Shown: piece after piece, positions 1 through 43,125 of the stretch
Position numbering within the stretch: the first letter of the stretch is position 1
Layout of the letters: each line of letters starts with the position of its first letter
DNA from: a virus
IMG/VR virus record: IMGVR_UViG_3300044712_001935
Coordinates: 1 to 43,125 of that record
Length of the DNA: 43,125 bases
Strand: one strand, 5' to 3'
Program-made: the position numbers and the translations under genes
Notes under the pieces: model-generated
What the model was told of the DNA's origin: nothing
Databases searched by the model: none
The model's input: the letters and a program-made list of their open reading frames with translations, nothing else

Positions 1-99
1 CACTCGTATTCGACCGAAAACCTGTGACTCATCGTGTCCTTTCCGGGCATCGCGCCCAACCATCTCGCTCAACCTGCGCTCGTTTCACTCGCCGGACGC
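1..99. repeat. Terminal direct repeat (circular closure)
   Basis: Bases 1-99 are identical to 43027-43125. About 53 bp of this is unique sequence (the 5' end and leader of a cassette gene) and the rest is the first part of an attC site. The simplest reading is an assembly overlap of a circular or circularly permuted molecule with a unique length near 43,026 bp. A true short terminal redundancy cannot be excluded. Confidence 0.9.
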
Positions 100-131
100 C
101 TGCGGCGCCGGGTTAGCTCGGGGCGTTGGGC
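54..131 (-). other. attC site B (3' end of cassette 1)
   Basis: On the minus strand the order is R'' GCCCAAC (125-131), L'' AGCTAAC (112-118), a variable palindrome, L' GTTGAGC (67-73) and R' GTTGGGC (54-60). R'' and R' are perfectly complementary. L'' and L' pair only if one base of L' is extrahelical, which is the strand-selecting asymmetry of genuine attC sites. The core is 78 bp. Its sequence from the R' cut point onward is identical to attC C. Confidence 0.95.
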
Positions 132-132
132 G

Positions 133-369
133 CTACTTCATCAGCTCTTGGTGCAGATATTCCCGTGTCAAATCCGGGTCGCACATCGGCACCAGTTCCA
201 GCAGCTTTTCCACACAGCGTTTCCGCTCCTCCTGGATCAGGCCGTCCATCACTTGGCCGATCTGGTTCAGGGTGTTTCCCTCACGCCGCTTGTTCCGGTA
301 GAGCGTGACCTCCTCGGCGTTGATGGCGTGGTTGAAGGCGAGGACCAGCTTGTTTCCCGTGTTGCTCAT
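133..369 (-). CDS. Cassette 1 hypothetical protein (78 aa)
   Basis: This small soluble protein (MSNTGNKLVLAF...) has a charged, helical-looking middle and no family I recognise. It has a good Shine-Dalgarno (AAAGGAGA) a few bases before the ATG. The TAG stop lies one base before the R'' core of attC B. Upstream lies attC A, so gene plus attC B form one integron-type cassette of about 335 bp. The ORF fills the cassette, as expected. Function is unknown. Confidence 0.8.
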   Translation of the reverse strand: MSNTGNKLVLAFNHAINAEEVTLYRNKRREGNTLNQIGQVMDGLIQEERKRCVEKLLELVPMCDPDLTREYLHQELMK

Positions 370-388
370 GGTTCTCCTTTAAGATCGC

Positions 389-451
389 GCCCAACTCGGC
401 GCTCAACTCGGGCCCGCGTAGACGTGGGCCGGTTAGCTGGGTTTGTTAGGC
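389..451 (-). other. attC site A (first site of the array, after DUF5131)
   Basis: Minus-strand order: R'' GCCTAAC (445-451), L'' AGCTAAC (432-438), L' GTTGAGC (401-407), R' GTTGGGC (389-395), with a GC-rich palindrome between L'' and L'. The TAA stop of the DUF5131 gene lies inside R''. This is the promoter-proximal boundary of the array and occupies the place where an attI would sit in an ordinary integron. Confidence 0.93.
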
Positions 452-1552
452 GTCGATGTCCGTGAGCTGCGGGAATCCGTTGTGCTCGTTGCCGTCCAGG
501 AGACGGCCAGCCCGGGCTTTGCCCACCTTCCGTAGGGCCGTGAAGGGCTCCTTGCCGTGCCGGATGTCATAGCCGCAGTGGAGAACCACCCCGTTGGCAT
601 CCAATAGGAGATCTCCCTTGCTCATCCAGGTGCTGGCCTTGTTCACCCAGTGGTTGAAATCCTGGAGCACACAGAACCTCGGCTCACCCGTGGCCATGTG
701 CTCGTGGCTGGCGCCCCACTCCCCCCACTGCTTGAACAGGAAGGGCACCCCGGCCGCGGCGCACTGGTCGCGCAGGCTTCGGGCCCAGACCGGGTGCATG
801 GGGCGGGCGTGGGGGCCGCTCTCGCCGCCGCAGATCACCCAGTCGATGCCATGGGTCGTTTCATATCGGTCACGCTCTGTCCAGACCAGGGAGCCCATGC
901 GGTGCCTGATGTCCACGGGCCCCAGCAGGGGCTCACAGGACAGGAACCGCACGGCCGCGGGCACCTGCAGTAGGGCCGGGATCCGCTGGTCCGCCCGCTC
1001 CTGGTCCTCCACTGTGGTCCCCAGCCAGACGTTCTTAGGGGCACGACCCGAGAGCCACCACCCCAGCCATTCGGCCAGGCGGTCGTTGCAGTCCACCAAG
1101 AGGTCAGGGCGCTGGGCCATCTTCTGTGCCCGGGCCAGGAGCTCGAGCACCTTCTCTGGCCGCTTGGTGAGGATGAGCCAGTCCAGGTGGGGGGTCCGGA
1201 TCATCACGTCCAGGGCCTCGAGGCGGGCCTCGTCCAGGTCGGGGCGGTCCTCGAAGAGGTCCGCCATGGACGAGCAGAACACCCGGAAGCGGGTCCCCTG
1301 CTCCTTAGCCTGACGGTCGAAGCGCAGGGCCTCCGCCGCGGCCTTCTCCACCCGCAGGAGGCGGGGGGCATGGGGGCCCCAGTGGGCGGCCAGGGGGTGC
1401 TGGGTGTTGTTCGTCACACCGGGCAGTGCCGGGTGGAATCGGGCGTCCATCGCCTCGGCGTAGCAGTGCGCACAGGCCGGGCTCACCTTCGAGCACCCAT
1501 GCCAGAAGTTGATGGTGTGGTCGCACCACTCGATCTTCGAATTCTCAGCCAA
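446..1552 (-). CDS. Phage Gp37/Gp68 family protein (DUF5131, radical-SAM-like)
   Basis: The 368-aa protein begins MAENSKIEWCDHTINFWHGC and has the early cysteine cluster C-x6-C-x2-CY (residues about 20-31) typical of DUF5131 phage proteins, which resemble radical SAM enzymes. Later conserved blocks are ILTKRP, VWLGTTVED, FLSCEPLLGP and GGESGP. The function of the family is not established. The start is TTG with a GGAGGA Shine-Dalgarno; it overlaps the end of the preceding gene, so it is translationally coupled to the early operon. The TAA stop sits within the R'' core of attC A, so the gene is either a phage gene beside which the array grew or itself the first cassette gene. Confidence 0.85.
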   Translation of the reverse strand: MAENSKIEWCDHTINFWHGCSKVSPACAHCYAEAMDARFHPALPGVTNNTQHPLAAHWGPHAPRLLRVEKAAAEALRFDRQAKEQGTRFRVFCSSMADLFEDRPDLDEARLEALDVMIRTPHLDWLILTKRPEKVLELLARAQKMAQRPDLLVDCNDRLAEWLGWWLSGRAPKNVWLGTTVEDQERADQRIPALLQVPAAVRFLSCEPLLGPVDIRHRMGSLVWTERDRYETTHGIDWVICGGESGPHARPMHPVWARSLRDQCAAAGVPFLFKQWGEWGASHEHMATGEPRFCVLQDFNHWVNKASTWMSKGDLLLDANGVVLHCGYDIRHGKEPFTALRKVGKARAGRLLDGNEHNGFPQLTDIDA

Positions 1553-1802
1553 GGATGTCCTCCACAGAAGACCAGGGTTCGCAGCCCTTCAGCAGCGGGC
1601 AGCGCGGCATGGGGTGGGGGTGCGGGATGGCCTGGCGCGGCTCCACCCACTCGGCAGCGGCGCGGCAGACGGCGCAGAGGCATTCGTGCGGCGCGGCGAT
1701 GCGGGCATGCTCGGCCAGCAGGTGGCTGGCCACCCAGCGCAGGGCCGACAGCTCGGCCTGCTGGCGGGCCAGGGCGGGGGCGTTCAGGGGCAGGCCGGTC
1801 AT
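1545..1802 (-). CDS. Small cysteine-containing early protein (85 aa)
   Basis: The protein begins MTGLPLNAPALARQQAEL and carries the cluster C-L-C-A-V-C (about residues 43-48) plus later Cys/His residues (HPHPMPRCPLLKGC), suggesting a small metal-binding fold. I do not recognise a family. The ATG overlaps the stop of the upstream gene (ATGA), and the 3' end overlaps the TTG start of DUF5131, so it lies in a tightly coupled operon. Confidence 0.65.
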   Translation of the reverse strand: MTGLPLNAPALARQQAELSALRWVASHLLAEHARIAAPHECLCAVCRAAAEWVEPRQAIPHPHPMPRCPLLKGCEPWSSVEDILG

Positions 1803-2098
1803 CGGCGCAACCGGGGAGAGGGCTGGCGGTAGGCCTGGGGAACCCGGTCCACCCGCCTGAAGACCAGCGGCGGGTGCTCCAGCTTCCACACCTCGTGCTC
1901 CAGGCGCCGGAGCTTGTCCGACCAGGCGCATCGGGCCCGGTAGTAGTCCCAGCCCTCCTGGGAGTGCGGGTCGTAGGGGTGCGGCTGGACCGGCTTCGCC
2001 GCCTTGTGGTCGGCCAGCGCGGCCCGCAGGCCCGGCAGGTCCGCGGGCCGCGTGGCCGGGTCGCGGCGCTCGAGGGTGGGGGCGCAGATCACGCTCAT
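1799..2098 (-). CDS. Hypothetical early protein (99 aa)
   Basis: The protein MSVICAPTLERRDP... is rich in Arg, Trp and Tyr (GWDYYRARCAWSDKLRRLEHEVWKLE) and is probably a small helical protein. The chosen ATG overlaps the TGA of a 35-codon gene upstream (TGATG), and the stop overlaps the start of the next gene. No family was recognised. Its place among short overlapping genes is typical of phage early regions. Confidence 0.6.
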   Translation of the reverse strand: MSVICAPTLERRDPATRPADLPGLRAALADHKAAKPVQPHPYDPHSQEGWDYYRARCAWSDKLRRLEHEVWKLEHPPLVFRRVDRVPQAYRQPSPRLRR

Positions 2099-2205
2099 CA
2101 CCACCACCCGAAGAAGCGCGGCTTCAGGATGCGGCCCCACAGGTCGGCCACGTCGATCCACAGAATGCGAAGGCGGGAATGGTCCCGCCGGTCGATGGGT
2201 GTCAT
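2098..2205 (-). CDS. Micro-protein (35 aa) in early operon
   Basis: ATG with Shine-Dalgarno GGAGGA gives MTPIDRRDHSRLRILWIDVA..., ending FFGWW. The start overlaps the upstream stop (ATGA) and the TGA overlaps the next ATG. The coupling on both sides and the good ribosome site are the main support. The reading frame is too short to assign a function; the C-terminal half is amphipathic and aromatic. Confidence 0.55.
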   Translation of the reverse strand: MTPIDRRDHSRLRILWIDVADLWGRILKPRFFGWW

Positions 2206-2915
2206 GCGATCCTCCGGATGATCAGTCGGACCCCCCGGCCCAGCACCTTGATCAGCGCGGCCTGCTCGGCCAGCGCGGCCTCAGCCTCGGAGGGATTCAG
2301 TTCTTTCAAAAGGGGGAGAAGCTGCAGCGCCTGGCCGCGCAGGGCCCGCAGTCGGGCGGCGGCACTGGGCGGTTCCCCAAGTCGCATCTTCGCGATCAAG
2401 CCGCTCTGCCATTCCAGGAGGTTCTTCGGCGCGGGCTTCCTCCGGGCCTCGTAGGGCGTCGTCATCGGGCGCTTCTTGGCCAGTTCGGGGACGGGCAGCT
2501 CGTAGCGCGCGCAGTGCTTGCGGATGCGCAGCCGGGTCAGGCCCGCCGCGCCGCCGTTGTCGGCGGCCGCGTGTTGGGCGTGCAGGGCCAGCAGCTCCTG
2601 CAGGCGGGCCTGCGGGTCGAGGTGGGCCGCGGCAGATCCCATCAGGACGGCCGGCGTGACCTCAGCCTCGGGCGGCGCCGGCGCCTGCACGGCCGGGGTG
2701 GGCACCGGGCGCGGCCGGGGGGAGGTCAGGCGGATGGGGGCATGGACGGGCGGGCGCGGCGGATCGTGCGGCTCCACCTCGGCGCCCAGATCCCTCAGCT
2801 CGGCCATGATGCTGGCGCGGGTGGCGGCGGCCATGTCGGCCAGGCCCGATTCAGGCGTCTCCAGGTCGGCCAGCTCCTGGCGCAGTTGGAGGATGCGGGG
2901 GGATTCGAGAGTCAT
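2202..2915 (-). CDS. Hypothetical early protein with Pro/Ala-rich linker (237 aa)
   Basis: The N-terminal 55 residues look like a coiled coil (MTLESPRILQLRQELADLET). A proline-rich linker follows (about residues 50-90), then a basic C-terminal helical region (TRLRIRKHCARYELP, KKRPMTTPYEARRKPAPKN). The basic part could bind nucleic acid, but this is inference. The start overlaps the preceding gene by ATGA and the stop overlaps the 35-aa gene. Confidence 0.6.
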   Translation of the reverse strand: MTLESPRILQLRQELADLETPESGLADMAAATRASIMAELRDLGAEVEPHDPPRPPVHAPIRLTSPRPRPVPTPAVQAPAPPEAEVTPAVLMGSAAAHLDPQARLQELLALHAQHAAADNGGAAGLTRLRIRKHCARYELPVPELAKKRPMTTPYEARRKPAPKNLLEWQSGLIAKMRLGEPPSAAARLRALRGQALQLLPLLKELNPSEAEAALAEQAALIKVLGRGVRLIIRRIA

Positions 2916-3175
2916 GGGCGCCCCTTCGGCGCGGCGAGGCCAGCCTTTTCCGCCGCGTCGGCCGCGGCCTTGTCCTTGATGGGGTCGATGAACCCCTTGC
3001 CGGGGAAGTCTTCTCCAAGCAGTTCGAACTCGAAGAACTTCACCTGGAGTTCGAGGAGGGACTTTCCCTTGCTCACCAGCGTGACCTCGCCGGCGCCGTG
3101 GAGGGGCTCTCCATCCACCTGCAGCATGAGGACGTGGGGGTGCCTGGGGTTGCGAACAACCTGAAGGGTGCTCAT
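2912..3175 (-). CDS. Hypothetical early protein (87 aa)
   Basis: MSTLQVVRNPRHPHVLMLQVDGEPL... has a beta-rich N-terminal half and an Ala/Lys-rich C-terminal tail (KDKAAADAAEKAGLAAPKG). The motif DGEPLHGAGEVTLVSKGKSLLELQVKF suggests a compact beta fold. No family was recognised. It is coupled by four-base overlaps to the HD-domain gene upstream and the 237-aa gene downstream. Confidence 0.65.
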   Translation of the reverse strand: MSTLQVVRNPRHPHVLMLQVDGEPLHGAGEVTLVSKGKSLLELQVKFFEFELLGEDFPGKGFIDPIKDKAAADAAEKAGLAAPKGRP

Positions 3176-3783
3176 GCCGCCAACCCCTCGACAATCCGGT
3201 CCACCAGGTCCTCGGGCACCTCGGCGCCCACCAGCACTTCGGCGGTGGCGCGCAGCAGGTCCGGCAGCTCGCGGCTCACGGTGCCCAGGGCCTCGGCCAG
3301 GATGGTGGCGTGCAGGTTCGGGCAGCTCGGGCGGGTCTTGGTGAGGCCCTCCTGCCAGTAGAAGCAGGCGGCCTCCACCACATCGGCCACGCGCAGCAGG
3401 CGCAGGGCCAGGTCGCTGGCCACGACCATGGGGTTCTCGGCGCCCCGGGCCTCCCAGAAGAGCCCGTCCACCACCGAGTCGTAGTCCCGGGAACCCGTGG
3501 CATCGGGGCCCGCCTGCAGCTCGTTCAGGGCTCGCTTGCTGGGATTCGGCACGTCGCCGTACTGGGTTTCCGGCATATCGTGCAGCAGGGCCAGGCGCAG
3601 CACGGCCAGCTCATCGTGGTGGCCGAAGCGGCCCACGGGCAGGCGGTGACCCAGCCACACGGCCAGGAGCGCCACCCGGGCCTTGTGGTCGGCCAGAGTC
3701 TGCTGCCGCGCCGTGCGCAGGGTGTGCCAGCGCACGACGGTGCCCGTGGCCAGAATGTCGTAGGGGGTGAGGTTCTGGATCAT
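3172..3783 (-). CDS. HD-domain nucleotidase (YfbR-like)
   Basis: The 203-aa protein has HD-superfamily metal residues: His33 (ADHKARVA), His68-Asp69 (LLHDMPET) and a later Asp (VASDLALRLLRVADVVEA). LLHDMPETQYGDVP with the following PSKR closely resembles YfbR-type 5'-deoxynucleotidases, which hydrolyse dNMPs. In phages such enzymes reshape nucleotide pools during replication. The start ATG overlaps the stop of the small membrane protein upstream, and the stop overlaps the next gene. Confidence 0.8.
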   Translation of the reverse strand: MIQNLTPYDILATGTVVRWHTLRTARQQTLADHKARVALLAVWLGHRLPVGRFGHHDELAVLRLALLHDMPETQYGDVPNPSKRALNELQAGPDATGSRDYDSVVDGLFWEARGAENPMVVASDLALRLLRVADVVEAACFYWQEGLTKTRPSCPNLHATILAEALGTVSRELPDLLRATAEVLVGAEVPEDLVDRIVEGLAA

Positions 3784-3932
3784 CGAGGGCTCCACAGGCC
3801 CCGCAGGGCTGAGATTTCGAACAGGGCCAGCACCACGAGGAACCAGATGGCGCCCTCGAGGCGCCCGGCAGCCGCCGAGTGCACGCTGCCGGCCAGGGCC
3901 GCCACGCGGGCGGGCAGGCGGAGGGGCATCAT
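3780..3932 (-). CDS. Small membrane protein (50 aa)
   Basis: The reading frame starts ATGATG and encodes MMPLRLPARVAALAGS..., with one hydrophobic helix (AIWFLVVLALFEISAL, about residues 28-43). The TGA stop overlaps the ATG of the HD nucleotidase gene, and the start overlaps the stop of the 64-aa membrane protein upstream. It is the third of a run of four tiny membrane proteins; no function can be assigned. Confidence 0.5.
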   Translation of the reverse strand: MMPLRLPARVAALAGSVHSAAAGRLEGAIWFLVVLALFEISALRGLWSPR

Positions 3933-4123
3933 CGGGGCTCCGAATCGGGGGCCAGGTCGGCCGGGTAGAGGGCGGCATCGTGGCGCCGCTGGTCGAGCGT
4001 CACGATCAGGGCGGCGATCTGGCTGGAGCCCAGCAGGAGCAGCAGACCGATCAGCCCCGGGAGGATGAAGATGAAGCCCAGCACCATGGCCAGGACGCGG
4101 AGGGCATGGAGGAACCAGCTCAC
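3929..4123 (-). CDS. Small membrane protein (64 aa)
   Basis: The GTG start (GTGA overlap with the upstream stop) gives MSWFLHALRVLAMVLGFIF followed by a long hydrophobic stretch to about residue 40 (ILPGLIGLLLLLGSSQIAALI), then a polar tail. One long or two short transmembrane helices are likely. It is clustered with other small membrane proteins in the early operon, so it could affect the host envelope, but there is no direct evidence. Confidence 0.6.
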   Translation of the reverse strand: MSWFLHALRVLAMVLGFIFILPGLIGLLLLLGSSQIAALIVTLDQRRHDAALYPADLAPDSEPR

Positions 4124-4290
4124 GGCAGCCTCCGGGTCTTGGTGGTGTCCTCGGTGGGGGCGCCGGGCTTCCGCGTGGCCTTGGGCACGGGCAGCATGAG
4201 CGCCAGCAGCACCGCGCCGACGCTGAAGAGCAGGATGCCGAAGAGGTAGTCCACCTCCGCGGCCCTGGGATCGAAGAAGTCGGTGATCAT
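4120..4290 (-). CDS. Small membrane protein (56 aa)
   Basis: The ATG overlaps the upstream stop (ATGA), and the TGA overlaps the GTG of the next gene. The protein MITDFFDPRAAEVDY has one transmembrane segment (LFGILLFSVGAVLLALML, about residues 16-33) and a basic, Thr/Pro-rich tail. It sits within a run of four coupled short membrane-protein genes (3780-4481). Function is unknown. Confidence 0.55.
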   Translation of the reverse strand: MITDFFDPRAAEVDYLFGILLFSVGAVLLALMLPVPKATRKPGAPTEDTTKTRRLP

Positions 4291-4481
4291 CGGGGCCCCC
4301 GCTTGGCCATGCGCGCGCTGCGCATGCGGAGCCGCTCGGCGCGCTTGCGGTCCAGGCCGGTGAAGAAGGCGGCCAGGGCCGGCAGCACCCGCGGCCAGAA
4401 GGCCCCGGCGAGCACCACCAGCGCAGCGACCAGCAGGCCCAGGTAGGCGAAGAAGGGGAGGACGGGCAGCAGGAAGGCCAT
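4287..4481 (-). CDS. Small membrane protein (64 aa)
   Basis: The protein starts MAFLLPVLPFFAYLGLLVAAL and is hydrophobic for the first 42 residues, probably two helices. It ends in a strongly basic tail (RKRAERLRMRSARMAKRGPR), giving positive-inside topology for the C terminus. It is coupled by overlaps to genes on both sides. There is no family assignment. A toxic or envelope-modifying early role is possible but unproven. Confidence 0.6.
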   Translation of the reverse strand: MAFLLPVLPFFAYLGLLVAALVVLAGAFWPRVLPALAAFFTGLDRKRAERLRMRSARMAKRGPR

Positions 4482-4696
4482 CAGAGGGATACCTCCATGG
4501 GCAGGGCCTGGTGGCCCAGGGCCTCGGCCTTCGCGGCGTCCCAGCCCTGGATGGCTTCCAGGTCCGAGGGGTCGATGAGTTCAGCCACGTGGAGCTCCAC
4601 GCGCTCCTCGCCCCGCTCCCGGGCCTGGGCCTGGAGGGTGTGCAGGATGCGCAGGCGCTGGATGAGGCGGTCGCCGGCGATGAGCAGGGCCCTCAT
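4481..4696 (-). CDS. Hypothetical early protein (71 aa)
   Basis: MRALLIAGDRLIQRLRILHTLQAQAR... is predicted to be helical and charged, with no membrane segment. The ATG overlaps the stop of the 231-aa gene upstream (ATGA), and the TGA overlaps the next ATG. I recognise no family. Operon position and coupling are the evidence that it is real. Confidence 0.6.
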   Translation of the reverse strand: MRALLIAGDRLIQRLRILHTLQAQARERGEERVELHVAELIDPSDLEAIQGWDAAKAEALGHQALPMEVSL

Positions 4697-5388
4697 GCGT
4701 CACCGCCTTCCTCGAGCAGCTCGGGATCCGGCGCCGGGGGCGCAGGCTTGGCCTTCTTCGGGGCCTTGGGCTTCTCGGCCTTCTTGGCGGCCTTGCGTTC
4801 CGCGATCAGGCGGTTGTTCTTGCAGGACCAGCACTCCTCGACCTTGCCGTCCTCATCCACGAGTTCGAGTTCCCCGCAGCCGCCCGGGCACCGGTGCGGC
4901 CATTCGAAGTCGCCCGACTCGCGGATCTGCTGGATCACCCAATCCCAGGCGTGGGCATTGAATTGGAGGATCGTCATCTGCTCCGAGAAGGCGCGCCACC
5001 GCTCCAGGGAGAAGCCACGGGCCCGGAAGTGCATCCGTGCCGCGAAGAGCAGATCCGACTCCGCCGGCTCCGTCTCGCCGTAGGGCAGCGCCTCGTAGTC
5101 AGCCCCCGTCATCTGGAGGATGGCCTCATCCGAGGTGATGGGCGCGGCCAGCTCGGCGCCCTGGACCGGCGCGCCGGTCGAGTCGAAGAGGGCCGGGCCC
5201 GGCTCAGGCACCTGGTCCTCCAGCTCCACCAGCACGGTGTGGTGCGAGGCCGCCAGCTTGCCGGTGCTCTTGAGGCAGTCCATGGCCTGGCGCAGATGAT
5301 CCGAGGTGGCGCCCGGCAGCTTCAGGAAGGCGATGCCGCGCTCCGCCTTGGCGACAGCGCCGGCGAGGGTGGGGTTGAGGGCGCTCAT
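4693..5388 (-). CDS. Hypothetical protein with zinc ribbon (231 aa)
   Basis: The protein starts MSALNPTLAGAVAKAERGIAF. The central part is acidic and helical. A four-cysteine zinc ribbon (HRCPGGCGELELVDEDGKVEECWSCKNN) lies at about residues 163-190 and is followed by a Lys/Ala/Pro-rich tail. Zinc ribbons in phage early proteins often contact nucleic acid, which is an inference here. The start overlaps the upstream gene (ATGA). Confidence 0.65.
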   Translation of the reverse strand: MSALNPTLAGAVAKAERGIAFLKLPGATSDHLRQAMDCLKSTGKLAASHHTVLVELEDQVPEPGPALFDSTGAPVQGAELAAPITSDEAILQMTGADYEALPYGETEPAESDLLFAARMHFRARGFSLERWRAFSEQMTILQFNAHAWDWVIQQIRESGDFEWPHRCPGGCGELELVDEDGKVEECWSCKNNRLIAERKAAKKAEKPKAPKKAKPAPPAPDPELLEEGGDA

Positions 5389-5585
5389 GCCATCACCCCC
5401 TGGCTGAGCCCGGCCGCCTCGCACTGGCAGTCCACGCAGATGCCGCAGTCCCGCTCCATCTCCCGGTCCAGGGGCTCGCCGCAGCGGCATCGAGCCAAGC
5501 CGGCCTCGGCGGCCGGGTCCACCGCCGGCATGAAGGGTGCCAGGGTTGCGAGGTGGGGCGAGGGAGTGCATACTCCGAAGTGCAT
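5385..5585 (-). CDS. Small Cys-rich protein (66 aa)
   Basis: The ATG has a strong AAGGAGAT Shine-Dalgarno. The C-terminal half has the cysteine pattern CRCGEPL...CGICVDCQC (about residues 33-55), consistent with a small zinc-binding protein. Its length and Cys spacing recall DksA/TraR-like zinc fingers, but the match is too loose to name it so. It begins a new coupled group after a 44-bp gap. Confidence 0.6.
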   Translation of the reverse strand: MHFGVCTPSPHLATLAPFMPAVDPAAEAGLARCRCGEPLDREMERDCGICVDCQCEAAGLSQGVMA

Positions 5586-5604
5586 TTGATCTCCTTGCGA
5601 GATG

Positions 5605-5631
5605 GGGCCCGTGACAGCGGGCCCTTGTTTT
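5605..5631 (+). terminator. Possible hairpin terminator in early operon
   Basis: A perfect 7-bp GGGCCCG/CGGGCCC stem (5605-5611 and 5618-5624) is followed on the plus strand by TTGTTTT. As a plus-strand terminator it would stop antisense transcription. On the minus strand the T-run is absent, so for the early operon it may act only as a pausing or processing hairpin. Confidence 0.4.
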
Positions 5632-5959
5632 AGGCGGATGCGAGCCGAGGGAGCTTCCGGAAGTGCTCGTGAATGTCCTCGAGGTAATAGAGGCAGATGG
5701 CGCCCTGCTTACGGGGCAGCAGGCCGGTCCGGGTCTTGCGGAAGCCGCGCAAGGTCTCCACCGGATAGCCCGTCATGGCCGAGCAGAGGTCCTCCCTCAC
5801 GGCGATGGGTTCCACCACCACCACCTGGGTGGGCGCCTCGTGCTGGTCGGCCCGGCCGGCCAGCAGGTGCAGGGCAGGGAGGCCCACCACCACCGTGGGC
5901 GGCTGGCGCTTCTCGCGCGGCTTGCGCTTGGACCTGAGGTCTTCCACCTCGGCGGTCAT
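5630..5959 (-). CDS. Hypothetical early regulatory protein (109 aa)
   Basis: The protein starts MTAEVEDLRSKRKPREKRQPP with a basic N-terminal tail. The C-terminal half (MTGYPVETLRGFRKTRTGLLPRKQGAICLYYLEDIHEHFRKL) resembles a MerR/excisionase-type winged helix that reads a helix-turn-helix and then a specificity wing. It may therefore be a small DNA-binding protein, even an excisionase; this is inferred from pattern only. The start overlaps the antirepressor stop by four bases. Confidence 0.55.
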   Translation of the reverse strand: MTAEVEDLRSKRKPREKRQPPTVVVGLPALHLLAGRADQHEAPTQVVVVEPIAVREDLCSAMTGYPVETLRGFRKTRTGLLPRKQGAICLYYLEDIHEHFRKLPRLASA

Positions 5960-6777
5960 GGACGGGCCTCGCAGGCGAGCTGCGGCTGGGCCAGGACACC
6001 CTGCCGCTCGGCCTCCATGGCCTTCTGGATGGCGAGCATGCCCTTCCCAGTAATGTGGGTCTTGGGCTTGATGTGGTCGCGGCCGAAGCCGTCCTTGAAG
6101 ACCCGCTCCCGAACCGTGAAGAGCCCCGCATCCACCCAGCGCTGGTAGGGCGTGCACGTGCCGGCGATGAGGTACCCGTGGATCCGCAGCCAGACGAAGA
6201 GGCGGTTCTGGCCGAAGGGCATCTTGTCGGTCGAGAGGATCTTCGCGGCGGCGGCGATGGTGTGGTCGCCCTTGGCGCTGGCCACCCGGTCGGCGAAGGC
6301 GGCCTTGGGGCCCAGCACGGCCAGGTCATCAGCCTGCCGGGCCACAGTGCAGGCCAGGGCCTCGCGCTCCTGCTCGAGTTTGGCGGCCAGGGCCAGGGCG
6401 CCGTGGAAGGTCTTGGGAACATCGAAGGCCTGGTAGCCCCCGGTCTTCCGAATGGCCGGCAGCACCTCGTGGGTGATCCAGCGCTTGAAGGTCTTGGCCT
6501 CGGGCTTCCGGCTGCCCAACGCAAGGGCGTAGAGCCCGGGTTCGTTCACCACATTCCGGGCGGGACCACCGTCATTTGAAATGACGGTGCACTTTTCGTC
6601 AGCGTCCAGACGACTTACCGCCTGGCGGGGGTTGCCGAGGTCCAGCGCCGCGCAGACATCCGCGGCATACCACCAGGGCTCTCCATCCAGCAGAGCCATC
6701 CGGACGCTGTAGACCGGAGCGCCCTGGCCAGCCGCCTCGGGGTGAGGATCAAAGACGAAGGTCCGGAGTTCGTGCAT
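5956..6777 (-). CDS. Phage antirepressor, BRO-N family
   Basis: The 273-aa protein has an N-terminal BRO domain (about residues 18-115: VRMALLDGEPWWYAADVCAALDLGNPRQAVSRLDADEK...VNEPGLYALALGSRKPEAKTFKRWITHEVLPAIRKTGGY), the hallmark of phage antirepressors. The C-terminal part (about 165-260, with TPYQRWVDAGLF and HITGKGMLAIQKA) resembles a KilA-C/ANT domain. Such proteins inactivate repressors by direct binding. The ATG follows GGGAGGCGG and overlaps the upstream stop. Since the repressor here has no cleavage domain, this protein is the best candidate for an induction switch. Confidence 0.88.
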   Translation of the reverse strand: MHELRTFVFDPHPEAAGQGAPVYSVRMALLDGEPWWYAADVCAALDLGNPRQAVSRLDADEKCTVISNDGGPARNVVNEPGLYALALGSRKPEAKTFKRWITHEVLPAIRKTGGYQAFDVPKTFHGALALAAKLEQEREALACTVARQADDLAVLGPKAAFADRVASAKGDHTIAAAAKILSTDKMPFGQNRLFVWLRIHGYLIAGTCTPYQRWVDAGLFTVRERVFKDGFGRDHIKPKTHITGKGMLAIQKAMEAERQGVLAQPQLACEARP

Positions 6778-7256
6778 CACCGCCTCCCTTCCGCCCACTT
6801 CCGCAGGGCATCCATGACCAGTTGGGCCTGCTGCAGGCGGGCTCCGCCCTTCGTCAAGAGCCGCTGGGCCTCGTCCCGGGTCAGATCGCCATCGGCCAGG
6901 CTTCGGCTGAACTCAGCGACGAAAGCGCCGTCGGCATCCAGGGCCTGGGCGAGCAATTCGTAAGGGTTGATCTTTTCGCCGAGGTCGGAGCCTTCACCCA
7001 TCCAGCGGTTGAGTACCCGGAGGGGCTCCTGGTTCCCGGTCTTGTTGGTGATCTTGCGGAGGTCCACCGCATCGGGGAACCAATCCACCTCTTCGAAGTT
7101 GAGGCAGCGGGAGTACCACCCCTCGCTCCGATCGACGGCCGCCGCGACTTCCTTGCGGGGCATGGCCGAAATCCCGAGGTGGGGAATCCAGAGCGCCTCT
7201 TTCAACTCACGAATGAACCGAAGATCTTGCGGAGTCCAACGACGAACCTTGCACAT
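6777..7256 (-). CDS. CII-like phage regulatory protein
   Basis: The 159-aa protein MCKVRRWTPQDLRFIRELKEAL contains MPRKEVAAAVDRSEGWYSRCLNFEEVDWFPDAVDLRKITNKTGNQEPLRVLNRWMG, resembling phage CII-type regulators (CP76-like), whose helix-turn-helix is followed by an aspartate/threonine-rich recognition loop. The C-terminal 60 residues look like a helical oligomerisation tail. It follows the Ner/Cro-like gene and precedes the antirepressor, a usual place for a lysis-lysogeny regulator. The exact family is uncertain. Confidence 0.55.
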   Translation of the reverse strand: MCKVRRWTPQDLRFIRELKEALWIPHLGISAMPRKEVAAAVDRSEGWYSRCLNFEEVDWFPDAVDLRKITNKTGNQEPLRVLNRWMGEGSDLGEKINPYELLAQALDADGAFVAEFSRSLADGDLTRDEAQRLLTKGGARLQQAQLVMDALRKWAEGRR

Positions 7257-7307
7257 GGAGGCAACCCCGATGTATGTGCGAAGAGGAAAAAGAAGTGCAG
7301 GCAGGAT

Positions 7308-7577
7308 TCACGAGGCGAGAAGGTGGCGGCGCTGCCGCATGGGCAGCAGGGCGTCCGGCCAGATCTCGGTCACGTCCTTCCCAAGGGCCTTGGCGATGGC
7401 GAGGCGGGCCCGCCTGCCGCGGCGCCGGTCATGGACCGCCAGGCTGATGGCCTGCGGCGTGAGACCGCTGTCGGCGGCGATGGAGGTGGGGGTGACACCG
7501 GCCTTCAACATCGCCTCTTTGATCTGCAAGGTGGTCCAAGCAGCCGATGCGGGCTGAAGCGAGGTATTCTGTTTCAT
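7308..7577 (-). CDS. Ner/Cro-like transcriptional regulator
   Basis: The 89-aa protein has a helix-turn-helix at about residues 17-62 (LQIKEAMLKAGVTPTSIAADSGLTPQAISLAVHDRRRGRRARLAIAKALGKDVTEIWPD), matching Ner-like winged helix regulators of Mu-type phages and Nlp proteins. It is the first gene of the leftward early operon and is divergent from the repressor, as Cro is in lambda. A half operator lies over its start codon, so repressor binding could also block it directly. Confidence 0.82.
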   Translation of the reverse strand: MKQNTSLQPASAAWTTLQIKEAMLKAGVTPTSIAADSGLTPQAISLAVHDRRRGRRARLAIAKALGKDVTEIWPDALLPMRQRRHLLAS

Positions 7578-7668
7578 GTCGCCCTCGGTTTTCGTGGGTT
7601 AATGTTTCGCCTGAAACAATGTCTTTCACTTGCGGCCTGCCGTCAAGGGGAAAATTTCACTTGAAACA
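7570..7668. promoter_or_regulatory. Operators for the lysogeny switch
   Basis: A perfect dyad TGTTTC-GCCT-GAAACA lies at 7603-7618. A second, imperfect copy is at 7653-7668 (AATTTC-ACTT-GAAACA), overlapping the repressor start region. A half site TGTTTC is at 7570-7575, over the Ner/Cro start codon. The inner dyad abuts the leftward -10 box. The repeated sites between divergent regulator genes are the expected operator arrangement; which protein binds which site is not visible. Confidence 0.75.
7618..7646 (-). promoter_or_regulatory. Leftward early promoter (PL-like)
   Basis: On the minus strand TTGACG (complement of 7641-7646) is followed by a 17-base spacer and GACATT (complement of 7618-7623). 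Transcription would start near operator 7603-7618 and run into the Ner/Cro gene and the whole early operon. The -35 box matches consensus in five of six bases and the -10 box in three of six. Confidence 0.6.
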
Positions 7669-8380
7669 ACTAGCCGAACGCGTTGCCCTTGCGATGGAGG
7701 CCCACCGGTTGCGGCCGGTGGACATCGCTCGTCGCGGCGGCCCGAGCCGGCCCACGCTCCACCGGATCCTCACCAACCCGGACTACGAGCCCGATGACAC
7801 CACCCTCGACCGGTTGGCCGATGCCCTCGGCGTCTCGCGGATCTGGCTCAAGGAAGGCACCGGCCCCATGGATTCGCCCACCTTCCTGGCCTCCGGCGGC
7901 GGGAAGTCCGCGGCGGTATTCCAGCTACTGCAGGGCGCCTCGTTCATGCCCACCCTGGCCCCCGGTTTCGGTGCACGAATGGGCCTGGCCCGGCGCGAGA
8001 TGGGGATGTCGATTGCCGCGGCTGCCCAGACCCTCAAGATCCCCAGGCGCCGCCTGACCGCCTTTGAAGCCGAGACCGAGGAACCGACCCTGCCCGAGCT
8101 GATGTCCATCACGCTGGGCTACCAGACCAACGTCCGCCATCTCACGACCGGGCAGAGCGAGGCGCCCTTGGATATGGTCCGGGAAGTGGCGGCCGCGCCC
8201 TATCAGACCTCAGGGCTGGACCGGGGGCTGCTCTCCCGCGCCCTGGCCGCGGCCCTCGCCTTCCGCCCCCGGCGGGGTCCTGATCGCCTGGCCGCCGCCA
8301 TCACGGATGCCTATGACATGGCCAGCAAGCCGGGCAACGCGGGGAAAATGGAAGATCTGGTAAAGGCCTTGCTGAAATAA
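7661..8380 (+). CDS. Phage repressor with two helix-turn-helix domains
   Basis: The TTG at 7661 has an AAGGGG Shine-Dalgarno about ten bases upstream and gives MKQLAERVALAMEAHRLRPVDIARR. An ATG at 7619 in the same frame is an alternative. The 239-aa product has an XRE-type HTH at about residues 5-62 and a second HTH-like domain at about 105-155 (LARREMGMSIAAAAQTLKIPRRRLTAFEAETEEPTLPELMSI). There is no S24/LexA-type peptidase with Ser-Lys dyad, so RecA-driven self-cleavage is not expected. It is divergent from the Ner/Cro gene across the operators, the usual CI position. Confidence 0.82.
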   Translation: MKQLAERVALAMEAHRLRPVDIARRGGPSRPTLHRILTNPDYEPDDTTLDRLADALGVSRIWLKEGTGPMDSPTFLASGGGKSAAVFQLLQGASFMPTLAPGFGARMGLARREMGMSIAAAAQTLKIPRRRLTAFEAETEEPTLPELMSITLGYQTNVRHLTTGQSEAPLDMVREVAAAPYQTSGLDRGLLSRALAAALAFRPRRGPDRLAAAITDAYDMASKPGNAGKMEDLVKALLK

Positions 8381-8428
8381 TTGCCCATCCAGTGCTATGC
8401 TGCTCCATAAATAACCATGGGAGCCTTT

Positions 8429-8752
8429 ATGCGCATCGCTCCAGCGTTGATCCTCGTGATCCTGGTCTTCATGCCCGGCTGTGAGTCGAAGCGCCAGGCC
8501 CGGCAGAAGCAGGAATTCACGACGCTCATGGATGAGAAGATAAGGCCCATCACTCTTTCCGCCGAAGATCGCATCTACCTTGATCGGCTTTCCGGGAAGT
8601 ACCAGGAGCGGCTTTCATTCCTCCGGGACCTGGCCGTGAAGCAGAAAGAGGACGCGATCAAGTCAGGAATGCTCTATAAAGTCGAACCGTTGAACCAATA
8701 TGTTTTATTGATAGACCGCTATTCAGCTATCGACAAATTGAATATCGACTGA
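8429..8752 (+). CDS. Small lipoprotein (lysogenic conversion candidate)
   Basis: From the ATG at 8429, preceded by GGGAG, the 107-aa protein has a signal peptide MRIAPALILVILVFMPGC ending in a lipobox (MPGC) with the lipidated Cys at residue 18. The mature part is charged and helical. It lies downstream of the repressor, the place for genes expressed from a prophage. Such small lipoproteins often block superinfection, but nothing here shows that directly. An upstream ATG at 8417 is possible. Confidence 0.75.
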   Translation: MRIAPALILVILVFMPGCESKRQARQKQEFTTLMDEKIRPITLSAEDRIYLDRLSGKYQERLSFLRDLAVKQKEDAIKSGMLYKVEPLNQYVLLIDRYSAIDKLNID

Positions 8753-8803
8753 CGATCCACCCCACAACCGCCATAAGGCGCTTTCTTTTCACCGGAGGAA
8801 GTC

Positions 8804-9391
8804 TTGCAAATTCGTACCCTGATCCTCACGCTCCTCGTCTCCAGCTGGGCCATGGCCCAGGGCTTCGGCATCAGCCTGGGGCTCTCCAGCGCCAAGCCCC
8901 GTTCGATCGACGGCACCACTTTCAACAATCAGCTCGGGGCCTACATCGGCGGCTCCTACCGCTGGAAGGAACTCACTTTCGGCCTAGGCTATCGGACCCC
9001 CGGCAAGTCCACCATCACCTACGACGGCGTGGAATCGAAGGACGAATTCAAATGGTCCTTCTCCGAGGCGTCCCTCACCTACGGCATCCCCTTCAGGGGC
9101 GCGGACCTGACCCAGCGGATCCTGTTGGGAGCAGCAGCTCGCCGCGAGACCACGAAGGCTGAGGACACCATCGTCGGCATGAGCGCCAGCGACAACCGCA
9201 ACCGCATCTGGTGGAAGGTGGGCTATGAACTCGAAGGAGAGGTGGATGAAGTCCGCACCAGCCTGGGGCTCTTCTACGCCGGCGCCTCCAAGGAGACCTA
9301 CAACCCCACGAAGGACTACACGCCCCAGGAGGCGCTGCGTCTTTTCGCGCCCACCAGCGAGCTCCAGATCATGGTGACCTTCAGGTTCTAG
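8804..9391 (+). CDS. Outer-membrane beta-barrel protein (lysogenic conversion candidate)
   Basis: The TTG start has a strong GGAGGA Shine-Dalgarno. Residues 1-19 form a cleavable signal peptide (LILTLLVSSWAMAQ, cleavage after AMA-Q). The mature part alternates polar and aromatic strands (ELTFGLGYRTPG, WWKVGYELEG, TSLGLFYAGA), and the chain ends MVTFRF, with the terminal Phe used as a BAM signal. It is a 195-aa small barrel of eight or so strands. Next to the repressor on the plus strand, it is a likely moron gene acting at the surface, for example in superinfection exclusion. Confidence 0.8.
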   Translation: MQIRTLILTLLVSSWAMAQGFGISLGLSSAKPRSIDGTTFNNQLGAYIGGSYRWKELTFGLGYRTPGKSTITYDGVESKDEFKWSFSEASLTYGIPFRGADLTQRILLGAAARRETTKAEDTIVGMSASDNRNRIWWKVGYELEGEVDEVRTSLGLFYAGASKETYNPTKDYTPQEALRLFAPTSELQIMVTFRF

Positions 9392-10560
9392 ACTCCTGTC
9401 AGAGAGCCCTCGACCATCCCCGCCTCCTGGCGGAGTTTGGTGGGCATCACGTGGGCGTAGCGGCGGGTCTGGCGGGAGTTGGTGTGGCCCAGCAGGTCGC
9501 CCACCGCATCCAGCTCCAGGCCCTTCCGCTTCGCCCACGTGGCGAAGGTGTGGCGCAGGTCGTAGATGTGGAAGTTGGTCAGGCCGAGGTGCGCCAACTC
9601 ACCCCGCCGCCGCTGCCACCAGGACTCCAATCCCTTGTAGGGTCCCTTCCGCCCGATGAACACCCACTTCGAGACCTTATGCTTGCCCCTGGCCCTGAGC
9701 AGGGCCACGGCATTGGGGCCCAGGCCGACCAGTCGATCCTTCTGGGTTTTCCTCCCGGTTTTGTGCTGGCTCTTGGGGATCCGGATCACGCCAGCGTCCA
9801 GATTCACCCACTCCCAAAGCATCCGCTGAGTCTCAATCGGCCGCATGCCGGTCATCAGCAGCAGGCGTAGCTGCGCCACCGCCTGCGGGTGCTTCCCCTC
9901 GTTCTCATCCAACCACTCCAAAAAGGCAGCCATCTCGGCATCATCCAGCGCCCGGATTCGCTCATCCTCTTCGTACCGTACGACGTCCAGGCAGGGGTTG
10001 CTGTGCCGTGACCGCTGCTTCCATTTCTCCGCGGTGCCGAGCGCCGACGATAGCACCGCCAGCGCCATGTTGGCCGCGCGTGGGTGATCCGCCAGCGACT
10101 GGTGGACCTCCTCCGCATCCTTCTCTGTCACATCGGCCACCAGTCGCGACCCCAGGGTAGGGATGAGCACTTTGCGAACGATGCGGTCGTAATCCTTCTG
10201 TGTCTTCCCGCTCAGTTTGGAGACATGCTTCGCCAACCACTCCGTCAGGAACTCCTTCATGGTCTGCGCGGCCTTCAGGATACGCCGTTCAATCCCCGGA
10301 TCCTCGCCACGCGCAACCGCCCCGGCCGCGGCCTTCGCCTTCACTCGCGCCGCAGCCACAGGCATGAGGGGGAACCTGCCGAGCGTCGCCCCTCCATCTC
10401 GGTTGTTCAGGCTCCAGCGCTGGATGAAGGAGATGCGGCCGCCCGGGTTCACCCGCACACCGAACCCTTCGATCTCCGTGTCCATCACCTCATAGAGCTT
10501 CTCTTCCGGGCGGAGGGAGAGCAGGTATTCTTTGGTGATTCGATTTTCACGGGCTGCCAT
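9388..10560 (-). CDS. int: Tyrosine integrase (P4-type, site-specific recombinase)
   Basis: The 390-aa protein has an arm-binding domain at the N terminus (DUF4102-like, KEYLLSLRPEEKLYEVMDTEIEGFGVRV), a SAM-like core-binding domain (about 100-200) and a catalytic domain. Catalytic residues visible: Arg240 (TGMRPIET), Lys in HKTGRKTQKDR, Tyr333 in place of the usual first His, Arg336 (DLRHTFATWA), His359 (LLGHTNS) and nucleophile Tyr368 (TRRYAHV). It lies beside attP and should mediate integration and excision at tRNA-Thr. Its stop overlaps the convergent outer-membrane gene by four bases. Confidence 0.93.
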   Translation of the reverse strand: MAARENRITKEYLLSLRPEEKLYEVMDTEIEGFGVRVNPGGRISFIQRWSLNNRDGGATLGRFPLMPVAAARVKAKAAAGAVARGEDPGIERRILKAAQTMKEFLTEWLAKHVSKLSGKTQKDYDRIVRKVLIPTLGSRLVADVTEKDAEEVHQSLADHPRAANMALAVLSSALGTAEKWKQRSRHSNPCLDVVRYEEDERIRALDDAEMAAFLEWLDENEGKHPQAVAQLRLLLMTGMRPIETQRMLWEWVNLDAGVIRIPKSQHKTGRKTQKDRLVGLGPNAVALLRARGKHKVSKWVFIGRKGPYKGLESWWQRRRGELAHLGLTNFHIYDLRHTFATWAKRKGLELDAVGDLLGHTNSRQTRRYAHVMPTKLRQEAGMVEGSLTGV

Positions 10561-10707
10561 GGCAAATCCCCCCGAAATTCTGTTTCACGGGATTTTAACG
10601 GGGGGCAGGGACCAACATCAACCACCCGTAACCTATTTTGAGTTGATAACGGCCTTATTTTCATCAACGCCACCAACCATACCCCACCCTCACCCACCCC
10701 GATAGCT

Positions 10708-10754
10708 AATTCGTAATCAGCAGGTCGCAGGTTCGAATCCTGTAGTTGGCTCCA
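10708..10754 (+). other. attP: attP core: 3' end of tRNA-Thr(CGT)
   Basis: The segment includes the anticodon loop TTCGTAA, variable loop, T-arm GCAGG-TTCGAAT-CCTGT, acceptor strand AGTTGGC, discriminator T and CCA. The 5' half of a tRNA is missing, so this is not a functional tRNA gene. Integrases of this type use tRNA 3' ends, and insertion would restore the host gene. The CGT anticodon context matches Thr isoacceptors such as E. coli thrW. Confidence 0.9.
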
Positions 10755-10759
10755 CACTT

Positions 10760-10783
10760 AGGCCCCTTCACAGGGGCCTTTGC
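10760..10783 (+). terminator. Hairpin after the tRNA remnant
   Basis: AGGCCCC-TTCA-CAGGGGCCT forms a stem followed by TTGCTTT. It has the form of the Rho-independent terminator that often follows a host tRNA gene, and so may have been carried with the attachment region. It would also shield the integrase region from transcription from the late operon end. Confidence 0.55.
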
Positions 10784-10823
10784 TTTGGGTTTCACGGGAT
10801 TTTGTCGGAGTGCGAATCGGGCC

Positions 10824-11153
10824 TCATGCACCCGGGAATGCCTTGTGGGAGCCGGAAACCAGATCGTGGGCCAGTCGGGTGATCACCACGTTGGCCGCGG
10901 GCCCGCCCAGGTCGTTGAGCTGCTGAAGGCTGGAGATGACCCGCAGGCTCTTCTCCTGTTTCTGGATGGCCATGGCCGCCAGACAGGCGAGGTGGGCCTC
11001 CTTGGCATGTCGTCCCACCAGATCCAGGACGGCCACCATGTCGAGATGGCCTAGCTCCTTCAGGGTGGCGCGCAGGCCACCCACCAGGTGGAGCGAGAGA
11101 TGGGCGCGGCTCGCCACGTAGCGCGCAAGATTCAACTCCTGATGGAGTGGCAT
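10824..11153 (-). CDS. Hypothetical late protein (109 aa)
   Basis: The ATG follows an excellent AGGAGG Shine-Dalgarno, with spacing of about five. The protein MPLHQELNLARYVASRAHL is helical, with HL and AM-rich helices and no clear membrane segment. It is separated from the lysis genes by a 433-bp noncoding stretch, so it may have its own promoter. I recognise no family. Confidence 0.65.
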   Translation of the reverse strand: MPLHQELNLARYVASRAHLSLHLVGGLRATLKELGHLDMVAVLDLVGRHAKEAHLACLAAMAIQKQEKSLRVISSLQQLNDLGGPAANVVITRLAHDLVSGSHKAFPGA

Positions 11154-11586
11154 AACGCCTCCTGGGCTCTTGGCCCTTCAGTCGGGGGGTCGTAACCGCA
11201 CGTAGCAACGGCCCGGCGTATTTCCTGGTTGGGGTTTTGTATTTCGCCGGACCCCCGACAAGGGGGTGCTCCCGAGCTGCGGGCCCGGGATCCGGCTACG
11301 TGATGGGTTACGAGCCCGAGGATCAGTCTACCGGTGATGGTCCGGCGAAGAGATTGCGCACCCAAGCTAGCGAGGCCCATGCCAACGCCAGGGCAGACCC
11401 CGGAAGGTCGCGGCACGTCTGGAGACCATGCGGTTATCTGAGTATCGTCAACTGTCGGCGAACCGACTCAAACCGCCCTATTGAGTCGGCCTAGTGACGC
11501 AATTGGTCAATGTATCTTCTTCGCACCCTTGCAGTTAGGCAACCGGATTGGTCACGCATTGTCCAACTGCAAGTGCTAGGCCAGCA
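11154..11586. other. Noncoding region with three perfect inverted repeats
   Basis: No credible gene was found in these 433 bp. It contains hairpins CCCCC-GACA-AGGGGG near 11250-11268, CCGACTCAA/TTGAGTCGG (11463-11471 and 11481-11489) and CTTGCAGTT/AACTGCAAG (11528-11536 and 11565-11573). None has a convincing T-run. The spacing suggests regulator binding sites or a structured RNA. Confidence 0.6.
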
Positions 11587-11967
11587 TCAGCCGCGCAGGC
11601 CGTGGCTCTCTTCACGGTGGGTCTTCAGTTCCACCTGGAACCGCTCCGCATGGTCGGCGATGGTGGTTTCCAGGCGGGCGATCTCCTTTTCATGATCCGG
11701 GCGCCGCACGAATTCCAGCACCACCCAAGTCTTGAACTCGGAGAATACTTTGATCAAATCCCGCACGCTGCTTTCCAGGCTCTCCTGCTGCTTCAGTATG
11801 CGCTGGGCCCGCTCCTCCTCGTTTGCTTGCTGGGCCCGCTGGAGGTCGGCCCTGGCTCGAACATAGACCTGGATCAGGGACCGGATGGCCCACCAACCCA
11901 GGAAAGCGAAGAGAAGAGTGATGGCCCAGTCGAAGGCCGAGAGTGGCATGTGCACCGGCTCAGGCAA
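11587..11967 (-). CDS. One-TM, coiled-coil protein near lysis genes (holin-like)
   Basis: The TTG start (Shine-Dalgarno GGAG at seven bases) gives MPEPVHMPLSAFDWAITLLFAFLGWWAIRSL. One transmembrane helix spans about residues 9-30 and a long coiled coil follows (QQANEEERAQRILKQQESLESS, EKEIARLETTIADHAERFQVEL). XhlA-type lysis accessory proteins have this single-helix plus coiled-coil design. It is the last gene of the lysis set, 9 bp after the spanin gene. The role is inferred from position and topology. Confidence 0.6.
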   Translation of the reverse strand: MPEPVHMPLSAFDWAITLLFAFLGWWAIRSLIQVYVRARADLQRAQQANEEERAQRILKQQESLESSVRDLIKVFSEFKTWVVLEFVRRPDHEKEIARLETTIADHAERFQVELKTHREESHGLRG

Positions 11968-11976
11968 GGTCGCTCC

Positions 11977-12732
11977 TCAGAATCGGATGACGGCGTAGGC
12001 GCCGGCGGTGTGGTTGACGTACAGGCCGCCGAGCTCGATGGGGCCGAGGGTGTAGGAAGCGAGGGCGCCGAGGTGGCGCTGGCCCTGGGAATCGAGGGCG
12101 ACGATCAGGCCGGCGGCCCGGGGGCGCCACCGGGGGGTGCTGTCGATGGCACGCTGCAGGTTGTCGGCGCGGCGCTGCTGGGCGGCTGTCTCAGCTTCGG
12201 AGGCGGCGAGGGCGCGGTCGGTGGCGGCGAGCTGCTGATCCTTGGCGGCGACCTGGGCGACCTGGGCGCGGGTGAGGTCTTCGAGGGTGGCGAGGCGGCC
12301 TTCGAGGCCGGGCACGCGCAGGGCCTCGCGGCCCCACCCCAGGGTGGTGCGGCCGTCGGGGAGGTTCAGCGCCAGGCCATCGGCCAGCGGTTGAGGGCGG
12401 AGGCCCAGCTGCTGGAGCCCGGCCACCACCACGGCCACGGGGGCATCGGCGGGCACAGGCTGGGCGGATGCGGGCCGCGGGCGCCGGTCCAGTTCGGCCT
12501 GCAGCTCGGCCACGCGCTGGGTCTGCTGCTGCGCCACCTGGTCGGCGGCGGCGCGGTCGGCCTTCGCCGCCTCCTTAGCTTGACGTTCCGCACGGGCCTC
12601 CCCTTCCGCGATGGCTGCCTGGTGGAGGGCCGCGGCCCTGCCCCGGGCCTGCACCCAGCCGTAGGTGCCCCCGCCGACGGCGGCCAGCGCCAGGGCGCCG
12701 AGCAGGATGGCGGCCTTGGTGGCGTCGGTCAT
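11977..12732 (-). CDS. Spanin-like Rz protein (inner-membrane subunit)
   Basis: ATG after a GGGGGAG Shine-Dalgarno gives 251 aa. A transmembrane anchor lies at about residues 7-27 (AAILLGALALAAVGGGTYGWV). It is followed by long Ala/Gln/Glu/Arg helices typical of Rz proteins (AAIAEGEARAERQAKEAAKADRAAADQVAQQQTQRVAELQAEL), a Pro-rich hinge and a second coiled coil. The start overlaps the holin stop (ATGA). It should act in fusing inner and outer membranes at lysis. I did not find a nested Rz1 lipoprotein frame. Confidence 0.7.
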   Translation of the reverse strand: MTDATKAAILLGALALAAVGGGTYGWVQARGRAAALHQAAIAEGEARAERQAKEAAKADRAAADQVAQQQTQRVAELQAELDRRPRPASAQPVPADAPVAVVVAGLQQLGLRPQPLADGLALNLPDGRTTLGWGREALRVPGLEGRLATLEDLTRAQVAQVAAKDQQLAATDRALAASEAETAAQQRRADNLQRAIDSTPRWRPRAAGLIVALDSQGQRHLGALASYTLGPIELGGLYVNHTAGAYAVIRF

Positions 12733-13076
12733 GGCTCCCCCAAGCTGGAGGGCCCGTCGGGGGCCGGGCCCTCCGCACCCTTCGCCCGAGGGCTTAGGGG
12801 GGGAAAGGGAATCTCGGGCTTCCGGTAGGCGCGGTCGGCCAGGGTGGCGAGGGTGCCCACGATGGAGAGCAGGGCGAAGGCCGCGCCCCACCCCAGGTCT
12901 CCCTCCATGCCGATCCAGAGGCCGCAGGCGAACCCGATCATGAGGGCGATGACGAGTAGCACGGCGGCCGAGGCGATCATCACGCCGCGCTTGGTGCTCA
13001 AGATCCGCGTGCGGGCGTTGGTCGCCATCTCGCGCAGCCAGTGTGGGGCCGCGGTCAATACGAGGCGCTCAGCCAC
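12729..13076 (-). CDS. Holin (two transmembrane segments)
   Basis: A GTG start (AGGGGG Shine-Dalgarno) overlapping the endolysin stop gives 115 aa. Two hydrophobic helices (VMIASAAVLLVIALMIGFACGLWIGM at about residues 31-56 and GWGAAFALLSIVGTLATLA at 61-80) flank a short loop, and the C-terminal tail is polar and Pro-rich. Lying between endolysin and spanin, it fits a small-hole or class II holin that lets the endolysin out. Confidence 0.72.
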   Translation of the reverse strand: MAERLVLTAAPHWLREMATNARTRILSTKRGVMIASAAVLLVIALMIGFACGLWIGMEGDLGWGAAFALLSIVGTLATLADRAYRKPEIPFPPLSPRAKGAEGPAPDGPSSLGEP

Positions 13077-13596
13077 GGGCGGCCCCCTGGAGGGCCTGCA
13101 CAGCGCGGAGGAAGCGGTCGAAGTCGGTGAGGCCGCCGTTGACCAGGCGCCGGACGCGCTTCCAGTCGCCGGCCTCGGCCGCCGCGGGGATGCCATGGCC
13201 TTTGAAGTAGAGGGCCAGGATGCGGGCGGCGACGCTGGAATCGAGGACCAGCTCGGGCATGCCCACCAGGTCGAGGCCCAGGGCCTCGCCGGCGTCGAGG
13301 TAGTTCCCGCGCCAGGTGAGCTGGATGAAGCCGCGGCCGTAGTAGCCGCTGGGCCAGTAGCGCTCCTGGGTGGCCCAGAGCTTGGGCTGCTTCTTGGGAT
13401 CGGCGCGGCGCTCGTGGATGGGGAGGAAGGCGCTGGTCTCAATGGCGACGGTGGCCGCGGTAGCGACTTCCACGGCCAGGGTGTCGATGCCCTGCTCGGC
13501 GAGGGCGGCGGCGAGGTTCGGCCAGTGCTCGGCCACGTTGCGCTGGGGGCAACCCGTGGCGGCGGCCACCTGATCAGGGGAGAGGATCACCGGCAC
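13069..13596 (-). CDS. Endolysin, GH19 chitinase-type muramidase
   Basis: The 175-aa protein has the GH19 fold signatures: AIETSAFLPIHERR (Glu53 the candidate catalytic acid), YYGRGFIQLTWRGNYLDAGEALGLDLV (about 85-111), RILALYFKGHGI and VRRLVNGGLTDFDRFLRAV. These enzymes cleave peptidoglycan glycan strands. There is no signal peptide, so release depends on the holin. The GTG start is preceded by an inverted repeat, which may dampen translation. A second GTG two codons in is possible. Confidence 0.88.
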   Translation of the reverse strand: MPVILSPDQVAAATGCPQRNVAEHWPNLAAALAEQGIDTLAVEVATAATVAIETSAFLPIHERRADPKKQPKLWATQERYWPSGYYGRGFIQLTWRGNYLDAGEALGLDLVGMPELVLDSSVAARILALYFKGHGIPAAAEAGDWKRVRRLVNGGLTDFDRFLRAVQALQGAARG

Positions 13597-13773
13597 ACCA
13601 GGGTGGGGAGGCCCCTGGTCAGTCGAACCCGGATTTCTGCCCCGGGTCCGTAGGCAATGGCATTTTCAGCTCGCGCCTGTTTGTGCAAGTGTGCCTCCCC
13701 ACCCAAGGTTCCTCTCGCCCCTAGGCCCGGCTGGAACCTTTGGCGGAACAATGAACGCGAGAAGGACCCTCAA
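13597..13773. other. Noncoding gap between tail and lysis genes
   Basis: No gene was found in 177 bp. Two perfect inverted repeats are visible: ACCAGGG/CCCTGGT (13597-13603 and 13613-13619), just upstream of the endolysin GTG on the minus strand, and AAGGTTCC/GGAACCTT (13705-13712 and 13733-13740). The first could hide the endolysin ribosome site in a hairpin. The second may be an attenuator between modules. Confidence 0.5.
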
Positions 13774-14268
13774 CTAGCTCATGACGAAGGACGGAGTGGT
13801 GCGCACGGTGCCGGTGTAGGCCCCGTTGATTGGCTTGATGCGGAACTGCACGGATTTGGTGAGCACCGCATCATCTGCAGTGCGCTGAGCCAAGGTGTAG
13901 ATCTGTGAAGTGCCAGTGACCCCCGTCCAGGTTCGCTTGACGATCCCCTCAATGAGAACCTCGATGGTGAGACTGCCGTCCAGCGCGAAGGATCCCACGG
14001 TGTCCTGTGGCACCAGCTGCGTGCCGGGGCCCTGGCTCCCACGATTGCGATGGGACCAGGAAAGGGTCACATCCCCCGTGGTGGTGGCCGGCCAGGTTGC
14101 GTAGGGCTGGGCGTTGAGTTTCACGTTGCCAGGCGGCAGCGGCGCCCAGGCCCGGCTGGCCGTGGTGATCTGCATCTGGGTGGCTGCGCTGATCGGCAGG
14201 ACACCTCGCGGTGTCTTGGTGAGCAGCTTGGCGTAAAGGGTGAGGTCGGAAGGATAGCTGGTGGCCAT
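13774..14268 (-). CDS. Distal tail protein (164 aa)
   Basis: MATSYPSDLTLYAKLLTKTPRGVLPISAAT... is beta-rich and Thr/Gly/Ser-rich with no membrane segment (DVTLSWSHRNRGSQGPGTQL, GSLTIEVLIEGIVKRTWTG), consistent with a tail-tip or fibre protein. It follows the fibre-like genes and precedes lysis. No specific family was recognised. Confidence 0.6.
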   Translation of the reverse strand: MATSYPSDLTLYAKLLTKTPRGVLPISAATQMQITTASRAWAPLPPGNVKLNAQPYATWPATTTGDVTLSWSHRNRGSQGPGTQLVPQDTVGSFALDGSLTIEVLIEGIVKRTWTGVTGTSQIYTLAQRTADDAVLTKSVQFRIKPINGAYTGTVRTTPSFVMS

Positions 14269-14277
14269 GGCGACTCC

Positions 14278-14424
14278 CTATTGCGGCCGAGGTAGGATCT
14301 GGCCAAGGGTCGGAAGAGGCGCGGCACCACCACCAGATGTGGGGGGAGGCCCAACCTGCACCTTCACAACCCGCGGGAACTTCATGGAGCCGTTGGGCAC
14401 GAGAGCCTGCTGGATATTACTCAT
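14278..14424 (-). CDS. Small Pro/Gly-rich tail-associated protein (48 aa)
   Basis: The ATG overlaps the stop of the preceding 279-aa gene (TATGAGTAA) and gives MSNIQQALVPNGSMKFPRVVKVQVGPPPTSGGGAAPL. The size, overlap and position suggest a real coupled gene, possibly a fibre chaperone or a linker. There are no homologues I can name. Confidence 0.5.
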   Translation of the reverse strand: MSNIQQALVPNGSMKFPRVVKVQVGPPPTSGGGAAPLPTLGQILPRPQ

Positions 14425-15256
14425 AGAGCACCGCCCAAACCGTGGTGCCGCCATAGCTCGGGGACGGCGCGCGGCCCGTGGTGTAGAAATTCCGGGAGGT
14501 CCCCGACCAATCGGCAGCAGTGATCTGGCTGGCGGCCGCGATGTCGGCATTGAAATAGTTGGCCAATCCCTTGAAGGGCGCCATCTCGCCCGGGCCCCAA
14601 CAGCGCACGGGGTAGAGATAGACATCGGTCATGTAGGTGGCCGTGCCCGTGGGCGGCGTGCAGCAGTTGTGGGCTGCATAGATGGCGGGGATTGTCCCCG
14701 CAAAGGGGATGTATTGAGAGTATTTCCCGCTGGGATAGCCCAGCCCCATCATCACGCCGAGATTCGTATCGGCTCCCGTACCATCGTGGGATCGCTCGAT
14801 CATGACCAGGGTGTAGTAGCTGGTGCTGTCCCAAAGGAGGGCAGTTAGCCGGGAACTGGTTCCGCTGAAATAGGAGGTGGATGCAGCGGCGTTCCCAGAC
14901 CCGGGTCCGATGATCTGCCGAGCGCCAACCTGCCCTGTCAGGGTTCCAGTTCCGTTGGTGCCGGTGCCCACCGTGATCCACATCACAGGGACGGAAACCG
15001 CGGAGGAACACCCATACTCGATCTTCAGAAACACGGGCTTGGTGGCCTGGAGCGTGTCGTTCATGCGCCAGATTTCGTAGCCCGCGGCCGTGTTGATCGC
15101 GGCCGGCTTGACCACGGTGGTCCAGTTGATCTGGCCAGTGTCGGAAGCCTGCACCCAGCCAATGGAGGCCATGGCAGCCGAGATGGCGCTGCCCCAGGTG
15201 CGGAAGGTGGCGTCGCTGGTCATGTCTGGCGCGGTGGACATCGGGACTGTGGACAT
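14417..15256 (-). CDS. Distal tail/fibre protein (279 aa)
   Basis: The protein begins MSTVPMSTAPDMTSDATFRTWGSAISAAMASIGWVQASD and is dominated by beta-rich, Gly/Ser/Thr/Tyr-rich sequence (YPVRCWGPGEMAPFKGLANYFNADIA). It shares design with the 324-aa and 385-aa proteins at 20259 and 21243: a short N-terminal helix with T/S-rich start, then a beta-rich body. All three are probably virion components near the baseplate or fibres. There are no clear receptor-binding motifs. Confidence 0.6.
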   Translation of the reverse strand: MSTVPMSTAPDMTSDATFRTWGSAISAAMASIGWVQASDTGQINWTTVVKPAAINTAAGYEIWRMNDTLQATKPVFLKIEYGCSSAVSVPVMWITVGTGTNGTGTLTGQVGARQIIGPGSGNAAASTSYFSGTSSRLTALLWDSTSYYTLVMIERSHDGTGADTNLGVMMGLGYPSGKYSQYIPFAGTIPAIYAAHNCCTPPTGTATYMTDVYLYPVRCWGPGEMAPFKGLANYFNADIAAASQITAADWSGTSRNFYTTGRAPSPSYGGTTVWAVLYE

Positions 15257-17817
15257 TAGGCCTCCTCAATTCGATGGGTGAGGGTCACGGTGACAGGCCC
15301 CGTGGCCCCCTTATTCGTCACCCGCAGATACCCGACATCGGCCGGCGCGGTGTCCATGTTTTGGAACTCCGCTTGCGCAAGATCGAAGGCCAAATGGGTG
15401 GCATCGGTGATGACTTCAAGGAAGCAATCGGCAGGATTGGCTGGGCGTACCCCCTCGGACCTGCCTGCGTCTGCCGTGCGCAGGGCTGCGGTCGAGTAGA
15501 GCCTCACCCGCGCGGCCTTGTCGGTGGTCAGGTTGTAGAGCTTGGCGGTCTTGCAGATGGAGATATCAATGTCGGCCGAGGTGCCTGTGGCGAGTGAGGC
15601 AGAGGTCCAGGAGCTGGTGGACCGGGACACGAGGCCCGAGGCTCCATCTGCACCCTTCTGGGCCATCAGGTTCCAATAGGTTGGAGAGGTATCCGGGGGG
15701 TGCCCTGTCCCTGCAAGGATGCAAACGTAGGAAGACCCGTTGTGGGAGACCGTATCGTCCACCACGTAGGCATGGGCCGAATCGAATGCACCATGCCAGG
15801 TGTACCCTCGGCCCGCTGGCCCAGTGACGCTTGTGCCCGTGGCGCCGGGGGCTCCCTGCTCGCCAGCTCCGCTCGATCTGGTGGTCGAAGCACCTGCTGT
15901 GATGAACCAGACCCTGCCGTTCAAGGCCTGGTCCGCAGGCACGGTGTCGAGCACCCCACGCAGGATCCCGGAGAACGAGAAAGTGCCGTCTCCATTATCC
16001 GTGCAAGTCGTCCAACCGACGATCTCACCAGTGGAGGGGAACCAGGCCAGGTTGGCACCCTGGTTCAGTCCATCAGCATTGGTGGATAGAGCCACCAGGC
16101 TGGCGAGGTCCGAGCCCCCACCCAGCACGAACCCCACGGGATCCAGCGCCGCCGTCCTGGAGGAGTAAGCTGCGGTCAGAAGACCGGTGGGCGTCATCCC
16201 ACCCAGCATGCCGGTAAGCAGGTAGCCAGACCCTTCGTTGGTCCAGATCTCGGCCCCGATGGTGATCTGGTCCGCGCGCGCGCCCATGGCCAGCACGTAC
16301 CTGGCCTCTCCGGTCACCCAGTGCGGCGCCTCCATCATGGCCTGGGCGGTACAGGGAAGGGCGGCGGTCACGGGATCAACCCATCCCCCGGGCGCCGGGG
16401 GTGCATAGGCCTGCACGCCGACAGCGAATACATCCTGGGCAAACTCAACCGTGATCTTCCCAGCGCCCAGGGTCCCATAGCGGATGTTCGTCACACGGCA
16501 GACCAGGCCGCTCCAGCCATGCGCCGCGAAGGTCAGCTTGAACGGGGAGCCCGGGCGGAGCTGCCAGGCCTTCCGGTTCAACTGGAGCGTCCCCTTGGCC
16601 AAGGGTGATGCGAGCACGCGGATCTCCCTGGCCGCCACGTACTGTGCCAGGGCGGCTTTGGTGAGCCCCAGGAATTCGAGAATTGTGTCCCCTCCCTCGC
16701 CGCGCGCCCAATAATTCCCGGCATCCTGATCCTGCGCCGTGCGCACCGTGTAGGCCTGCGACCGATCCACATAGCGGATCACCACCCGGTTGAGCGTGTC
16801 CGGAGGCGCGGCCAGGGTGACCTCGGGCGCATCCAGGAAGTCGGGCTCGGAGAACTCGGGCAGGGTGGCTGGGTCGTAATCCGCACGAATGAGCTTGAGG
16901 GAGGTCAGGCCGGAGGAAGGGTCCGTATAAAGCACACCATCGATGTGCCGGAGAATTTCCCCCATCCAGGTGTCGGCAGCCTGGGCACGGTCCATCAGCA
17001 GCGAGATGCCGAAGCCCTCGCTGTAGAGTTTGTTGGCCGCGGACTGGAAGGTGGCTAGGTCCAGGGTCCCGATAGATTCGCCACAGCCTCCGGCCTCCCG
17101 GGGCTGGGTGAGGATGTACACCAGGCCGTAGGCCGGATTGGCATCGCCATCGATGTTCTTCTTGGTGGCGTCGAGGCCTGCGGCACAAGGACAGCAGCGC
17201 AGCACCCAGGCCCATTCTTTCGGGTAGTTGCTGGTGCCCAGGTAGAAGTCCTTGAGCACGGCGTAGCAGACTCCCCGCCAGGCGGGCGCAGGGGCTCCAA
17301 ATTTGGAGGCAAGGTATGGGTCCGGAGCCTGGGTCGCGCTGCCGAAATAGAACCGCAATACACCACCCAGGCCGCCCTCCTTCTCTTCGCCGCCAAAGAG
17401 TTCAGGAAGGCTGATGGTGATATCCGTGCCTGATTCGGAGAACAGGGTGGCGACGCTGGCTCCAGCATCCTTGAGGCTCTTATCACCCACAACGATGTCC
17501 ACCAGCTCATCGATCGGGCCCACCGTGAGGGCCTGCTGCATGCCCATGCGGTAGCGGTAGCCGATGGTGGTGCGGTGACCCGTCATGGCGTTGGAGACTC
17601 GCTTGATCGGCTCTGTGATGAGGGCGCCCCACCAGGTGATGTTCGGTCCCTTGCACTTGCAAGTTCCCAGCACCATGGGGATCGGGCGGCCCTCCTCTGC
17701 CGTAGGGACCTGGAATTCGCCCAGGGACGACGGCTCGGCATCCTTCGGCTTGGGCGCCAGCATCGCCGAAACGACGGTGGAGATAACCATCATGGCCAGA
17801 GCGACCCAGAACCCCAT
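15256..17817 (-). CDS. Tail tip / host-specificity protein with carbohydrate-binding domain
   Basis: The 853-aa protein starts MGFWVALAMMVISTVVSAMLAPKPKDAE (hydrophobic N terminus). It continues with blocks seen in GTA/lambda J-like tail tip proteins (AEEGRPIPMVLGTCKCKGPNITWWGALITEPIK, FYLGTSNYPKEWAWVLRC). Residues about 652-671 are collagen-like (GEQGAPGATG...GPAGRG), then a CBM5/12-like chitin-binding module (YTWHGAFDSAHAYVVDDTVSHNGSSYVC, about 672-724) and a beta-rich C-terminal domain. It would form the tip and bind the host surface sugar. It overlaps its neighbours by one to four bases. Confidence 0.82.
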   Translation of the reverse strand: MGFWVALAMMVISTVVSAMLAPKPKDAEPSSLGEFQVPTAEEGRPIPMVLGTCKCKGPNITWWGALITEPIKRVSNAMTGHRTTIGYRYRMGMQQALTVGPIDELVDIVVGDKSLKDAGASVATLFSESGTDITISLPELFGGEEKEGGLGGVLRFYFGSATQAPDPYLASKFGAPAPAWRGVCYAVLKDFYLGTSNYPKEWAWVLRCCPCAAGLDATKKNIDGDANPAYGLVYILTQPREAGGCGESIGTLDLATFQSAANKLYSEGFGISLLMDRAQAADTWMGEILRHIDGVLYTDPSSGLTSLKLIRADYDPATLPEFSEPDFLDAPEVTLAAPPDTLNRVVIRYVDRSQAYTVRTAQDQDAGNYWARGEGGDTILEFLGLTKAALAQYVAAREIRVLASPLAKGTLQLNRKAWQLRPGSPFKLTFAAHGWSGLVCRVTNIRYGTLGAGKITVEFAQDVFAVGVQAYAPPAPGGWVDPVTAALPCTAQAMMEAPHWVTGEARYVLAMGARADQITIGAEIWTNEGSGYLLTGMLGGMTPTGLLTAAYSSRTAALDPVGFVLGGGSDLASLVALSTNADGLNQGANLAWFPSTGEIVGWTTCTDNGDGTFSFSGILRGVLDTVPADQALNGRVWFITAGASTTRSSGAGEQGAPGATGTSVTGPAGRGYTWHGAFDSAHAYVVDDTVSHNGSSYVCILAGTGHPPDTSPTYWNLMAQKGADGASGLVSRSTSSWTSASLATGTSADIDISICKTAKLYNLTTDKAARVRLYSTAALRTADAGRSEGVRPANPADCFLEVITDATHLAFDLAQAEFQNMDTAPADVGYLRVTNKGATGPVTVTLTHRIEEA

Positions 17818-18608
17818 CAGATGCCTCCTGAGCCGAACGGCTGGCGAGTGGGGATGCGCTTGAATCCCAAGTGGTTGGGGAGGTTGTTATATCGATTGGT
17901 GCAGTCATCCTCGGTCCCCTGGCATCCCGGAAAGGCCGAAACCTCGGATCCCGCGGCCAGCGACGGAAGCGCGGACAAGAGCGTCAGCACCGCCCCCACA
18001 TGGCCTGTCACCGTCCGCTGATCTCCCCCGTATTCAATCCAGCCGCCCTTGAAGTGCCCATCAGTGAAGGCCGCGAAGGCGGATGAAGTGACCGTCAGGC
18101 CCGCCACGGCGGACAGGGTGGCAGGAACTCGCCAGGCGGATCGGTCGGGGCCGCAGCGGGCCGTGCCCCATCGGAGCGGGCACTGGCACTGGAAGGTCAG
18201 GGCCGGGATGGGTTGCTTCCAGATCGCCTGGCGCGGCGCGCAGATGAACTCGCAGGCCTCCTGGAGCTTCGCGCTCATGATCCGGCCCGTGAAGACGCAG
18301 GCCGTTTCCGTTTCGCCATCGTGGCCACACGTCACGATCAGGCTCACGGGGGTGGACGGCGGGCCCTCGCGGAAGAGCTGGGCGACCGGGTTGTCGAGTT
18401 CCAGGGTGACGGTCACGTTGCCACTCGAGGTCTCGCCGTTTTGATCCACCTCCGTCCGCAGAACCACGGCTGGCTCATAGATCTGGCCCTGGTAGAGGCG
18501 GGGCGTATCCCCACTCGTTTGGAGCCAGATGGTGGCTCCCAGGTTCCAGCGATAGAGCTCAAAGGGTTCGCCGCTGTAGTCGCTGCGCTCACGGGCGTCG
18601 AAGGTCAT
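17817..18608 (-). CDS. Tail protein, DUF2163 / BR0599-like
   Basis: The 263-aa protein starts MTFDARERSDYSGEPFELYRWNLGATIWLQTSGD and has the DUF2163/BR0599 features: an N-terminal DYSGEP-type block, a Cys-containing centre (FQCQCPLRWGTARCGPDRSAW) and C-terminal PGCQGTEDDCTNRYNNLPNHLGFKRIP. Cysteine positions are those used for an Fe-S cluster in related baseplate hub proteins, though this has to be shown. Genes around it match a GTA-like tail tip order. Confidence 0.82.
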   Translation of the reverse strand: MTFDARERSDYSGEPFELYRWNLGATIWLQTSGDTPRLYQGQIYEPAVVLRTEVDQNGETSSGNVTVTLELDNPVAQLFREGPPSTPVSLIVTCGHDGETETACVFTGRIMSAKLQEACEFICAPRQAIWKQPIPALTFQCQCPLRWGTARCGPDRSAWRVPATLSAVAGLTVTSSAFAAFTDGHFKGGWIEYGGDQRTVTGHVGAVLTLLSALPSLAAGSEVSAFPGCQGTEDDCTNRYNNLPNHLGFKRIPTRQPFGSGGI

Positions 18609-19207
18609 GGAGCCTCCTGGGGGATCTCGAGGCAGGAGATGCGGGCTTCGGCCACGCTTTCAGTGAGGTAGATGATCTCGGCCTCATCCGAGGCCAAGCG
18701 GCAGAGCAACAATTGGCTCACCAGGGTGGCGGAAGGAAGTGAGACCCCCAGGGGCGAGGACAGCGTAAGCGTCTCGGTGGTGGCTCCTTCGACGGCCGCC
18801 GTGATGGATCGGTAGATCCACGAAGACCCATTCAAGAAGGCCAGGTGCCGCCGCGCCTTCGAGGGATAGAGCAGCCGGGTGTAACCCATAGCCCGGGTGA
18901 CGATGCCTGGATCTGAGGCACCAACAGGCTGGGCCAGCAGGAGATCGCGGCGGCGGGAAGGCAGCCAGAAGGGAACAGCCCGACCTCGATGGGCATCCAG
19001 AAAGGATTCCATGGCTGCAATGGCCGCCCGATCGGGGCAGGTCCAGAGGACAGGGCGAGCCGTGGCGGGCGAGGGGCCCCTTGCGCGGATGCCACGGGCT
19101 CCCAGGCCTGGGTCGAAGCCAGCGAGAGACCGGTGGAGGGGGTCCTCTGCTGCCTCGCGGGCGTTGGGCGAGATCTCCAGCACGTCGAGGCCCAGATACT
19201 GGATCAT
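18605..19207 (-). CDS. Tail assembly/baseplate protein (200 aa)
   Basis: MIQYLGLDVLEISPNAREAAEDPL... contains the block VPFWLPSRRRDLLLAQPV and GYTRLLYPSKARRHLAFL, typical of small distal tail proteins next to DUF2163. It is coupled by four-base overlaps with both neighbours. The fold and exact role are unknown, but the module is conserved in siphophage tail tips. Confidence 0.65.
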   Translation of the reverse strand: MIQYLGLDVLEISPNAREAAEDPLHRSLAGFDPGLGARGIRARGPSPATARPVLWTCPDRAAIAAMESFLDAHRGRAVPFWLPSRRRDLLLAQPVGASDPGIVTRAMGYTRLLYPSKARRHLAFLNGSSWIYRSITAAVEGATTETLTLSSPLGVSLPSATLVSQLLLCRLASDEAEIIYLTESVAEARISCLEIPQEAP

Positions 19208-20262
19208 ACGGCCTCACAGGCGAAGGCGAAGGTGCTGGAGGTGAGCCAATTCGCGGGCCTTCCGAGAGCCTGATCCTCCGGGAACCGCGCCACGCGAAGG
19301 GGAACAATCCGGGCCCCGGGTGCCCATGCCTTCGTGGTTTCCGAGCCCAAACCGATGGATCCGGGCGCAATGCTTTCGACCCTGAAGGCCTCCCACACGG
19401 CAAAGCTGGACCAGATCATGATCAGCCCGCCCACCTCGAGGCTTCGGCGGTTGGCCGTATCGGCGGCCAGCATGGTTGCTCCAGGCGCCACGGCTGAAAG
19501 CAGCAGGGTCGTCTCGGGCCAGATAGGCACCGCCAGGCGCCGGTCCTGCCAGCCGTACAGAAGCGCCTCCAGGGTGGCAGTCTCCAATGGATCCGTGGTG
19601 AGCACCCGGAACGCGAGGGTATAGCGCGGCCGCAAGCGCAGGGAGCGCCGCTGTTCGGACCCGTCATAGCCCGGCATCAGCTCAGTGAGCCAGGAGAGTT
19701 GCTTCCGGTAAGGCTCGGACCAGTCTGGGCGGTAGGCGAACACGGTGATGCGAGAGCCAGACACGGCCAGATCCACTCCCAGAACACCCGTGAAGGTCCA
19801 GGAGATCAGGTTGGCCACGACAGCATCCCCGCCGGCGGCTAGTTTTACCGTGTAGGGCTGGGCCTGGTTGGGGTAGTAGACCATCACGCTGGGGCCCTGC
19901 AGAACGGCGCCACCAGGCCCAGAGATGGAAACACCCGTCAGTGGCTGTGATCGGCGCTTGAAGGTGCTCCAGACTTCGACAGGCCACATCTGGTCCGACA
20001 GGATGAAGCCCGCGTCCTTTTCCCGCGGGGTGACGATGACCCGCTCCCACAGGTCCACTCCAGGGCCAGGGCCAGGCCGACCGCCGGCTATGGCCGTAGC
20101 GAAGGAAATGCCACCATGCGGAGCAGCAGGGCCCTTCAGAAGAGATGATGGCAGCCACCCTCGGCGCGTGATATCCCATCGCCCATGCAGCCCCAGCGAA
20201 CCCGACTGGCCCGCGGCCATTCCAGTCTTCACCGTCTGGGACCTTCCAGCTACGTTCGTCAC
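19204..20262 (-). CDS. Tail protein (352 aa)
   Basis: MTNVAGRSQTVKTGMAAGQSGSLGLHGRWD... is beta-rich (VTPREKDAGFILSDQMWPVEVWSTFKRRSQPLTGVSISGPGG). A C-terminal part contains RPRYTLAFRVLTTDPLETATLEALLYGWQDRRLAVPIWPETT. The 200-aa neighbour carries a similar VPFWLPSRRRDLLLAQP block, so the two genes may be distantly related. Probably a distal tail or baseplate component. It overlaps the genes on both sides by four bases. Confidence 0.6.
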   Translation of the reverse strand: MTNVAGRSQTVKTGMAAGQSGSLGLHGRWDITRRGWLPSSLLKGPAAPHGGISFATAIAGGRPGPGPGVDLWERVIVTPREKDAGFILSDQMWPVEVWSTFKRRSQPLTGVSISGPGGAVLQGPSVMVYYPNQAQPYTVKLAAGGDAVVANLISWTFTGVLGVDLAVSGSRITVFAYRPDWSEPYRKQLSWLTELMPGYDGSEQRRSLRLRPRYTLAFRVLTTDPLETATLEALLYGWQDRRLAVPIWPETTLLLSAVAPGATMLAADTANRRSLEVGGLIMIWSSFAVWEAFRVESIAPGSIGLGSETTKAWAPGARIVPLRVARFPEDQALGRPANWLTSSTFAFACEAV

Positions 20263-21233
20263 GCCACCCTCACCAGACAGCTAGGGAAGACGCGCCACGT
20301 TTCAGCCCCGAGGGCCAGATCAGAGCCGATGGAAGCCCCGCCCACTTCTGAGATGGGGCAAAACCGCATAGACGGGATCTCTCCCAGGGCAGAGTAGCCC
20401 CCGGCATCTCGCGCACCATACAGCACGATCGGAAGAGTGATTGCCCGACCATCAAGGGTTCCGTGTAGGTTTCTGAAAGCGTAGACTCCCATCCTCGGCA
20501 TATCGGTTGGCGGGCTCTGAGCCCCTGCGAGTCCACTGGAGGCATACTTCCCGGTGTAGCCCGCGGCGGCGGTGGCGGTGAGTCCACCGCATAGCCACTT
20601 GCCCGTGAAAGCGTCAACGTCGGCCCTCACGAAACAGGCATGGCCTTGGGCACCACCTGTGAAGGATGAGGAAATAAAGGGCGGGTCGGCTTTATATAAA
20701 CCGCCATCCGAACTCGTGTTTGCGTAATAACCGGGTGTGCTGCCTGAGAAGTAGGCTCCACCGGTCCAACTGCCATACTTGATGAGTGACCCCCAAGCCA
20801 GATGACGGTAAACACCTGGGGTGCACTCGATGATGATTGTGATGTTGTCGAAGCCGTCATCAATGAATTGATAACTGGTGATGGCGCCAGATCCTGTGAC
20901 GGCAGCGACACCTACGGTTGAGCTGGTGCCGCTCTGAGTCGGACCACCAGGCTGATCCCTGAAGGCGGCGCCGGAGTTAAAACCCGATCCGAGATAGAGA
21001 TGTAGCGCATAACAGTAGTTGCCTGAATTCGAAAAGTTGGTGACCCAGGCACCCTCATTGAGCACCGTGGCCCTCAGATTGATGTAGATGCCCGCTTTGG
21101 AGAGATGCGCGCGCCAGCCCGACCCATCCACCTGGCTCATGTTGCTCGTCCAGCTGCGAGATACCAGCCAGGTCACCAGTTTCTGTAGCAGATCGATGTT
21201 GCTGATGGCGGAACCAGTCTGGATAACAGGCAT
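20259..21233 (-). CDS. Distal tail/fibre-like protein (324 aa)
   Basis: MPVIQTGSAISNIDLLQKLVTWLVSRSWTSNMSQVDGSGWRAHLSKAG begins with a short helical segment similar to the start of the 385-aa protein upstream (SDLLDKLNMFLLKG), then a Gly/Ser/Tyr-rich beta body (YCYALHLYLGSGFNSGAAFRDQPGG). It is one of three related tail genes. Likely a virion protein at the tail end; receptor binding is possible but not shown. Confidence 0.62.
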   Translation of the reverse strand: MPVIQTGSAISNIDLLQKLVTWLVSRSWTSNMSQVDGSGWRAHLSKAGIYINLRATVLNEGAWVTNFSNSGNYCYALHLYLGSGFNSGAAFRDQPGGPTQSGTSSTVGVAAVTGSGAITSYQFIDDGFDNITIIIECTPGVYRHLAWGSLIKYGSWTGGAYFSGSTPGYYANTSSDGGLYKADPPFISSSFTGGAQGHACFVRADVDAFTGKWLCGGLTATAAAGYTGKYASSGLAGAQSPPTDMPRMGVYAFRNLHGTLDGRAITLPIVLYGARDAGGYSALGEIPSMRFCPISEVGGASIGSDLALGAETWRVFPSCLVRVA

Positions 21234-21242
21234 GGTTGCTCC

Positions 21243-22400
21243 TCACGCCATCAAAATGGCGGCGTAACTCTTCGTGGTGGTGTAGCTGGTGTCCTGCAGT
21301 AGGAGGTAGGTGTCGCGGCCGAGGGTAACGGTATCTTCGGACCCCCGGCCCACGCCACTCACGGCTCGAAGACCAGCGAATTCGCCGTAGCAATTGGGCA
21401 CGGCATCGCACATGAAGACCGGAAAAGTCACCACGGTATCGTCCAAGCAGGGCTTCAGATTTGTGAACCCGTCTCCGAATGGCACGACCAGAGGTTCAGT
21501 GGCATAACCGGCGGATGTGGTGAATCCCACCCACGATCCGTCAGGTTTCCGCAATCTGATTTGGCAGAGGTTGTAATCGTTATAGTTGATATACCAGGAA
21601 CTCGGAGTTGGGCTCCAGTAGGCGTGGTGCTCGTTTCCTACGTAGCTGTACTTCCAATTGGCCGAGGTGGCGCCTGGCTCTGCCATCCAAGACATGGACC
21701 CCCCCACCACGAGCGGGTAGGCCCATTCTCCCGGTGTAGCATAGGCGTCCAAGAAACCCAGGTAGGCGTGCTCATAGACGGTGGTGATCTTGGCGACGAT
21801 GATGACCCGGCGACCGTCCGCAAAGAACCAATAGGGGATGCTCCCACCCCAGAGAGGCAGCACTGGGCGCGTGCAGGAGCCCGGTTGAGCCGTGAAAGCC
21901 AACCCAGGGTCGAAGCCTGTCGCACCCAGCAATCGCCAGTTGTAATACCCGGCCCCGACATCCGAGAAGGTCTTCGCACCGATGATGATCTGGTCCTGGT
22001 TCGAGTTGCCCGGGGCCTGCCAGATGTATTCGCTGCCGGCGCTGGTGCGCTTGGCGATATAGGGCGGGGTCATCACGAAGCTGATGGTGTCGCCAGCCGC
22101 CCAGGCGGTGCCGCCGGCGAGCACTGTGAAGGAGGCCTTGGCGTGGGTGAAGATGGCACCGACGCTACCGGAGCCCATGCTGCCGGTCACCGAGCCGACC
22201 ACGCCGAAGGCCGTGGGGCTCGTGAAGGTGGCCGTGATGGTCTCCTGGGAGCTGGTGGCCGATCCAATGATCCCCGTGATGGTGCCGTTGCCCGTGCCGG
22301 TGTAGACCGGCGGCAGTGCATGGCCTTTGAGCAGGAACATATTGAGCTTGTCCAACAGGTCGGAATGGCTGGCAGCGGTGCCGGTTTCCCAGGACATCAT
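21243..22400 (-). CDS. Distal tail/fibre-like protein (385 aa)
   Basis: Start at ATGATG, preceded by GGAGGG and overlapping the tape-measure stop; the second ATG (22397) is equally possible. The protein MSWETGTAASHSDLLDKLNMFLLKGHALPPVY is beta-rich with repeated Gly/Ser/Thr tracts (VVGSVTGSMGSGSVGAIFTHAKASFTVLAGG) and aromatic patches (WSPTPSSWYINYNDYNLCQIR). It shares its opening motif with the 324-aa protein, so the two are probably paralogues. Confidence 0.65.
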   Translation of the reverse strand: MMSWETGTAASHSDLLDKLNMFLLKGHALPPVYTGTGNGTITGIIGSATSSQETITATFTSPTAFGVVGSVTGSMGSGSVGAIFTHAKASFTVLAGGTAWAAGDTISFVMTPPYIAKRTSAGSEYIWQAPGNSNQDQIIIGAKTFSDVGAGYYNWRLLGATGFDPGLAFTAQPGSCTRPVLPLWGGSIPYWFFADGRRVIIVAKITTVYEHAYLGFLDAYATPGEWAYPLVVGGSMSWMAEPGATSANWKYSYVGNEHHAYWSPTPSSWYINYNDYNLCQIRLRKPDGSWVGFTTSAGYATEPLVVPFGDGFTNLKPCLDDTVVTFPVFMCDAVPNCYGEFAGLRAVSGVGRGSEDTVTLGRDTYLLLQDTSYTTTKSYAAILMA

Positions 22401-25258
22401 TTCCCTCCGAGCGCGTGATTGAATTTCCTGGAATGGGCCGTGGTCTGTTTCAACATCACCTTCGCGCCCTCGGGCGAATCGAGCAGTTGCAGCACCAGAC
22501 CTGAGTCCAGGCCGATCTGCATGCTGTGGCTGAAGTCGCCGCGCACGGGGATGGGCTGGGGGGCAGGGGCGATGGGGCCGCCTTCGGCGTAGCCCTTGAC
22601 GAAGCCCTTGGGCAGGCGCAGGCCATTGAGGGCGGCCAGGGTGTCCAGGCCGTAGTGGCGCACGGCAGCGGCGCGCACCATGAACTCGCCGGCGGAGGCG
22701 AGGATGGGGACGCTGTCGCTGGTGGAGGTGCCGGGACCGTAGATGGGGCCACCGCCCGCGAAGCCCATGGCGCCCGCGGCGGCCTGAGCGACCTTCATGG
22801 CGGCCAGCTTCAGCACGGCCTGAGCGATGCTGAAACCCAGGGCCTTCATCTTGTCGGTGAGGGAGGAGGTCTTGTCGAGGAGGGTCTCCAGGAAGTTCGC
22901 GAAGCCGTCGATGAAGGCATCCCGAGCTGCATCCTTGAATTCCTTCAGCTGGTCCTTCATGTTGGCCAGCTTGATCTTCATGCCATCGAGCTCTTGCAGT
23001 TGCTGCTCGGCGGACTGGATCATCGCGGGATCGCCCACAAGCTGGGCCGCGACGAGCTGCATACGGGCGGCTTCCTCGATGACGGGAATCCACTTCTCAT
23101 AGGCGGCGGTGCGCAGGTCCACCGCCTGGGCCTCGGAGATGAGGTTGGCCTGGCGCTTCTGGTCGATGGCGGTGAGGTCCATGCCCAAGCCGGTCTGGGC
23201 GAACTGGACCTGGCGGCCGGCCTGGTCGTTGTTGGCCTTGGCGACGGCGGTGTCGCGCAGGCCTTCCAAGGCCTTCTTGGCATCGGGGCTCTTGGCCTGG
23301 CGGATCCGCTCGGCGTACTCGGCTTCGATGGCCTTGAGGGAGGCAGCGCCGGTGCGGCCCTTGGCCTGCTCCAGTTCACCCTCCAGTTTGATGGTCTCCA
23401 GCAGCCCGGCCCGGCGGAGGTCATCTCCTGTGCGCTCCAGGGCTTGGAGCTTCAGTTCGGCGTCAGCCTGCTTGGCTTTGATCTGAGAGGACAGGTCGGC
23501 CAACTTCTGGACACTGGCGGCCTTCTCGGCGGGGGTCTTGAGGGTGCCCTGGATGGATCGCTCGGCTGCGAGTTGGGCCTGGAGGCTGGATACTTCGAGA
23601 TCGGCCTGGGCCTTGATGGCCGTTTCCCGGGCCCGCAGGTAGGTCTCCAGGTCGATGAGGCCGTCCTTGTAGAAGGACTCGTTCAGCGCCGTGAATTCGT
23701 CCAGGGCCTGCTTCTGGGCCTCGGCGCCCCGCTTGGCGGCGGCGACCATGGAGGCGGCCTGGGCCTTGACCAGGGCCTCATCCACCGCGGTGAGAGACTT
23801 CCTGTCGTCCTTCTTCTTCGCAGCACCCTCAGGCTTCGCGAGGCCCAGGGCGACCTCCAGCGCCGCCACGGTCTCGTTGGCTGCCTGGAGTTTCAGCCTC
23901 AGGGCTGGGAGCACATCCACGGAGGCGAATTCCGTGTTTCCGCCCTCGCCGGTGACGGCCTGGGCCGGGCCGGCCTTCTCGGCGGCGGCCACGGTGATGG
24001 CTAGGCGGTCACGGTCTGCGCGGATGGTGGCGAGTTGGGTCTCCAGGGCCTGCTTCTGGGCCACATCGAGGGCCCGCATCGCCTCGGCCTTGTCGTTGAT
24101 GCCCTTGGTCTCGTCCTTCAGGATCTGCTGGTAGGAAGGGCTGATCTCGATGAGCTTGTCCTCGATCTCCTTCAGGGCCTTCGAATGCTTGGCGGCTTCA
24201 CGTTTGTTCGACCCGGCCTTCTCCAGGGCCTGGGCCTCCTTCTGGTACTGGTCCACCAGTTTCTCGCCATCCTGGACCATGCGGCCCTTGGCGGCGATGT
24301 CCTGGAGATCCTTCTTGTGGGACTCCTCCTGGGCAGCCTGAAGGGAAATGAGACCGGCCACCAGGGCTGAGATGGCCACAACGGCCAGGCCGATGGGCCC
24401 CAGGCCCGCGATGGCGGTGTAAAGCATCCGAACAGCCACCGTCGCCGCTGTCGCGGCGCTGCCGATCACCAGGAAGCTGCCACCGAAGGCCTTGGCAGCC
24501 GTGGGCATGCCAGCCAGCGCGGAGACCAGGCCGTCGATGGCCTTGGTGAGGCCGGGCAGCATGGTGCCGGCCACTTGGACGGTGACGCCCTGGGCGGCCA
24601 TCTCGAGGCGCTTCATGCTGTCGTTGAAGTCCTGGGCGGCCTTGGCGGTCTCGCCGCTGATGACGAGGCCCAGTTCCTGAAGCTTCTTCTTGGCGTTCTC
24701 GAAGCCCCCGTTGGCCAGGTCGTTCATCAAGGGGATGAGGTTGGCGCCGGACTTCCCGAAGATCCCCATCATGACGGCGGCCTTCCCGGCGCCATCCGAG
24801 TACTGAGATTGGGCGTTGGCCACCTTCAGCATGATCTGGTCGAGGCCGAGCCCCGCGAGATCCTGGGCGCTCAGCCCGATGCGCTTGAAGGCGCCGGCGA
24901 CCTCGGCATCGCCCTTGTTCAGGCCATCCATGGTCTTGCTCAGCTTGGCGAGGCCCTTGCCCAGGTCCTCCTGGGAGACATCAGCCTGCTGGGCCATATA
25001 GGTGAAGATGCTCATCTGCTCGACGGCCACCCCGGTCTTCTGGGCCATCTTCCCCAGTTGGTCGGCCGCTTCGAGGGCATGGGCGGCGAAGGCGGCGATC
25101 TGCTGCGCCGCGAAGAGCGTGCCCAGGGCCCCCAGCGCCTCGCCCGCATCCGTGCCGGCCCGAGTGGTCTTCTTGGTCTGGTCCTCGACCTTCCTGAGGG
25201 CGCTGATGACCTCCTGGATGCCCTCGGCCGAGAGTTTGACCCTCATCACATCAGACAC
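22397..25258 (-). CDS. Tape measure protein
   Basis: At 953 aa it is the longest protein here. A GTG start (MSDVMRVKLSAEGIQEVISALRKVED) is followed by long helical and coiled-coil stretches, a hydrophobic region near residues 260-310 (FLVIGSAATAATVAVRMLYTAIAGLGPIGLAVVAISALVAGLISLQ), and repetitive Ala/Lys/Glu/Gln-rich segments. The C-terminal part has Gly-rich and hydrophobic patches (AMGFAGGGPIYGPGTSTSDSVPILASAGEFMVRAAAVRHYG). It sets tail length and is injected into the host. Its place between chaperone and distal tail genes is typical. Confidence 0.9.
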   Translation of the reverse strand: MSDVMRVKLSAEGIQEVISALRKVEDQTKKTTRAGTDAGEALGALGTLFAAQQIAAFAAHALEAADQLGKMAQKTGVAVEQMSIFTYMAQQADVSQEDLGKGLAKLSKTMDGLNKGDAEVAGAFKRIGLSAQDLAGLGLDQIMLKVANAQSQYSDGAGKAAVMMGIFGKSGANLIPLMNDLANGGFENAKKKLQELGLVISGETAKAAQDFNDSMKRLEMAAQGVTVQVAGTMLPGLTKAIDGLVSALAGMPTAAKAFGGSFLVIGSAATAATVAVRMLYTAIAGLGPIGLAVVAISALVAGLISLQAAQEESHKKDLQDIAAKGRMVQDGEKLVDQYQKEAQALEKAGSNKREAAKHSKALKEIEDKLIEISPSYQQILKDETKGINDKAEAMRALDVAQKQALETQLATIRADRDRLAITVAAAEKAGPAQAVTGEGGNTEFASVDVLPALRLKLQAANETVAALEVALGLAKPEGAAKKKDDRKSLTAVDEALVKAQAASMVAAAKRGAEAQKQALDEFTALNESFYKDGLIDLETYLRARETAIKAQADLEVSSLQAQLAAERSIQGTLKTPAEKAASVQKLADLSSQIKAKQADAELKLQALERTGDDLRRAGLLETIKLEGELEQAKGRTGAASLKAIEAEYAERIRQAKSPDAKKALEGLRDTAVAKANNDQAGRQVQFAQTGLGMDLTAIDQKRQANLISEAQAVDLRTAAYEKWIPVIEEAARMQLVAAQLVGDPAMIQSAEQQLQELDGMKIKLANMKDQLKEFKDAARDAFIDGFANFLETLLDKTSSLTDKMKALGFSIAQAVLKLAAMKVAQAAAGAMGFAGGGPIYGPGTSTSDSVPILASAGEFMVRAAAVRHYGLDTLAALNGLRLPKGFVKGYAEGGPIAPAPQPIPVRGDFSHSMQIGLDSGLVLQLLDSPEGAKVMLKQTTAHSRKFNHALGGK

Positions 25259-25796
25259 GGCGGAGCTCCCGGGTGGCCTTCTGGACGGAGTTCGTGTCGG
25301 CCATGGAGAAGCTGGCCGCGGTGATGTCGCGCGCGAGCTGCTCCCGCTCCTGGCGGATGGACTCCTCCAGGAAGGCCCGCATCTGGCTGAGGGTCAGGTT
25401 CTGGAGGGATTCCCAGGAGTGGCCGAAGGTGATCAGGCGCTGGGTGATCGAGGCCCAGGTGAGGTCGTCGCCCTCGGACCCGCCACCCTTCTCTGGATCC
25501 CAGAGCTCGGCGTTGATGGCCAGGGCGAAGCTGGCCAGCTTTTCGAATTCTTCCTCGGGCAAGGCAGTCACCCAGGCCCGGGGCCGACCGCTGGCGCCCT
25601 CCAGAAGATCGATGAAGGCATCCCAGGCGTCCGTGGGCACTTCGATGCCGCCCGACACGACCATGACCCCCCACCCGCGCATGGCGAGATCCACCAGGGG
25701 AAGCTCGCGGAACACGACGGGACGGATGGACAGCCGTTCCCCGCCGACCCGGAGCGGGAGGGCGGGGAACAGGTTGGTCAGAGTGGCATCAGCCAT
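25251..25796 (-). CDS. Tail assembly chaperone
   Basis: The 181-aa protein (MADATLTNLFPALPLRVGGERLSIRPVVFRELP) lies between the major tail protein and tape measure, the position of gpG/gpGT-type chaperones. It is helical and acidic in the centre (LPEEEFEKLASFALAINAELWDPEKGG). I see one uninterrupted frame and no slippery heptamer was demonstrated at its end, so a frameshifted GT product is unconfirmed. Confidence 0.65.
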   Translation of the reverse strand: MADATLTNLFPALPLRVGGERLSIRPVVFRELPLVDLAMRGWGVMVVSGGIEVPTDAWDAFIDLLEGASGRPRAWVTALPEEEFEKLASFALAINAELWDPEKGGGSEGDDLTWASITQRLITFGHSWESLQNLTLSQMRAFLEESIRQEREQLARDITAASFSMADTNSVQKATRELRRV

Positions 25797-25800
25797 CGGC

Positions 25801-26577
25801 CTACTTCAGGTTGTAGACCGCGCCGAACTGGCCGAGCGCGGCGTTCGAGGGCTTGAGGTCGTCCATGAGGACGGAGCCCTCAATCGGGAACTTCGCGTAG
25901 TCGTCGGTGATGAGATCGAACTGCTTGGAGGGGTCGATCAGCACCTTGTAGAGGTCGATCAGCACCGGGTTGTTACTGTCGGCGGTGTTCAGGCCCTCGA
26001 TGAAGAAGAAGTAGGGCACGGAGCCGGTGGTGAAGAGGCCCAGCTCGGTGGTGGCGCCCGGGGTGTAGTCGGCCTTCAGGGGGCCGGTGAAGGGCCCGCC
26101 CGTGGTGAGATCGAGGATCTCGATCGCGCCGGCCGTGGCGTTCAGCCGGTAGTTCACGTTGTTGGTGAGGGTCTTGGGGGTGCCCGTGCTGTCCTTGATG
26201 GTGACGGCGGTGGCGGCCCGCTTCGCGAACTTGAGGAGGTCGCCCACGGCCAGGGTGGTGACGCCGGCGCCCAGCACTTCGCCGGTGATGGCGGAGCCCG
26301 CGGCGACGGTGGTCACGGAGCCACGGAAGCAGAGCTGAAGGTTTTCCTTCTGGATGCTCTCGAGGGTGAGGGAGAGGCTGGCCTTCTTCTCGGTGTCCAT
26401 GCGGGCATCGGTGAGGTTCTGGCCGGACCAGCTTTCCTTGTGTTCGATGGTGGTGAGCTCGAGGCCGATCTTGGCCTCGGGGCAGTTGCCGACCCAGCGG
26501 AGGTTCTGGGGGTTCCCGCTGGCATCGCGGGTTCCCATCCAGACCTTGCCCTGGCCGCGGTAGAGGAGGGTGGCCAT
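25801..26577 (-). CDS. Major tail (tube) protein
   Basis: MATLLYRGQGKVWMGTRDASGNPQNLRWVGNCPEAKIGLELTTIEHKESWSGQ at 258 aa matches phage tail tube proteins, with the typical GNCPEAKIGLE...EHKESWSGQN block near the N terminus and a beta-sandwich body. It is followed by the chaperone and tape measure. The protein would form hexameric rings stacked into the tube. Confidence 0.85.
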   Translation of the reverse strand: MATLLYRGQGKVWMGTRDASGNPQNLRWVGNCPEAKIGLELTTIEHKESWSGQNLTDARMDTEKKASLSLTLESIQKENLQLCFRGSVTTVAAGSAITGEVLGAGVTTLAVGDLLKFAKRAATAVTIKDSTGTPKTLTNNVNYRLNATAGAIEILDLTTGGPFTGPLKADYTPGATTELGLFTTGSVPYFFFIEGLNTADSNNPVLIDLYKVLIDPSKQFDLITDDYAKFPIEGSVLMDDLKPSNAALGQFGAVYNLK

Positions 26578-26591
26578 CTAGGGCTCCTTCT

Positions 26592-27050
26592 TCAATAGGG
26601 CTGCGACGGATCGGCAGCCATGTGGCGGTGGGTGATCAGAAAGTGGGCATCCAGGTCGCCGAAGGGCTGGGCCTGGGGAATGGCGGCCGACCAGACCCGG
26701 GAGGCGGGCGCCACCCGGCGGGCAAGGCCGCCGAGGGACTGGTCGGTCAGAAGCTGCTGGGTGGACCAGAGCCAGAGAGGATCCAGGGCCTGATCCACCG
26801 ATTCACCCGCCCCGGGCTTGGCCCAGTGGGCCAGCTTCACCTCGGTCTGGGTCTCCGAGCCACCGCCGATGCTGTCGCTGGTGGCGGTCACGGTGTAGAT
26901 CGAGATATGGGGCAGGTTGGCGGGCTTCAGCTCGAGCGTGCGGTAGCGGTCCACCGTGAGACCGGCGGGCATGGGGTGAGGCCCCAGGGGAGCGCCCTTG
27001 AGCCTGGTTTCCACCTCGGCGAGGATGAGTTGCTCCCGGCTGGTGGTCAT
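26592..27050 (-). CDS. Tail completion / minor tail protein (152 aa)
   Basis: MTTSREQLILAEVETRLKGAPLGPHPMPAGLTVDRYRTLELKPANLPHISIYTVTATSD has the length and position of gpU/gpZ-like terminator proteins that cap the tail or bind the head connector. The start overlaps the upstream stop (ATGA). The sequence gives only positional support. Confidence 0.6.
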   Translation of the reverse strand: MTTSREQLILAEVETRLKGAPLGPHPMPAGLTVDRYRTLELKPANLPHISIYTVTATSDSIGGGSETQTEVKLAHWAKPGAGESVDQALDPLWLWSTQQLLTDQSLGGLARRVAPASRVWSAAIPQAQPFGDLDAHFLITHRHMAADPSQPY

Positions 27051-27346
27051 ACGGCGTCCAGTCCGACGATGGCTTCCAGGCCGTCGCCCTTGCGGTGGGG
27101 GCCCGCCATCACGGTGTAGGTGGTGCCATCCGCGACGAGGGTGTTGCCGGGGGCGAGGCCGGGAAGGTCTGGGTACGGGTAGGTGAGGGTGATGCCATCC
27201 AGGCCGAGCTGCGCCTGGCCCTCGCCGCCCCAGCCCTGGCCATCGAAATTGAGGATGGCCAGGATGCTGGGATTGGCGGCGAAGGTCACGCTCACCGCCC
27301 CGGGGGTGGCGGCGATGAGCGCGCGGAACTCGGTGAGAGCGGACAC
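27047..27346 (-). CDS. Head-tail connector protein (gpFII-like, 99 aa)
   Basis: The GTG start gives MSALTEFRALIAATPGAVSVTFAANPSILAILNFDGQGWGGEGQAQLGLDG. It is a small beta-rich protein between the capsid genes and the tail completion protein, as gpFII is in lambda. It should link the head connector to the tail. The family is inferred from size, position and beta content. Confidence 0.6.
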   Translation of the reverse strand: MSALTEFRALIAATPGAVSVTFAANPSILAILNFDGQGWGGEGQAQLGLDGITLTYPYPDLPGLAPGNTLVADGTTYTVMAGPHRKGDGLEAIVGLDAV

Positions 27347-27347
27347 C

Positions 27348-27695
27348 TCAGGGCTCCAGGGTCAGGACGCCGCCCAGGTAGGGGGCGGCCTCCTCGTCCG
27401 TGGCCGTGAGGGTGTCGCCAGGCGCCCAGTCCTTGTCCTGGAAGCCGAGGAAGGCCCAGTTCACCCGGTAGGTCTTGGGTTCGCCGGGAGTCGGATCGGC
27501 TTCAGTGGGCGTGGCCGAGGGCACCTCCGGCGCAGGCGCGCCAGCGCCGGAATCGGACTCCGGAGCCGCGGGAGGGAGGCCCTCCGGTGCGGACATGCCA
27601 GTGGCGGGATCGGCCTCGGGGGCCGGGGGGAGGGGGGCCTCAGGCGCGGACGCGCCGGAGGTGGGAGGCGGGGGAGGAGTGAAGAACTTGGCCAT
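27348..27695 (-). CDS. Pro/Ala-rich head-associated protein (115 aa)
   Basis: MAKFFTPPPPPTSGASAPEAPLPPAPEADPATG... has a long proline/alanine-rich disordered N-terminal half, followed by a folded C-terminal part (TYRVNWAFLGFQDKDWAPGDTLTATDEEAAPYLGGVLTLEP). Such layouts occur in gpFI-like proteins that help DNA packaging. The start is placed at the first ATG after the capsid stop; the Shine-Dalgarno is weak. Confidence 0.6.
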   Translation of the reverse strand: MAKFFTPPPPPTSGASAPEAPLPPAPEADPATGMSAPEGLPPAAPESDSGAGAPAPEVPSATPTEADPTPGEPKTYRVNWAFLGFQDKDWAPGDTLTATDEEAAPYLGGVLTLEP

Positions 27696-27699
27696 GGCG

Positions 27700-28647
27700 C
27701 TACGCGATCGCGTTCTGCCAGAAGTAGCCAAGGTTGGAGGCCGCGATCATCTCCTTGACGGACATGCCCACGCGCACCCGGATGCCGCCGCGGAGGCCGA
27801 TGTCCGGATCGTCCATGATGGTGCCGGCGATGCGGTTCTCGAACTCGGCGGTGTAGCCGAAGGTGATGCCGCGGTTGGTGTCGGCGCCCTCGTCGATGAA
27901 GAGGATGGACGCGTGCTTGCCCCAGGTGCGGGCCATGACACCGGCCTGCCCCTTGCGGGCGGTGTTGACGAAAGACTGGCCGATGGCGAGCCGGGGAATT
28001 TCCAGCGCATCCATGAAGGCCTGGCGGCTGACCATCCCGATGCTGTTGGCGGAACCCAGCACCTTGGAGATGACCTTGGGGTGCTGCTTCAGCTTGGTCC
28101 AGACCTGCTGGCCGAGCACCAGGGTGTTGCCCGGGATCAGGAGCAGGTCGCGGGCGTCGAGAATGGCGGCCACGGGATCGGAGTTGGCGTAGTCGGACCA
28201 CTGGCCGGTGCCGGAGAGGGTGGTCTTGTTGTTGGTCGGGTAGTTGGCGGCGTTGAAGACCACGCCGGCGGTGCGGACCTCGCGGTCGAGCAGGATGAGG
28301 TTGGTGAGGTACTCGACGGCCTTGCCCTGGGGGTCATAGCCCACGCGGGAGTTGGCCGCGTTGGTCATGTCCTTGGAGGGAATGGGGTCCTCGAGGCCGT
28401 AGTCCTCGGTGGAGCTGCCGACCTTGGTGCCGCCGAACTCGATCTGGTTCACCTTCGAGGTGCGGCCGACGCGGGTGTCGGGGACGGTGTACTGGTCCTC
28501 CACGGGGAAGGACAGGTACTCGAAGGCCTCCGTGGCCACCTGGGTCCGGGGGAGCACCTGGTCGGCGATGAGGGTGTAGGCGGGGTTGGAATACGCCAGG
28601 GCGATGCCCGTGAGCGTGGGGTTGTACTGGAAGGGGGACTTGGCCAT
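27700..28647 (-). CDS. Major capsid protein
   Basis: The 315-aa protein (MAKSPFQYNPTLTGIALAYSNPAYTLIADQVLPRTQVATEAFEYLSF) resembles HK97-fold capsid proteins. It has long N-terminal arm sequences, VPDTRVGRTSKVNQIEFGG, GLEDPIPSKDMTNAAN and a C-terminal FGYTAEFENRIAGTIMDDPDIGLRGGIRVRVGMS. It follows the decorator and the protease, the order used by lambda. It should form the head shell. Confidence 0.88.
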   Translation of the reverse strand: MAKSPFQYNPTLTGIALAYSNPAYTLIADQVLPRTQVATEAFEYLSFPVEDQYTVPDTRVGRTSKVNQIEFGGTKVGSSTEDYGLEDPIPSKDMTNAANSRVGYDPQGKAVEYLTNLILLDREVRTAGVVFNAANYPTNNKTTLSGTGQWSDYANSDPVAAILDARDLLLIPGNTLVLGQQVWTKLKQHPKVISKVLGSANSIGMVSRQAFMDALEIPRLAIGQSFVNTARKGQAGVMARTWGKHASILFIDEGADTNRGITFGYTAEFENRIAGTIMDDPDIGLRGGIRVRVGMSVKEMIAASNLGYFWQNAIA

Positions 28648-28659
28648 GTGCGGGTCTCC

Positions 28660-29037
28660 TTAGCCCTGGAACGAGCCGGGGGAAAGCAGGACGGGGATGA
28701 TGTCGCCGGAGACGCCGGAAACGAGGGCCGCCCCGATGACGCGGTTGTTGGTGCCCGCGGCCGGCGCGGCGGTGACGCCCTGGCCGGTGGCATCGGAGGT
28801 CAGGAGATCACCCCGGGTGACGGTGCCGCCCAGCTGCAGGTCGGCGATGCCATCGTGGATGACATCCACCGTGTCGCCGGTGGCGGCGCTCATGAGGGGG
28901 ACGGTGACGCCGACGAGCTTGTCGCCCACGGCGGCGGCCTGGAGCACGCCGTAGTCGGCGGCACCGGGCTTCACGATGCGGCAGGGGCTGATGGCGCCCT
29001 CGGCCGAGTAGGACTTGACGACTTCACGGTTCGCCAT
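28660..29037 (-). CDS. Capsid decoration protein (gpD-like, DUF2190)
   Basis: MANREVVKSYSAEGAISPCRIVKPGAADYGVLQAAAVGDKLVGVTV... is 125 aa of beta-rich sequence with the DUF2190 pattern (ISPCRIVKPGAADYGVLQA). The family sits between protease and capsid genes and stabilises expanded heads, like lambda gpD. The good match and position make this assignment firm. Confidence 0.82.
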   Translation of the reverse strand: MANREVVKSYSAEGAISPCRIVKPGAADYGVLQAAAVGDKLVGVTVPLMSAATGDTVDVIHDGIADLQLGGTVTRGDLLTSDATGQGVTAAPAAGTNNRVIGAALVSGVSGDIIPVLLSPGSFQG

Positions 29038-29040
29038 GGG

Positions 29041-29502
29041 TCACTCCTTTCCCTTGGTGAGTTCGGCGGAAGCCTGGGCCGCGGTGAGGGTGCGGCCCTC
29101 GCTCTTGGCCTTGGCGATGTGGGCGGTGATCTGGTTGGCGTGGGCGCGGCCGGCGTCTTCGGACTCGGCCTTGCTCTCCGCGGCCTGGTTGGCGGCTTCG
29201 GCATCGACGGCCGCGGCGTCGTCGGCGCCGGGGAGGGCCTTGCCGCCCTGCTCGGTCTTGGCCTTGGCCTTGGCCAGGTCGGCCTTCTCGGCCGCGATGA
29301 CGGCCATGGCGGCGGCGCCGGGCGAGGTCTTGCCGTCGAGGGCGCAGCCCAGGGCGATGTCCTCGTAGCCGGGCTTGCTGGCGTCGAGACAGCCCTTAAA
29401 CCGCTCGGTCTCGGCGCTGGCGCCCTCGGCCCTGGCTTCCGCCTGGATGGCGGTGAACAGCTCGGGCGCCTCGGCGGCCAGCTGCTCGCGGGTGATGGTC
29501 AT
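29041..29502 (-). CDS. Nested scaffold protein (Nu3-like), internal start in protease gene
   Basis: Within the protease gene an ATG at 29502 has a strong Shine-Dalgarno GGAGGA, better placed than most phage starts. It would give a 153-aa protein, MTITREQLAAEAPELFTAIQ..., in the same frame as the protease C-terminal part. Lambda C contains Nu3 in the same way: a scaffold made from an internal start shares the protease C terminus. The sequence is highly helical and charged, as scaffold proteins are. Confidence 0.65.
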   Translation of the reverse strand: MTITREQLAAEAPELFTAIQAEARAEGASAETERFKGCLDASKPGYEDIALGCALDGKTSPGAAAMAVIAAEKADLAKAKAKTEQGGKALPGADDAAAVDAEAANQAAESKAESEDAGRAHANQITAHIAKAKSEGRTLTAAQASAELTKGKE

Positions 29503-30402
29503 GGATTCCTCCAATGAGGGGGGGTTCTTGGGAGGCGAGGCAGCACCGGCCCCGGTCTTGCGGGTGAAGCGCTCCTGGTTCAGCTGGGTGATGAGGTCGG
29601 CCATGGTGGAAACACCGTCCACCAGCCCGGCCGCCACGGCCTGCTGCCCCAGGAACACACGGCCATCGGCCATGTCGGCCAGGGCGGTGTCGACCGACAC
29701 CCCCCGGAATTTCGCGATCTCTTCGATGAACACGCTGTAGATGTGATCCACCTGGGCCTTGATGGAGGCGCGGCCATCCTCGGTCAGGGGGGCAAACTGG
29801 CTTGCGATGCGCTTGTAGGCGCCGGCGGTGATCTCGGTGGTCTTGACACCCTGCTGGGCTTCCTGGGCCGAGATGTCGCGGTGGGCCGCGACCACGCCAA
29901 TGGAACCCACCTCGGTGGTGTCGCTGGTGATGTAGACCTTCTCGGTGGCGGCGCCGATCCAGTAGGCCGCGCTGCACATGCAGCCGTCAGCCAGGCTCAC
30001 GATGGGCTTCTGCCCGCGCGCCGCGAAGACCGCCTGGGCCAGCTCCTGGGTGCCATCCACCATGCCGCCGGGGCTGTCGATCCAGAGCACGATGGAGTGG
30101 ACCTGGGGATCCTGGAGGGCGGCCTGCAGGTCCTGCTGGGCCAGCGCGCTGGAGGTCATGCCGCAAATCCGGTTCCAGGCGCTGTCCATCTTGGTGATGA
30201 CCCCCTGGATGGGGATCACGGCCACGCCATCCTGGAGCTGGTAGGGCTGCCGCTCGCTGCCGGAAGGCCGGCCCGTGGCGGCCTCCCAGGCCTTGAGGTC
30301 GAGCTTCTCGCGCCGGGTGTGGGCGTAGTAGAGGTCGCGGATCTCCTGGAGCCGGGCTTCGGAGAGGGCCCAGGGGGCGGAAAGGATGTTGAGGATGCGC
30401 AT
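29041..30402 (-). CDS. Head maturation protease (S49/SppA family, lambda C-like)
   Basis: The 453-aa protein has the S49 fold: AVIPIQGVITK (about 61-71), LWIDSPGGMVDG (about 106-117) and the catalytic serine in CMCSAAYWIGAA (Ser144). TEVGSIGV (163-170) and AYKRIAS (Lys197 a candidate base) follow. The C-terminal third is a scaffold region. It processes portal and scaffold during head assembly. It sits between portal and decoration genes. Confidence 0.9.
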   Translation of the reverse strand: MRILNILSAPWALSEARLQEIRDLYYAHTRREKLDLKAWEAATGRPSGSERQPYQLQDGVAVIPIQGVITKMDSAWNRICGMTSSALAQQDLQAALQDPQVHSIVLWIDSPGGMVDGTQELAQAVFAARGQKPIVSLADGCMCSAAYWIGAATEKVYITSDTTEVGSIGVVAAHRDISAQEAQQGVKTTEITAGAYKRIASQFAPLTEDGRASIKAQVDHIYSVFIEEIAKFRGVSVDTALADMADGRVFLGQQAVAAGLVDGVSTMADLITQLNQERFTRKTGAGAASPPKNPPSLEESMTITREQLAAEAPELFTAIQAEARAEGASAETERFKGCLDASKPGYEDIALGCALDGKTSPGAAAMAVIAAEKADLAKAKAKTEQGGKALPGADDAAAVDAEAANQAAESKAESEDAGRAHANQITAHIAKAKSEGRTLTAAQASAELTKGKE

Positions 30403-30410
30403 GGGGTCTC

Positions 30411-32117
30411 CTAGTCCTTCAAGGCGAGCCGAAGGACCATGGCCCGGCGGGCGTTCTGGTCGGGGGCAGGGGTGGGGGCGTTGGGATCCTGGGTCGGATC
30501 AGTGCCGGCGGGCAGGGCCGGGGTCGGGGCAGGTGCGGCCTTGCCGGGGAGCACGATGCCGGCGCGCTCCTGCCGCCGGAGTTCGTAGGAGCGGCGGTCC
30601 GTGTTCGTCTCGTAGTCGCCATTGCCCAGGCGCAGGGTCTGCTCGGTGGCAGTGGTGAGGTTGTAGTCGAGCATTTCCTGCGCGGCCACGACCTCCTTGA
30701 GGGGGTCGAGGATGGGCGGGTTGTCGCCGATCCACTTGGCGGCGACATAGGCCGCGCGCAGGAGGGGGTTGCGGAAGAAGCCGGGCGCCTTGATGCGGCC
30801 CCTGGCGACCTCCTCAGCCATCCAGGCCTCGTAGATGGGCTGACAGAAGTTCGGGGCGAGCAGGTTCTCCCGCTCGACCGTGACGAACTTCCAGTACTGC
30901 AGCAGGGCTCCGCGGGCCGCCGTGTAGCTGCTCTCGAACTTCTTCAGCAGCACTTCGGGCGGGATCTGGAGCCGCATGGCGATCTGGCCCAGCAGGCTCT
31001 TCCAGAAGGGGTCGAAGGCCGCATTGGGGCGGGTGGGCTGGACGTTGATGATTTTTTCGCCAGGGTTGGCTTCCGCAACGATCGCCGGACCGAGGTTGAC
31101 GAAGCCTTGGCCGGAGGAGTCCTTCTTGAGGGCCCCACCAAGGGGGCCTGGGCCGGTGCCATTTTTCTCGATGACTACTGCGAAGAAACTGGTGATGACG
31201 GACGCGGCGAGTTCAGCATCGCTCAGCCGGCTCAACTGCTTGAGGGTGGTGATGACGGGGGCGAGCAGGGGGTAGCCGCGGCGCAGGTCGAGGCGGTTTT
31301 CGTGCATGAGAGGAAGCACCTGGCGCTGGCCGTCGGCATCCCAGGCATCCATGGGGAAGAAGTCGGAGCGCGAGAGGCCCAGCAGGCCCGAGGCAGGGTG
31401 CCGCTTGCAGAACCAGTATTTGGTAAAGCCTCCGAACTGATCGACCTCTATGCCCTGGGAGATCTGCCCGCCCCCTGTGAGGGATTGGCCGTCTCTGAAT
31501 CCGGGGGGGGTGAGGAGGCGGTCACCCTCTACCATCTGGAACTTGAGCGACCATGTGGTGCCGGGATGGCGCTTGCGCGGCATGAGGGTGTAGAGGTCGC
31601 CCCGGCTGCAGACGGTCCGAAAGGCCACACTCTGGGCCTGGTAGAAGTTCCGGCGGCGGTTGAAGTCGCACTCCCGGGCGTCTCCGGCGAAGAGGTTGAA
31701 GCGCTCCTTGACGACCTCGGCCCACTCGACGGTCTGGTCCTGGGACCAGTCCAGGAGGCGCTTCGCGGGTTCGGGATGCAAGCTGAGGCCGGTGCCGACC
31801 ACGCTGAGGACCTGCTCCTCGATGGCCCCACCAGCGAGCGCGTCGTTGCGCTCCAGGTCGGAGGACCTGGCCAGCAGCCAGGGGCGGTCGAAGCGCTGCT
31901 CGTCATCAGCACTTCCCGCCATCGGGTTCCAGTTGGCGAGGATGGGGTCGGACCGTAGGCCGCCGGACCAGGATCCGCCGCCCATGGCGAAGAGAGCGGC
32001 GCGATCCTCCAGCCTGCGACGGCCCCAGCCGGGGGAGAGGCGCGTGATGAACCGGTCCAGCCCGTTGGGCTGGATTCCCTTCTGAAGCTCGGCCAGCAGT
32101 TCCCGGGAGTCGATCAC
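30411..32117 (-). CDS. Portal protein (lambda gpB family)
   Basis: The 568-aa protein begins with GTG, overlapping gpW by four bases. Typical lambda-type portal sequences include RSSDLERNDALAGGAIEEQVLSVVGTGLSLHPEP, RLQIPPEVLLKKFESSYTAARGALLQYWK and the C-terminal Pro-rich tail. The portal is a dodecamer at the head vertex through which DNA is packaged. It is placed between gpW and the protease, as in lambda. Confidence 0.92.
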   Translation of the reverse strand: MIDSRELLAELQKGIQPNGLDRFITRLSPGWGRRRLEDRAALFAMGGGSWSGGLRSDPILANWNPMAGSADDEQRFDRPWLLARSSDLERNDALAGGAIEEQVLSVVGTGLSLHPEPAKRLLDWSQDQTVEWAEVVKERFNLFAGDARECDFNRRRNFYQAQSVAFRTVCSRGDLYTLMPRKRHPGTTWSLKFQMVEGDRLLTPPGFRDGQSLTGGGQISQGIEVDQFGGFTKYWFCKRHPASGLLGLSRSDFFPMDAWDADGQRQVLPLMHENRLDLRRGYPLLAPVITTLKQLSRLSDAELAASVITSFFAVVIEKNGTGPGPLGGALKKDSSGQGFVNLGPAIVAEANPGEKIINVQPTRPNAAFDPFWKSLLGQIAMRLQIPPEVLLKKFESSYTAARGALLQYWKFVTVERENLLAPNFCQPIYEAWMAEEVARGRIKAPGFFRNPLLRAAYVAAKWIGDNPPILDPLKEVVAAQEMLDYNLTTATEQTLRLGNGDYETNTDRRSYELRRQERAGIVLPGKAAPAPTPALPAGTDPTQDPNAPTPAPDQNARRAMVLRLALKD

Positions 32118-32338
32118 CGGGGCACCCCGGTGTAGAGGCGGCTGCCCCCGCTGGCCTGGCCCTTGAGGTCGGCTACTGTCCGCTCGAGTTCCTTAATGGC
32201 GGCGCGGATCTCGGGCAGGTCAGCCTTTTTCCACCGCCGGCCTGCGACCTGACCTTCCTGGCCACCCGAAAGGACAGCGGTTTCCGCCTGGATGTAGAGA
32301 TCCAGACGCGCCTGGGCCGTTTCGAGGTCGGTCGCCAT
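32114..32338 (-). CDS. gpW-like head-tail joining protein
   Basis: The 74-aa protein MATDLETAQARLDLYIQAETAVLSGGQEGQVAGRRWKKADLPEIRAAIKELERTVADLK matches the small helical/beta gpW family, which closes the head connector after packaging. The lambda-type order terL-W-portal is kept. The stop overlaps the portal start. Confidence 0.82.
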   Translation of the reverse strand: MATDLETAQARLDLYIQAETAVLSGGQEGQVAGRRWKKADLPEIRAAIKELERTVADLKGQASGGSRLYTGVPR

Positions 32339-32393
32339 GGCCCAAGAGTCGGGCGGAAGCCGAAACCAGTTTGGAACCTTCGGCGGGACAAAG

Positions 32394-34322
32394 TTACCGC
32401 CATGCCCCGTTGCTCAGGATACGCCGGCCGCCGGGCTGGTTGTAGGTGACCTGCTCGACCGCCTGAGAGGCGGTCTGGGCCAGGGCCTCGAGGTGGGCGC
32501 GGCCGTCCGGGCCGCCGAGGTGGGGGGCGAGGATCTTGGTGATGGCCCACCAGCAGGAGTAGGCGTAGCTCCAGAGGTCGAGCGCTTCGTTGCGGGCCCG
32601 GGTCTGGACCCACTTGAAGGAGGTTTTCCGGGTCTTGGTGTCGGTGACAGGCATCCGCTTCTCGGAGCCGAGCTGCTCGTGGTACTCGTGGCTGGCCCAA
32701 GCCGGGATGTGGATGGACTTGGGGGCGTTCGCATCCAGGGCCATGCGGGAGAAGAAGACGCGCTTGGTGTCGTCGGTGCTGGTGTTGAATACCCGCTGGG
32801 TGTGCTTCCGGCTGCTGGACTCCTCACACCAACCCTTCGAGGCCAGGTTTTCGACACCCATCTGGGGGAAAACCCACCGGTCGGCCCGGCCGGCGCAGAA
32901 GTTGAAGACCGCATCGCGCGTGTTGCCGTCGCGAGCGTCGATGAAGACGATGTGGGGGGTCATCTGGGCGCCGTTCTGGTGGCGCCAGCCGAAGAGGAGC
33001 CAGGCGTCGAGGTCATCCCAGACGTTCTGCTCCTGGGGATTCCCGGTGAACACCTGGAAATCCACCAGGTAGGCCCGCTCATCCGGGGTGAAGCCGACGA
33101 CCTGGGCCTCGAGGCGGCCTTGGGCGGCGGTCTGCACGTCCACCTGCACGGCCAGGATGGCCACACCATCGGGCACCACGGCCCGAGGGCGGTCCTCCTG
33201 CTCGGCGCGCCGGCGGGTCTCATCGGGATCCACCGATTCACCGGGGGCGCTGTAGGTCTCGGCCAGGTTGAGGTTGATGAAGGCCTTCAGCTCCAGCTGG
33301 TCGCCCTGGGCATCCACCCACTCCTGGGCCAGCTTGGCCCAGTGGCCGAGGAACATGGCGTAGAGGCCGTTGGCATGGTAGCCCTTCACGGCGGTCACAC
33401 CCGGGCGGCGGTGGTGCCAATGCCCGGCCTCCATCATGGGCACCTTCCAGCGTTCCTCGATCTTGTGGCCGCAGCGGATGCAGAGCCAGTACACGCTATC
33501 GGGGATGACCTGGTTGTCCTTGTCCTTCTCGTAACGCAGCAGGTACTCGGTGGGATTGGCCGGGTTCCGCCAGAGGAAGGGCTCCATGGCGTTGCAGCTA
33601 GGGCAGGGATTGAGGTAGATGCCCTGGGAGCTGCGGTTGTAGGCCTTCTCGATGCGGGAGATGCCAGAGGGCATTCCTGGGGTGCTGCCGATGAGGATTC
33701 GCGCGTCGAAGAACTCGTCCATGCGGCGGCGGACGATCTTATCGGGATCGCCTTCGTCGGAGACATCGTTCTTGTAGCCGTCGGCCTCGTCCTCGATGAC
33801 GAACCGGGCACGGGTAGACCGGAGCTCGCGAGGGTTGCCCGCGGATGCCACAAAGAAGCTGCCTCCGTTGCTGAAGCGCTTATATCGGGTGGTGCTTCCG
33901 GAACCCTTCGAGGTACTCATCCGGAGGCGGCGGTCCAGTTCAGGAGTGGAGTCGATCATCTCCTCGAGGCGGTCCTTGCAATACTGCTCGGCGGTGTCGC
34001 GGCTGGGCTGCAGCATGAGCATGGCCATACCGTGAAGGCTGATGCCCCAGCCGAGGGTGTTATTGCAGATCTCGGACCAGCCCAAGCGGGTGGACTTCTT
34101 GAAGACGACCTCGCGCACTTCGGGGTCGCAGCAGCTGGCTTGGATCTCCCGCTGGATGGGATCGGCCACCCACTGGCCAGGCCGGCCGGAGTTGGAGGGG
34201 AGCACCCGGTGGGTGGTGGCCCATTCCTCGATGCTGATGTCGGCAGGGGGCGCCCAGTGGTGGCGGAGGCGGGTCTGGGCTTCTTCGAGTTCGCGGAGGG
34301 CGGTGGGGTGGGAGGAGATCAT
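32394..34322 (-). CDS. Terminase large subunit (GpA family)
   Basis: The 642-aa protein has an N-terminal ATPase with a Walker A-like KKSTRLGWSE (about residues 75-84) and Walker B VIEDEAD (175-181). It also has a Cys-pair zinc segment (NPCPSCNAMEPF...WLCIRCGHKIEE, about 240-290) and a C-terminal nuclease region with acidic clusters (LAVQVDVQT, IVFIDARDG). GpA-family terminases cut at specific sites. The stop precedes gpW by 55 bp. It is coupled to the 69-aa gene upstream. Confidence 0.93.
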   Translation of the reverse strand: MISSHPTALRELEEAQTRLRHHWAPPADISIEEWATTHRVLPSNSGRPGQWVADPIQREIQASCCDPEVREVVFKKSTRLGWSEICNNTLGWGISLHGMAMLMLQPSRDTAEQYCKDRLEEMIDSTPELDRRLRMSTSKGSGSTTRYKRFSNGGSFFVASAGNPRELRSTRARFVIEDEADGYKNDVSDEGDPDKIVRRRMDEFFDARILIGSTPGMPSGISRIEKAYNRSSQGIYLNPCPSCNAMEPFLWRNPANPTEYLLRYEKDKDNQVIPDSVYWLCIRCGHKIEERWKVPMMEAGHWHHRRPGVTAVKGYHANGLYAMFLGHWAKLAQEWVDAQGDQLELKAFINLNLAETYSAPGESVDPDETRRRAEQEDRPRAVVPDGVAILAVQVDVQTAAQGRLEAQVVGFTPDERAYLVDFQVFTGNPQEQNVWDDLDAWLLFGWRHQNGAQMTPHIVFIDARDGNTRDAVFNFCAGRADRWVFPQMGVENLASKGWCEESSSRKHTQRVFNTSTDDTKRVFFSRMALDANAPKSIHIPAWASHEYHEQLGSEKRMPVTDTKTRKTSFKWVQTRARNEALDLWSYAYSCWWAITKILAPHLGGPDGRAHLEALAQTASQAVEQVTYNQPGGRRILSNGAWR

Positions 34323-34528
34323 GCGGAGACCCCCAGTTCGCGCAGCAGCCTCTCCTCCGCTTGCGCTCGGGTCTGCCCGAACTGGAACCAGACATACGCC
34401 CCAGGCTCATCCACCGGATCCCTCCCGAGGATCGGCCCCATCTTGGCCCAGGCCACAAAGCCGCCGCTCTTACCTTCGGCGGAGGCGAGGTGGAAGGGGG
34501 GGGCGTGGCGCTTCTCGATGTTCTTCAT
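34319..34528 (-). CDS. Small protein between TerS and TerL (69 aa)
   Basis: The ATG overlaps the terminase small-subunit stop (ATGA) and gives MKNIEKRHAPPFHLASAEGKSGGFVAWAKMGPILGRDPVDEPGAYVWFQFGQ. The C-terminal end overlaps the TerL start by four bases. It may be a terminase accessory protein, but no family was recognised. Coupling on both sides is the main support. Confidence 0.6.
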   Translation of the reverse strand: MKNIEKRHAPPFHLASAEGKSGGFVAWAKMGPILGRDPVDEPGAYVWFQFGQTRAQAEERLLRELGVSA

Positions 34529-34965
34529 GCCGACACCTCGTCTTCGACTAGGGCCCGCAGCGAGCGTTTGATCTCGGATCCGCACTTGGCTGCAGCTTCG
34601 GCACCGATGGTTGGCCGGAGCCTGGCCTCGATGGCGAGGAGCTCGTGCCGTGCCGGGTTGATGAGGGCGGTCATGGCCTGCTCGTAGTCCGCCACCGTCA
34701 GGATCTGCTTCCGCTTCTCGGCCAGCTCGAGCTCGGCGATCTCGGCCTTGGCTGTGTCGTAGCGCTCGCGGCCGGTGACCTGGCCATCGGCCCGCGTGGT
34801 GCCGGCAGACAGCTTCTCCTGGAGGAACTTCACGTACCAACGGAGGCAGGCCACCTCGTCGTAATCGCCCCGGGCAACCTTCGGGAAACCGGGCTCTTTC
34901 GCAAGCTGCTGGACCCGGCGAGGGGTGAGCCCAAAACTGTCTGCAATTCGTTGAATCCCTGCCAT
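34525..34965 (-). CDS. Terminase small subunit (Nu1-like)
   Basis: The 146-aa protein starts MAGIQRIADSFGLTPRRVQQLAKEPGFPKVARGDYDEVACLRWYVKFLQEKL: a winged helix of the Nu1 type (ADSFGLTPRRVQQLAKEPGFPK, residues 7-28), then a coiled-coil (TAKAEIAELELAEKRKQILTVADYEQAM). Nu1 binds the cos site and directs TerL. It is located directly upstream of terL. Confidence 0.86.
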   Translation of the reverse strand: MAGIQRIADSFGLTPRRVQQLAKEPGFPKVARGDYDEVACLRWYVKFLQEKLSAGTTRADGQVTGRERYDTAKAEIAELELAEKRKQILTVADYEQAMTALINPARHELLAIEARLRPTIGAEAAAKCGSEIKRSLRALVEDEVSA

Positions 34966-35314
34966 GTTGCGCTCGGTTCCTTGGGTCTGGCGGTCATTAA
35001 AGGATCGGGGCTTATACTGCTATTGCAATAAACGGATACTACTGTTGAATGGACAAAGCGAAATGGGCCCACAGAGCCCTACGCACTGACCGGTTCGGGG
35101 TCCGAATTACCCGCGAGGCCCACCCCCCCGGGAAGGACCCGTGAAGCCTGGCAGCCGTGGAGGTATCCCTAACCCGTGCAGATGTTGCACCCAGCACCAG
35201 GGCAGAGGACGCACTGATGTGACGCGACGCGGCATGGAATTCAACTCGGGTGCTTCTCGTTTTCTTCTGAAGCACTACCACGCTTAGTTTGCTGATCCTC
35301 TGTTGGCGCATGTC
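34966..35314. other. Noncoding region upstream of terminase (late promoter / cos candidate)
   Basis: No gene is supported in 349 bp. It carries a short AT-rich stretch with TATAAG on the minus strand (complement of 35011-35016) and the dyad TATTGCAATA (35021-35030), which would make a weak late promoter before terS. At 35094-35106 a perfect TTCGG-GGT-CCGAA hairpin sits in a GC-rich area. A cos site recognised by Nu1/GpA-type terminase normally lies near here; I cannot place its ends. Confidence 0.45.
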
Positions 35315-36400
35315 TCAGGCCCCCTCTGCCGCACTTTTGCGGCTGGTCAATCGAGCCTTCGAGGCTGCCCCCTTCTGTGCCTGGGCAATGCGCCCCAGGT
35401 CCACACCCAGGTAGACGGCTGTGGTGCGGATGTCCGCATGCCCCAAGGCCGCCTGGATGTCCTGGATGCTGGCCCCGTTCTCACTCATCCACGTGGCGAA
35501 GGTCGCCCGAAGGCGGTGGGGAACCAGGCGCGGCACATCGACCGCCCGGCAGGCAGCCTCGAAGACTCGCTTCACCCGCCCGGGTGTGACCAACGCGCCG
35601 GCCATGGTGGGTGCCATCCATCCGCAGGGCTGGGCCGCGGCCTTCAGATCCTCAAGAATCCAAGGTGGGATGGGCACAACCCTAGGTTCCTGGCTCTTCG
35701 TCTCGCCCACGGTGTAGACCTCGCGTTCCAGATCCACCCATTCCCAGCGGGCGGCCCTCGCTTCACCACCCCTCAATCCCAGGCCGATCATCAGGCGTAG
35801 CACCATGCCGATACTCGGCTCATGCTCGGTGAGCGCGTCCACCTCGGCCAGCCAATCCTCGGCCTTGGCGGTCGGGATGAGCAACTTCGGGCGCTTCTTC
35901 GGCTTCAGTTCCTTCAGGGTGAAGGGCATGGCCCGGATCATGCCGCGGCCGATGGCCCACTTGCAGATGATGCGGATGTAGGTCAGCCACTGATTGGCCA
36001 TGGAGATGGCGTGGGTCTTCAGGAAGACCCCGCGCTCATCTTGTAGCTCCTTGTTCGTCAACCCGGTGAGCTTGAGGGCGGCCAAGTGCCCCAGGTGCAG
36101 CCTGCCGCAGCGTTCCATGTTGGCCAGGTGGCTGGCGCTCTTCGACAGCACGTGGTCAGGGTGATTCACCCATTGCACGAAGGCCTCCCCCAGGGTGGGT
36201 TCGGGCTCCTCCCCACGCGACCGCATGAGGGCCTTCTCGTATTTATCCAGCGCCACCCGCTCGGCCTTCGCCGAGTTGCGGAGTGGCTCCTTGGTGGTGC
36301 GAGTCCAGCGCTGCTTGGCGATCTGAAATTCAAAGTACCAGAAGCTCCCCCTGGGGAACATGGTCACTGGGCCACAGCGGTAGCGCCGCTCGGTCACCAT
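35315..36400 (-). CDS. Second tyrosine recombinase (phage integrase family)
   Basis: The 361-aa protein has the full catalytic set: Arg210 (IGLGLRGGEARAARWEWVDLE), Lys235 (TKSQEP), His295 and Arg298 (VPHRLRATFATW), His321 (ALGHADI) and nucleophile Tyr330 (TTAVYLGV). It lacks the extra domain that defines integron integrases, so it is not IntI. It lies away from attP and is coupled by a seven-base overlap to the gene upstream at the end of the replication block. It may be an alternative integrase or dimer resolvase. Confidence 0.88.
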   Translation of the reverse strand: MVTERRYRCGPVTMFPRGSFWYFEFQIAKQRWTRTTKEPLRNSAKAERVALDKYEKALMRSRGEEPEPTLGEAFVQWVNHPDHVLSKSASHLANMERCGRLHLGHLAALKLTGLTNKELQDERGVFLKTHAISMANQWLTYIRIICKWAIGRGMIRAMPFTLKELKPKKRPKLLIPTAKAEDWLAEVDALTEHEPSIGMVLRLMIGLGLRGGEARAARWEWVDLEREVYTVGETKSQEPRVVPIPPWILEDLKAAAQPCGWMAPTMAGALVTPGRVKRVFEAACRAVDVPRLVPHRLRATFATWMSENGASIQDIQAALGHADIRTTAVYLGVDLGRIAQAQKGAASKARLTSRKSAAEGA

Positions 36401-37158
36401 GACTTCACCTTGGCGATCATCCGGCGCAGGGCCTCCTGGAAGTGGATCTCGAACCGCTCATGGAACACCCGGTCGATTGTTTCCTTGAAGTTCAGGGTCT
36501 TGGCGTAGCGCGCTCGTTTGGGGGTGAACTTCAGGATCTGGGCCACCTGCTTCTGTCCGCGTCCCTTACGGGTATAGACTCCCAGCGGGGTCTTGGTCTT
36601 CACGCTGTAGAGCACGAAGAACTCGGCCTGAGGCCTCTTGGAGGCCGCCGCCCTGGCCATACTCGCGTTGGTGCGGTTCATCTGGTGGCCGATCTCCCGG
36701 AACGCCTTCAGGCCCGAGAGGATCTGCACCATGCGGGCGCCACCGCCGCGGAGGTTGCCGTACTGGTCGAGGGGCGCGTCGTCACCGGGCTCGATCTGCC
36801 AGCCCGGAGGCAGGATGTTCTTGGCCCGCAGCAGGTTCTCCGAGCGCTTGTTCGCGCGATACCCGCCGGTGAACATGGCGCGCAGGTACTTCGAGGGCGG
36901 GGTTCCCTTGGAGGCCTCGTCCTGGATGTAGACCCACGCCTCGGCCCCCTTCGATTCAGGCACCGGCATGGTGCGCGCTGCCCGCTTTGTCAGGGGCGTC
37001 GGCCGATCGACCTTCTCATCGATTTCGGCCTGGACGGCCACCCTGGCATCCTTCGCCGTCCACTGGACAGCCATGTTGGCGGCGTATTTGAGCCCCTTGG
37101 CCCTGATGTTCTTCAACTTCTCCATGAGGCCCCTGGCCTCCCAGCCAAGCCAGATCAT
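36394..37158 (-). CDS. Hypothetical protein (254 aa), between replication and recombinase genes
   Basis: MIWLGWEARGLMEKLKNIRAKGLKYAANMAVQWTAKDARVAVQAEIDEKVDRPTPLTKRA is basic and helical in the first half. The rest holds VYIQDEASKGTPPSKYLRAMFTGGYRANKRSENLLRAKNILPPGWQIEPGDDAPLDQYGN and a basic C terminus. The pattern recalls small phage minor virion proteins, but I cannot name the family. The ATG follows GAGAGGAAA, overlaps the upstream stop (ATGA), and the stop overlaps the recombinase start. Confidence 0.65.
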   Translation of the reverse strand: MIWLGWEARGLMEKLKNIRAKGLKYAANMAVQWTAKDARVAVQAEIDEKVDRPTPLTKRAARTMPVPESKGAEAWVYIQDEASKGTPPSKYLRAMFTGGYRANKRSENLLRAKNILPPGWQIEPGDDAPLDQYGNLRGGGARMVQILSGLKAFREIGHQMNRTNASMARAAASKRPQAEFFVLYSVKTKTPLGVYTRKGRGQKQVAQILKFTPKRARYAKTLNFKETIDRVFHERFEIHFQEALRRMIAKVKSW

Positions 37159-37526
37159 GGTTTCCTCTCCCGCAGCTTCCTGGTCACCACCGCCTGCACG
37201 GCCGCCTTCCTGCGGTTGCCGTACCAGAGTTTCTTCAGGTAGGCGGCGTTCACCCCGACCTCGATCTCGATGGCCCGGAAAACCGCCTGCATGGGCAGCG
37301 CCGGGAAGGTGCGACTCACCATCTCCATCCGCCAGCGCAGCTCGTTGTCGTTGAGGTAGATCTCTAGCACCTCGGCGAAGGTCTCCATGATCGTGCGCTT
37401 GAGGTTCTCGGCCTCGCGCGGGTCCAGCAGGGGGCGGATCTGGGCGCGGTGGATCGTCTCCCGCAGGCCCGGCACCTGGGCCAGGTCGGTGGATGAACCC
37501 CAGGTGTTCCAGTTCACATTGCTCAA
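37155..37526 (-). CDS. Hypothetical replication-region protein (123 aa)
   Basis: A TTG start with a GGGGGTGAGG Shine-Dalgarno overlaps the loader gene's stop (TTGA). MSNVNWNTWGSSTDLAQVPGLRETIHRAQIRPLLDPREAENLKRTIMETFAEVLEIYLND is helical. A basic C terminus (KKLWYGNRRKAAVQAVVTRKLRERKP) suggests nucleic-acid contact. No family was recognised. Confidence 0.6.
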   Translation of the reverse strand: MSNVNWNTWGSSTDLAQVPGLRETIHRAQIRPLLDPREAENLKRTIMETFAEVLEIYLNDNELRWRMEMVSRTFPALPMQAVFRAIEIEVGVNAAYLKKLWYGNRRKAAVQAVVTRKLRERKP

Positions 37527-38158
37527 GCCTCACCCCCGCTCGCCATCGGCAGCAGCCGCATATCTTCACCCTCGGTGGCCATGGGCGGCCAGGTGCCGAG
37601 GATCCGGCTCACCAGGGCGTGGTGGTAGAAGCCCTCCAGCGCTTCCTTGGATTCCAGGTTGCTCGTCCAGATCACCGGGCGGCGCTGGCGGTAGCGGGTG
37701 TCCAGCACCTGCTCCAGCACGGCCCGCGCCGGGTCCTTCGCACCCTCGAAGCGCTCCCGGCCCAGGTCATCCAGCACCAGCATGGGGATGTCCTCCCACC
37801 AGGCCGTGAAGCGGGCGACCCAGACATCATCGAAGCGCCGCCGGTGCAGATCCTCCACCTGGTCGTGCCAGTTCACCCAGGCCAGCCGGGCGTCCCTGGC
37901 GATGTCGCCATCCACCCACAGCAGTTCGGCCCGGTTCGGGTCCGGCTGCCGCCGCACGATCTCCTCGACGTACCGGGCCACGTAGTGCGCCACGGTCCAG
38001 GTCTTGCCGGTCCCGGGCGGGCCCACCAGGCCGAAGCCCCTGGGCTGCGGTGGCACCTCCATCAGCGGCCGGTGGGCCAGGGCGCCGATCTCCGCGGGGG
38101 CAAGGCCCGCCTTCTCCAGCAGGGCCAAGGTGCGGGGGTGGAACTGAGGCTTGGTCAT
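37523..38158 (-). CDS. DnaC-like AAA+ helicase loader
   Basis: The 211-aa protein has a Walker A GLVGPPGTGKTW (residues 43-54), Walker B IPMLVLDDLG (about 124-133) and a sensor I-like VIWTSNLES (162-170). DnaC/IstB-type loaders place the replicative helicase at an origin, here with the initiator encoded next to it. It overlaps both flanking genes by four bases. Confidence 0.88.
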   Translation of the reverse strand: MTKPQFHPRTLALLEKAGLAPAEIGALAHRPLMEVPPQPRGFGLVGPPGTGKTWTVAHYVARYVEEIVRRQPDPNRAELLWVDGDIARDARLAWVNWHDQVEDLHRRRFDDVWVARFTAWWEDIPMLVLDDLGRERFEGAKDPARAVLEQVLDTRYRQRRPVIWTSNLESKEALEGFYHHALVSRILGTWPPMATEGEDMRLLPMASGGEA

Positions 38159-39015
38159 GTCGGATCACCTGTGCGCAGCAGTTTCGGGATGGCGAAGGAG
38201 GCGGAGGGCGCGCCGCCTGGGCGCAGCGGCAGCACCCTCGGCGGGCTGGCCCGGGAGCCGCCGTGGCTGTTCTGGGCCTTCTCCAGCCATCCCATGACGA
38301 AGCGGCCCATACCCCTGGCGGTCTTCCGCCGCTTGTCGTTCACCTGCAGCCAGAGGAGCATCTTCCTGGCTTCAGTCATGGGGTCCACCCCGGGGAAGGC
38401 CTCACCCCACTGGCGCAGCATCCCCTCCGTGACCGGCCAGGATTTCCCATCAGACCCAGCGCAGGGCAACTCCAGCACCACCGGCGTGGAGTCGGACTTG
38501 CCCGGCTCCGCGCAAGCTTTTAAGGGTGCGGGTGCGGGTGCGGGTGCGGGAGTGACGTTCACTTGCTGCTTTTTGCTGCTCGTTTGCTGCTCGTTTGCTG
38601 CTCGTTTGCTGCTCGTTTGCTTGCCGCCCTTGCTCCCGGCCTCGGCCCGGATGGCCGAAAGGGTCTGCCCCTTGGCCCGGCGATCGGCCTCCCGAAGCAT
38701 CCGGGTGGCCACGTAGCGGGGGGCATGGTCGTAGAAGTCATGGCAGCGGTAGAGGCCCGGGCGGCCCGGGACCTCTTCGATGTAGCCGGACTCCCCCTCA
38801 CCCCCAGCATTCAGAAGGGCCTGGCACAGCTCCCCAGGCTTCCCGGGCCACTCCGCCAGTGCCTCGACGCTGGTTGAGTCACCCAGGTAGTCATCCCCGT
38901 TGATGCAGCACTTCTCCCAGATGAGTTCCAGGCACCCGAGGGCGAGGGGTGCGCAGCCCAGCAGGAACTTCAGCCGGACGAACTTGCGGTGTCCAGTGGC
39001 ACCAGGCCGAGCCAT
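38155..39015 (-). CDS. Phage replication initiator (O/DnaD-like), contains iterons
   Basis: ATG with GGGAGGG, overlapping the upstream stop, gives 286 aa. The first 110 residues resemble a winged-helix initiator (KFVRLKFLLGCAPLALGCLELIWEKCCINGDDYLGDSTSVEALAEWPGKPGELCQALLNAGGE...). A low-complexity linker follows (KQTSSKRAANEQQTSSKKQQVN, then AP repeats), and a C-terminal domain that may bind the loader (EGMLRQWGEAFPGVDPMTEARKMLLWLQVNDKRRKTARGMGRFVMGWLEKA). Four 11-bp direct repeats lie inside the gene, as in lambda O. Confidence 0.75.
   Translation of the reverse strand: MARPGATGHRKFVRLKFLLGCAPLALGCLELIWEKCCINGDDYLGDSTSVEALAEWPGKPGELCQALLNAGGEGESGYIEEVPGRPGLYRCHDFYDHAPRYVATRMLREADRRAKGQTLSAIRAEAGSKGGKQTSSKRAANEQQTSSKKQQVNVTPAPAPAPAPLKACAEPGKSDSTPVVLELPCAGSDGKSWPVTEGMLRQWGEAFPGVDPMTEARKMLLWLQVNDKRRKTARGMGRFVMGWLEKAQNSHGGSRASPPRVLPLRPGGAPSASFAIPKLLRTGDPT
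38525..38618. repeat. Iterons and hexamer repeats: candidate origin of replication
   Basis: Four perfect copies of GCTGCTCGTTT (11 bp) lie head to tail at 38575-38618. Just before, GGGTGC repeats about four times near 38525-38550. The 11-bp period is close to one helical turn, which is the usual spacing for initiator binding, and is not a multiple of three, so it is not simply protein repetition. Lambda O carries its origin iterons inside the gene in this way. Confidence 0.7.
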
Positions 39016-39254
39016 CACGCCCTCCCGTCGATGAGGGCCAGACGCTCAGCCTCTTCTCTTTTGGCGGCCTCGAAACGGGCCCGCGCCATGGGCAGAGCGC
39101 TCCTGGCCGCCTTTTTGAGCTTGCGAGGCGTGCGCTGTGGCCATTTGGGATAGGCCAGCTGCTCAAGAACCGAGAGGACGAGTTGCTTGGCCACGAGGCG
39201 CTGGATCGTGTGAACCACCATGGCGAAAGGAGAAGGGCTTTTCTGGGTATCCAT
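39015..39254 (-). CDS. Hypothetical protein (79 aa) before initiator
   Basis: An ATG after GAGGGGG overlaps the DUF3850 stop (TGATG). The protein MDTQKSPSPFAMVVHTIQRLVAKQLVLSVLEQLAYPKWPQ... is basic and helical, with a K/R-rich centre (RTPRKLKKAARSALPMARARFEAAKREEAERL). It could be a nucleic-acid binding protein; this is only a composition-based guess. Confidence 0.6.
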   Translation of the reverse strand: MDTQKSPSPFAMVVHTIQRLVAKQLVLSVLEQLAYPKWPQRTPRKLKKAARSALPMARARFEAAKREEAERLALIDGRA

Positions 39255-39688
39255 CACACCCCCTCGAATTCACAGAACTGCTCAACCACCCGAGCCTCAG
39301 CCTCCCGAGCCTCCTTGACGCCCCGGGCCGCCGCCAGGAGGGCTTCCTCCTCGACGGCACCGAAGACCGGCTTCACACCCAGCAGCTCGGCCACCTGGTG
39401 CAGCAGGGCCCCCAGGCGGGCCTGCTCGGCCGCCAGGGTGGCGTCCTCCACCCCCAGCACCACCAGGCCATCGGGGAGGGCCAGCGGCCCCGCCGAGCGG
39501 ATCACGCAGGTGGTGCGCCGCAGGAGCTCCCGGCCTGTGTAGGAGCGGCTGAAGGGATCCCACTCCTGGAGGCAGAGCGTGTCCCCAGCTGCGAAGCCGC
39601 GGTCATCCACGCGGATCTCGAAGGGCTTCAGGCCGCCCAGCGAGGCATTGAACGGCTCGGGCCAGGTCTTAAGGAAGTGGGTGGTCAC
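39254..39688 (-). CDS. DUF3850 / ASCH-like RNA-binding protein
   Basis: The GTG start gives MTTHFLKTWPEPFNASLGGLKPFEIRVDDRGFAAGDTLCLQEWDPFSRSYTGRELLRRTTCVIRSAG, a clear DUF3850 (ASCH-superfamily) pattern: KxWPEPF, GxKPFEIRxDDRGFxxGDxLxLxEWD, YTGREL. ASCH domains often act on RNA. A helical C-terminal extension of about 60 residues (EEEALLAAARGVKEAREAEARVVEQF) is unusual for the short family. It is the first gene of the block after the cassette array. Confidence 0.8.
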   Translation of the reverse strand: MTTHFLKTWPEPFNASLGGLKPFEIRVDDRGFAAGDTLCLQEWDPFSRSYTGRELLRRTTCVIRSAGPLALPDGLVVLGVEDATLAAEQARLGALLHQVAELLGVKPVFGAVEEEALLAAARGVKEAREAEARVVEQFCEFEGV

Positions 39689-39827
39689 CGTCCCACCTCG
39701 ATCCGCCGATTTTTAGTACGCATTCGCATGATGGAGTCCCAGGGGATTTGCAGCATTTACGTTCAAAAAAGACTGATTAGGCGAACTGGGAGGGGGCGTC
39801 CGAGTTCGTCTAATACAAAGTTGGGCG
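39689..39827. other. Boundary region: array end, terminator-like hairpin and degenerate attC K
   Basis: On the minus strand, R'' GCCCAAC (39820-39826), then ATTAGAC (39808-39814), an 11-of-12-bp stem (ATTAG-CGAACT to AGTTCG-CTAAT), and five bases later TTTTTT (39765-39770). It can be read as an attC lacking R', or as a hairpin terminator ending the array transcript, or both. The rest, 39689-39764, precedes DUF3850; TACTAA (complement of 39713-39718) is a weak -10 candidate. Confidence 0.55.
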
Positions 39828-39920
39828 CTAGTCGCGCTTCCAAAACCGTTTCGACTTCAGGGCGCGCCGCATCTTCCGGTTCGTCCAGATCAACTTCCAG
39901 ATTTCACTTGGTTTCAACAC
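39828..39920 (-). CDS. Cassette 10: very basic micro-protein (30 aa)
   Basis: A GTG with AAGGAGG five bases upstream gives MLKPSEIWKLIWTNRKMRRAL... ending KSKRFWKRD, with about ten Lys/Arg in 30 residues. The TAG stop lies one base before the GCCCAAC core, exactly as in cassette 1 and cassette 7. The strong ribosome site and the cassette position support it; size alone cannot. It may bind DNA or RNA. Confidence 0.55.
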   Translation of the reverse strand: MLKPSEIWKLIWTNRKMRRALKSKRFWKRD

Positions 39921-39940
39921 CGTGCCCTCCTTGTCGCGCT

Positions 39941-40025
39941 GCCCAACCTGCCGCTGAACCTCGCTCGTTTCGCTCGCTGGACCCCTGCGCTACGCTCCGG
40001 GGCCGGTTAGCTTCATTCGTTATGC
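39941..40025 (-). other. attC site J (3' end of cassette 9)
   Basis: Minus-strand order: R'' GCATAAC (40019-40025), L'' AGCTAAC (40006-40012), a large GC-rich palindrome, L' GTTCAGC (39953-39959) and R' GTTGGGC (39941-39947). R'' supplies the TAA stop of the DUF551 gene. Length 85 bp. R'' and R' differ in one pairing position. Confidence 0.9.
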
Positions 40026-40421
40026 CGCTGGCCCAGCGGGTCGGGGCATCCAGTGGCTGGGCTGGTGAACCTCTTCCCACCCAGGAGACTCGAACCCGTC
40101 GCGGCCCCAATTCACCCAGCGAGTCCCATCCCAGTGGCAGTCAAGTTCGCGGCTCTCGGCCCAGTCCACATAGAGGTCGATCACAGTCCCGTCAGTGGGC
40201 GCGGTTTCGATGGGCTGCCATCCGACCAGGCCATTCAGGGCGTGCTCCAGCATCACCTTGGCCTGGATCGCTGTCAGGAGGTTCGTGCCAACAGGCCACA
40301 GGCCCGGCCACGGCTTCAGCTTCTCGGGATCGAAAGTGATCCCACAGTCGGGGTTGAAGTCCTTGGGCAGTTTCCAACCAAGGAAACGATCTACGGCGTG
40401 GTCAATCAGAGTTTTCGTCAT
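40020..40421 (-). CDS. Cassette 9: DUF551-containing protein (133 aa)
   Basis: MTKTLIDHAVDRFLGWKLPKDFNPDCGITFDPEKLKPWPGLWPVGTN... has an N-terminal helical part (about 1-60) resembling phage early proteins with the FLGWKLP motif. A C-terminal DUF551 domain follows (GWQPIETAPTDGTVIDLYVDWAESRELDCHWDG...HQPSHWMPRPAG, about 69-130). DUF551 is common in phage genomes and its function is unknown. The ATG has AAGGAG; the TAA stop lies in attC R''. It shows that a typical phage gene circulates as an integron cassette. Confidence 0.85.
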   Translation of the reverse strand: MTKTLIDHAVDRFLGWKLPKDFNPDCGITFDPEKLKPWPGLWPVGTNLLTAIQAKVMLEHALNGLVGWQPIETAPTDGTVIDLYVDWAESRELDCHWDGTRWVNWGRDGFESPGWEEVHQPSHWMPRPAGPAA

Positions 40422-40452
40422 GCTATCTCCTTCGATTTTCCCGTTGCACGCG

Positions 40453-40510
40453 GCATAACCAGTCGCTCAGCGTCGGACCCTATCGGGCCGAGCTAGCTCC
40501 GAAGTTGGGC
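40453..40510 (-). other. attC site I (3' end of cassette 8)
   Basis: Minus-strand order: R'' GCCCAAC (40504-40510), L'' AGCTAGC (40492-40498), a short palindrome, L' GCTGAGC (40465-40471) and R' GTTATGC (40453-40459). Spacing between boxes (12 bases) equals that of the other sites, but L'' and L' have one base change each. At 58 bp it is at the short end of known attC lengths. Confidence 0.82.
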
Positions 40511-40749
40511 GCGTACACGCTCACGCACGCCCCTTGGGATTGGAGCGAGTGCTTCATTTCAGGTGTGGGAGACTGGCCCAGCTCGCGCAATACGGTGGAG
40601 ATGCCGGCGTTGCCCACCCGCCGTCCCCCTTCACCGGGCTTCATCTGTTCAAGTGCAGGAGCCTGGCGCTGGTCGTTCATTTTGGCGGAGGTGCCAGCGT
40701 TGCCTGCCCGCCAACCCCTCCTCCCACGCTTCAGCCGTGCTTTCATCAT
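40480..40749 (-). CDS. Cassette 8 protein with internal 30-aa repeat (89 aa)
   Basis: The best start is ATG at 40749, with AAGGAAAT upstream: MMKARLKRGRRGWRAGNAGTSAKMNDQ... The protein has an imperfect 30-aa repeat, GRRGWRAGNAGTSA and GGRRVGNAGIST, matching a 35-bp DNA repeat 90 bp apart. It is Arg/Gly-rich. The frame runs through the R'' core of attC I and stops at 40480 inside the site. No family was recognised; a plus-strand reading of this segment is open but has no good ribosome site. Confidence 0.45.
   Translation of the reverse strand: MMKARLKRGRRGWRAGNAGTSAKMNDQRQAPALEQMKPGEGGRRVGNAGISTVLRELGQSPTPEMKHSLQSQGACVSVYAPNFGASSAR
40594..40718. repeat. Imperfect 35-bp duplication in cassette 8
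   Basis: Bases 40594-40628 and 40684-40718 match at about 28 of 35 positions, with a spacing of exactly 90 bp. Because 90 is a multiple of three the duplication is kept in frame in the minus-strand gene and produces the GNAG repeat. Confidence 0.75.
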
Positions 40750-40772
40750 ACCAATTTCCTTTTTCATTGGGC

Positions 40773-40839
40773 GTCCAACCAGCTCGCTCAACCCGGACCC
40801 GTGCGCAAGCGCCCGGTCCGGTTAGCTCGAAAGTTGGGC
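40773..40839 (-). other. attC site H (3' end of cassette 7)
   Basis: Minus-strand order: R'' GCCCAAC (40833-40839), L'' AGCTAAC (40821-40827), GGACCGGGCG palindrome, L' GTTGAGC (40786-40792) and R' GTTGGAC (40773-40779). Its R''-L'' half has the same spacer (TTTCG) as sites F and G. Length 67 bp. Confidence 0.93.
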
Positions 40840-40840
40840 G

Positions 40841-41122
40841 CTACATCGTCTTGCTGATTTGGTGAACCCTCATCTGGTAGCGGTGGTCCGCACCATCTGC
40901 GAGATCGAACTGCCAATCGTTAAATGCCGCCTCCATCTCCGCGATGTGGGCACACAAACCCTCGACCACCGAGACTTCCCCGAAGGCCCTGGGTGATTGC
41001 TTAATTTCTTCCAGGGTCACACCCCCATAGGTGCGCTCAACTGGTCGCTCAACACGGACCCCGCCTGCATCCATCCCGCACACGCAGGGGTGGTTATGGC
41101 AATCATTGCAAACTCCGCTCAT
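40841..41122 (-). CDS. Cassette 7: Cys-rich N-terminal protein whose start lies inside attC G
   Basis: The ATG at 41122 has AAAGGAGA upstream and gives MSGVCNDCHNHPCVCGMDAGG..., a metal-binding-type Cys/His cluster. The segment RVERPVERT is encoded by the L' and R' boxes of attC G (41035-41053). The rest (GVTLEEIKQSPRAFGEVSVVEGLCAHIAEMEAAFNDWQFDLADGAD) is helical. So the first 27 or so codons belong to the upstream attC loop, and excision of cassette 6 would remove them. TAG lies one base before attC H. Confidence 0.75.
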   Translation of the reverse strand: MSGVCNDCHNHPCVCGMDAGGVRVERPVERTYGGVTLEEIKQSPRAFGEVSVVEGLCAHIAEMEAAFNDWQFDLADGADHRYQMRVHQISKTM

Positions 41123-41168
41123 CGCTCGTTCTCCTTTCCGGCGGGGCCGGTTAGCTCGAAAGTTAGGC
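41035..41168 (-). other. attC site G, long form (134 bp), overlapping a gene start
   Basis: Minus-strand order: R'' GCCTAAC (41162-41168), L'' AGCTAAC (41150-41156), stem GGCGGGG matched by CCCCGCC next to L', then L' GTTGAGC (41047-41053) and R' GTTGAGC (41035-41041). Box spacing is 12, as elsewhere. The terminal loop is about 90 bases and holds the Shine-Dalgarno and start of the next gene. R' is not the standard GTTRRRY complement of R''. Confidence 0.7.
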
Positions 41169-41357
41169 CGTGATTCTGCTTTTTCGGTTGTCCCGAGAAC
41201 GCTTCGCTTGGGCCTTCTTGACCGCCTTGGTCCTCTCGGTTGCCCAAACATAGAAGAACTCACAGCCGTCAACATCTTTGTAGTCCTGTTTGCTTCCGCC
41301 TGAACTCCAACCCCCGTTCGGGAATCTCACAACAAGCCATTGCTGCTCCATGCGCAT
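41163..41357 (-). CDS. Cassette 6: hypothetical protein (64 aa)
   Basis: AAAGGAGAGAG then ATG gives MRMEQQWLVVRFPNGGWSSGGSKQDYKDVDGCEFFYVWATERTKAVKKAQAKRSRD. The N-terminal half is beta-like and the C-terminal 20 residues are strongly basic. The TAA stop is within R'' of attC G. No family was recognised. Confidence 0.75.
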   Translation of the reverse strand: MRMEQQWLVVRFPNGGWSSGGSKQDYKDVDGCEFFYVWATERTKAVKKAQAKRSRDNRKSRITA

Positions 41358-41380
41358 CTCTCTCCTTTCGTTGTGGTGGG

Positions 41381-41446
41381 GCCTAACCGGCTCGCTCAAC
41401 GCCGGACCCAAACTGCGCTTGGTCCGGGTTAGCTCGAAAGTTGGGC
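41381..41446 (-). other. attC site F (3' end of cassette 5)
   Basis: Minus-strand order: R'' GCCCAAC (41440-41446), L'' AGCTAAC (41428-41434), palindrome CCGGACC...GGTCCGG, L' GTTGAGC (41394-41400) and R' GTTAGGC (41381-41387). Length 66 bp. All four boxes are near-consensus with the L' extrahelical base. Confidence 0.94.
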
Positions 41447-41452
41447 CGCTCG

Positions 41453-41701
41453 CTAGAAGCTCTTTCCGCACCTGGCGCAAACCGGCGCGACGGTGGGCGG
41501 TTGTTTTTTCCCTGCTTTGTTGAAAACAGTGTTTCTGAACTCTTCGCACAGGCGGTCCAGATCCTCGGGCTCCAAATCCGACAGGGGAACCCTGGAACCA
41601 TTGGGGTCGAAACCCTCCTGCCTGGGCTTCGCGCCTAGTTCCAGAAGGACAAAATTAGGAACTTGGAAGGGTTTGAGTGACACCTTCAATGTGGCCTTCA
41701 T
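41453..41701 (-). CDS. Cassette 5: small protein with C-terminal CxxC (82 aa)
   Basis: The ATG follows GAAGGAG and encodes MKATLKVSLKPFQVPNFVLLELGAKPRQEGFDPNGSRVPLSDLEPEDLDRLCEEFRNTVFNKAGKK. It ends in PVCARCGKSF, half of a zinc knuckle. The layout (beta strand, acidic helix, Cys pair) resembles small zinc-binding proteins, but no family was assigned. The TAG is just before attC F. Confidence 0.75.
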   Translation of the reverse strand: MKATLKVSLKPFQVPNFVLLELGAKPRQEGFDPNGSRVPLSDLEPEDLDRLCEEFRNTVFNKAGKKQPPTVAPVCARCGKSF

Positions 41702-41731
41702 GTTTTCTCCTTCAATTGGTTTCGATTCGCG

Positions 41732-41789
41732 GCCCAACAGGTCGTTCCAACCGGACGCCTGCGGCGCCTGCTGAACTCCGAAGTTAGCC
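41732..41789 (-). other. attC site E (3' end of cassette 4)
   Basis: Minus-strand order: R'' GGCTAAC (41783-41789), L'' AGTTCAG (41771-41777), palindrome GGCGCCGCAGGCGTCC, L' GTTGGAA (41745-41751) and R' GTTGGGC (41732-41738). L'' and L' pair with mismatches, so it is a diverged site, though box spacing is kept. It shares the GACGCCTGCGGCGCC palindrome with sites B and C. Confidence 0.85.
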
Positions 41790-41996
41790 GTCGTGCGACA
41801 GCATCAAATCCGCATAGGTGCTGCTGTCGGTGGTTCTGAGGTTGAGTGGCGACACCTCGCGGACTTGATTCGACAGGCCACGCCCATCCCCAAGCCACAC
41901 CTCGCAAAGCTCTCCCTCTTCGTTTTCTTCCGGCCAATCCTTGACGAGTTCTTTCAACTCTCGAACCGTCAGGCCATTTTCAAATCTGGTTGGCAT
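41784..41996 (-). CDS. Cassette 4: acidic hypothetical protein (70 aa)
   Basis: MPTRFENGLTVRELKELVKDWPEENEEGELCEVWLGDGRGLSNQVREVSPLNL... is acidic, mixed alpha/beta. It resembles small phage proteins with the LTVRELKELVKDWPEENEDGE motif, though I cannot name them. The Shine-Dalgarno GGAGGG is supplied by the spacer between L' and R' of attC D, about 12 bases upstream. The TAA is in R'' of attC E. Confidence 0.78.
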   Translation of the reverse strand: MPTRFENGLTVRELKELVKDWPEENEEGELCEVWLGDGRGLSNQVREVSPLNLRTTDSSTYADLMLSHDG

Positions 41997-42002
41997 GATC
42001 AC

Positions 42003-42089
42003 GCCTAACCCTCCGCTCAACCTTCACTCGCTTCGCTCGTCGGACCCGTCAGGCTGCGCCTGCCGGCCCGGGTTAGCTTTCCGTTAGCC
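42003..42089 (-). other. attC site D (3' end of cassette 3)
   Basis: Minus-strand order: R'' GGCTAAC (42083-42089), L'' AGCTAAC (42072-42078), a long GC-rich palindrome, L' GTTGAGC (42015-42021) and R' GTTAGGC (42003-42009). Its spacer between L' and R' contains GGAGGG, used as a ribosome site by the next gene. Length 87 bp. Confidence 0.92.
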
Positions 42090-42791
42090 AGCCTTCATCA
42101 GGCGGCCCGTGAGCCTTTCAAATGCAAGATGAGCCACCGCTGGAATCTGGATGTTCCCAAGGGCAACACGCTCGCCCATCCCGCGGGGATACCCACGAAC
42201 CACTCGCACCACCGCGGGTTCAACGGCCCACCAAGAAGGTCCGACAGAGATCGGCTCTTCCCATGATGCTTGCCGGGTTGCTTCGCATCGGCAGCCAGCA
42301 GTGTGGGCAACAATCCAAGTGCGTTTTCTACGATGGGGAGCGCCAACCTGGTCCGCGCTGAAACAACCCCATTCCGCATCGAACCCCAGCGCGGCCAGAT
42401 CCCCGAGAACGCCGTCGAGTCCCCGAACAGGGAGGTCAACGGTGTTCTCCACGAACACGAAATGTGGTCCCACCTGGCGAATGATTCGTGCCATTTCCCG
42501 CCAGAGGCCGGAGTGTTCGCCTTCGAGTCCGGCCCTGTTGCCTGCGGATGAGATGTCAGTGCAAGGGAATCCTCCCGCCACGATGTCAACCCGTCCACGC
42601 CAAGGTATTCCGTCGAAGGTTCGCACGTCATCCCAGATGGGGAACCATGGCAGGGCCTCGTCTCGTTGGCGCTGGAGCAGGACCTGGCGACAGTGCGAGT
42701 CCAACTCGACGGCGCCAACGCAGACATTTCCTCCCAGGATTCGACCGAGGATTCCTCCCCCGATTCCAGCAAAAAGGTGTAGCTCACGCAT
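42084..42791 (-). CDS. dcm: Cassette 3: DNA cytosine-5 methyltransferase (orphan)
   Basis: The 235-aa protein contains motif I LHLFAGIGG (residues 4-12), motif IV GGFPCTDIS with catalytic Cys77, motif VI FVFVENTVDL (Glu115-Asn116) and motif VIII QVGAPHRRKRTWIV (about 148-161). A motif IX/X region (GERVALGNIQIPAV) follows. The target-recognition part is short. No restriction enzyme is adjacent, so it is an orphan that could modify phage DNA against host restriction. ATG with GAAGGAGA; TAA in attC D. Confidence 0.93.
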   Translation of the reverse strand: MRELHLFAGIGGGILGRILGGNVCVGAVELDSHCRQVLLQRQRDEALPWFPIWDDVRTFDGIPWRGRVDIVAGGFPCTDISSAGNRAGLEGEHSGLWREMARIIRQVGPHFVFVENTVDLPVRGLDGVLGDLAALGFDAEWGCFSADQVGAPHRRKRTWIVAHTAGCRCEATRQASWEEPISVGPSWWAVEPAVVRVVRGYPRGMGERVALGNIQIPAVAHLAFERLTGRLMKAG

Positions 42792-42820
42792 TTTTCTCCT
42801 TCGATTTTCAGTCGGCGGCT

Positions 42821-42898
42821 GGCTAACCATCTCGCTCAACCTGCGCTCGTTTCACTCGCCGGACGCCTGCGGCGCCGGGTTAGCTCGGGGCGTTGGGC
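42821..42898 (-). other. attC site C (3' end of cassette 2)
   Basis: Minus-strand order: R'' GCCCAAC (42892-42898), L'' AGCTAAC (42879-42885), L' GTTGAGC (42834-42840) and R' GTTAGCC (42821-42827). From the R' cleavage point on it is identical to attC B over more than 70 bases. The two neighbouring cassettes therefore carry the same site, but different genes. Confidence 0.95.
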
Positions 42899-42899
42899 A

Positions 42900-43058
42900 C
42901 TATCGCCATCGCGTGATTTCGTATCTCAACTTGTGCTTCTTGCAGTAGCGAAGAACACGTTTGATCTTTCGCCAGTGAGATTTGAAGAATGTCTCTTCGG
43001 TCATCACATCCCAGTCCATCGGGGGGCACTCGTATTCGACCGAAAACCTGTGACTCAT
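42900..43058 (-). CDS. Cassette 2: small basic protein (52 aa)
   Basis: ATG with AAAGGA gives MSHRFSVEYECPPMDWDVMTEETFFKSHWRKIKRVLRYCKKHKLRYEITRWR. An acidic aromatic N-terminal part is followed by a strongly basic helix. The gene's 5' end and leader are repeated at window positions 1-53 because of the circular overlap. The TAG is two bases before attC C. Its function is unknown; a nucleic-acid or inhibitor role is possible. Confidence 0.75.
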   Translation of the reverse strand: MSHRFSVEYECPPMDWDVMTEETFFKSHWRKIKRVLRYCKKHKLRYEITRWR

Positions 43059-43125
43059 CGTGTCCTTTCCGGGCATCGCGCCCAACCATCTCGCTCAACC
43101 TGCGCTCGTTTCACTCGCCGGACGC

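Follow-up and report, generated by a model that had tools for sequence, protein, structure and literature searches.

Judging from its sequence, the window analysed here (the entire 43,125-nt IMG/VR record IMGVR_UViG_3300044712_001935) probably carries an integrase-less phage integron, composed of an attI-like site and ten inverted gene cassettes and supplied in trans by the IntI of its host. The usual view of integrons is that they belong to bacteria and are now and then carried by phages. A CALIN is defined by at least two closely spaced attC sites in the absence of an integron integrase, a definition that covers the window. Phage CALINs are known; an architecture with attI and inverted cassettes but no intI appears to be new.

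Since a 99-bp terminal repeat (1-99 = 43027-43125) joins the ends of the record, the array is a single circular stretch of ∼3.7 kb, as had been proposed from a first reading of the letters (the original prediction). It lies between two phage genes (Table 1) and has a GC content of ∼58%, compared with ∼66% for the phage. Relatives of the phage terminase occur in MAG contigs (87% and 75%), and on this basis the presumed host is an Acidobacteriota family. A tRNA-Pro call at 34367-34463 overlaps the gene beside the terminase and was set aside as probably spurious.

attC sites and cassette genes of the window

Covariance models were adopted because a gapless PWM built from host attCs lacked flexibility and picked up just one site. 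A strict attC-pair pattern was also dropped, having produced zero matches in viral contigs (a relaxed version gave 42 loci). Model R1 was trained on host chromosomal attCs alone, and model R2 on 150 attC matches gathered from 23 viral contigs that did not include the window. With filters off, R2 returned exactly ten attC sites in the window, all on the + strand (35–55 bits, E 1.5e-11 to 1.2e-6), and the eleventh-ranked match anywhere in the window had an E of 0.11. R1 placed the sites on the same strand, with a best E of 7.6e-9. This independent scan, which the original prediction had suggested, upheld its claim that this tailed temperate phage has genuine attC sites and cassettes.

Table 1. 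Features of the array, its flanks and the two tyrosine recombinases of the window.
Feature	Position	Strand	Basis or remark
Phage integrase, not IntI	9388-10560	-	TIGR02249 below cut-off
Second tyrosine recombinase, not IntI	35315-36400	-	TIGR02249 53 bits (cut-off 265)
Left flank, phage RNA-binding gene (phrog_986)	39254-39688	-	PHROG match
attI-like site	39772-39826	+	HMM of host attIs; element TTAGGCGAACT, core TCGTCTAATACAAAGTTGGGC
Cassette gene 1, 30 aa basic protein	39828-39920	-	ORF/SD scan; SD + GTG
attC B	39941-40026 (end 40025 or 40026)	+	R2 36.5 bits, E 5.8e-7
Cassette gene 2, 133 aa	40020-40421	-	Stop inside R' of attC B
attC C	40453-40510	+	R2 45.9 bits; R1 27.4 bits
Cassette gene 3, 89 aa	40480-40749	-	ORF/SD scan
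attC D	40773-40839	+	R2 53.6 bits; R1 34.1 bits
Cassette gene 4, 93 aa	40841-41122	-	ORF/SD scan
attC E, long loop	41035-41168	+	R2 55.3 bits
Cassette gene 5, 64 aa	41163-41357	-	Stop inside R' of attC E
attC F	41381-41446	+	R2 49.6 bits
Cassette gene 6, 82 aa	41453-41701	-	ORF/SD scan
attC G	41732-41789	+	R2 35.3 bits
Cassette gene 7, 72 aa	41784-42002	-	SD marginal; start codon adjoins attC H
attC H	42003-42089	+	R2 39.6 bits
Cassette gene 8, C5 cytosine DNA methyltransferase, 235 aa	42084-42791	-	PF00145 E 5.7e-26; phrog_363 E 1.6e-53
attC I	42821-42898	+	R2 41.1 bits
Cassette gene 9, 52 aa	42900-43058	-	ORF/SD scan
attC J	54-131	+	R2 45.3 bits
Cassette gene 10, 78 aa	133-369	-	ORF/SD scan
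attC K, last site	389-451	+	R2 52.1 bits; R1 38.6 bits
Right flank, phage gene phrog_2045	446-1552	-	PHROG match

R'', L'', L' and R' boxes and an extra base were present in all ten sites. Read on +, every window site has this base in L'', on the left arm, where canonical attC has it too, and + was taken as the top strand for this reason; on the model strand, the extra base fell in L'' in 133 sites and in L' in 10. The box labels first given, with the base in L', fit the minus strand instead. For attC J and K, the minus (bottom) strand forms the canonical R''/R'-L''/L' hairpin on folding. Site lengths were mostly 58–87 nt, with one of 134 nt. The terminal overlap repeats the first 46 bases of attC J at 43080-43125, so that this site spans the record ends, and attC H is 95% identical to one attC of a Mu-like prophage (L196) in a host-family genome. 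An Rfam search gave no match, and when individual attC sites were compared with cultured phages by blastn, nothing resembling an attC was returned.

Ten ORFs, all on the minus strand, were found between the sites as predicted, nine with an SD-type motif and gene 7 with a marginal one. The R'-to-R' units measured ∼200–810 bp rather than the 259–818 bp first estimated. A canonical gene cassette has its ORF on the attC top strand with attC downstream; in 10 of 10 window cassettes the gene lies on the opposite strand, and the earlier placement of an attC at the 3' end of each gene did not hold. The window cassettes are inverted relative to attC. The long-looped attC E contains the SD and start codon of gene 4, and the stop codon of the right-hand backbone gene falls in the R' box of attC K. 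Gene 2 was without a Pfam or PHROG match, and gene 7 had a weak PHROG match of unknown function. A homologue of the gene 8 methyltransferase (52%) occurs in another phage, flanked by two attC sites.

The attI-like site and the missing integrase

The original prediction counted ten attC sites and one degenerate one; the ten stood, but the eleventh (39772-39826) is by its sequence an attI-like site. An HMM of host attIs places its core at 39806-39826, and in its core sequence, spacing and position the site agrees with the attIs found in chromosomal integrons of the host family. Taken by itself the HMM match is weak (13.8 bits, E 0.049), and it gains weight from its position and from its sharing with prophages. 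Among ∼1 Mb of phage contigs, the only matches with E<0.05 were the array starts of four contigs (G114, G088, G095 and the window), while in host genomes the HMM also matched loci L193, L194, L191 and the Mu-like prophage L196, whose attI is near-identical. The left flank of the window is 98.9% identical to that of phage G095 as far as the attI-like site; identity between the two runs to the attI R box, beyond which their cassettes differ. Sequence, spacing, position and this shared junction together point to an attI at the array start.

The intI gene of a complete integron is absent from the window. With the integron-integrase profile TIGR02249 (cut-off 265 bits), its sole two tyrosine recombinases reach 35 and 53 bits, in agreement with the earlier view that neither is IntI; this profile search found no phage IntI, and no intI remnant was found. 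A true full IntI is present in 46 of 77 host-family genomes, a check that had also been proposed. It is thus plausible that a host integron captured the cassettes in trans, but the array is not simply a piece of such an integron. One host-family genome (G017) combines a chromosomal IntI integron with a Mu-like prophage bearing attI and an inverted array. In two viral contigs (G097 and G099) an IntI gene adjoins the array, and their cassettes are nonetheless inverted.

Cassette polarity and exchange among phages

Polarity was counted in 22 non-redundant viral contigs besides the window and in host chromosomal integrons, a cassette being fully bounded when SD, start and stop could be placed against the attC sites. 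Fully bounded cassettes were inverted in 66 viral cases and canonical in none, versus 0 and 23, respectively, in host arrays (Fisher p 8.5e-22). SD-led ORFs in the 22 contigs lay opposite the attC strand in 101 cases and on the same strand in 5, and third-codon-position bias supports the opposite-strand ORF (10/6/33 mismatches). Counting co-directional flanking genes was abandoned as too noisy, given long spurious ORFs in the GC-rich contigs. Inversion is general for the attC type of the window array, and arrays arranged like that of the window recur in many unrelated phage contigs and prophages. Phage arrays are not universally inverted; those of Tetrasphaera phage TJE1 and of Vibrio and Shewanella prophages appear canonical.

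Two phages (G090 and G110) have in common one 428-bp unit at 100% identity, running exactly from R' to R'. The cassette gene of this unit is also 99% identical in an unrelated phage (G125); G090 and G125 agree in the gene and differ in its attC loop, a pattern that simple transfer by IntI leaves unaccounted for. Cassette exchange was observed among phages other than this one; for the window, the sign of it is the flank-attI junction in common with G095 only. When the proteins of phage cassettes were compared with host arrays, the single match covered attC-derived sequence and was left unused.

These observations bear on the reading implied by the original prediction, that the array is an ordinary CALIN, part of a chromosomal integron of the host that the phage acquired together with its canonical cassettes. 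The host-trained model R1 recognises the window attC type, integrons exist in the host family, and phage CALINs are already published (PMC9892861). We nevertheless consider this unlikely, since host cassettes, by longest ORF, have the gene on the attC strand in 75–77 of 82–83 cases, most host attCs are ∼124 nt whereas the attC loops of the window are mostly short, and the array opens with its own attI and showed no intI remnant. On sequence grounds, the attI and the phage-specific inverted cassettes common to unrelated phages mark the array as more than a host-integron piece.

It is rather improbable that the hairpins have lost recombination and now serve a phage operon as RNA or transcription elements, whether in termination, processing or translation coupling. 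Stops inside R' boxes and SD/starts ∼30 nt from the next hairpin do resemble a compact operon, and the mRNA hairpin carries the bottom-strand sequence, but the attC-specific asymmetric extra base is conserved, shared units run exactly R' to R', cassettes differ past a common attI, and IntI is encoded alongside the array in two viral contigs. That the record is a chimera joining phage to bacterial integron sequence, or a prophage inside a host array, is very unlikely: the circle-closing overlap falls in the array and takes in half an attC, and the GC contents differ, yet the overlap holds ∼50 nt of unique cassette sequence, the gene inversion is unlike any host array, the same flank-attI junction occurs in G095 from another sample, and many unrelated phage contigs and prophages are arranged alike. 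The second tyrosine recombinase, although additional to the phage integrase, was rejected as a highly improbable cassette recombinase, being far from a full IntI match and retained (63–69%) in the array-less relatives G002 and G004.

Proposed mechanism and relation to known integrons

IntI chemistry requires that attC polarity run away from attI. In the window attC polarity (+) does so, and the genes (-) point towards attI, which excludes Pc-driven sense expression of these cassettes. IntI is SOS-induced in known systems, and the host enzyme would for this reason be active at prophage induction; the IntI of an infected host may insert and excise cassettes in trans at the phage attI and attC sites. 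Gene order suggests that transcription of the array comes from the phage early operon, which reads on the minus strand out of the repressor region and would enter the array at its far end and proceed to attI. Only inverted-gene cassettes would then be useful to the phage, because the operon reads in this direction, and such cassettes may circulate as a phage-specific pool of small early genes, for example methyltransferases. On balance, we lean towards the broader proposal that a backwards-built cassette pool is common to many lineages of tailed phages and belongs to them, being moved by host IntI in trans on a phage attI and occasionally by a phage-encoded IntI.

Integrase-less attC clusters with small cargo genes, including methyltransferases, have been described as phage CALINs (Qi et al. 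2023, PMC9892861), and IntI1 recombined five of the six phage attCs assayed there; the window resembles these clusters in lacking an integrase and in its cargo, and differs in having all ten cassettes inverted and an attI. The text of that study reports no inverted gene polarity, and attI in intI-less phages only in the defective Shewanella prophage M16-3; one of its examples, MW202573, proved inverted on scanning here (attC on minus, CDS on +). In the host Acidobacteriota family, the sedentary chromosomal integrons have the attC box sequences and attI core of the window, but encode IntI, have mostly longer attCs and carry genes on the attC top strand. Complete phage integrons likewise place attI and an attC array in a phage; G097 and G099 differ from the window in their adjacent IntI and match it in cassette inversion, whereas the arrays published for Vibrio and Shewanella prophages derive from hosts and appear canonical.

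The data suggest that phages run their own version of the integron, with an attI but no integrase and with cassettes flipped for expression by the phage in place of the host integron. This would explain the precise-site swapping of small early genes among unrelated phages, namely methyltransferases and uncharacterised small proteins, the latter perhaps acting against defence. If the pool reading is true, an inverted cassette would be silent in a Pc-read bacterial integron and expressed from phage operons reading towards attI. The data also offer a sequence rule by which a gene opposite attC distinguishes a phage-type from a bacterial cassette.

Array and phage genome

The IMG/VR record is complete at 43,125 bases and has a terminal repeat of 99 bases, so that the array at its two ends forms a single stretch of ∼3.7 kb. 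A replication/recombination region (helicase loader, replication initiation, RNA-binding protein) lies on one side and the phage gene phrog_2045 on the other. GC content is ∼58% in the array versus ∼66% in the phage, and the remainder is that of a tailed temperate phage (terminase, portal, major head and tail genes; repressor, anti-repressor and integrase). The overlap that closes the circle falls inside a cassette and attC and is probably an assembler k-mer; the arrays of viral contigs G095 and G097 likewise run to contig ends, as though assemblies break at attC repeats.

The attC array of the original prediction was recovered with two covariance models. The first (R1), trained solely on attCs from chromosomal integrons of the host family, picked up the stronger sites and placed them on + (best E 7.6e-9). 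The second (R2) drew its training set of 150 attC matches from viral contigs other than the window; it called ten sites and no more, every one on + (E 1.5e-11 to 1.2e-6), and nothing further had an E below 0.1. On the minus (bottom) strand, attC J and K adopt the expected hairpin fold, with paired R boxes, an unpaired central spacer and extrahelical bases. Given these matches and folds the array is real, far above chance expectation. A weak palindromic R-box pair away from the array (E 0.045 with R1, 0.12 with R2) may be a stray core site or may have arisen by chance. Phages are already known to carry clusters of attC sites without an integrase (CALINs), and IntI1 is known to act on phage attCs (PMC9892861).

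Coordinates of arrays and associated features
Feature	Record	Position	Strand
Array	window	39.8–43.1 kb + 0–0.45 kb	attC +, genes −
attI-like site	window	39772–39826	
Terminal repeat	window	43027–43125 = 1–99	
Repressor	window	7.5 kb	+
R-box pair	window	14349–14398	
Two arrays	G095	1472–4962; ∼39.5–41.6 kb	
intI	G097	49131–50069	
intI	G099	17558–18496	
Mu-like prophage L196	G017	C2:324500–344000	
Mixed array L195	G013	C10:6–604	
Array	MW202573	2069–3738	attC −, CDS +

An attI-like site at the array start

The eleventh site, originally read as a degenerate attC, has to be reassigned: it matched neither model, and its sequence (ACTGATTAGGCGAACT...AGTTCGTCTAATACAAAGTTGGGC) resembles host-family attI regions upstream of intI (e.g. 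CAGGACTAGGCGAACTCC...ATCGTCCAATTCAAAGTTAGGC), with the two elements about as far apart as in the host sites. When ∼1 Mb of phage contigs was searched with an HMM built from 16 host attIs, matches at E <0.05 fell solely at array starts, on the attC strand, in the window, G088, G095 and G114, the last with a match in each of two repeat copies. The array region of G114 (55216 bp) is present twice (5.6 kb at 100%), probably a circular genome assembled as read more than once. G095 (IMGVR 3300044673_000108), which carries two arrays, each with its own attI-like site, is 98.9% identical to the window over ∼1.5 kb ending at the attI-like site, with different cassettes beyond; elsewhere the two are largely unrelated. 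As judged from sequence, this junction is what attI insertion would predict. An attI in an intI-less phage is known from a defective Shewanella prophage (PMC9892861), and none beyond it was found described in open-licence full texts, an absence that is not proof.

Cassette polarity in viral and host arrays

In a canonical attC, read in gene direction, the extra base lies in L''. The window attCs carry theirs in the left arm as read on +, and both models assign every site they detect to +, while all ten cassette genes are on the minus strand; on this evidence the cassettes are inverted relative to their own attC. The minus-strand genes of the original prediction thus stand, but its placement of attC at the gene 3' end does not. 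Most genes begin ∼20–30 nt away from the R'' side of the attC that belongs to their cassette, and stop codons frequently fall within R' of the site before. The recombining strand is set by one extrahelical base, and cassettes usually insert in the orientation expressed from the promoter Pc (PMC2727003).

A pattern for attC sequence alone picked 42 viral loci on 41 contigs, most with multi-site arrays. Twenty-three contigs were retrieved almost whole (189 sites by CM and HMM); they carry many terminase, helicase and structural genes, range from 47 to 70% GC, and mostly have no proteins in common with the window. With a duplicate contig and a region repeated within its contig set aside, 22 contigs remained, in which SD-led ORFs lay opposite to the attC strand in 101 intervals versus 5 on the same strand, with an inverted majority in 22/22. 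The full architecture (SD-led ORF starting ≤60 nt from one site and stopping at the other) was inverted in 66 cases and canonical in 0, versus 0 and 23 in host chromosomal arrays (118 intervals), where the longest ORF was on the attC strand in 75–77 of 82–83 intervals. Where homologous cassettes differ, the substitutions (10/6/33 by codon position, read in the opposite-strand ORF) fall mainly at the third. The published phage CALIN in MW202573 has the same opposite polarity, which the text of its paper does not mention. Inversion is not universal, since the array of Tetrasphaera TJE1 and those of Vibrio and Shewanella prophages look canonical. No description of systematic cassette inversion was found in a full-text search of open-licence literature, although absence is not proof.

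Related phages G090 and G110 have in common one 428-bp unit, 100% identical and running exactly from R' to R', whose gene has a 99% match in unrelated phage G125 and an 84% match in G097. The G090 and G125 copies differ in the attC loop, with a boundary 18 nt into attC that is not explained by simple IntI transfer. An internal duplication in G095 also starts at an R' box, and the window methyltransferase has a 52% homologue between two attC sites of unrelated phage G115.

Host integrases and supply in trans

Terminase relatives lie in two Acidobacteriota MAGs (87% and 75%), in G060, a genome from the same family assembled as one contig (72%), and, more distantly, in others; the array is missing from the G060 prophage and from phages G002 and G004. 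Full IntI above the curated cut-off was present in 46/77 host-family genomes; as the original prediction had it, none was found in the window, and only 2/41 array-bearing viral records had one. Phage-like contigs G097 and G099 encode full IntI (413 and 428 bits) next to an attI-like boundary with an array of inverted cassettes; intI and cassette genes run in the same direction, and these are apparently complete phage integrons. The short attC type is found in host-family genomes too. Genome G017 has a chromosomal IntI integron and a separate Mu-like prophage (TerL, Mu-like transposase, DUF3164) with attI and an inverted cassette array; its attI core is nearly identical to that of the window and one attC is 95% identical to window attC H. 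In G013, two inverted short-attC cassettes lie within a canonical host array, consistent with exchange between phage-type and host cassette pools.

The attC and attI-like sites, polarity, boundaries and IntI/array co-occurrence are read directly from sequence, while capture in trans and expression are inferred. The favoured interpretation is a phage integron that lacks its own integrase and is supplied in trans. Host IntI would insert cassettes at the phage attI. Gene order, with the repressor on + and the early genes read in the minus direction across the array, suggests phage transcription from the far end towards attI. As a further possibility, this transcription may expose the coding strand, here the recombinogenic bottom strand. 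With transcription towards attI, the point of entry for incoming cassettes would be the end farthest from the promoter. Cassettes of the ordinary host type would be read antisense there and be of no use to the phage; conversely, a host array driven from Pc would leave phage cassettes unexpressed.

Follow-up and report, generated by a model that had tools for sequence, protein, structure and literature searches.

Organization of the cassette array

The window (the whole stretch of DNA analyzed) is an IMG/VR virus record of 43,125 bases. Comparison of its ends revealed an exact 99-bp terminal repeat (1-99 = 43027-43125), and because both ends are identical the record closes into a circle, though it is classed as linear. 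About ten attC sites form an array that follows an attI-like core and continues across the join of the circular map. The main features are given below.

39804..39826, + strand: attI-like core GTTCGTCTAATACAAAGTTGGGC where the array begins on the left, common to the phages G003 and G004 and a Geothrix prophage and resembling the host attI
39827..43125, running over the 99-bp overlap of the ends as far as base 451: attC cassette array, every gene on the - strand
40834..41162, + strand: predicted mobile cassette, from the G|TT of the preceding R' box to the G of its own R' box, placed by polarity and by the cassette borders of relatives
40841..41122, - strand: cassette gene of 93 aa with an N-terminal Cys cluster, codons 1-29 within the attC
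41035..41168, + strand, bottom strand = -: attC of 134 bp pointing rightwards, assigned from its boxes, arms, left-arm extrahelical bases and fold
41035..41041, + strand: R'' box GCTCAAC, read as R' in the preliminary description; in the polarity found, crossover is not assigned to this box
41047..41053, + strand: L'' box GCTCAAC with an extra C (extrahelical G on the - strand)
41131..41137, - strand: Shine-Dalgarno sequence AAAGGAG, in the loop beside the stem
41162..41168, + strand: R' box GTTAGGC, predicted crossover 41162|41163
389..451, + strand: final attC of the array, beyond the circular-map join

All annotated cassette genes of the window are reversed relative to the attC sites, and for several of them the TTA of the R' box provides the TAA stop codon. 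With at least two neighbouring attC sites in an element that contains no intI, the array is a CALIN; an attI-like core is present but intI is absent from the window record, so that it is not a complete integron, and the reversed genes also differ from standard gene cassettes, in which the gene is read toward its own attC and the attC is located at the 3' end. The gene at 40480-40767 crosses an R' box and ends within the adjacent attC, showing that not every gene fits one cassette neatly.

No phage record exceeded the curated cut-off for an integron integrase (TIGR02249 for the window record), and an IntI over the cut-off was identified in three of five scanned genomes of the genus Geothrix. 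The host of the window phage is probably a Geothrix-like soil bacterium, a call made solely from the attC and attI sequences. Comparison of the proteins of the window phage with those of the other array-bearing phages and the Geothrix prophage revealed almost no genes in common.

The attC at 41035-41168 and its gene

The boxes, arms and fold of the site at 41035-41168 agree with an attC of 134 bp, as the preliminary description had proposed. An attC contains inverted R''-L'' and L'-R' boxes of the form RYYYAAC ... GTTRRRY within an imperfect hairpin; here the boxes are GCTCAAC ... GTTAGGC and the stem is CGGACCCCGCC/GGCGGGGCCG. The loop is long, and the stability of the hairpin is consequently unexceptional overall (DNA z = -1.6).

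The gene on the minus strand begins with ATG at 41122-41120 and ends with the stop codon TAG at 40841-40843. Its start within the attC had been described with 27 codons inside the site; the Shine-Dalgarno sequence, the ATG and an open frame are indeed present in the loop, and the number of codons inside is 29, of which about 20 (MSGVCNDCHNHPCVCGMDAG) belong to the loop proper and about 10 (GVRVERPVER) to the left arm. The AAAGGAG, the ATG and the Cys cluster CNDCHNHPCVCG were each located in the attC-encoded N-terminus or directly ahead of it, as had been reported. The peptide VERPVER, previously assigned to the L' and R' boxes, is encoded by the two left boxes, which in the correct polarity are R'' and L''.

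The Shine-Dalgarno sequence is strong and well spaced, and the predicted start of the 93-aa gene within the attC loop is confirmed at the level of sequence. The preliminary description had set its reading against a true start farther downstream and a lack of homologues carrying the Cys cluster; no comparable start is present downstream, and in the collections searched (IMG/VR, INPHARED, 47 Geothrix-genus genomes, Pfam and PHROGs) the window protein has no relatives. When relatives of the Cys-cluster loop were sought in Geothrix, the attC arms alone matched. Since the gene and its N-terminus are without relatives, the argument for this particular start is built on the Shine-Dalgarno sequence, the frame and analogy. 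The GC content by codon position is coding-like in the body of the gene and not clearly so in the N-terminal part.

Polarity and predicted position of crossover

The strand of an attC that is recombined is set by extrahelical bases, which are found in L'' and are absent from L', and the cut is made solely at R' (PMC2727003). Alignment of the left arm GCTCAACACGGACCCCGCC of the 41035-41168 site with the reverse complement of its right arm (GCT-AAC-CGG-CCCCGCC) gave three extrahelical bases with spacings of 4 and 4, corresponding to G/T/T on the minus strand, and all three lie on the left arm only, in agreement with the rule that such bases mark L'' on the recombined strand. Because the extrahelical bases are confined to the left arm, the attC points rightwards and the crossover box is GTTAGGC at 41162-41168. 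Extra bases were more numerous on the left at 57 of the 61 sites in inverted arrays and at 54/55 sites in standard Geothrix arrays.

At their left ends the phage and prophage arrays have the attI-like core GTTCGTCTAATACAAAGTTRGGC or a close variant of it; in Geothrix fuzhouensis the attI next to the true IntI gene is CAGTCGTCCAATTCAAAGTTAGGC. Positions 40703-41013 of G003 contain a cassette of the Geothrix chromosomal integron in + orientation between two R' boxes (85% identity over 316 bp), and this host-type cassette in a phage array is direct evidence, in its sequence, of exchange between the host integron and phage. G001 and G003 share a gene at 95% identity, and its left border coincides exactly with the R' box before it, CGTTGGGCGCTA. 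From the polarity and the cassette borders at R' boxes, the mobile unit is predicted to be 40834-41162 with the whole gene inside. Excision or insertion of a neighbour would leave the N-terminus in place because the gene and its N-terminus share one cassette, and the earlier proposal that such events at 41041 swap the N-terminus is not supported, the predicted crossover being at 41162|41163.

Over 38335-39830 of the window (1496 bp), a stretch that ends at the attI-like core, the identity with G003 is 98.9%; the cassettes beyond it differ, which also supports the rightward polarity. Such cassette turnover between relatives is consistent with recombination by an integron integrase. G003 (L042-L044) contains two attI-like sites, near 1471 and 39460, each with its own inverted cassette array.

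Inverted arrays and loop starts in other genomes

Back-to-front arrays were also found in unrelated phages (G001/G002, G003 and G004), in a Geothrix fuzhouensis SG12 prophage that has terminase, portal and head protease genes, and in further contigs including those of Geothrix. With an attC finder that misses some sites, the longer ORF was reversed in 53 of 61 attC intervals of inverted arrays and in 9/55 intervals of standard Geothrix arrays (p = 5e-15).

A loop start was defined as an ATG with a Shine-Dalgarno sequence inside the attC and an ORF that stays open for at least 20 codons past the site. Loop starts were present in 24 of 61 attC sites of inverted arrays, part of this set having been found using loop sequence as bait, compared with none of 55 in standard Geothrix arrays; among inverted-array sites of at least 90 bp the proportion was 24/38. 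Most matches in the search with loop-sequence patterns had no attC array. When only the arrays found through attI or R' patterns were counted (the window, G001, G003, G004 and the prophage), 13 of 38 sites had a loop start against 0/55 (Fisher p = 2e-6), and for sites of at least 90 bp the counts were 13/20 against 0/54 (p = 7e-10), the 13 including the window site that had prompted the search.

The bodies in frame with loop starts include an HNH domain (PF01844, 24.1 bits) and a Lar domain (PF14354, 44.4 bits). In the Geothrix fuzhouensis SG12 prophage the N-termini predicted from loop starts include (M)TKQNAPEAGSESSARLDR and (M)AESNAGGVRVER. In G004 (reverse strand, 8361-8458), a leader of 21 codons from a loop start terminates shortly after R'' and overlaps the likely start of the next ORF, an arrangement that suggests translational coupling.

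Exchange of starts and bodies

An all-against-all comparison of cassette bodies was blurred by undetected attC sites, and the results given here are from individually inspected pairs alone. One loop start, MT[KN]QNAPEAGSESSA, was found in front of at least six different bodies. In the prophage it stands before an HNH protein and another body, in G003 before a Lar-like protein, in G026 before an ASCH-like protein, in G027, where it reads MMNQNAPE, before the body LGWPVGV, and in L134 and L140 before two others; the second of the prophage bodies is a weak case that may lie antisense to a non-coding cassette. In the reverse case, the body LPFLGLLSPEKTEAIMRGERV is preceded by three different in-frame loop starts, MQDESNEPKGPVERGVRR (G003, G004), MTKDNAGGVRVERTVRR (G025) and MSEHQTKAESGNGGVRVDAPVRRG (L149), and in the prophage its leader is out of frame. 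The body LGWPVGV is present in two contigs of one fragmentary genome, both copies being near contig ends, and the sequence from the left stem through the body is 100% identical while the loops and right arms differ.

In relatives, the start/body junctions map to R'', to the spacer or to the stem, and these positions favour attC replacement or cassette formation over an integrase cut at the left box, though R'' may on rare occasions be cut. In the G001/G003 pair the stem is altered on both arms with retention of pairing and of the reading frame, as would be expected if both the hairpin and the start were selected. The N-terminal shuffling anticipated in the preliminary description thus has a historical counterpart in the exchange of attC-loop N-termini, although not as a shuffling of domains, since no exchanged folded domain was seen among the start/body pairs of relatives and the exchanged segments are mostly short hydrophilic leaders.

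Shared C-terminal tails were also observed behind different bodies: ERFPALYYRSMDDCIDRREP and PSAPPWE.EKWPK, in the genes at G003 40585 and L140 1915 and in those at L088 834 and L090 4918. Cassette mosaicism is therefore not confined to the attC.

Comparison with known integron systems

Phages are already known to contain clusters of attC sites without an integrase, and these sites are functional with IntI1 (Qi et al. 2023, PMC9892861). These phage CALINs resemble the window in having intI-less attC arrays within phage genomes, methyltransferase cassettes and sites that a bacterial IntI can use. In contrast to the arrangement here, where all genes are reversed with respect to the attC sites, their genes run in the usual direction or their attC sites diverge (PMC9892861), and the arrays described here differ further in the presence of an attI-like site and of starts in the attC loops. 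The sedentary chromosomal integron of Geothrix, with IntI, attI and dozens of attC sites, shares its attC arms, polarity and attI core with the phage arrays, but its genes run with the attC and open loop starts number 0/55, whereas the phage arrays are reversed. Fused cassettes and ORF-11 of attI1 (PMC4670013, PMC8876359) are similar in that integron sites lend translation signals or coding sequence to the next gene; these arise from loss of attC or from attI, while in the present arrays the start is held by an intact attC, which would itself be translated. The open-licence literature searched contained no account of attC arrays whose genes are all reversed, or of start codons placed in attC loops.

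Proposed mechanism and alternative explanations

It is quite probable, judging from the sequences compared, that the locus is a back-to-front phage integron array without an integrase of its own, in which whole-gene cassettes are moved by the IntI of the host and the loop half of the attC is replaced at a later stage. As the attC sites and the attI-like site point right and the genes read left, each attC is placed at the 5' end of its own gene, where the loop can accommodate the ribosome site and start codon, and the left arm (L'' and R'') would be translated as a short leader fused to the body. A Geothrix-like host IntI would act on the minus (bottom) strand, recombining it at the R' boxes (40833|40834 and 41162|41163), and the gene would travel with its own N-terminus as a single cassette. 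In the longer term, replacement of the loop half of an attC, either by recombination between similar arms or during the formation of new cassettes, would give a new start to the same body and place the same start on other bodies. Leftward transcripts of the array would yield mRNA with each attC ahead of its gene. Hairpins of attC have been reported to hinder ribosomes, in work cited in PMC4670013, and a start in the loop would let ribosomes initiate beyond the 5' arm and unwind the 3' arm as translation proceeds. The attC loop is best read as a putative portable translation start. Polarity, inversion, the recurrence of loop starts and the reassortment of starts and bodies between relatives are seen directly in the sequences, whereas the use of a host IntI, translation from the loop and the route of exchange are inferred.

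An arrangement in which the attC sites point leftwards, with R' at 41035-41041, the gene spanning a cassette border and an integrase acting at 41041 to swap the N-terminus, would give the genes their usual direction with stops near R'', and several of the start/body junctions in relatives (the MTKQNAPE and MKPSNEG groups) do fall near the left box. This polarity was rejected and is highly improbable, as the extrahelical bases are on the left arm, the attI-like site is at the left end of the array, the borders of the host cassette and of the shared gene are at right boxes, and some junctions lie in the spacer or stem instead of at a left-box G|TT. It is also improbable, though to a lesser degree, that the start of the loop ORF is incidental, the true start lying elsewhere or the frame of the gene being unexpressed. 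The body and N-terminus without a homologue in any collection searched, and the N-terminal GC pattern, would be in keeping with such an incidental start; the strength and spacing of the Shine-Dalgarno sequence, the lack of a comparable downstream start and the coding-like GC pattern of the body argue against it, as does the recurrence of loop starts in sister arrays in frame with Pfam domains.

Close to an even chance is given to a further explanation, which leaves the main anatomy intact and bears on what it means: the loop would serve as a translation start only, the leaders being neutral and their variety arising from fast drift and cassette formation, with no benefit from shuffling. The leaders are short and hydrophilic, the loop changes rapidly in front of the 95% identical body of G001 and G003, in the prophage copy of the LPFLG gene the leader is out of frame and terminates at R'', and ordinary integrons also share attC families between different genes. 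Against neutrality, many frames stay open through the attC, and the Cys cluster of the window leader may be more than random. A more ambitious interpretation, which we hold tentatively and judge somewhat less than evenly likely, is that in phages of Geothrix-like bacteria a reversed integron has arisen whose attC hairpin acts as a portable start module, comprising the ribosome site, the start codon and an N-terminal tag in the loop, and that attC recombination builds in-frame proteins from interchangeable starts and bodies.

In integron cassettes the attC normally lies behind the gene and affects expression mainly as a barrier. An attC that lies ahead of its gene with the start in its loop would be under selection for its DNA hairpin and for its coding sequence alike. 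Combinations of starts and bodies can be compared directly between relatives in such phage arrays, which bears on the initial assembly of cassettes, a poorly understood step, and the phages draw on the same cassette pool as the chromosomal integrons of their hosts.

Other features of the window

ARAGORN placed a tRNA-Pro(ggg) at 34367-34463, at the upstream end of the terminase gene, which is probably spurious. An inverted repeat (ATTAGGCGAAC ... GTTCGTCTAAT) that is shared with the Geothrix prophage stands ahead of the attI-like core (window 39777-39826; L008 about 2799-2850). The first cassette past the attI-like site (39828-39920) contains just an ORF of 30 aa with a GTG start and a good Shine-Dalgarno sequence. 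The cassette at 42084-42791 encodes a C5 cytosine methylase whose match to the PF00145 profile is limited to roughly its first half (5-166 of 324), and which may be truncated or lack the recognition part.
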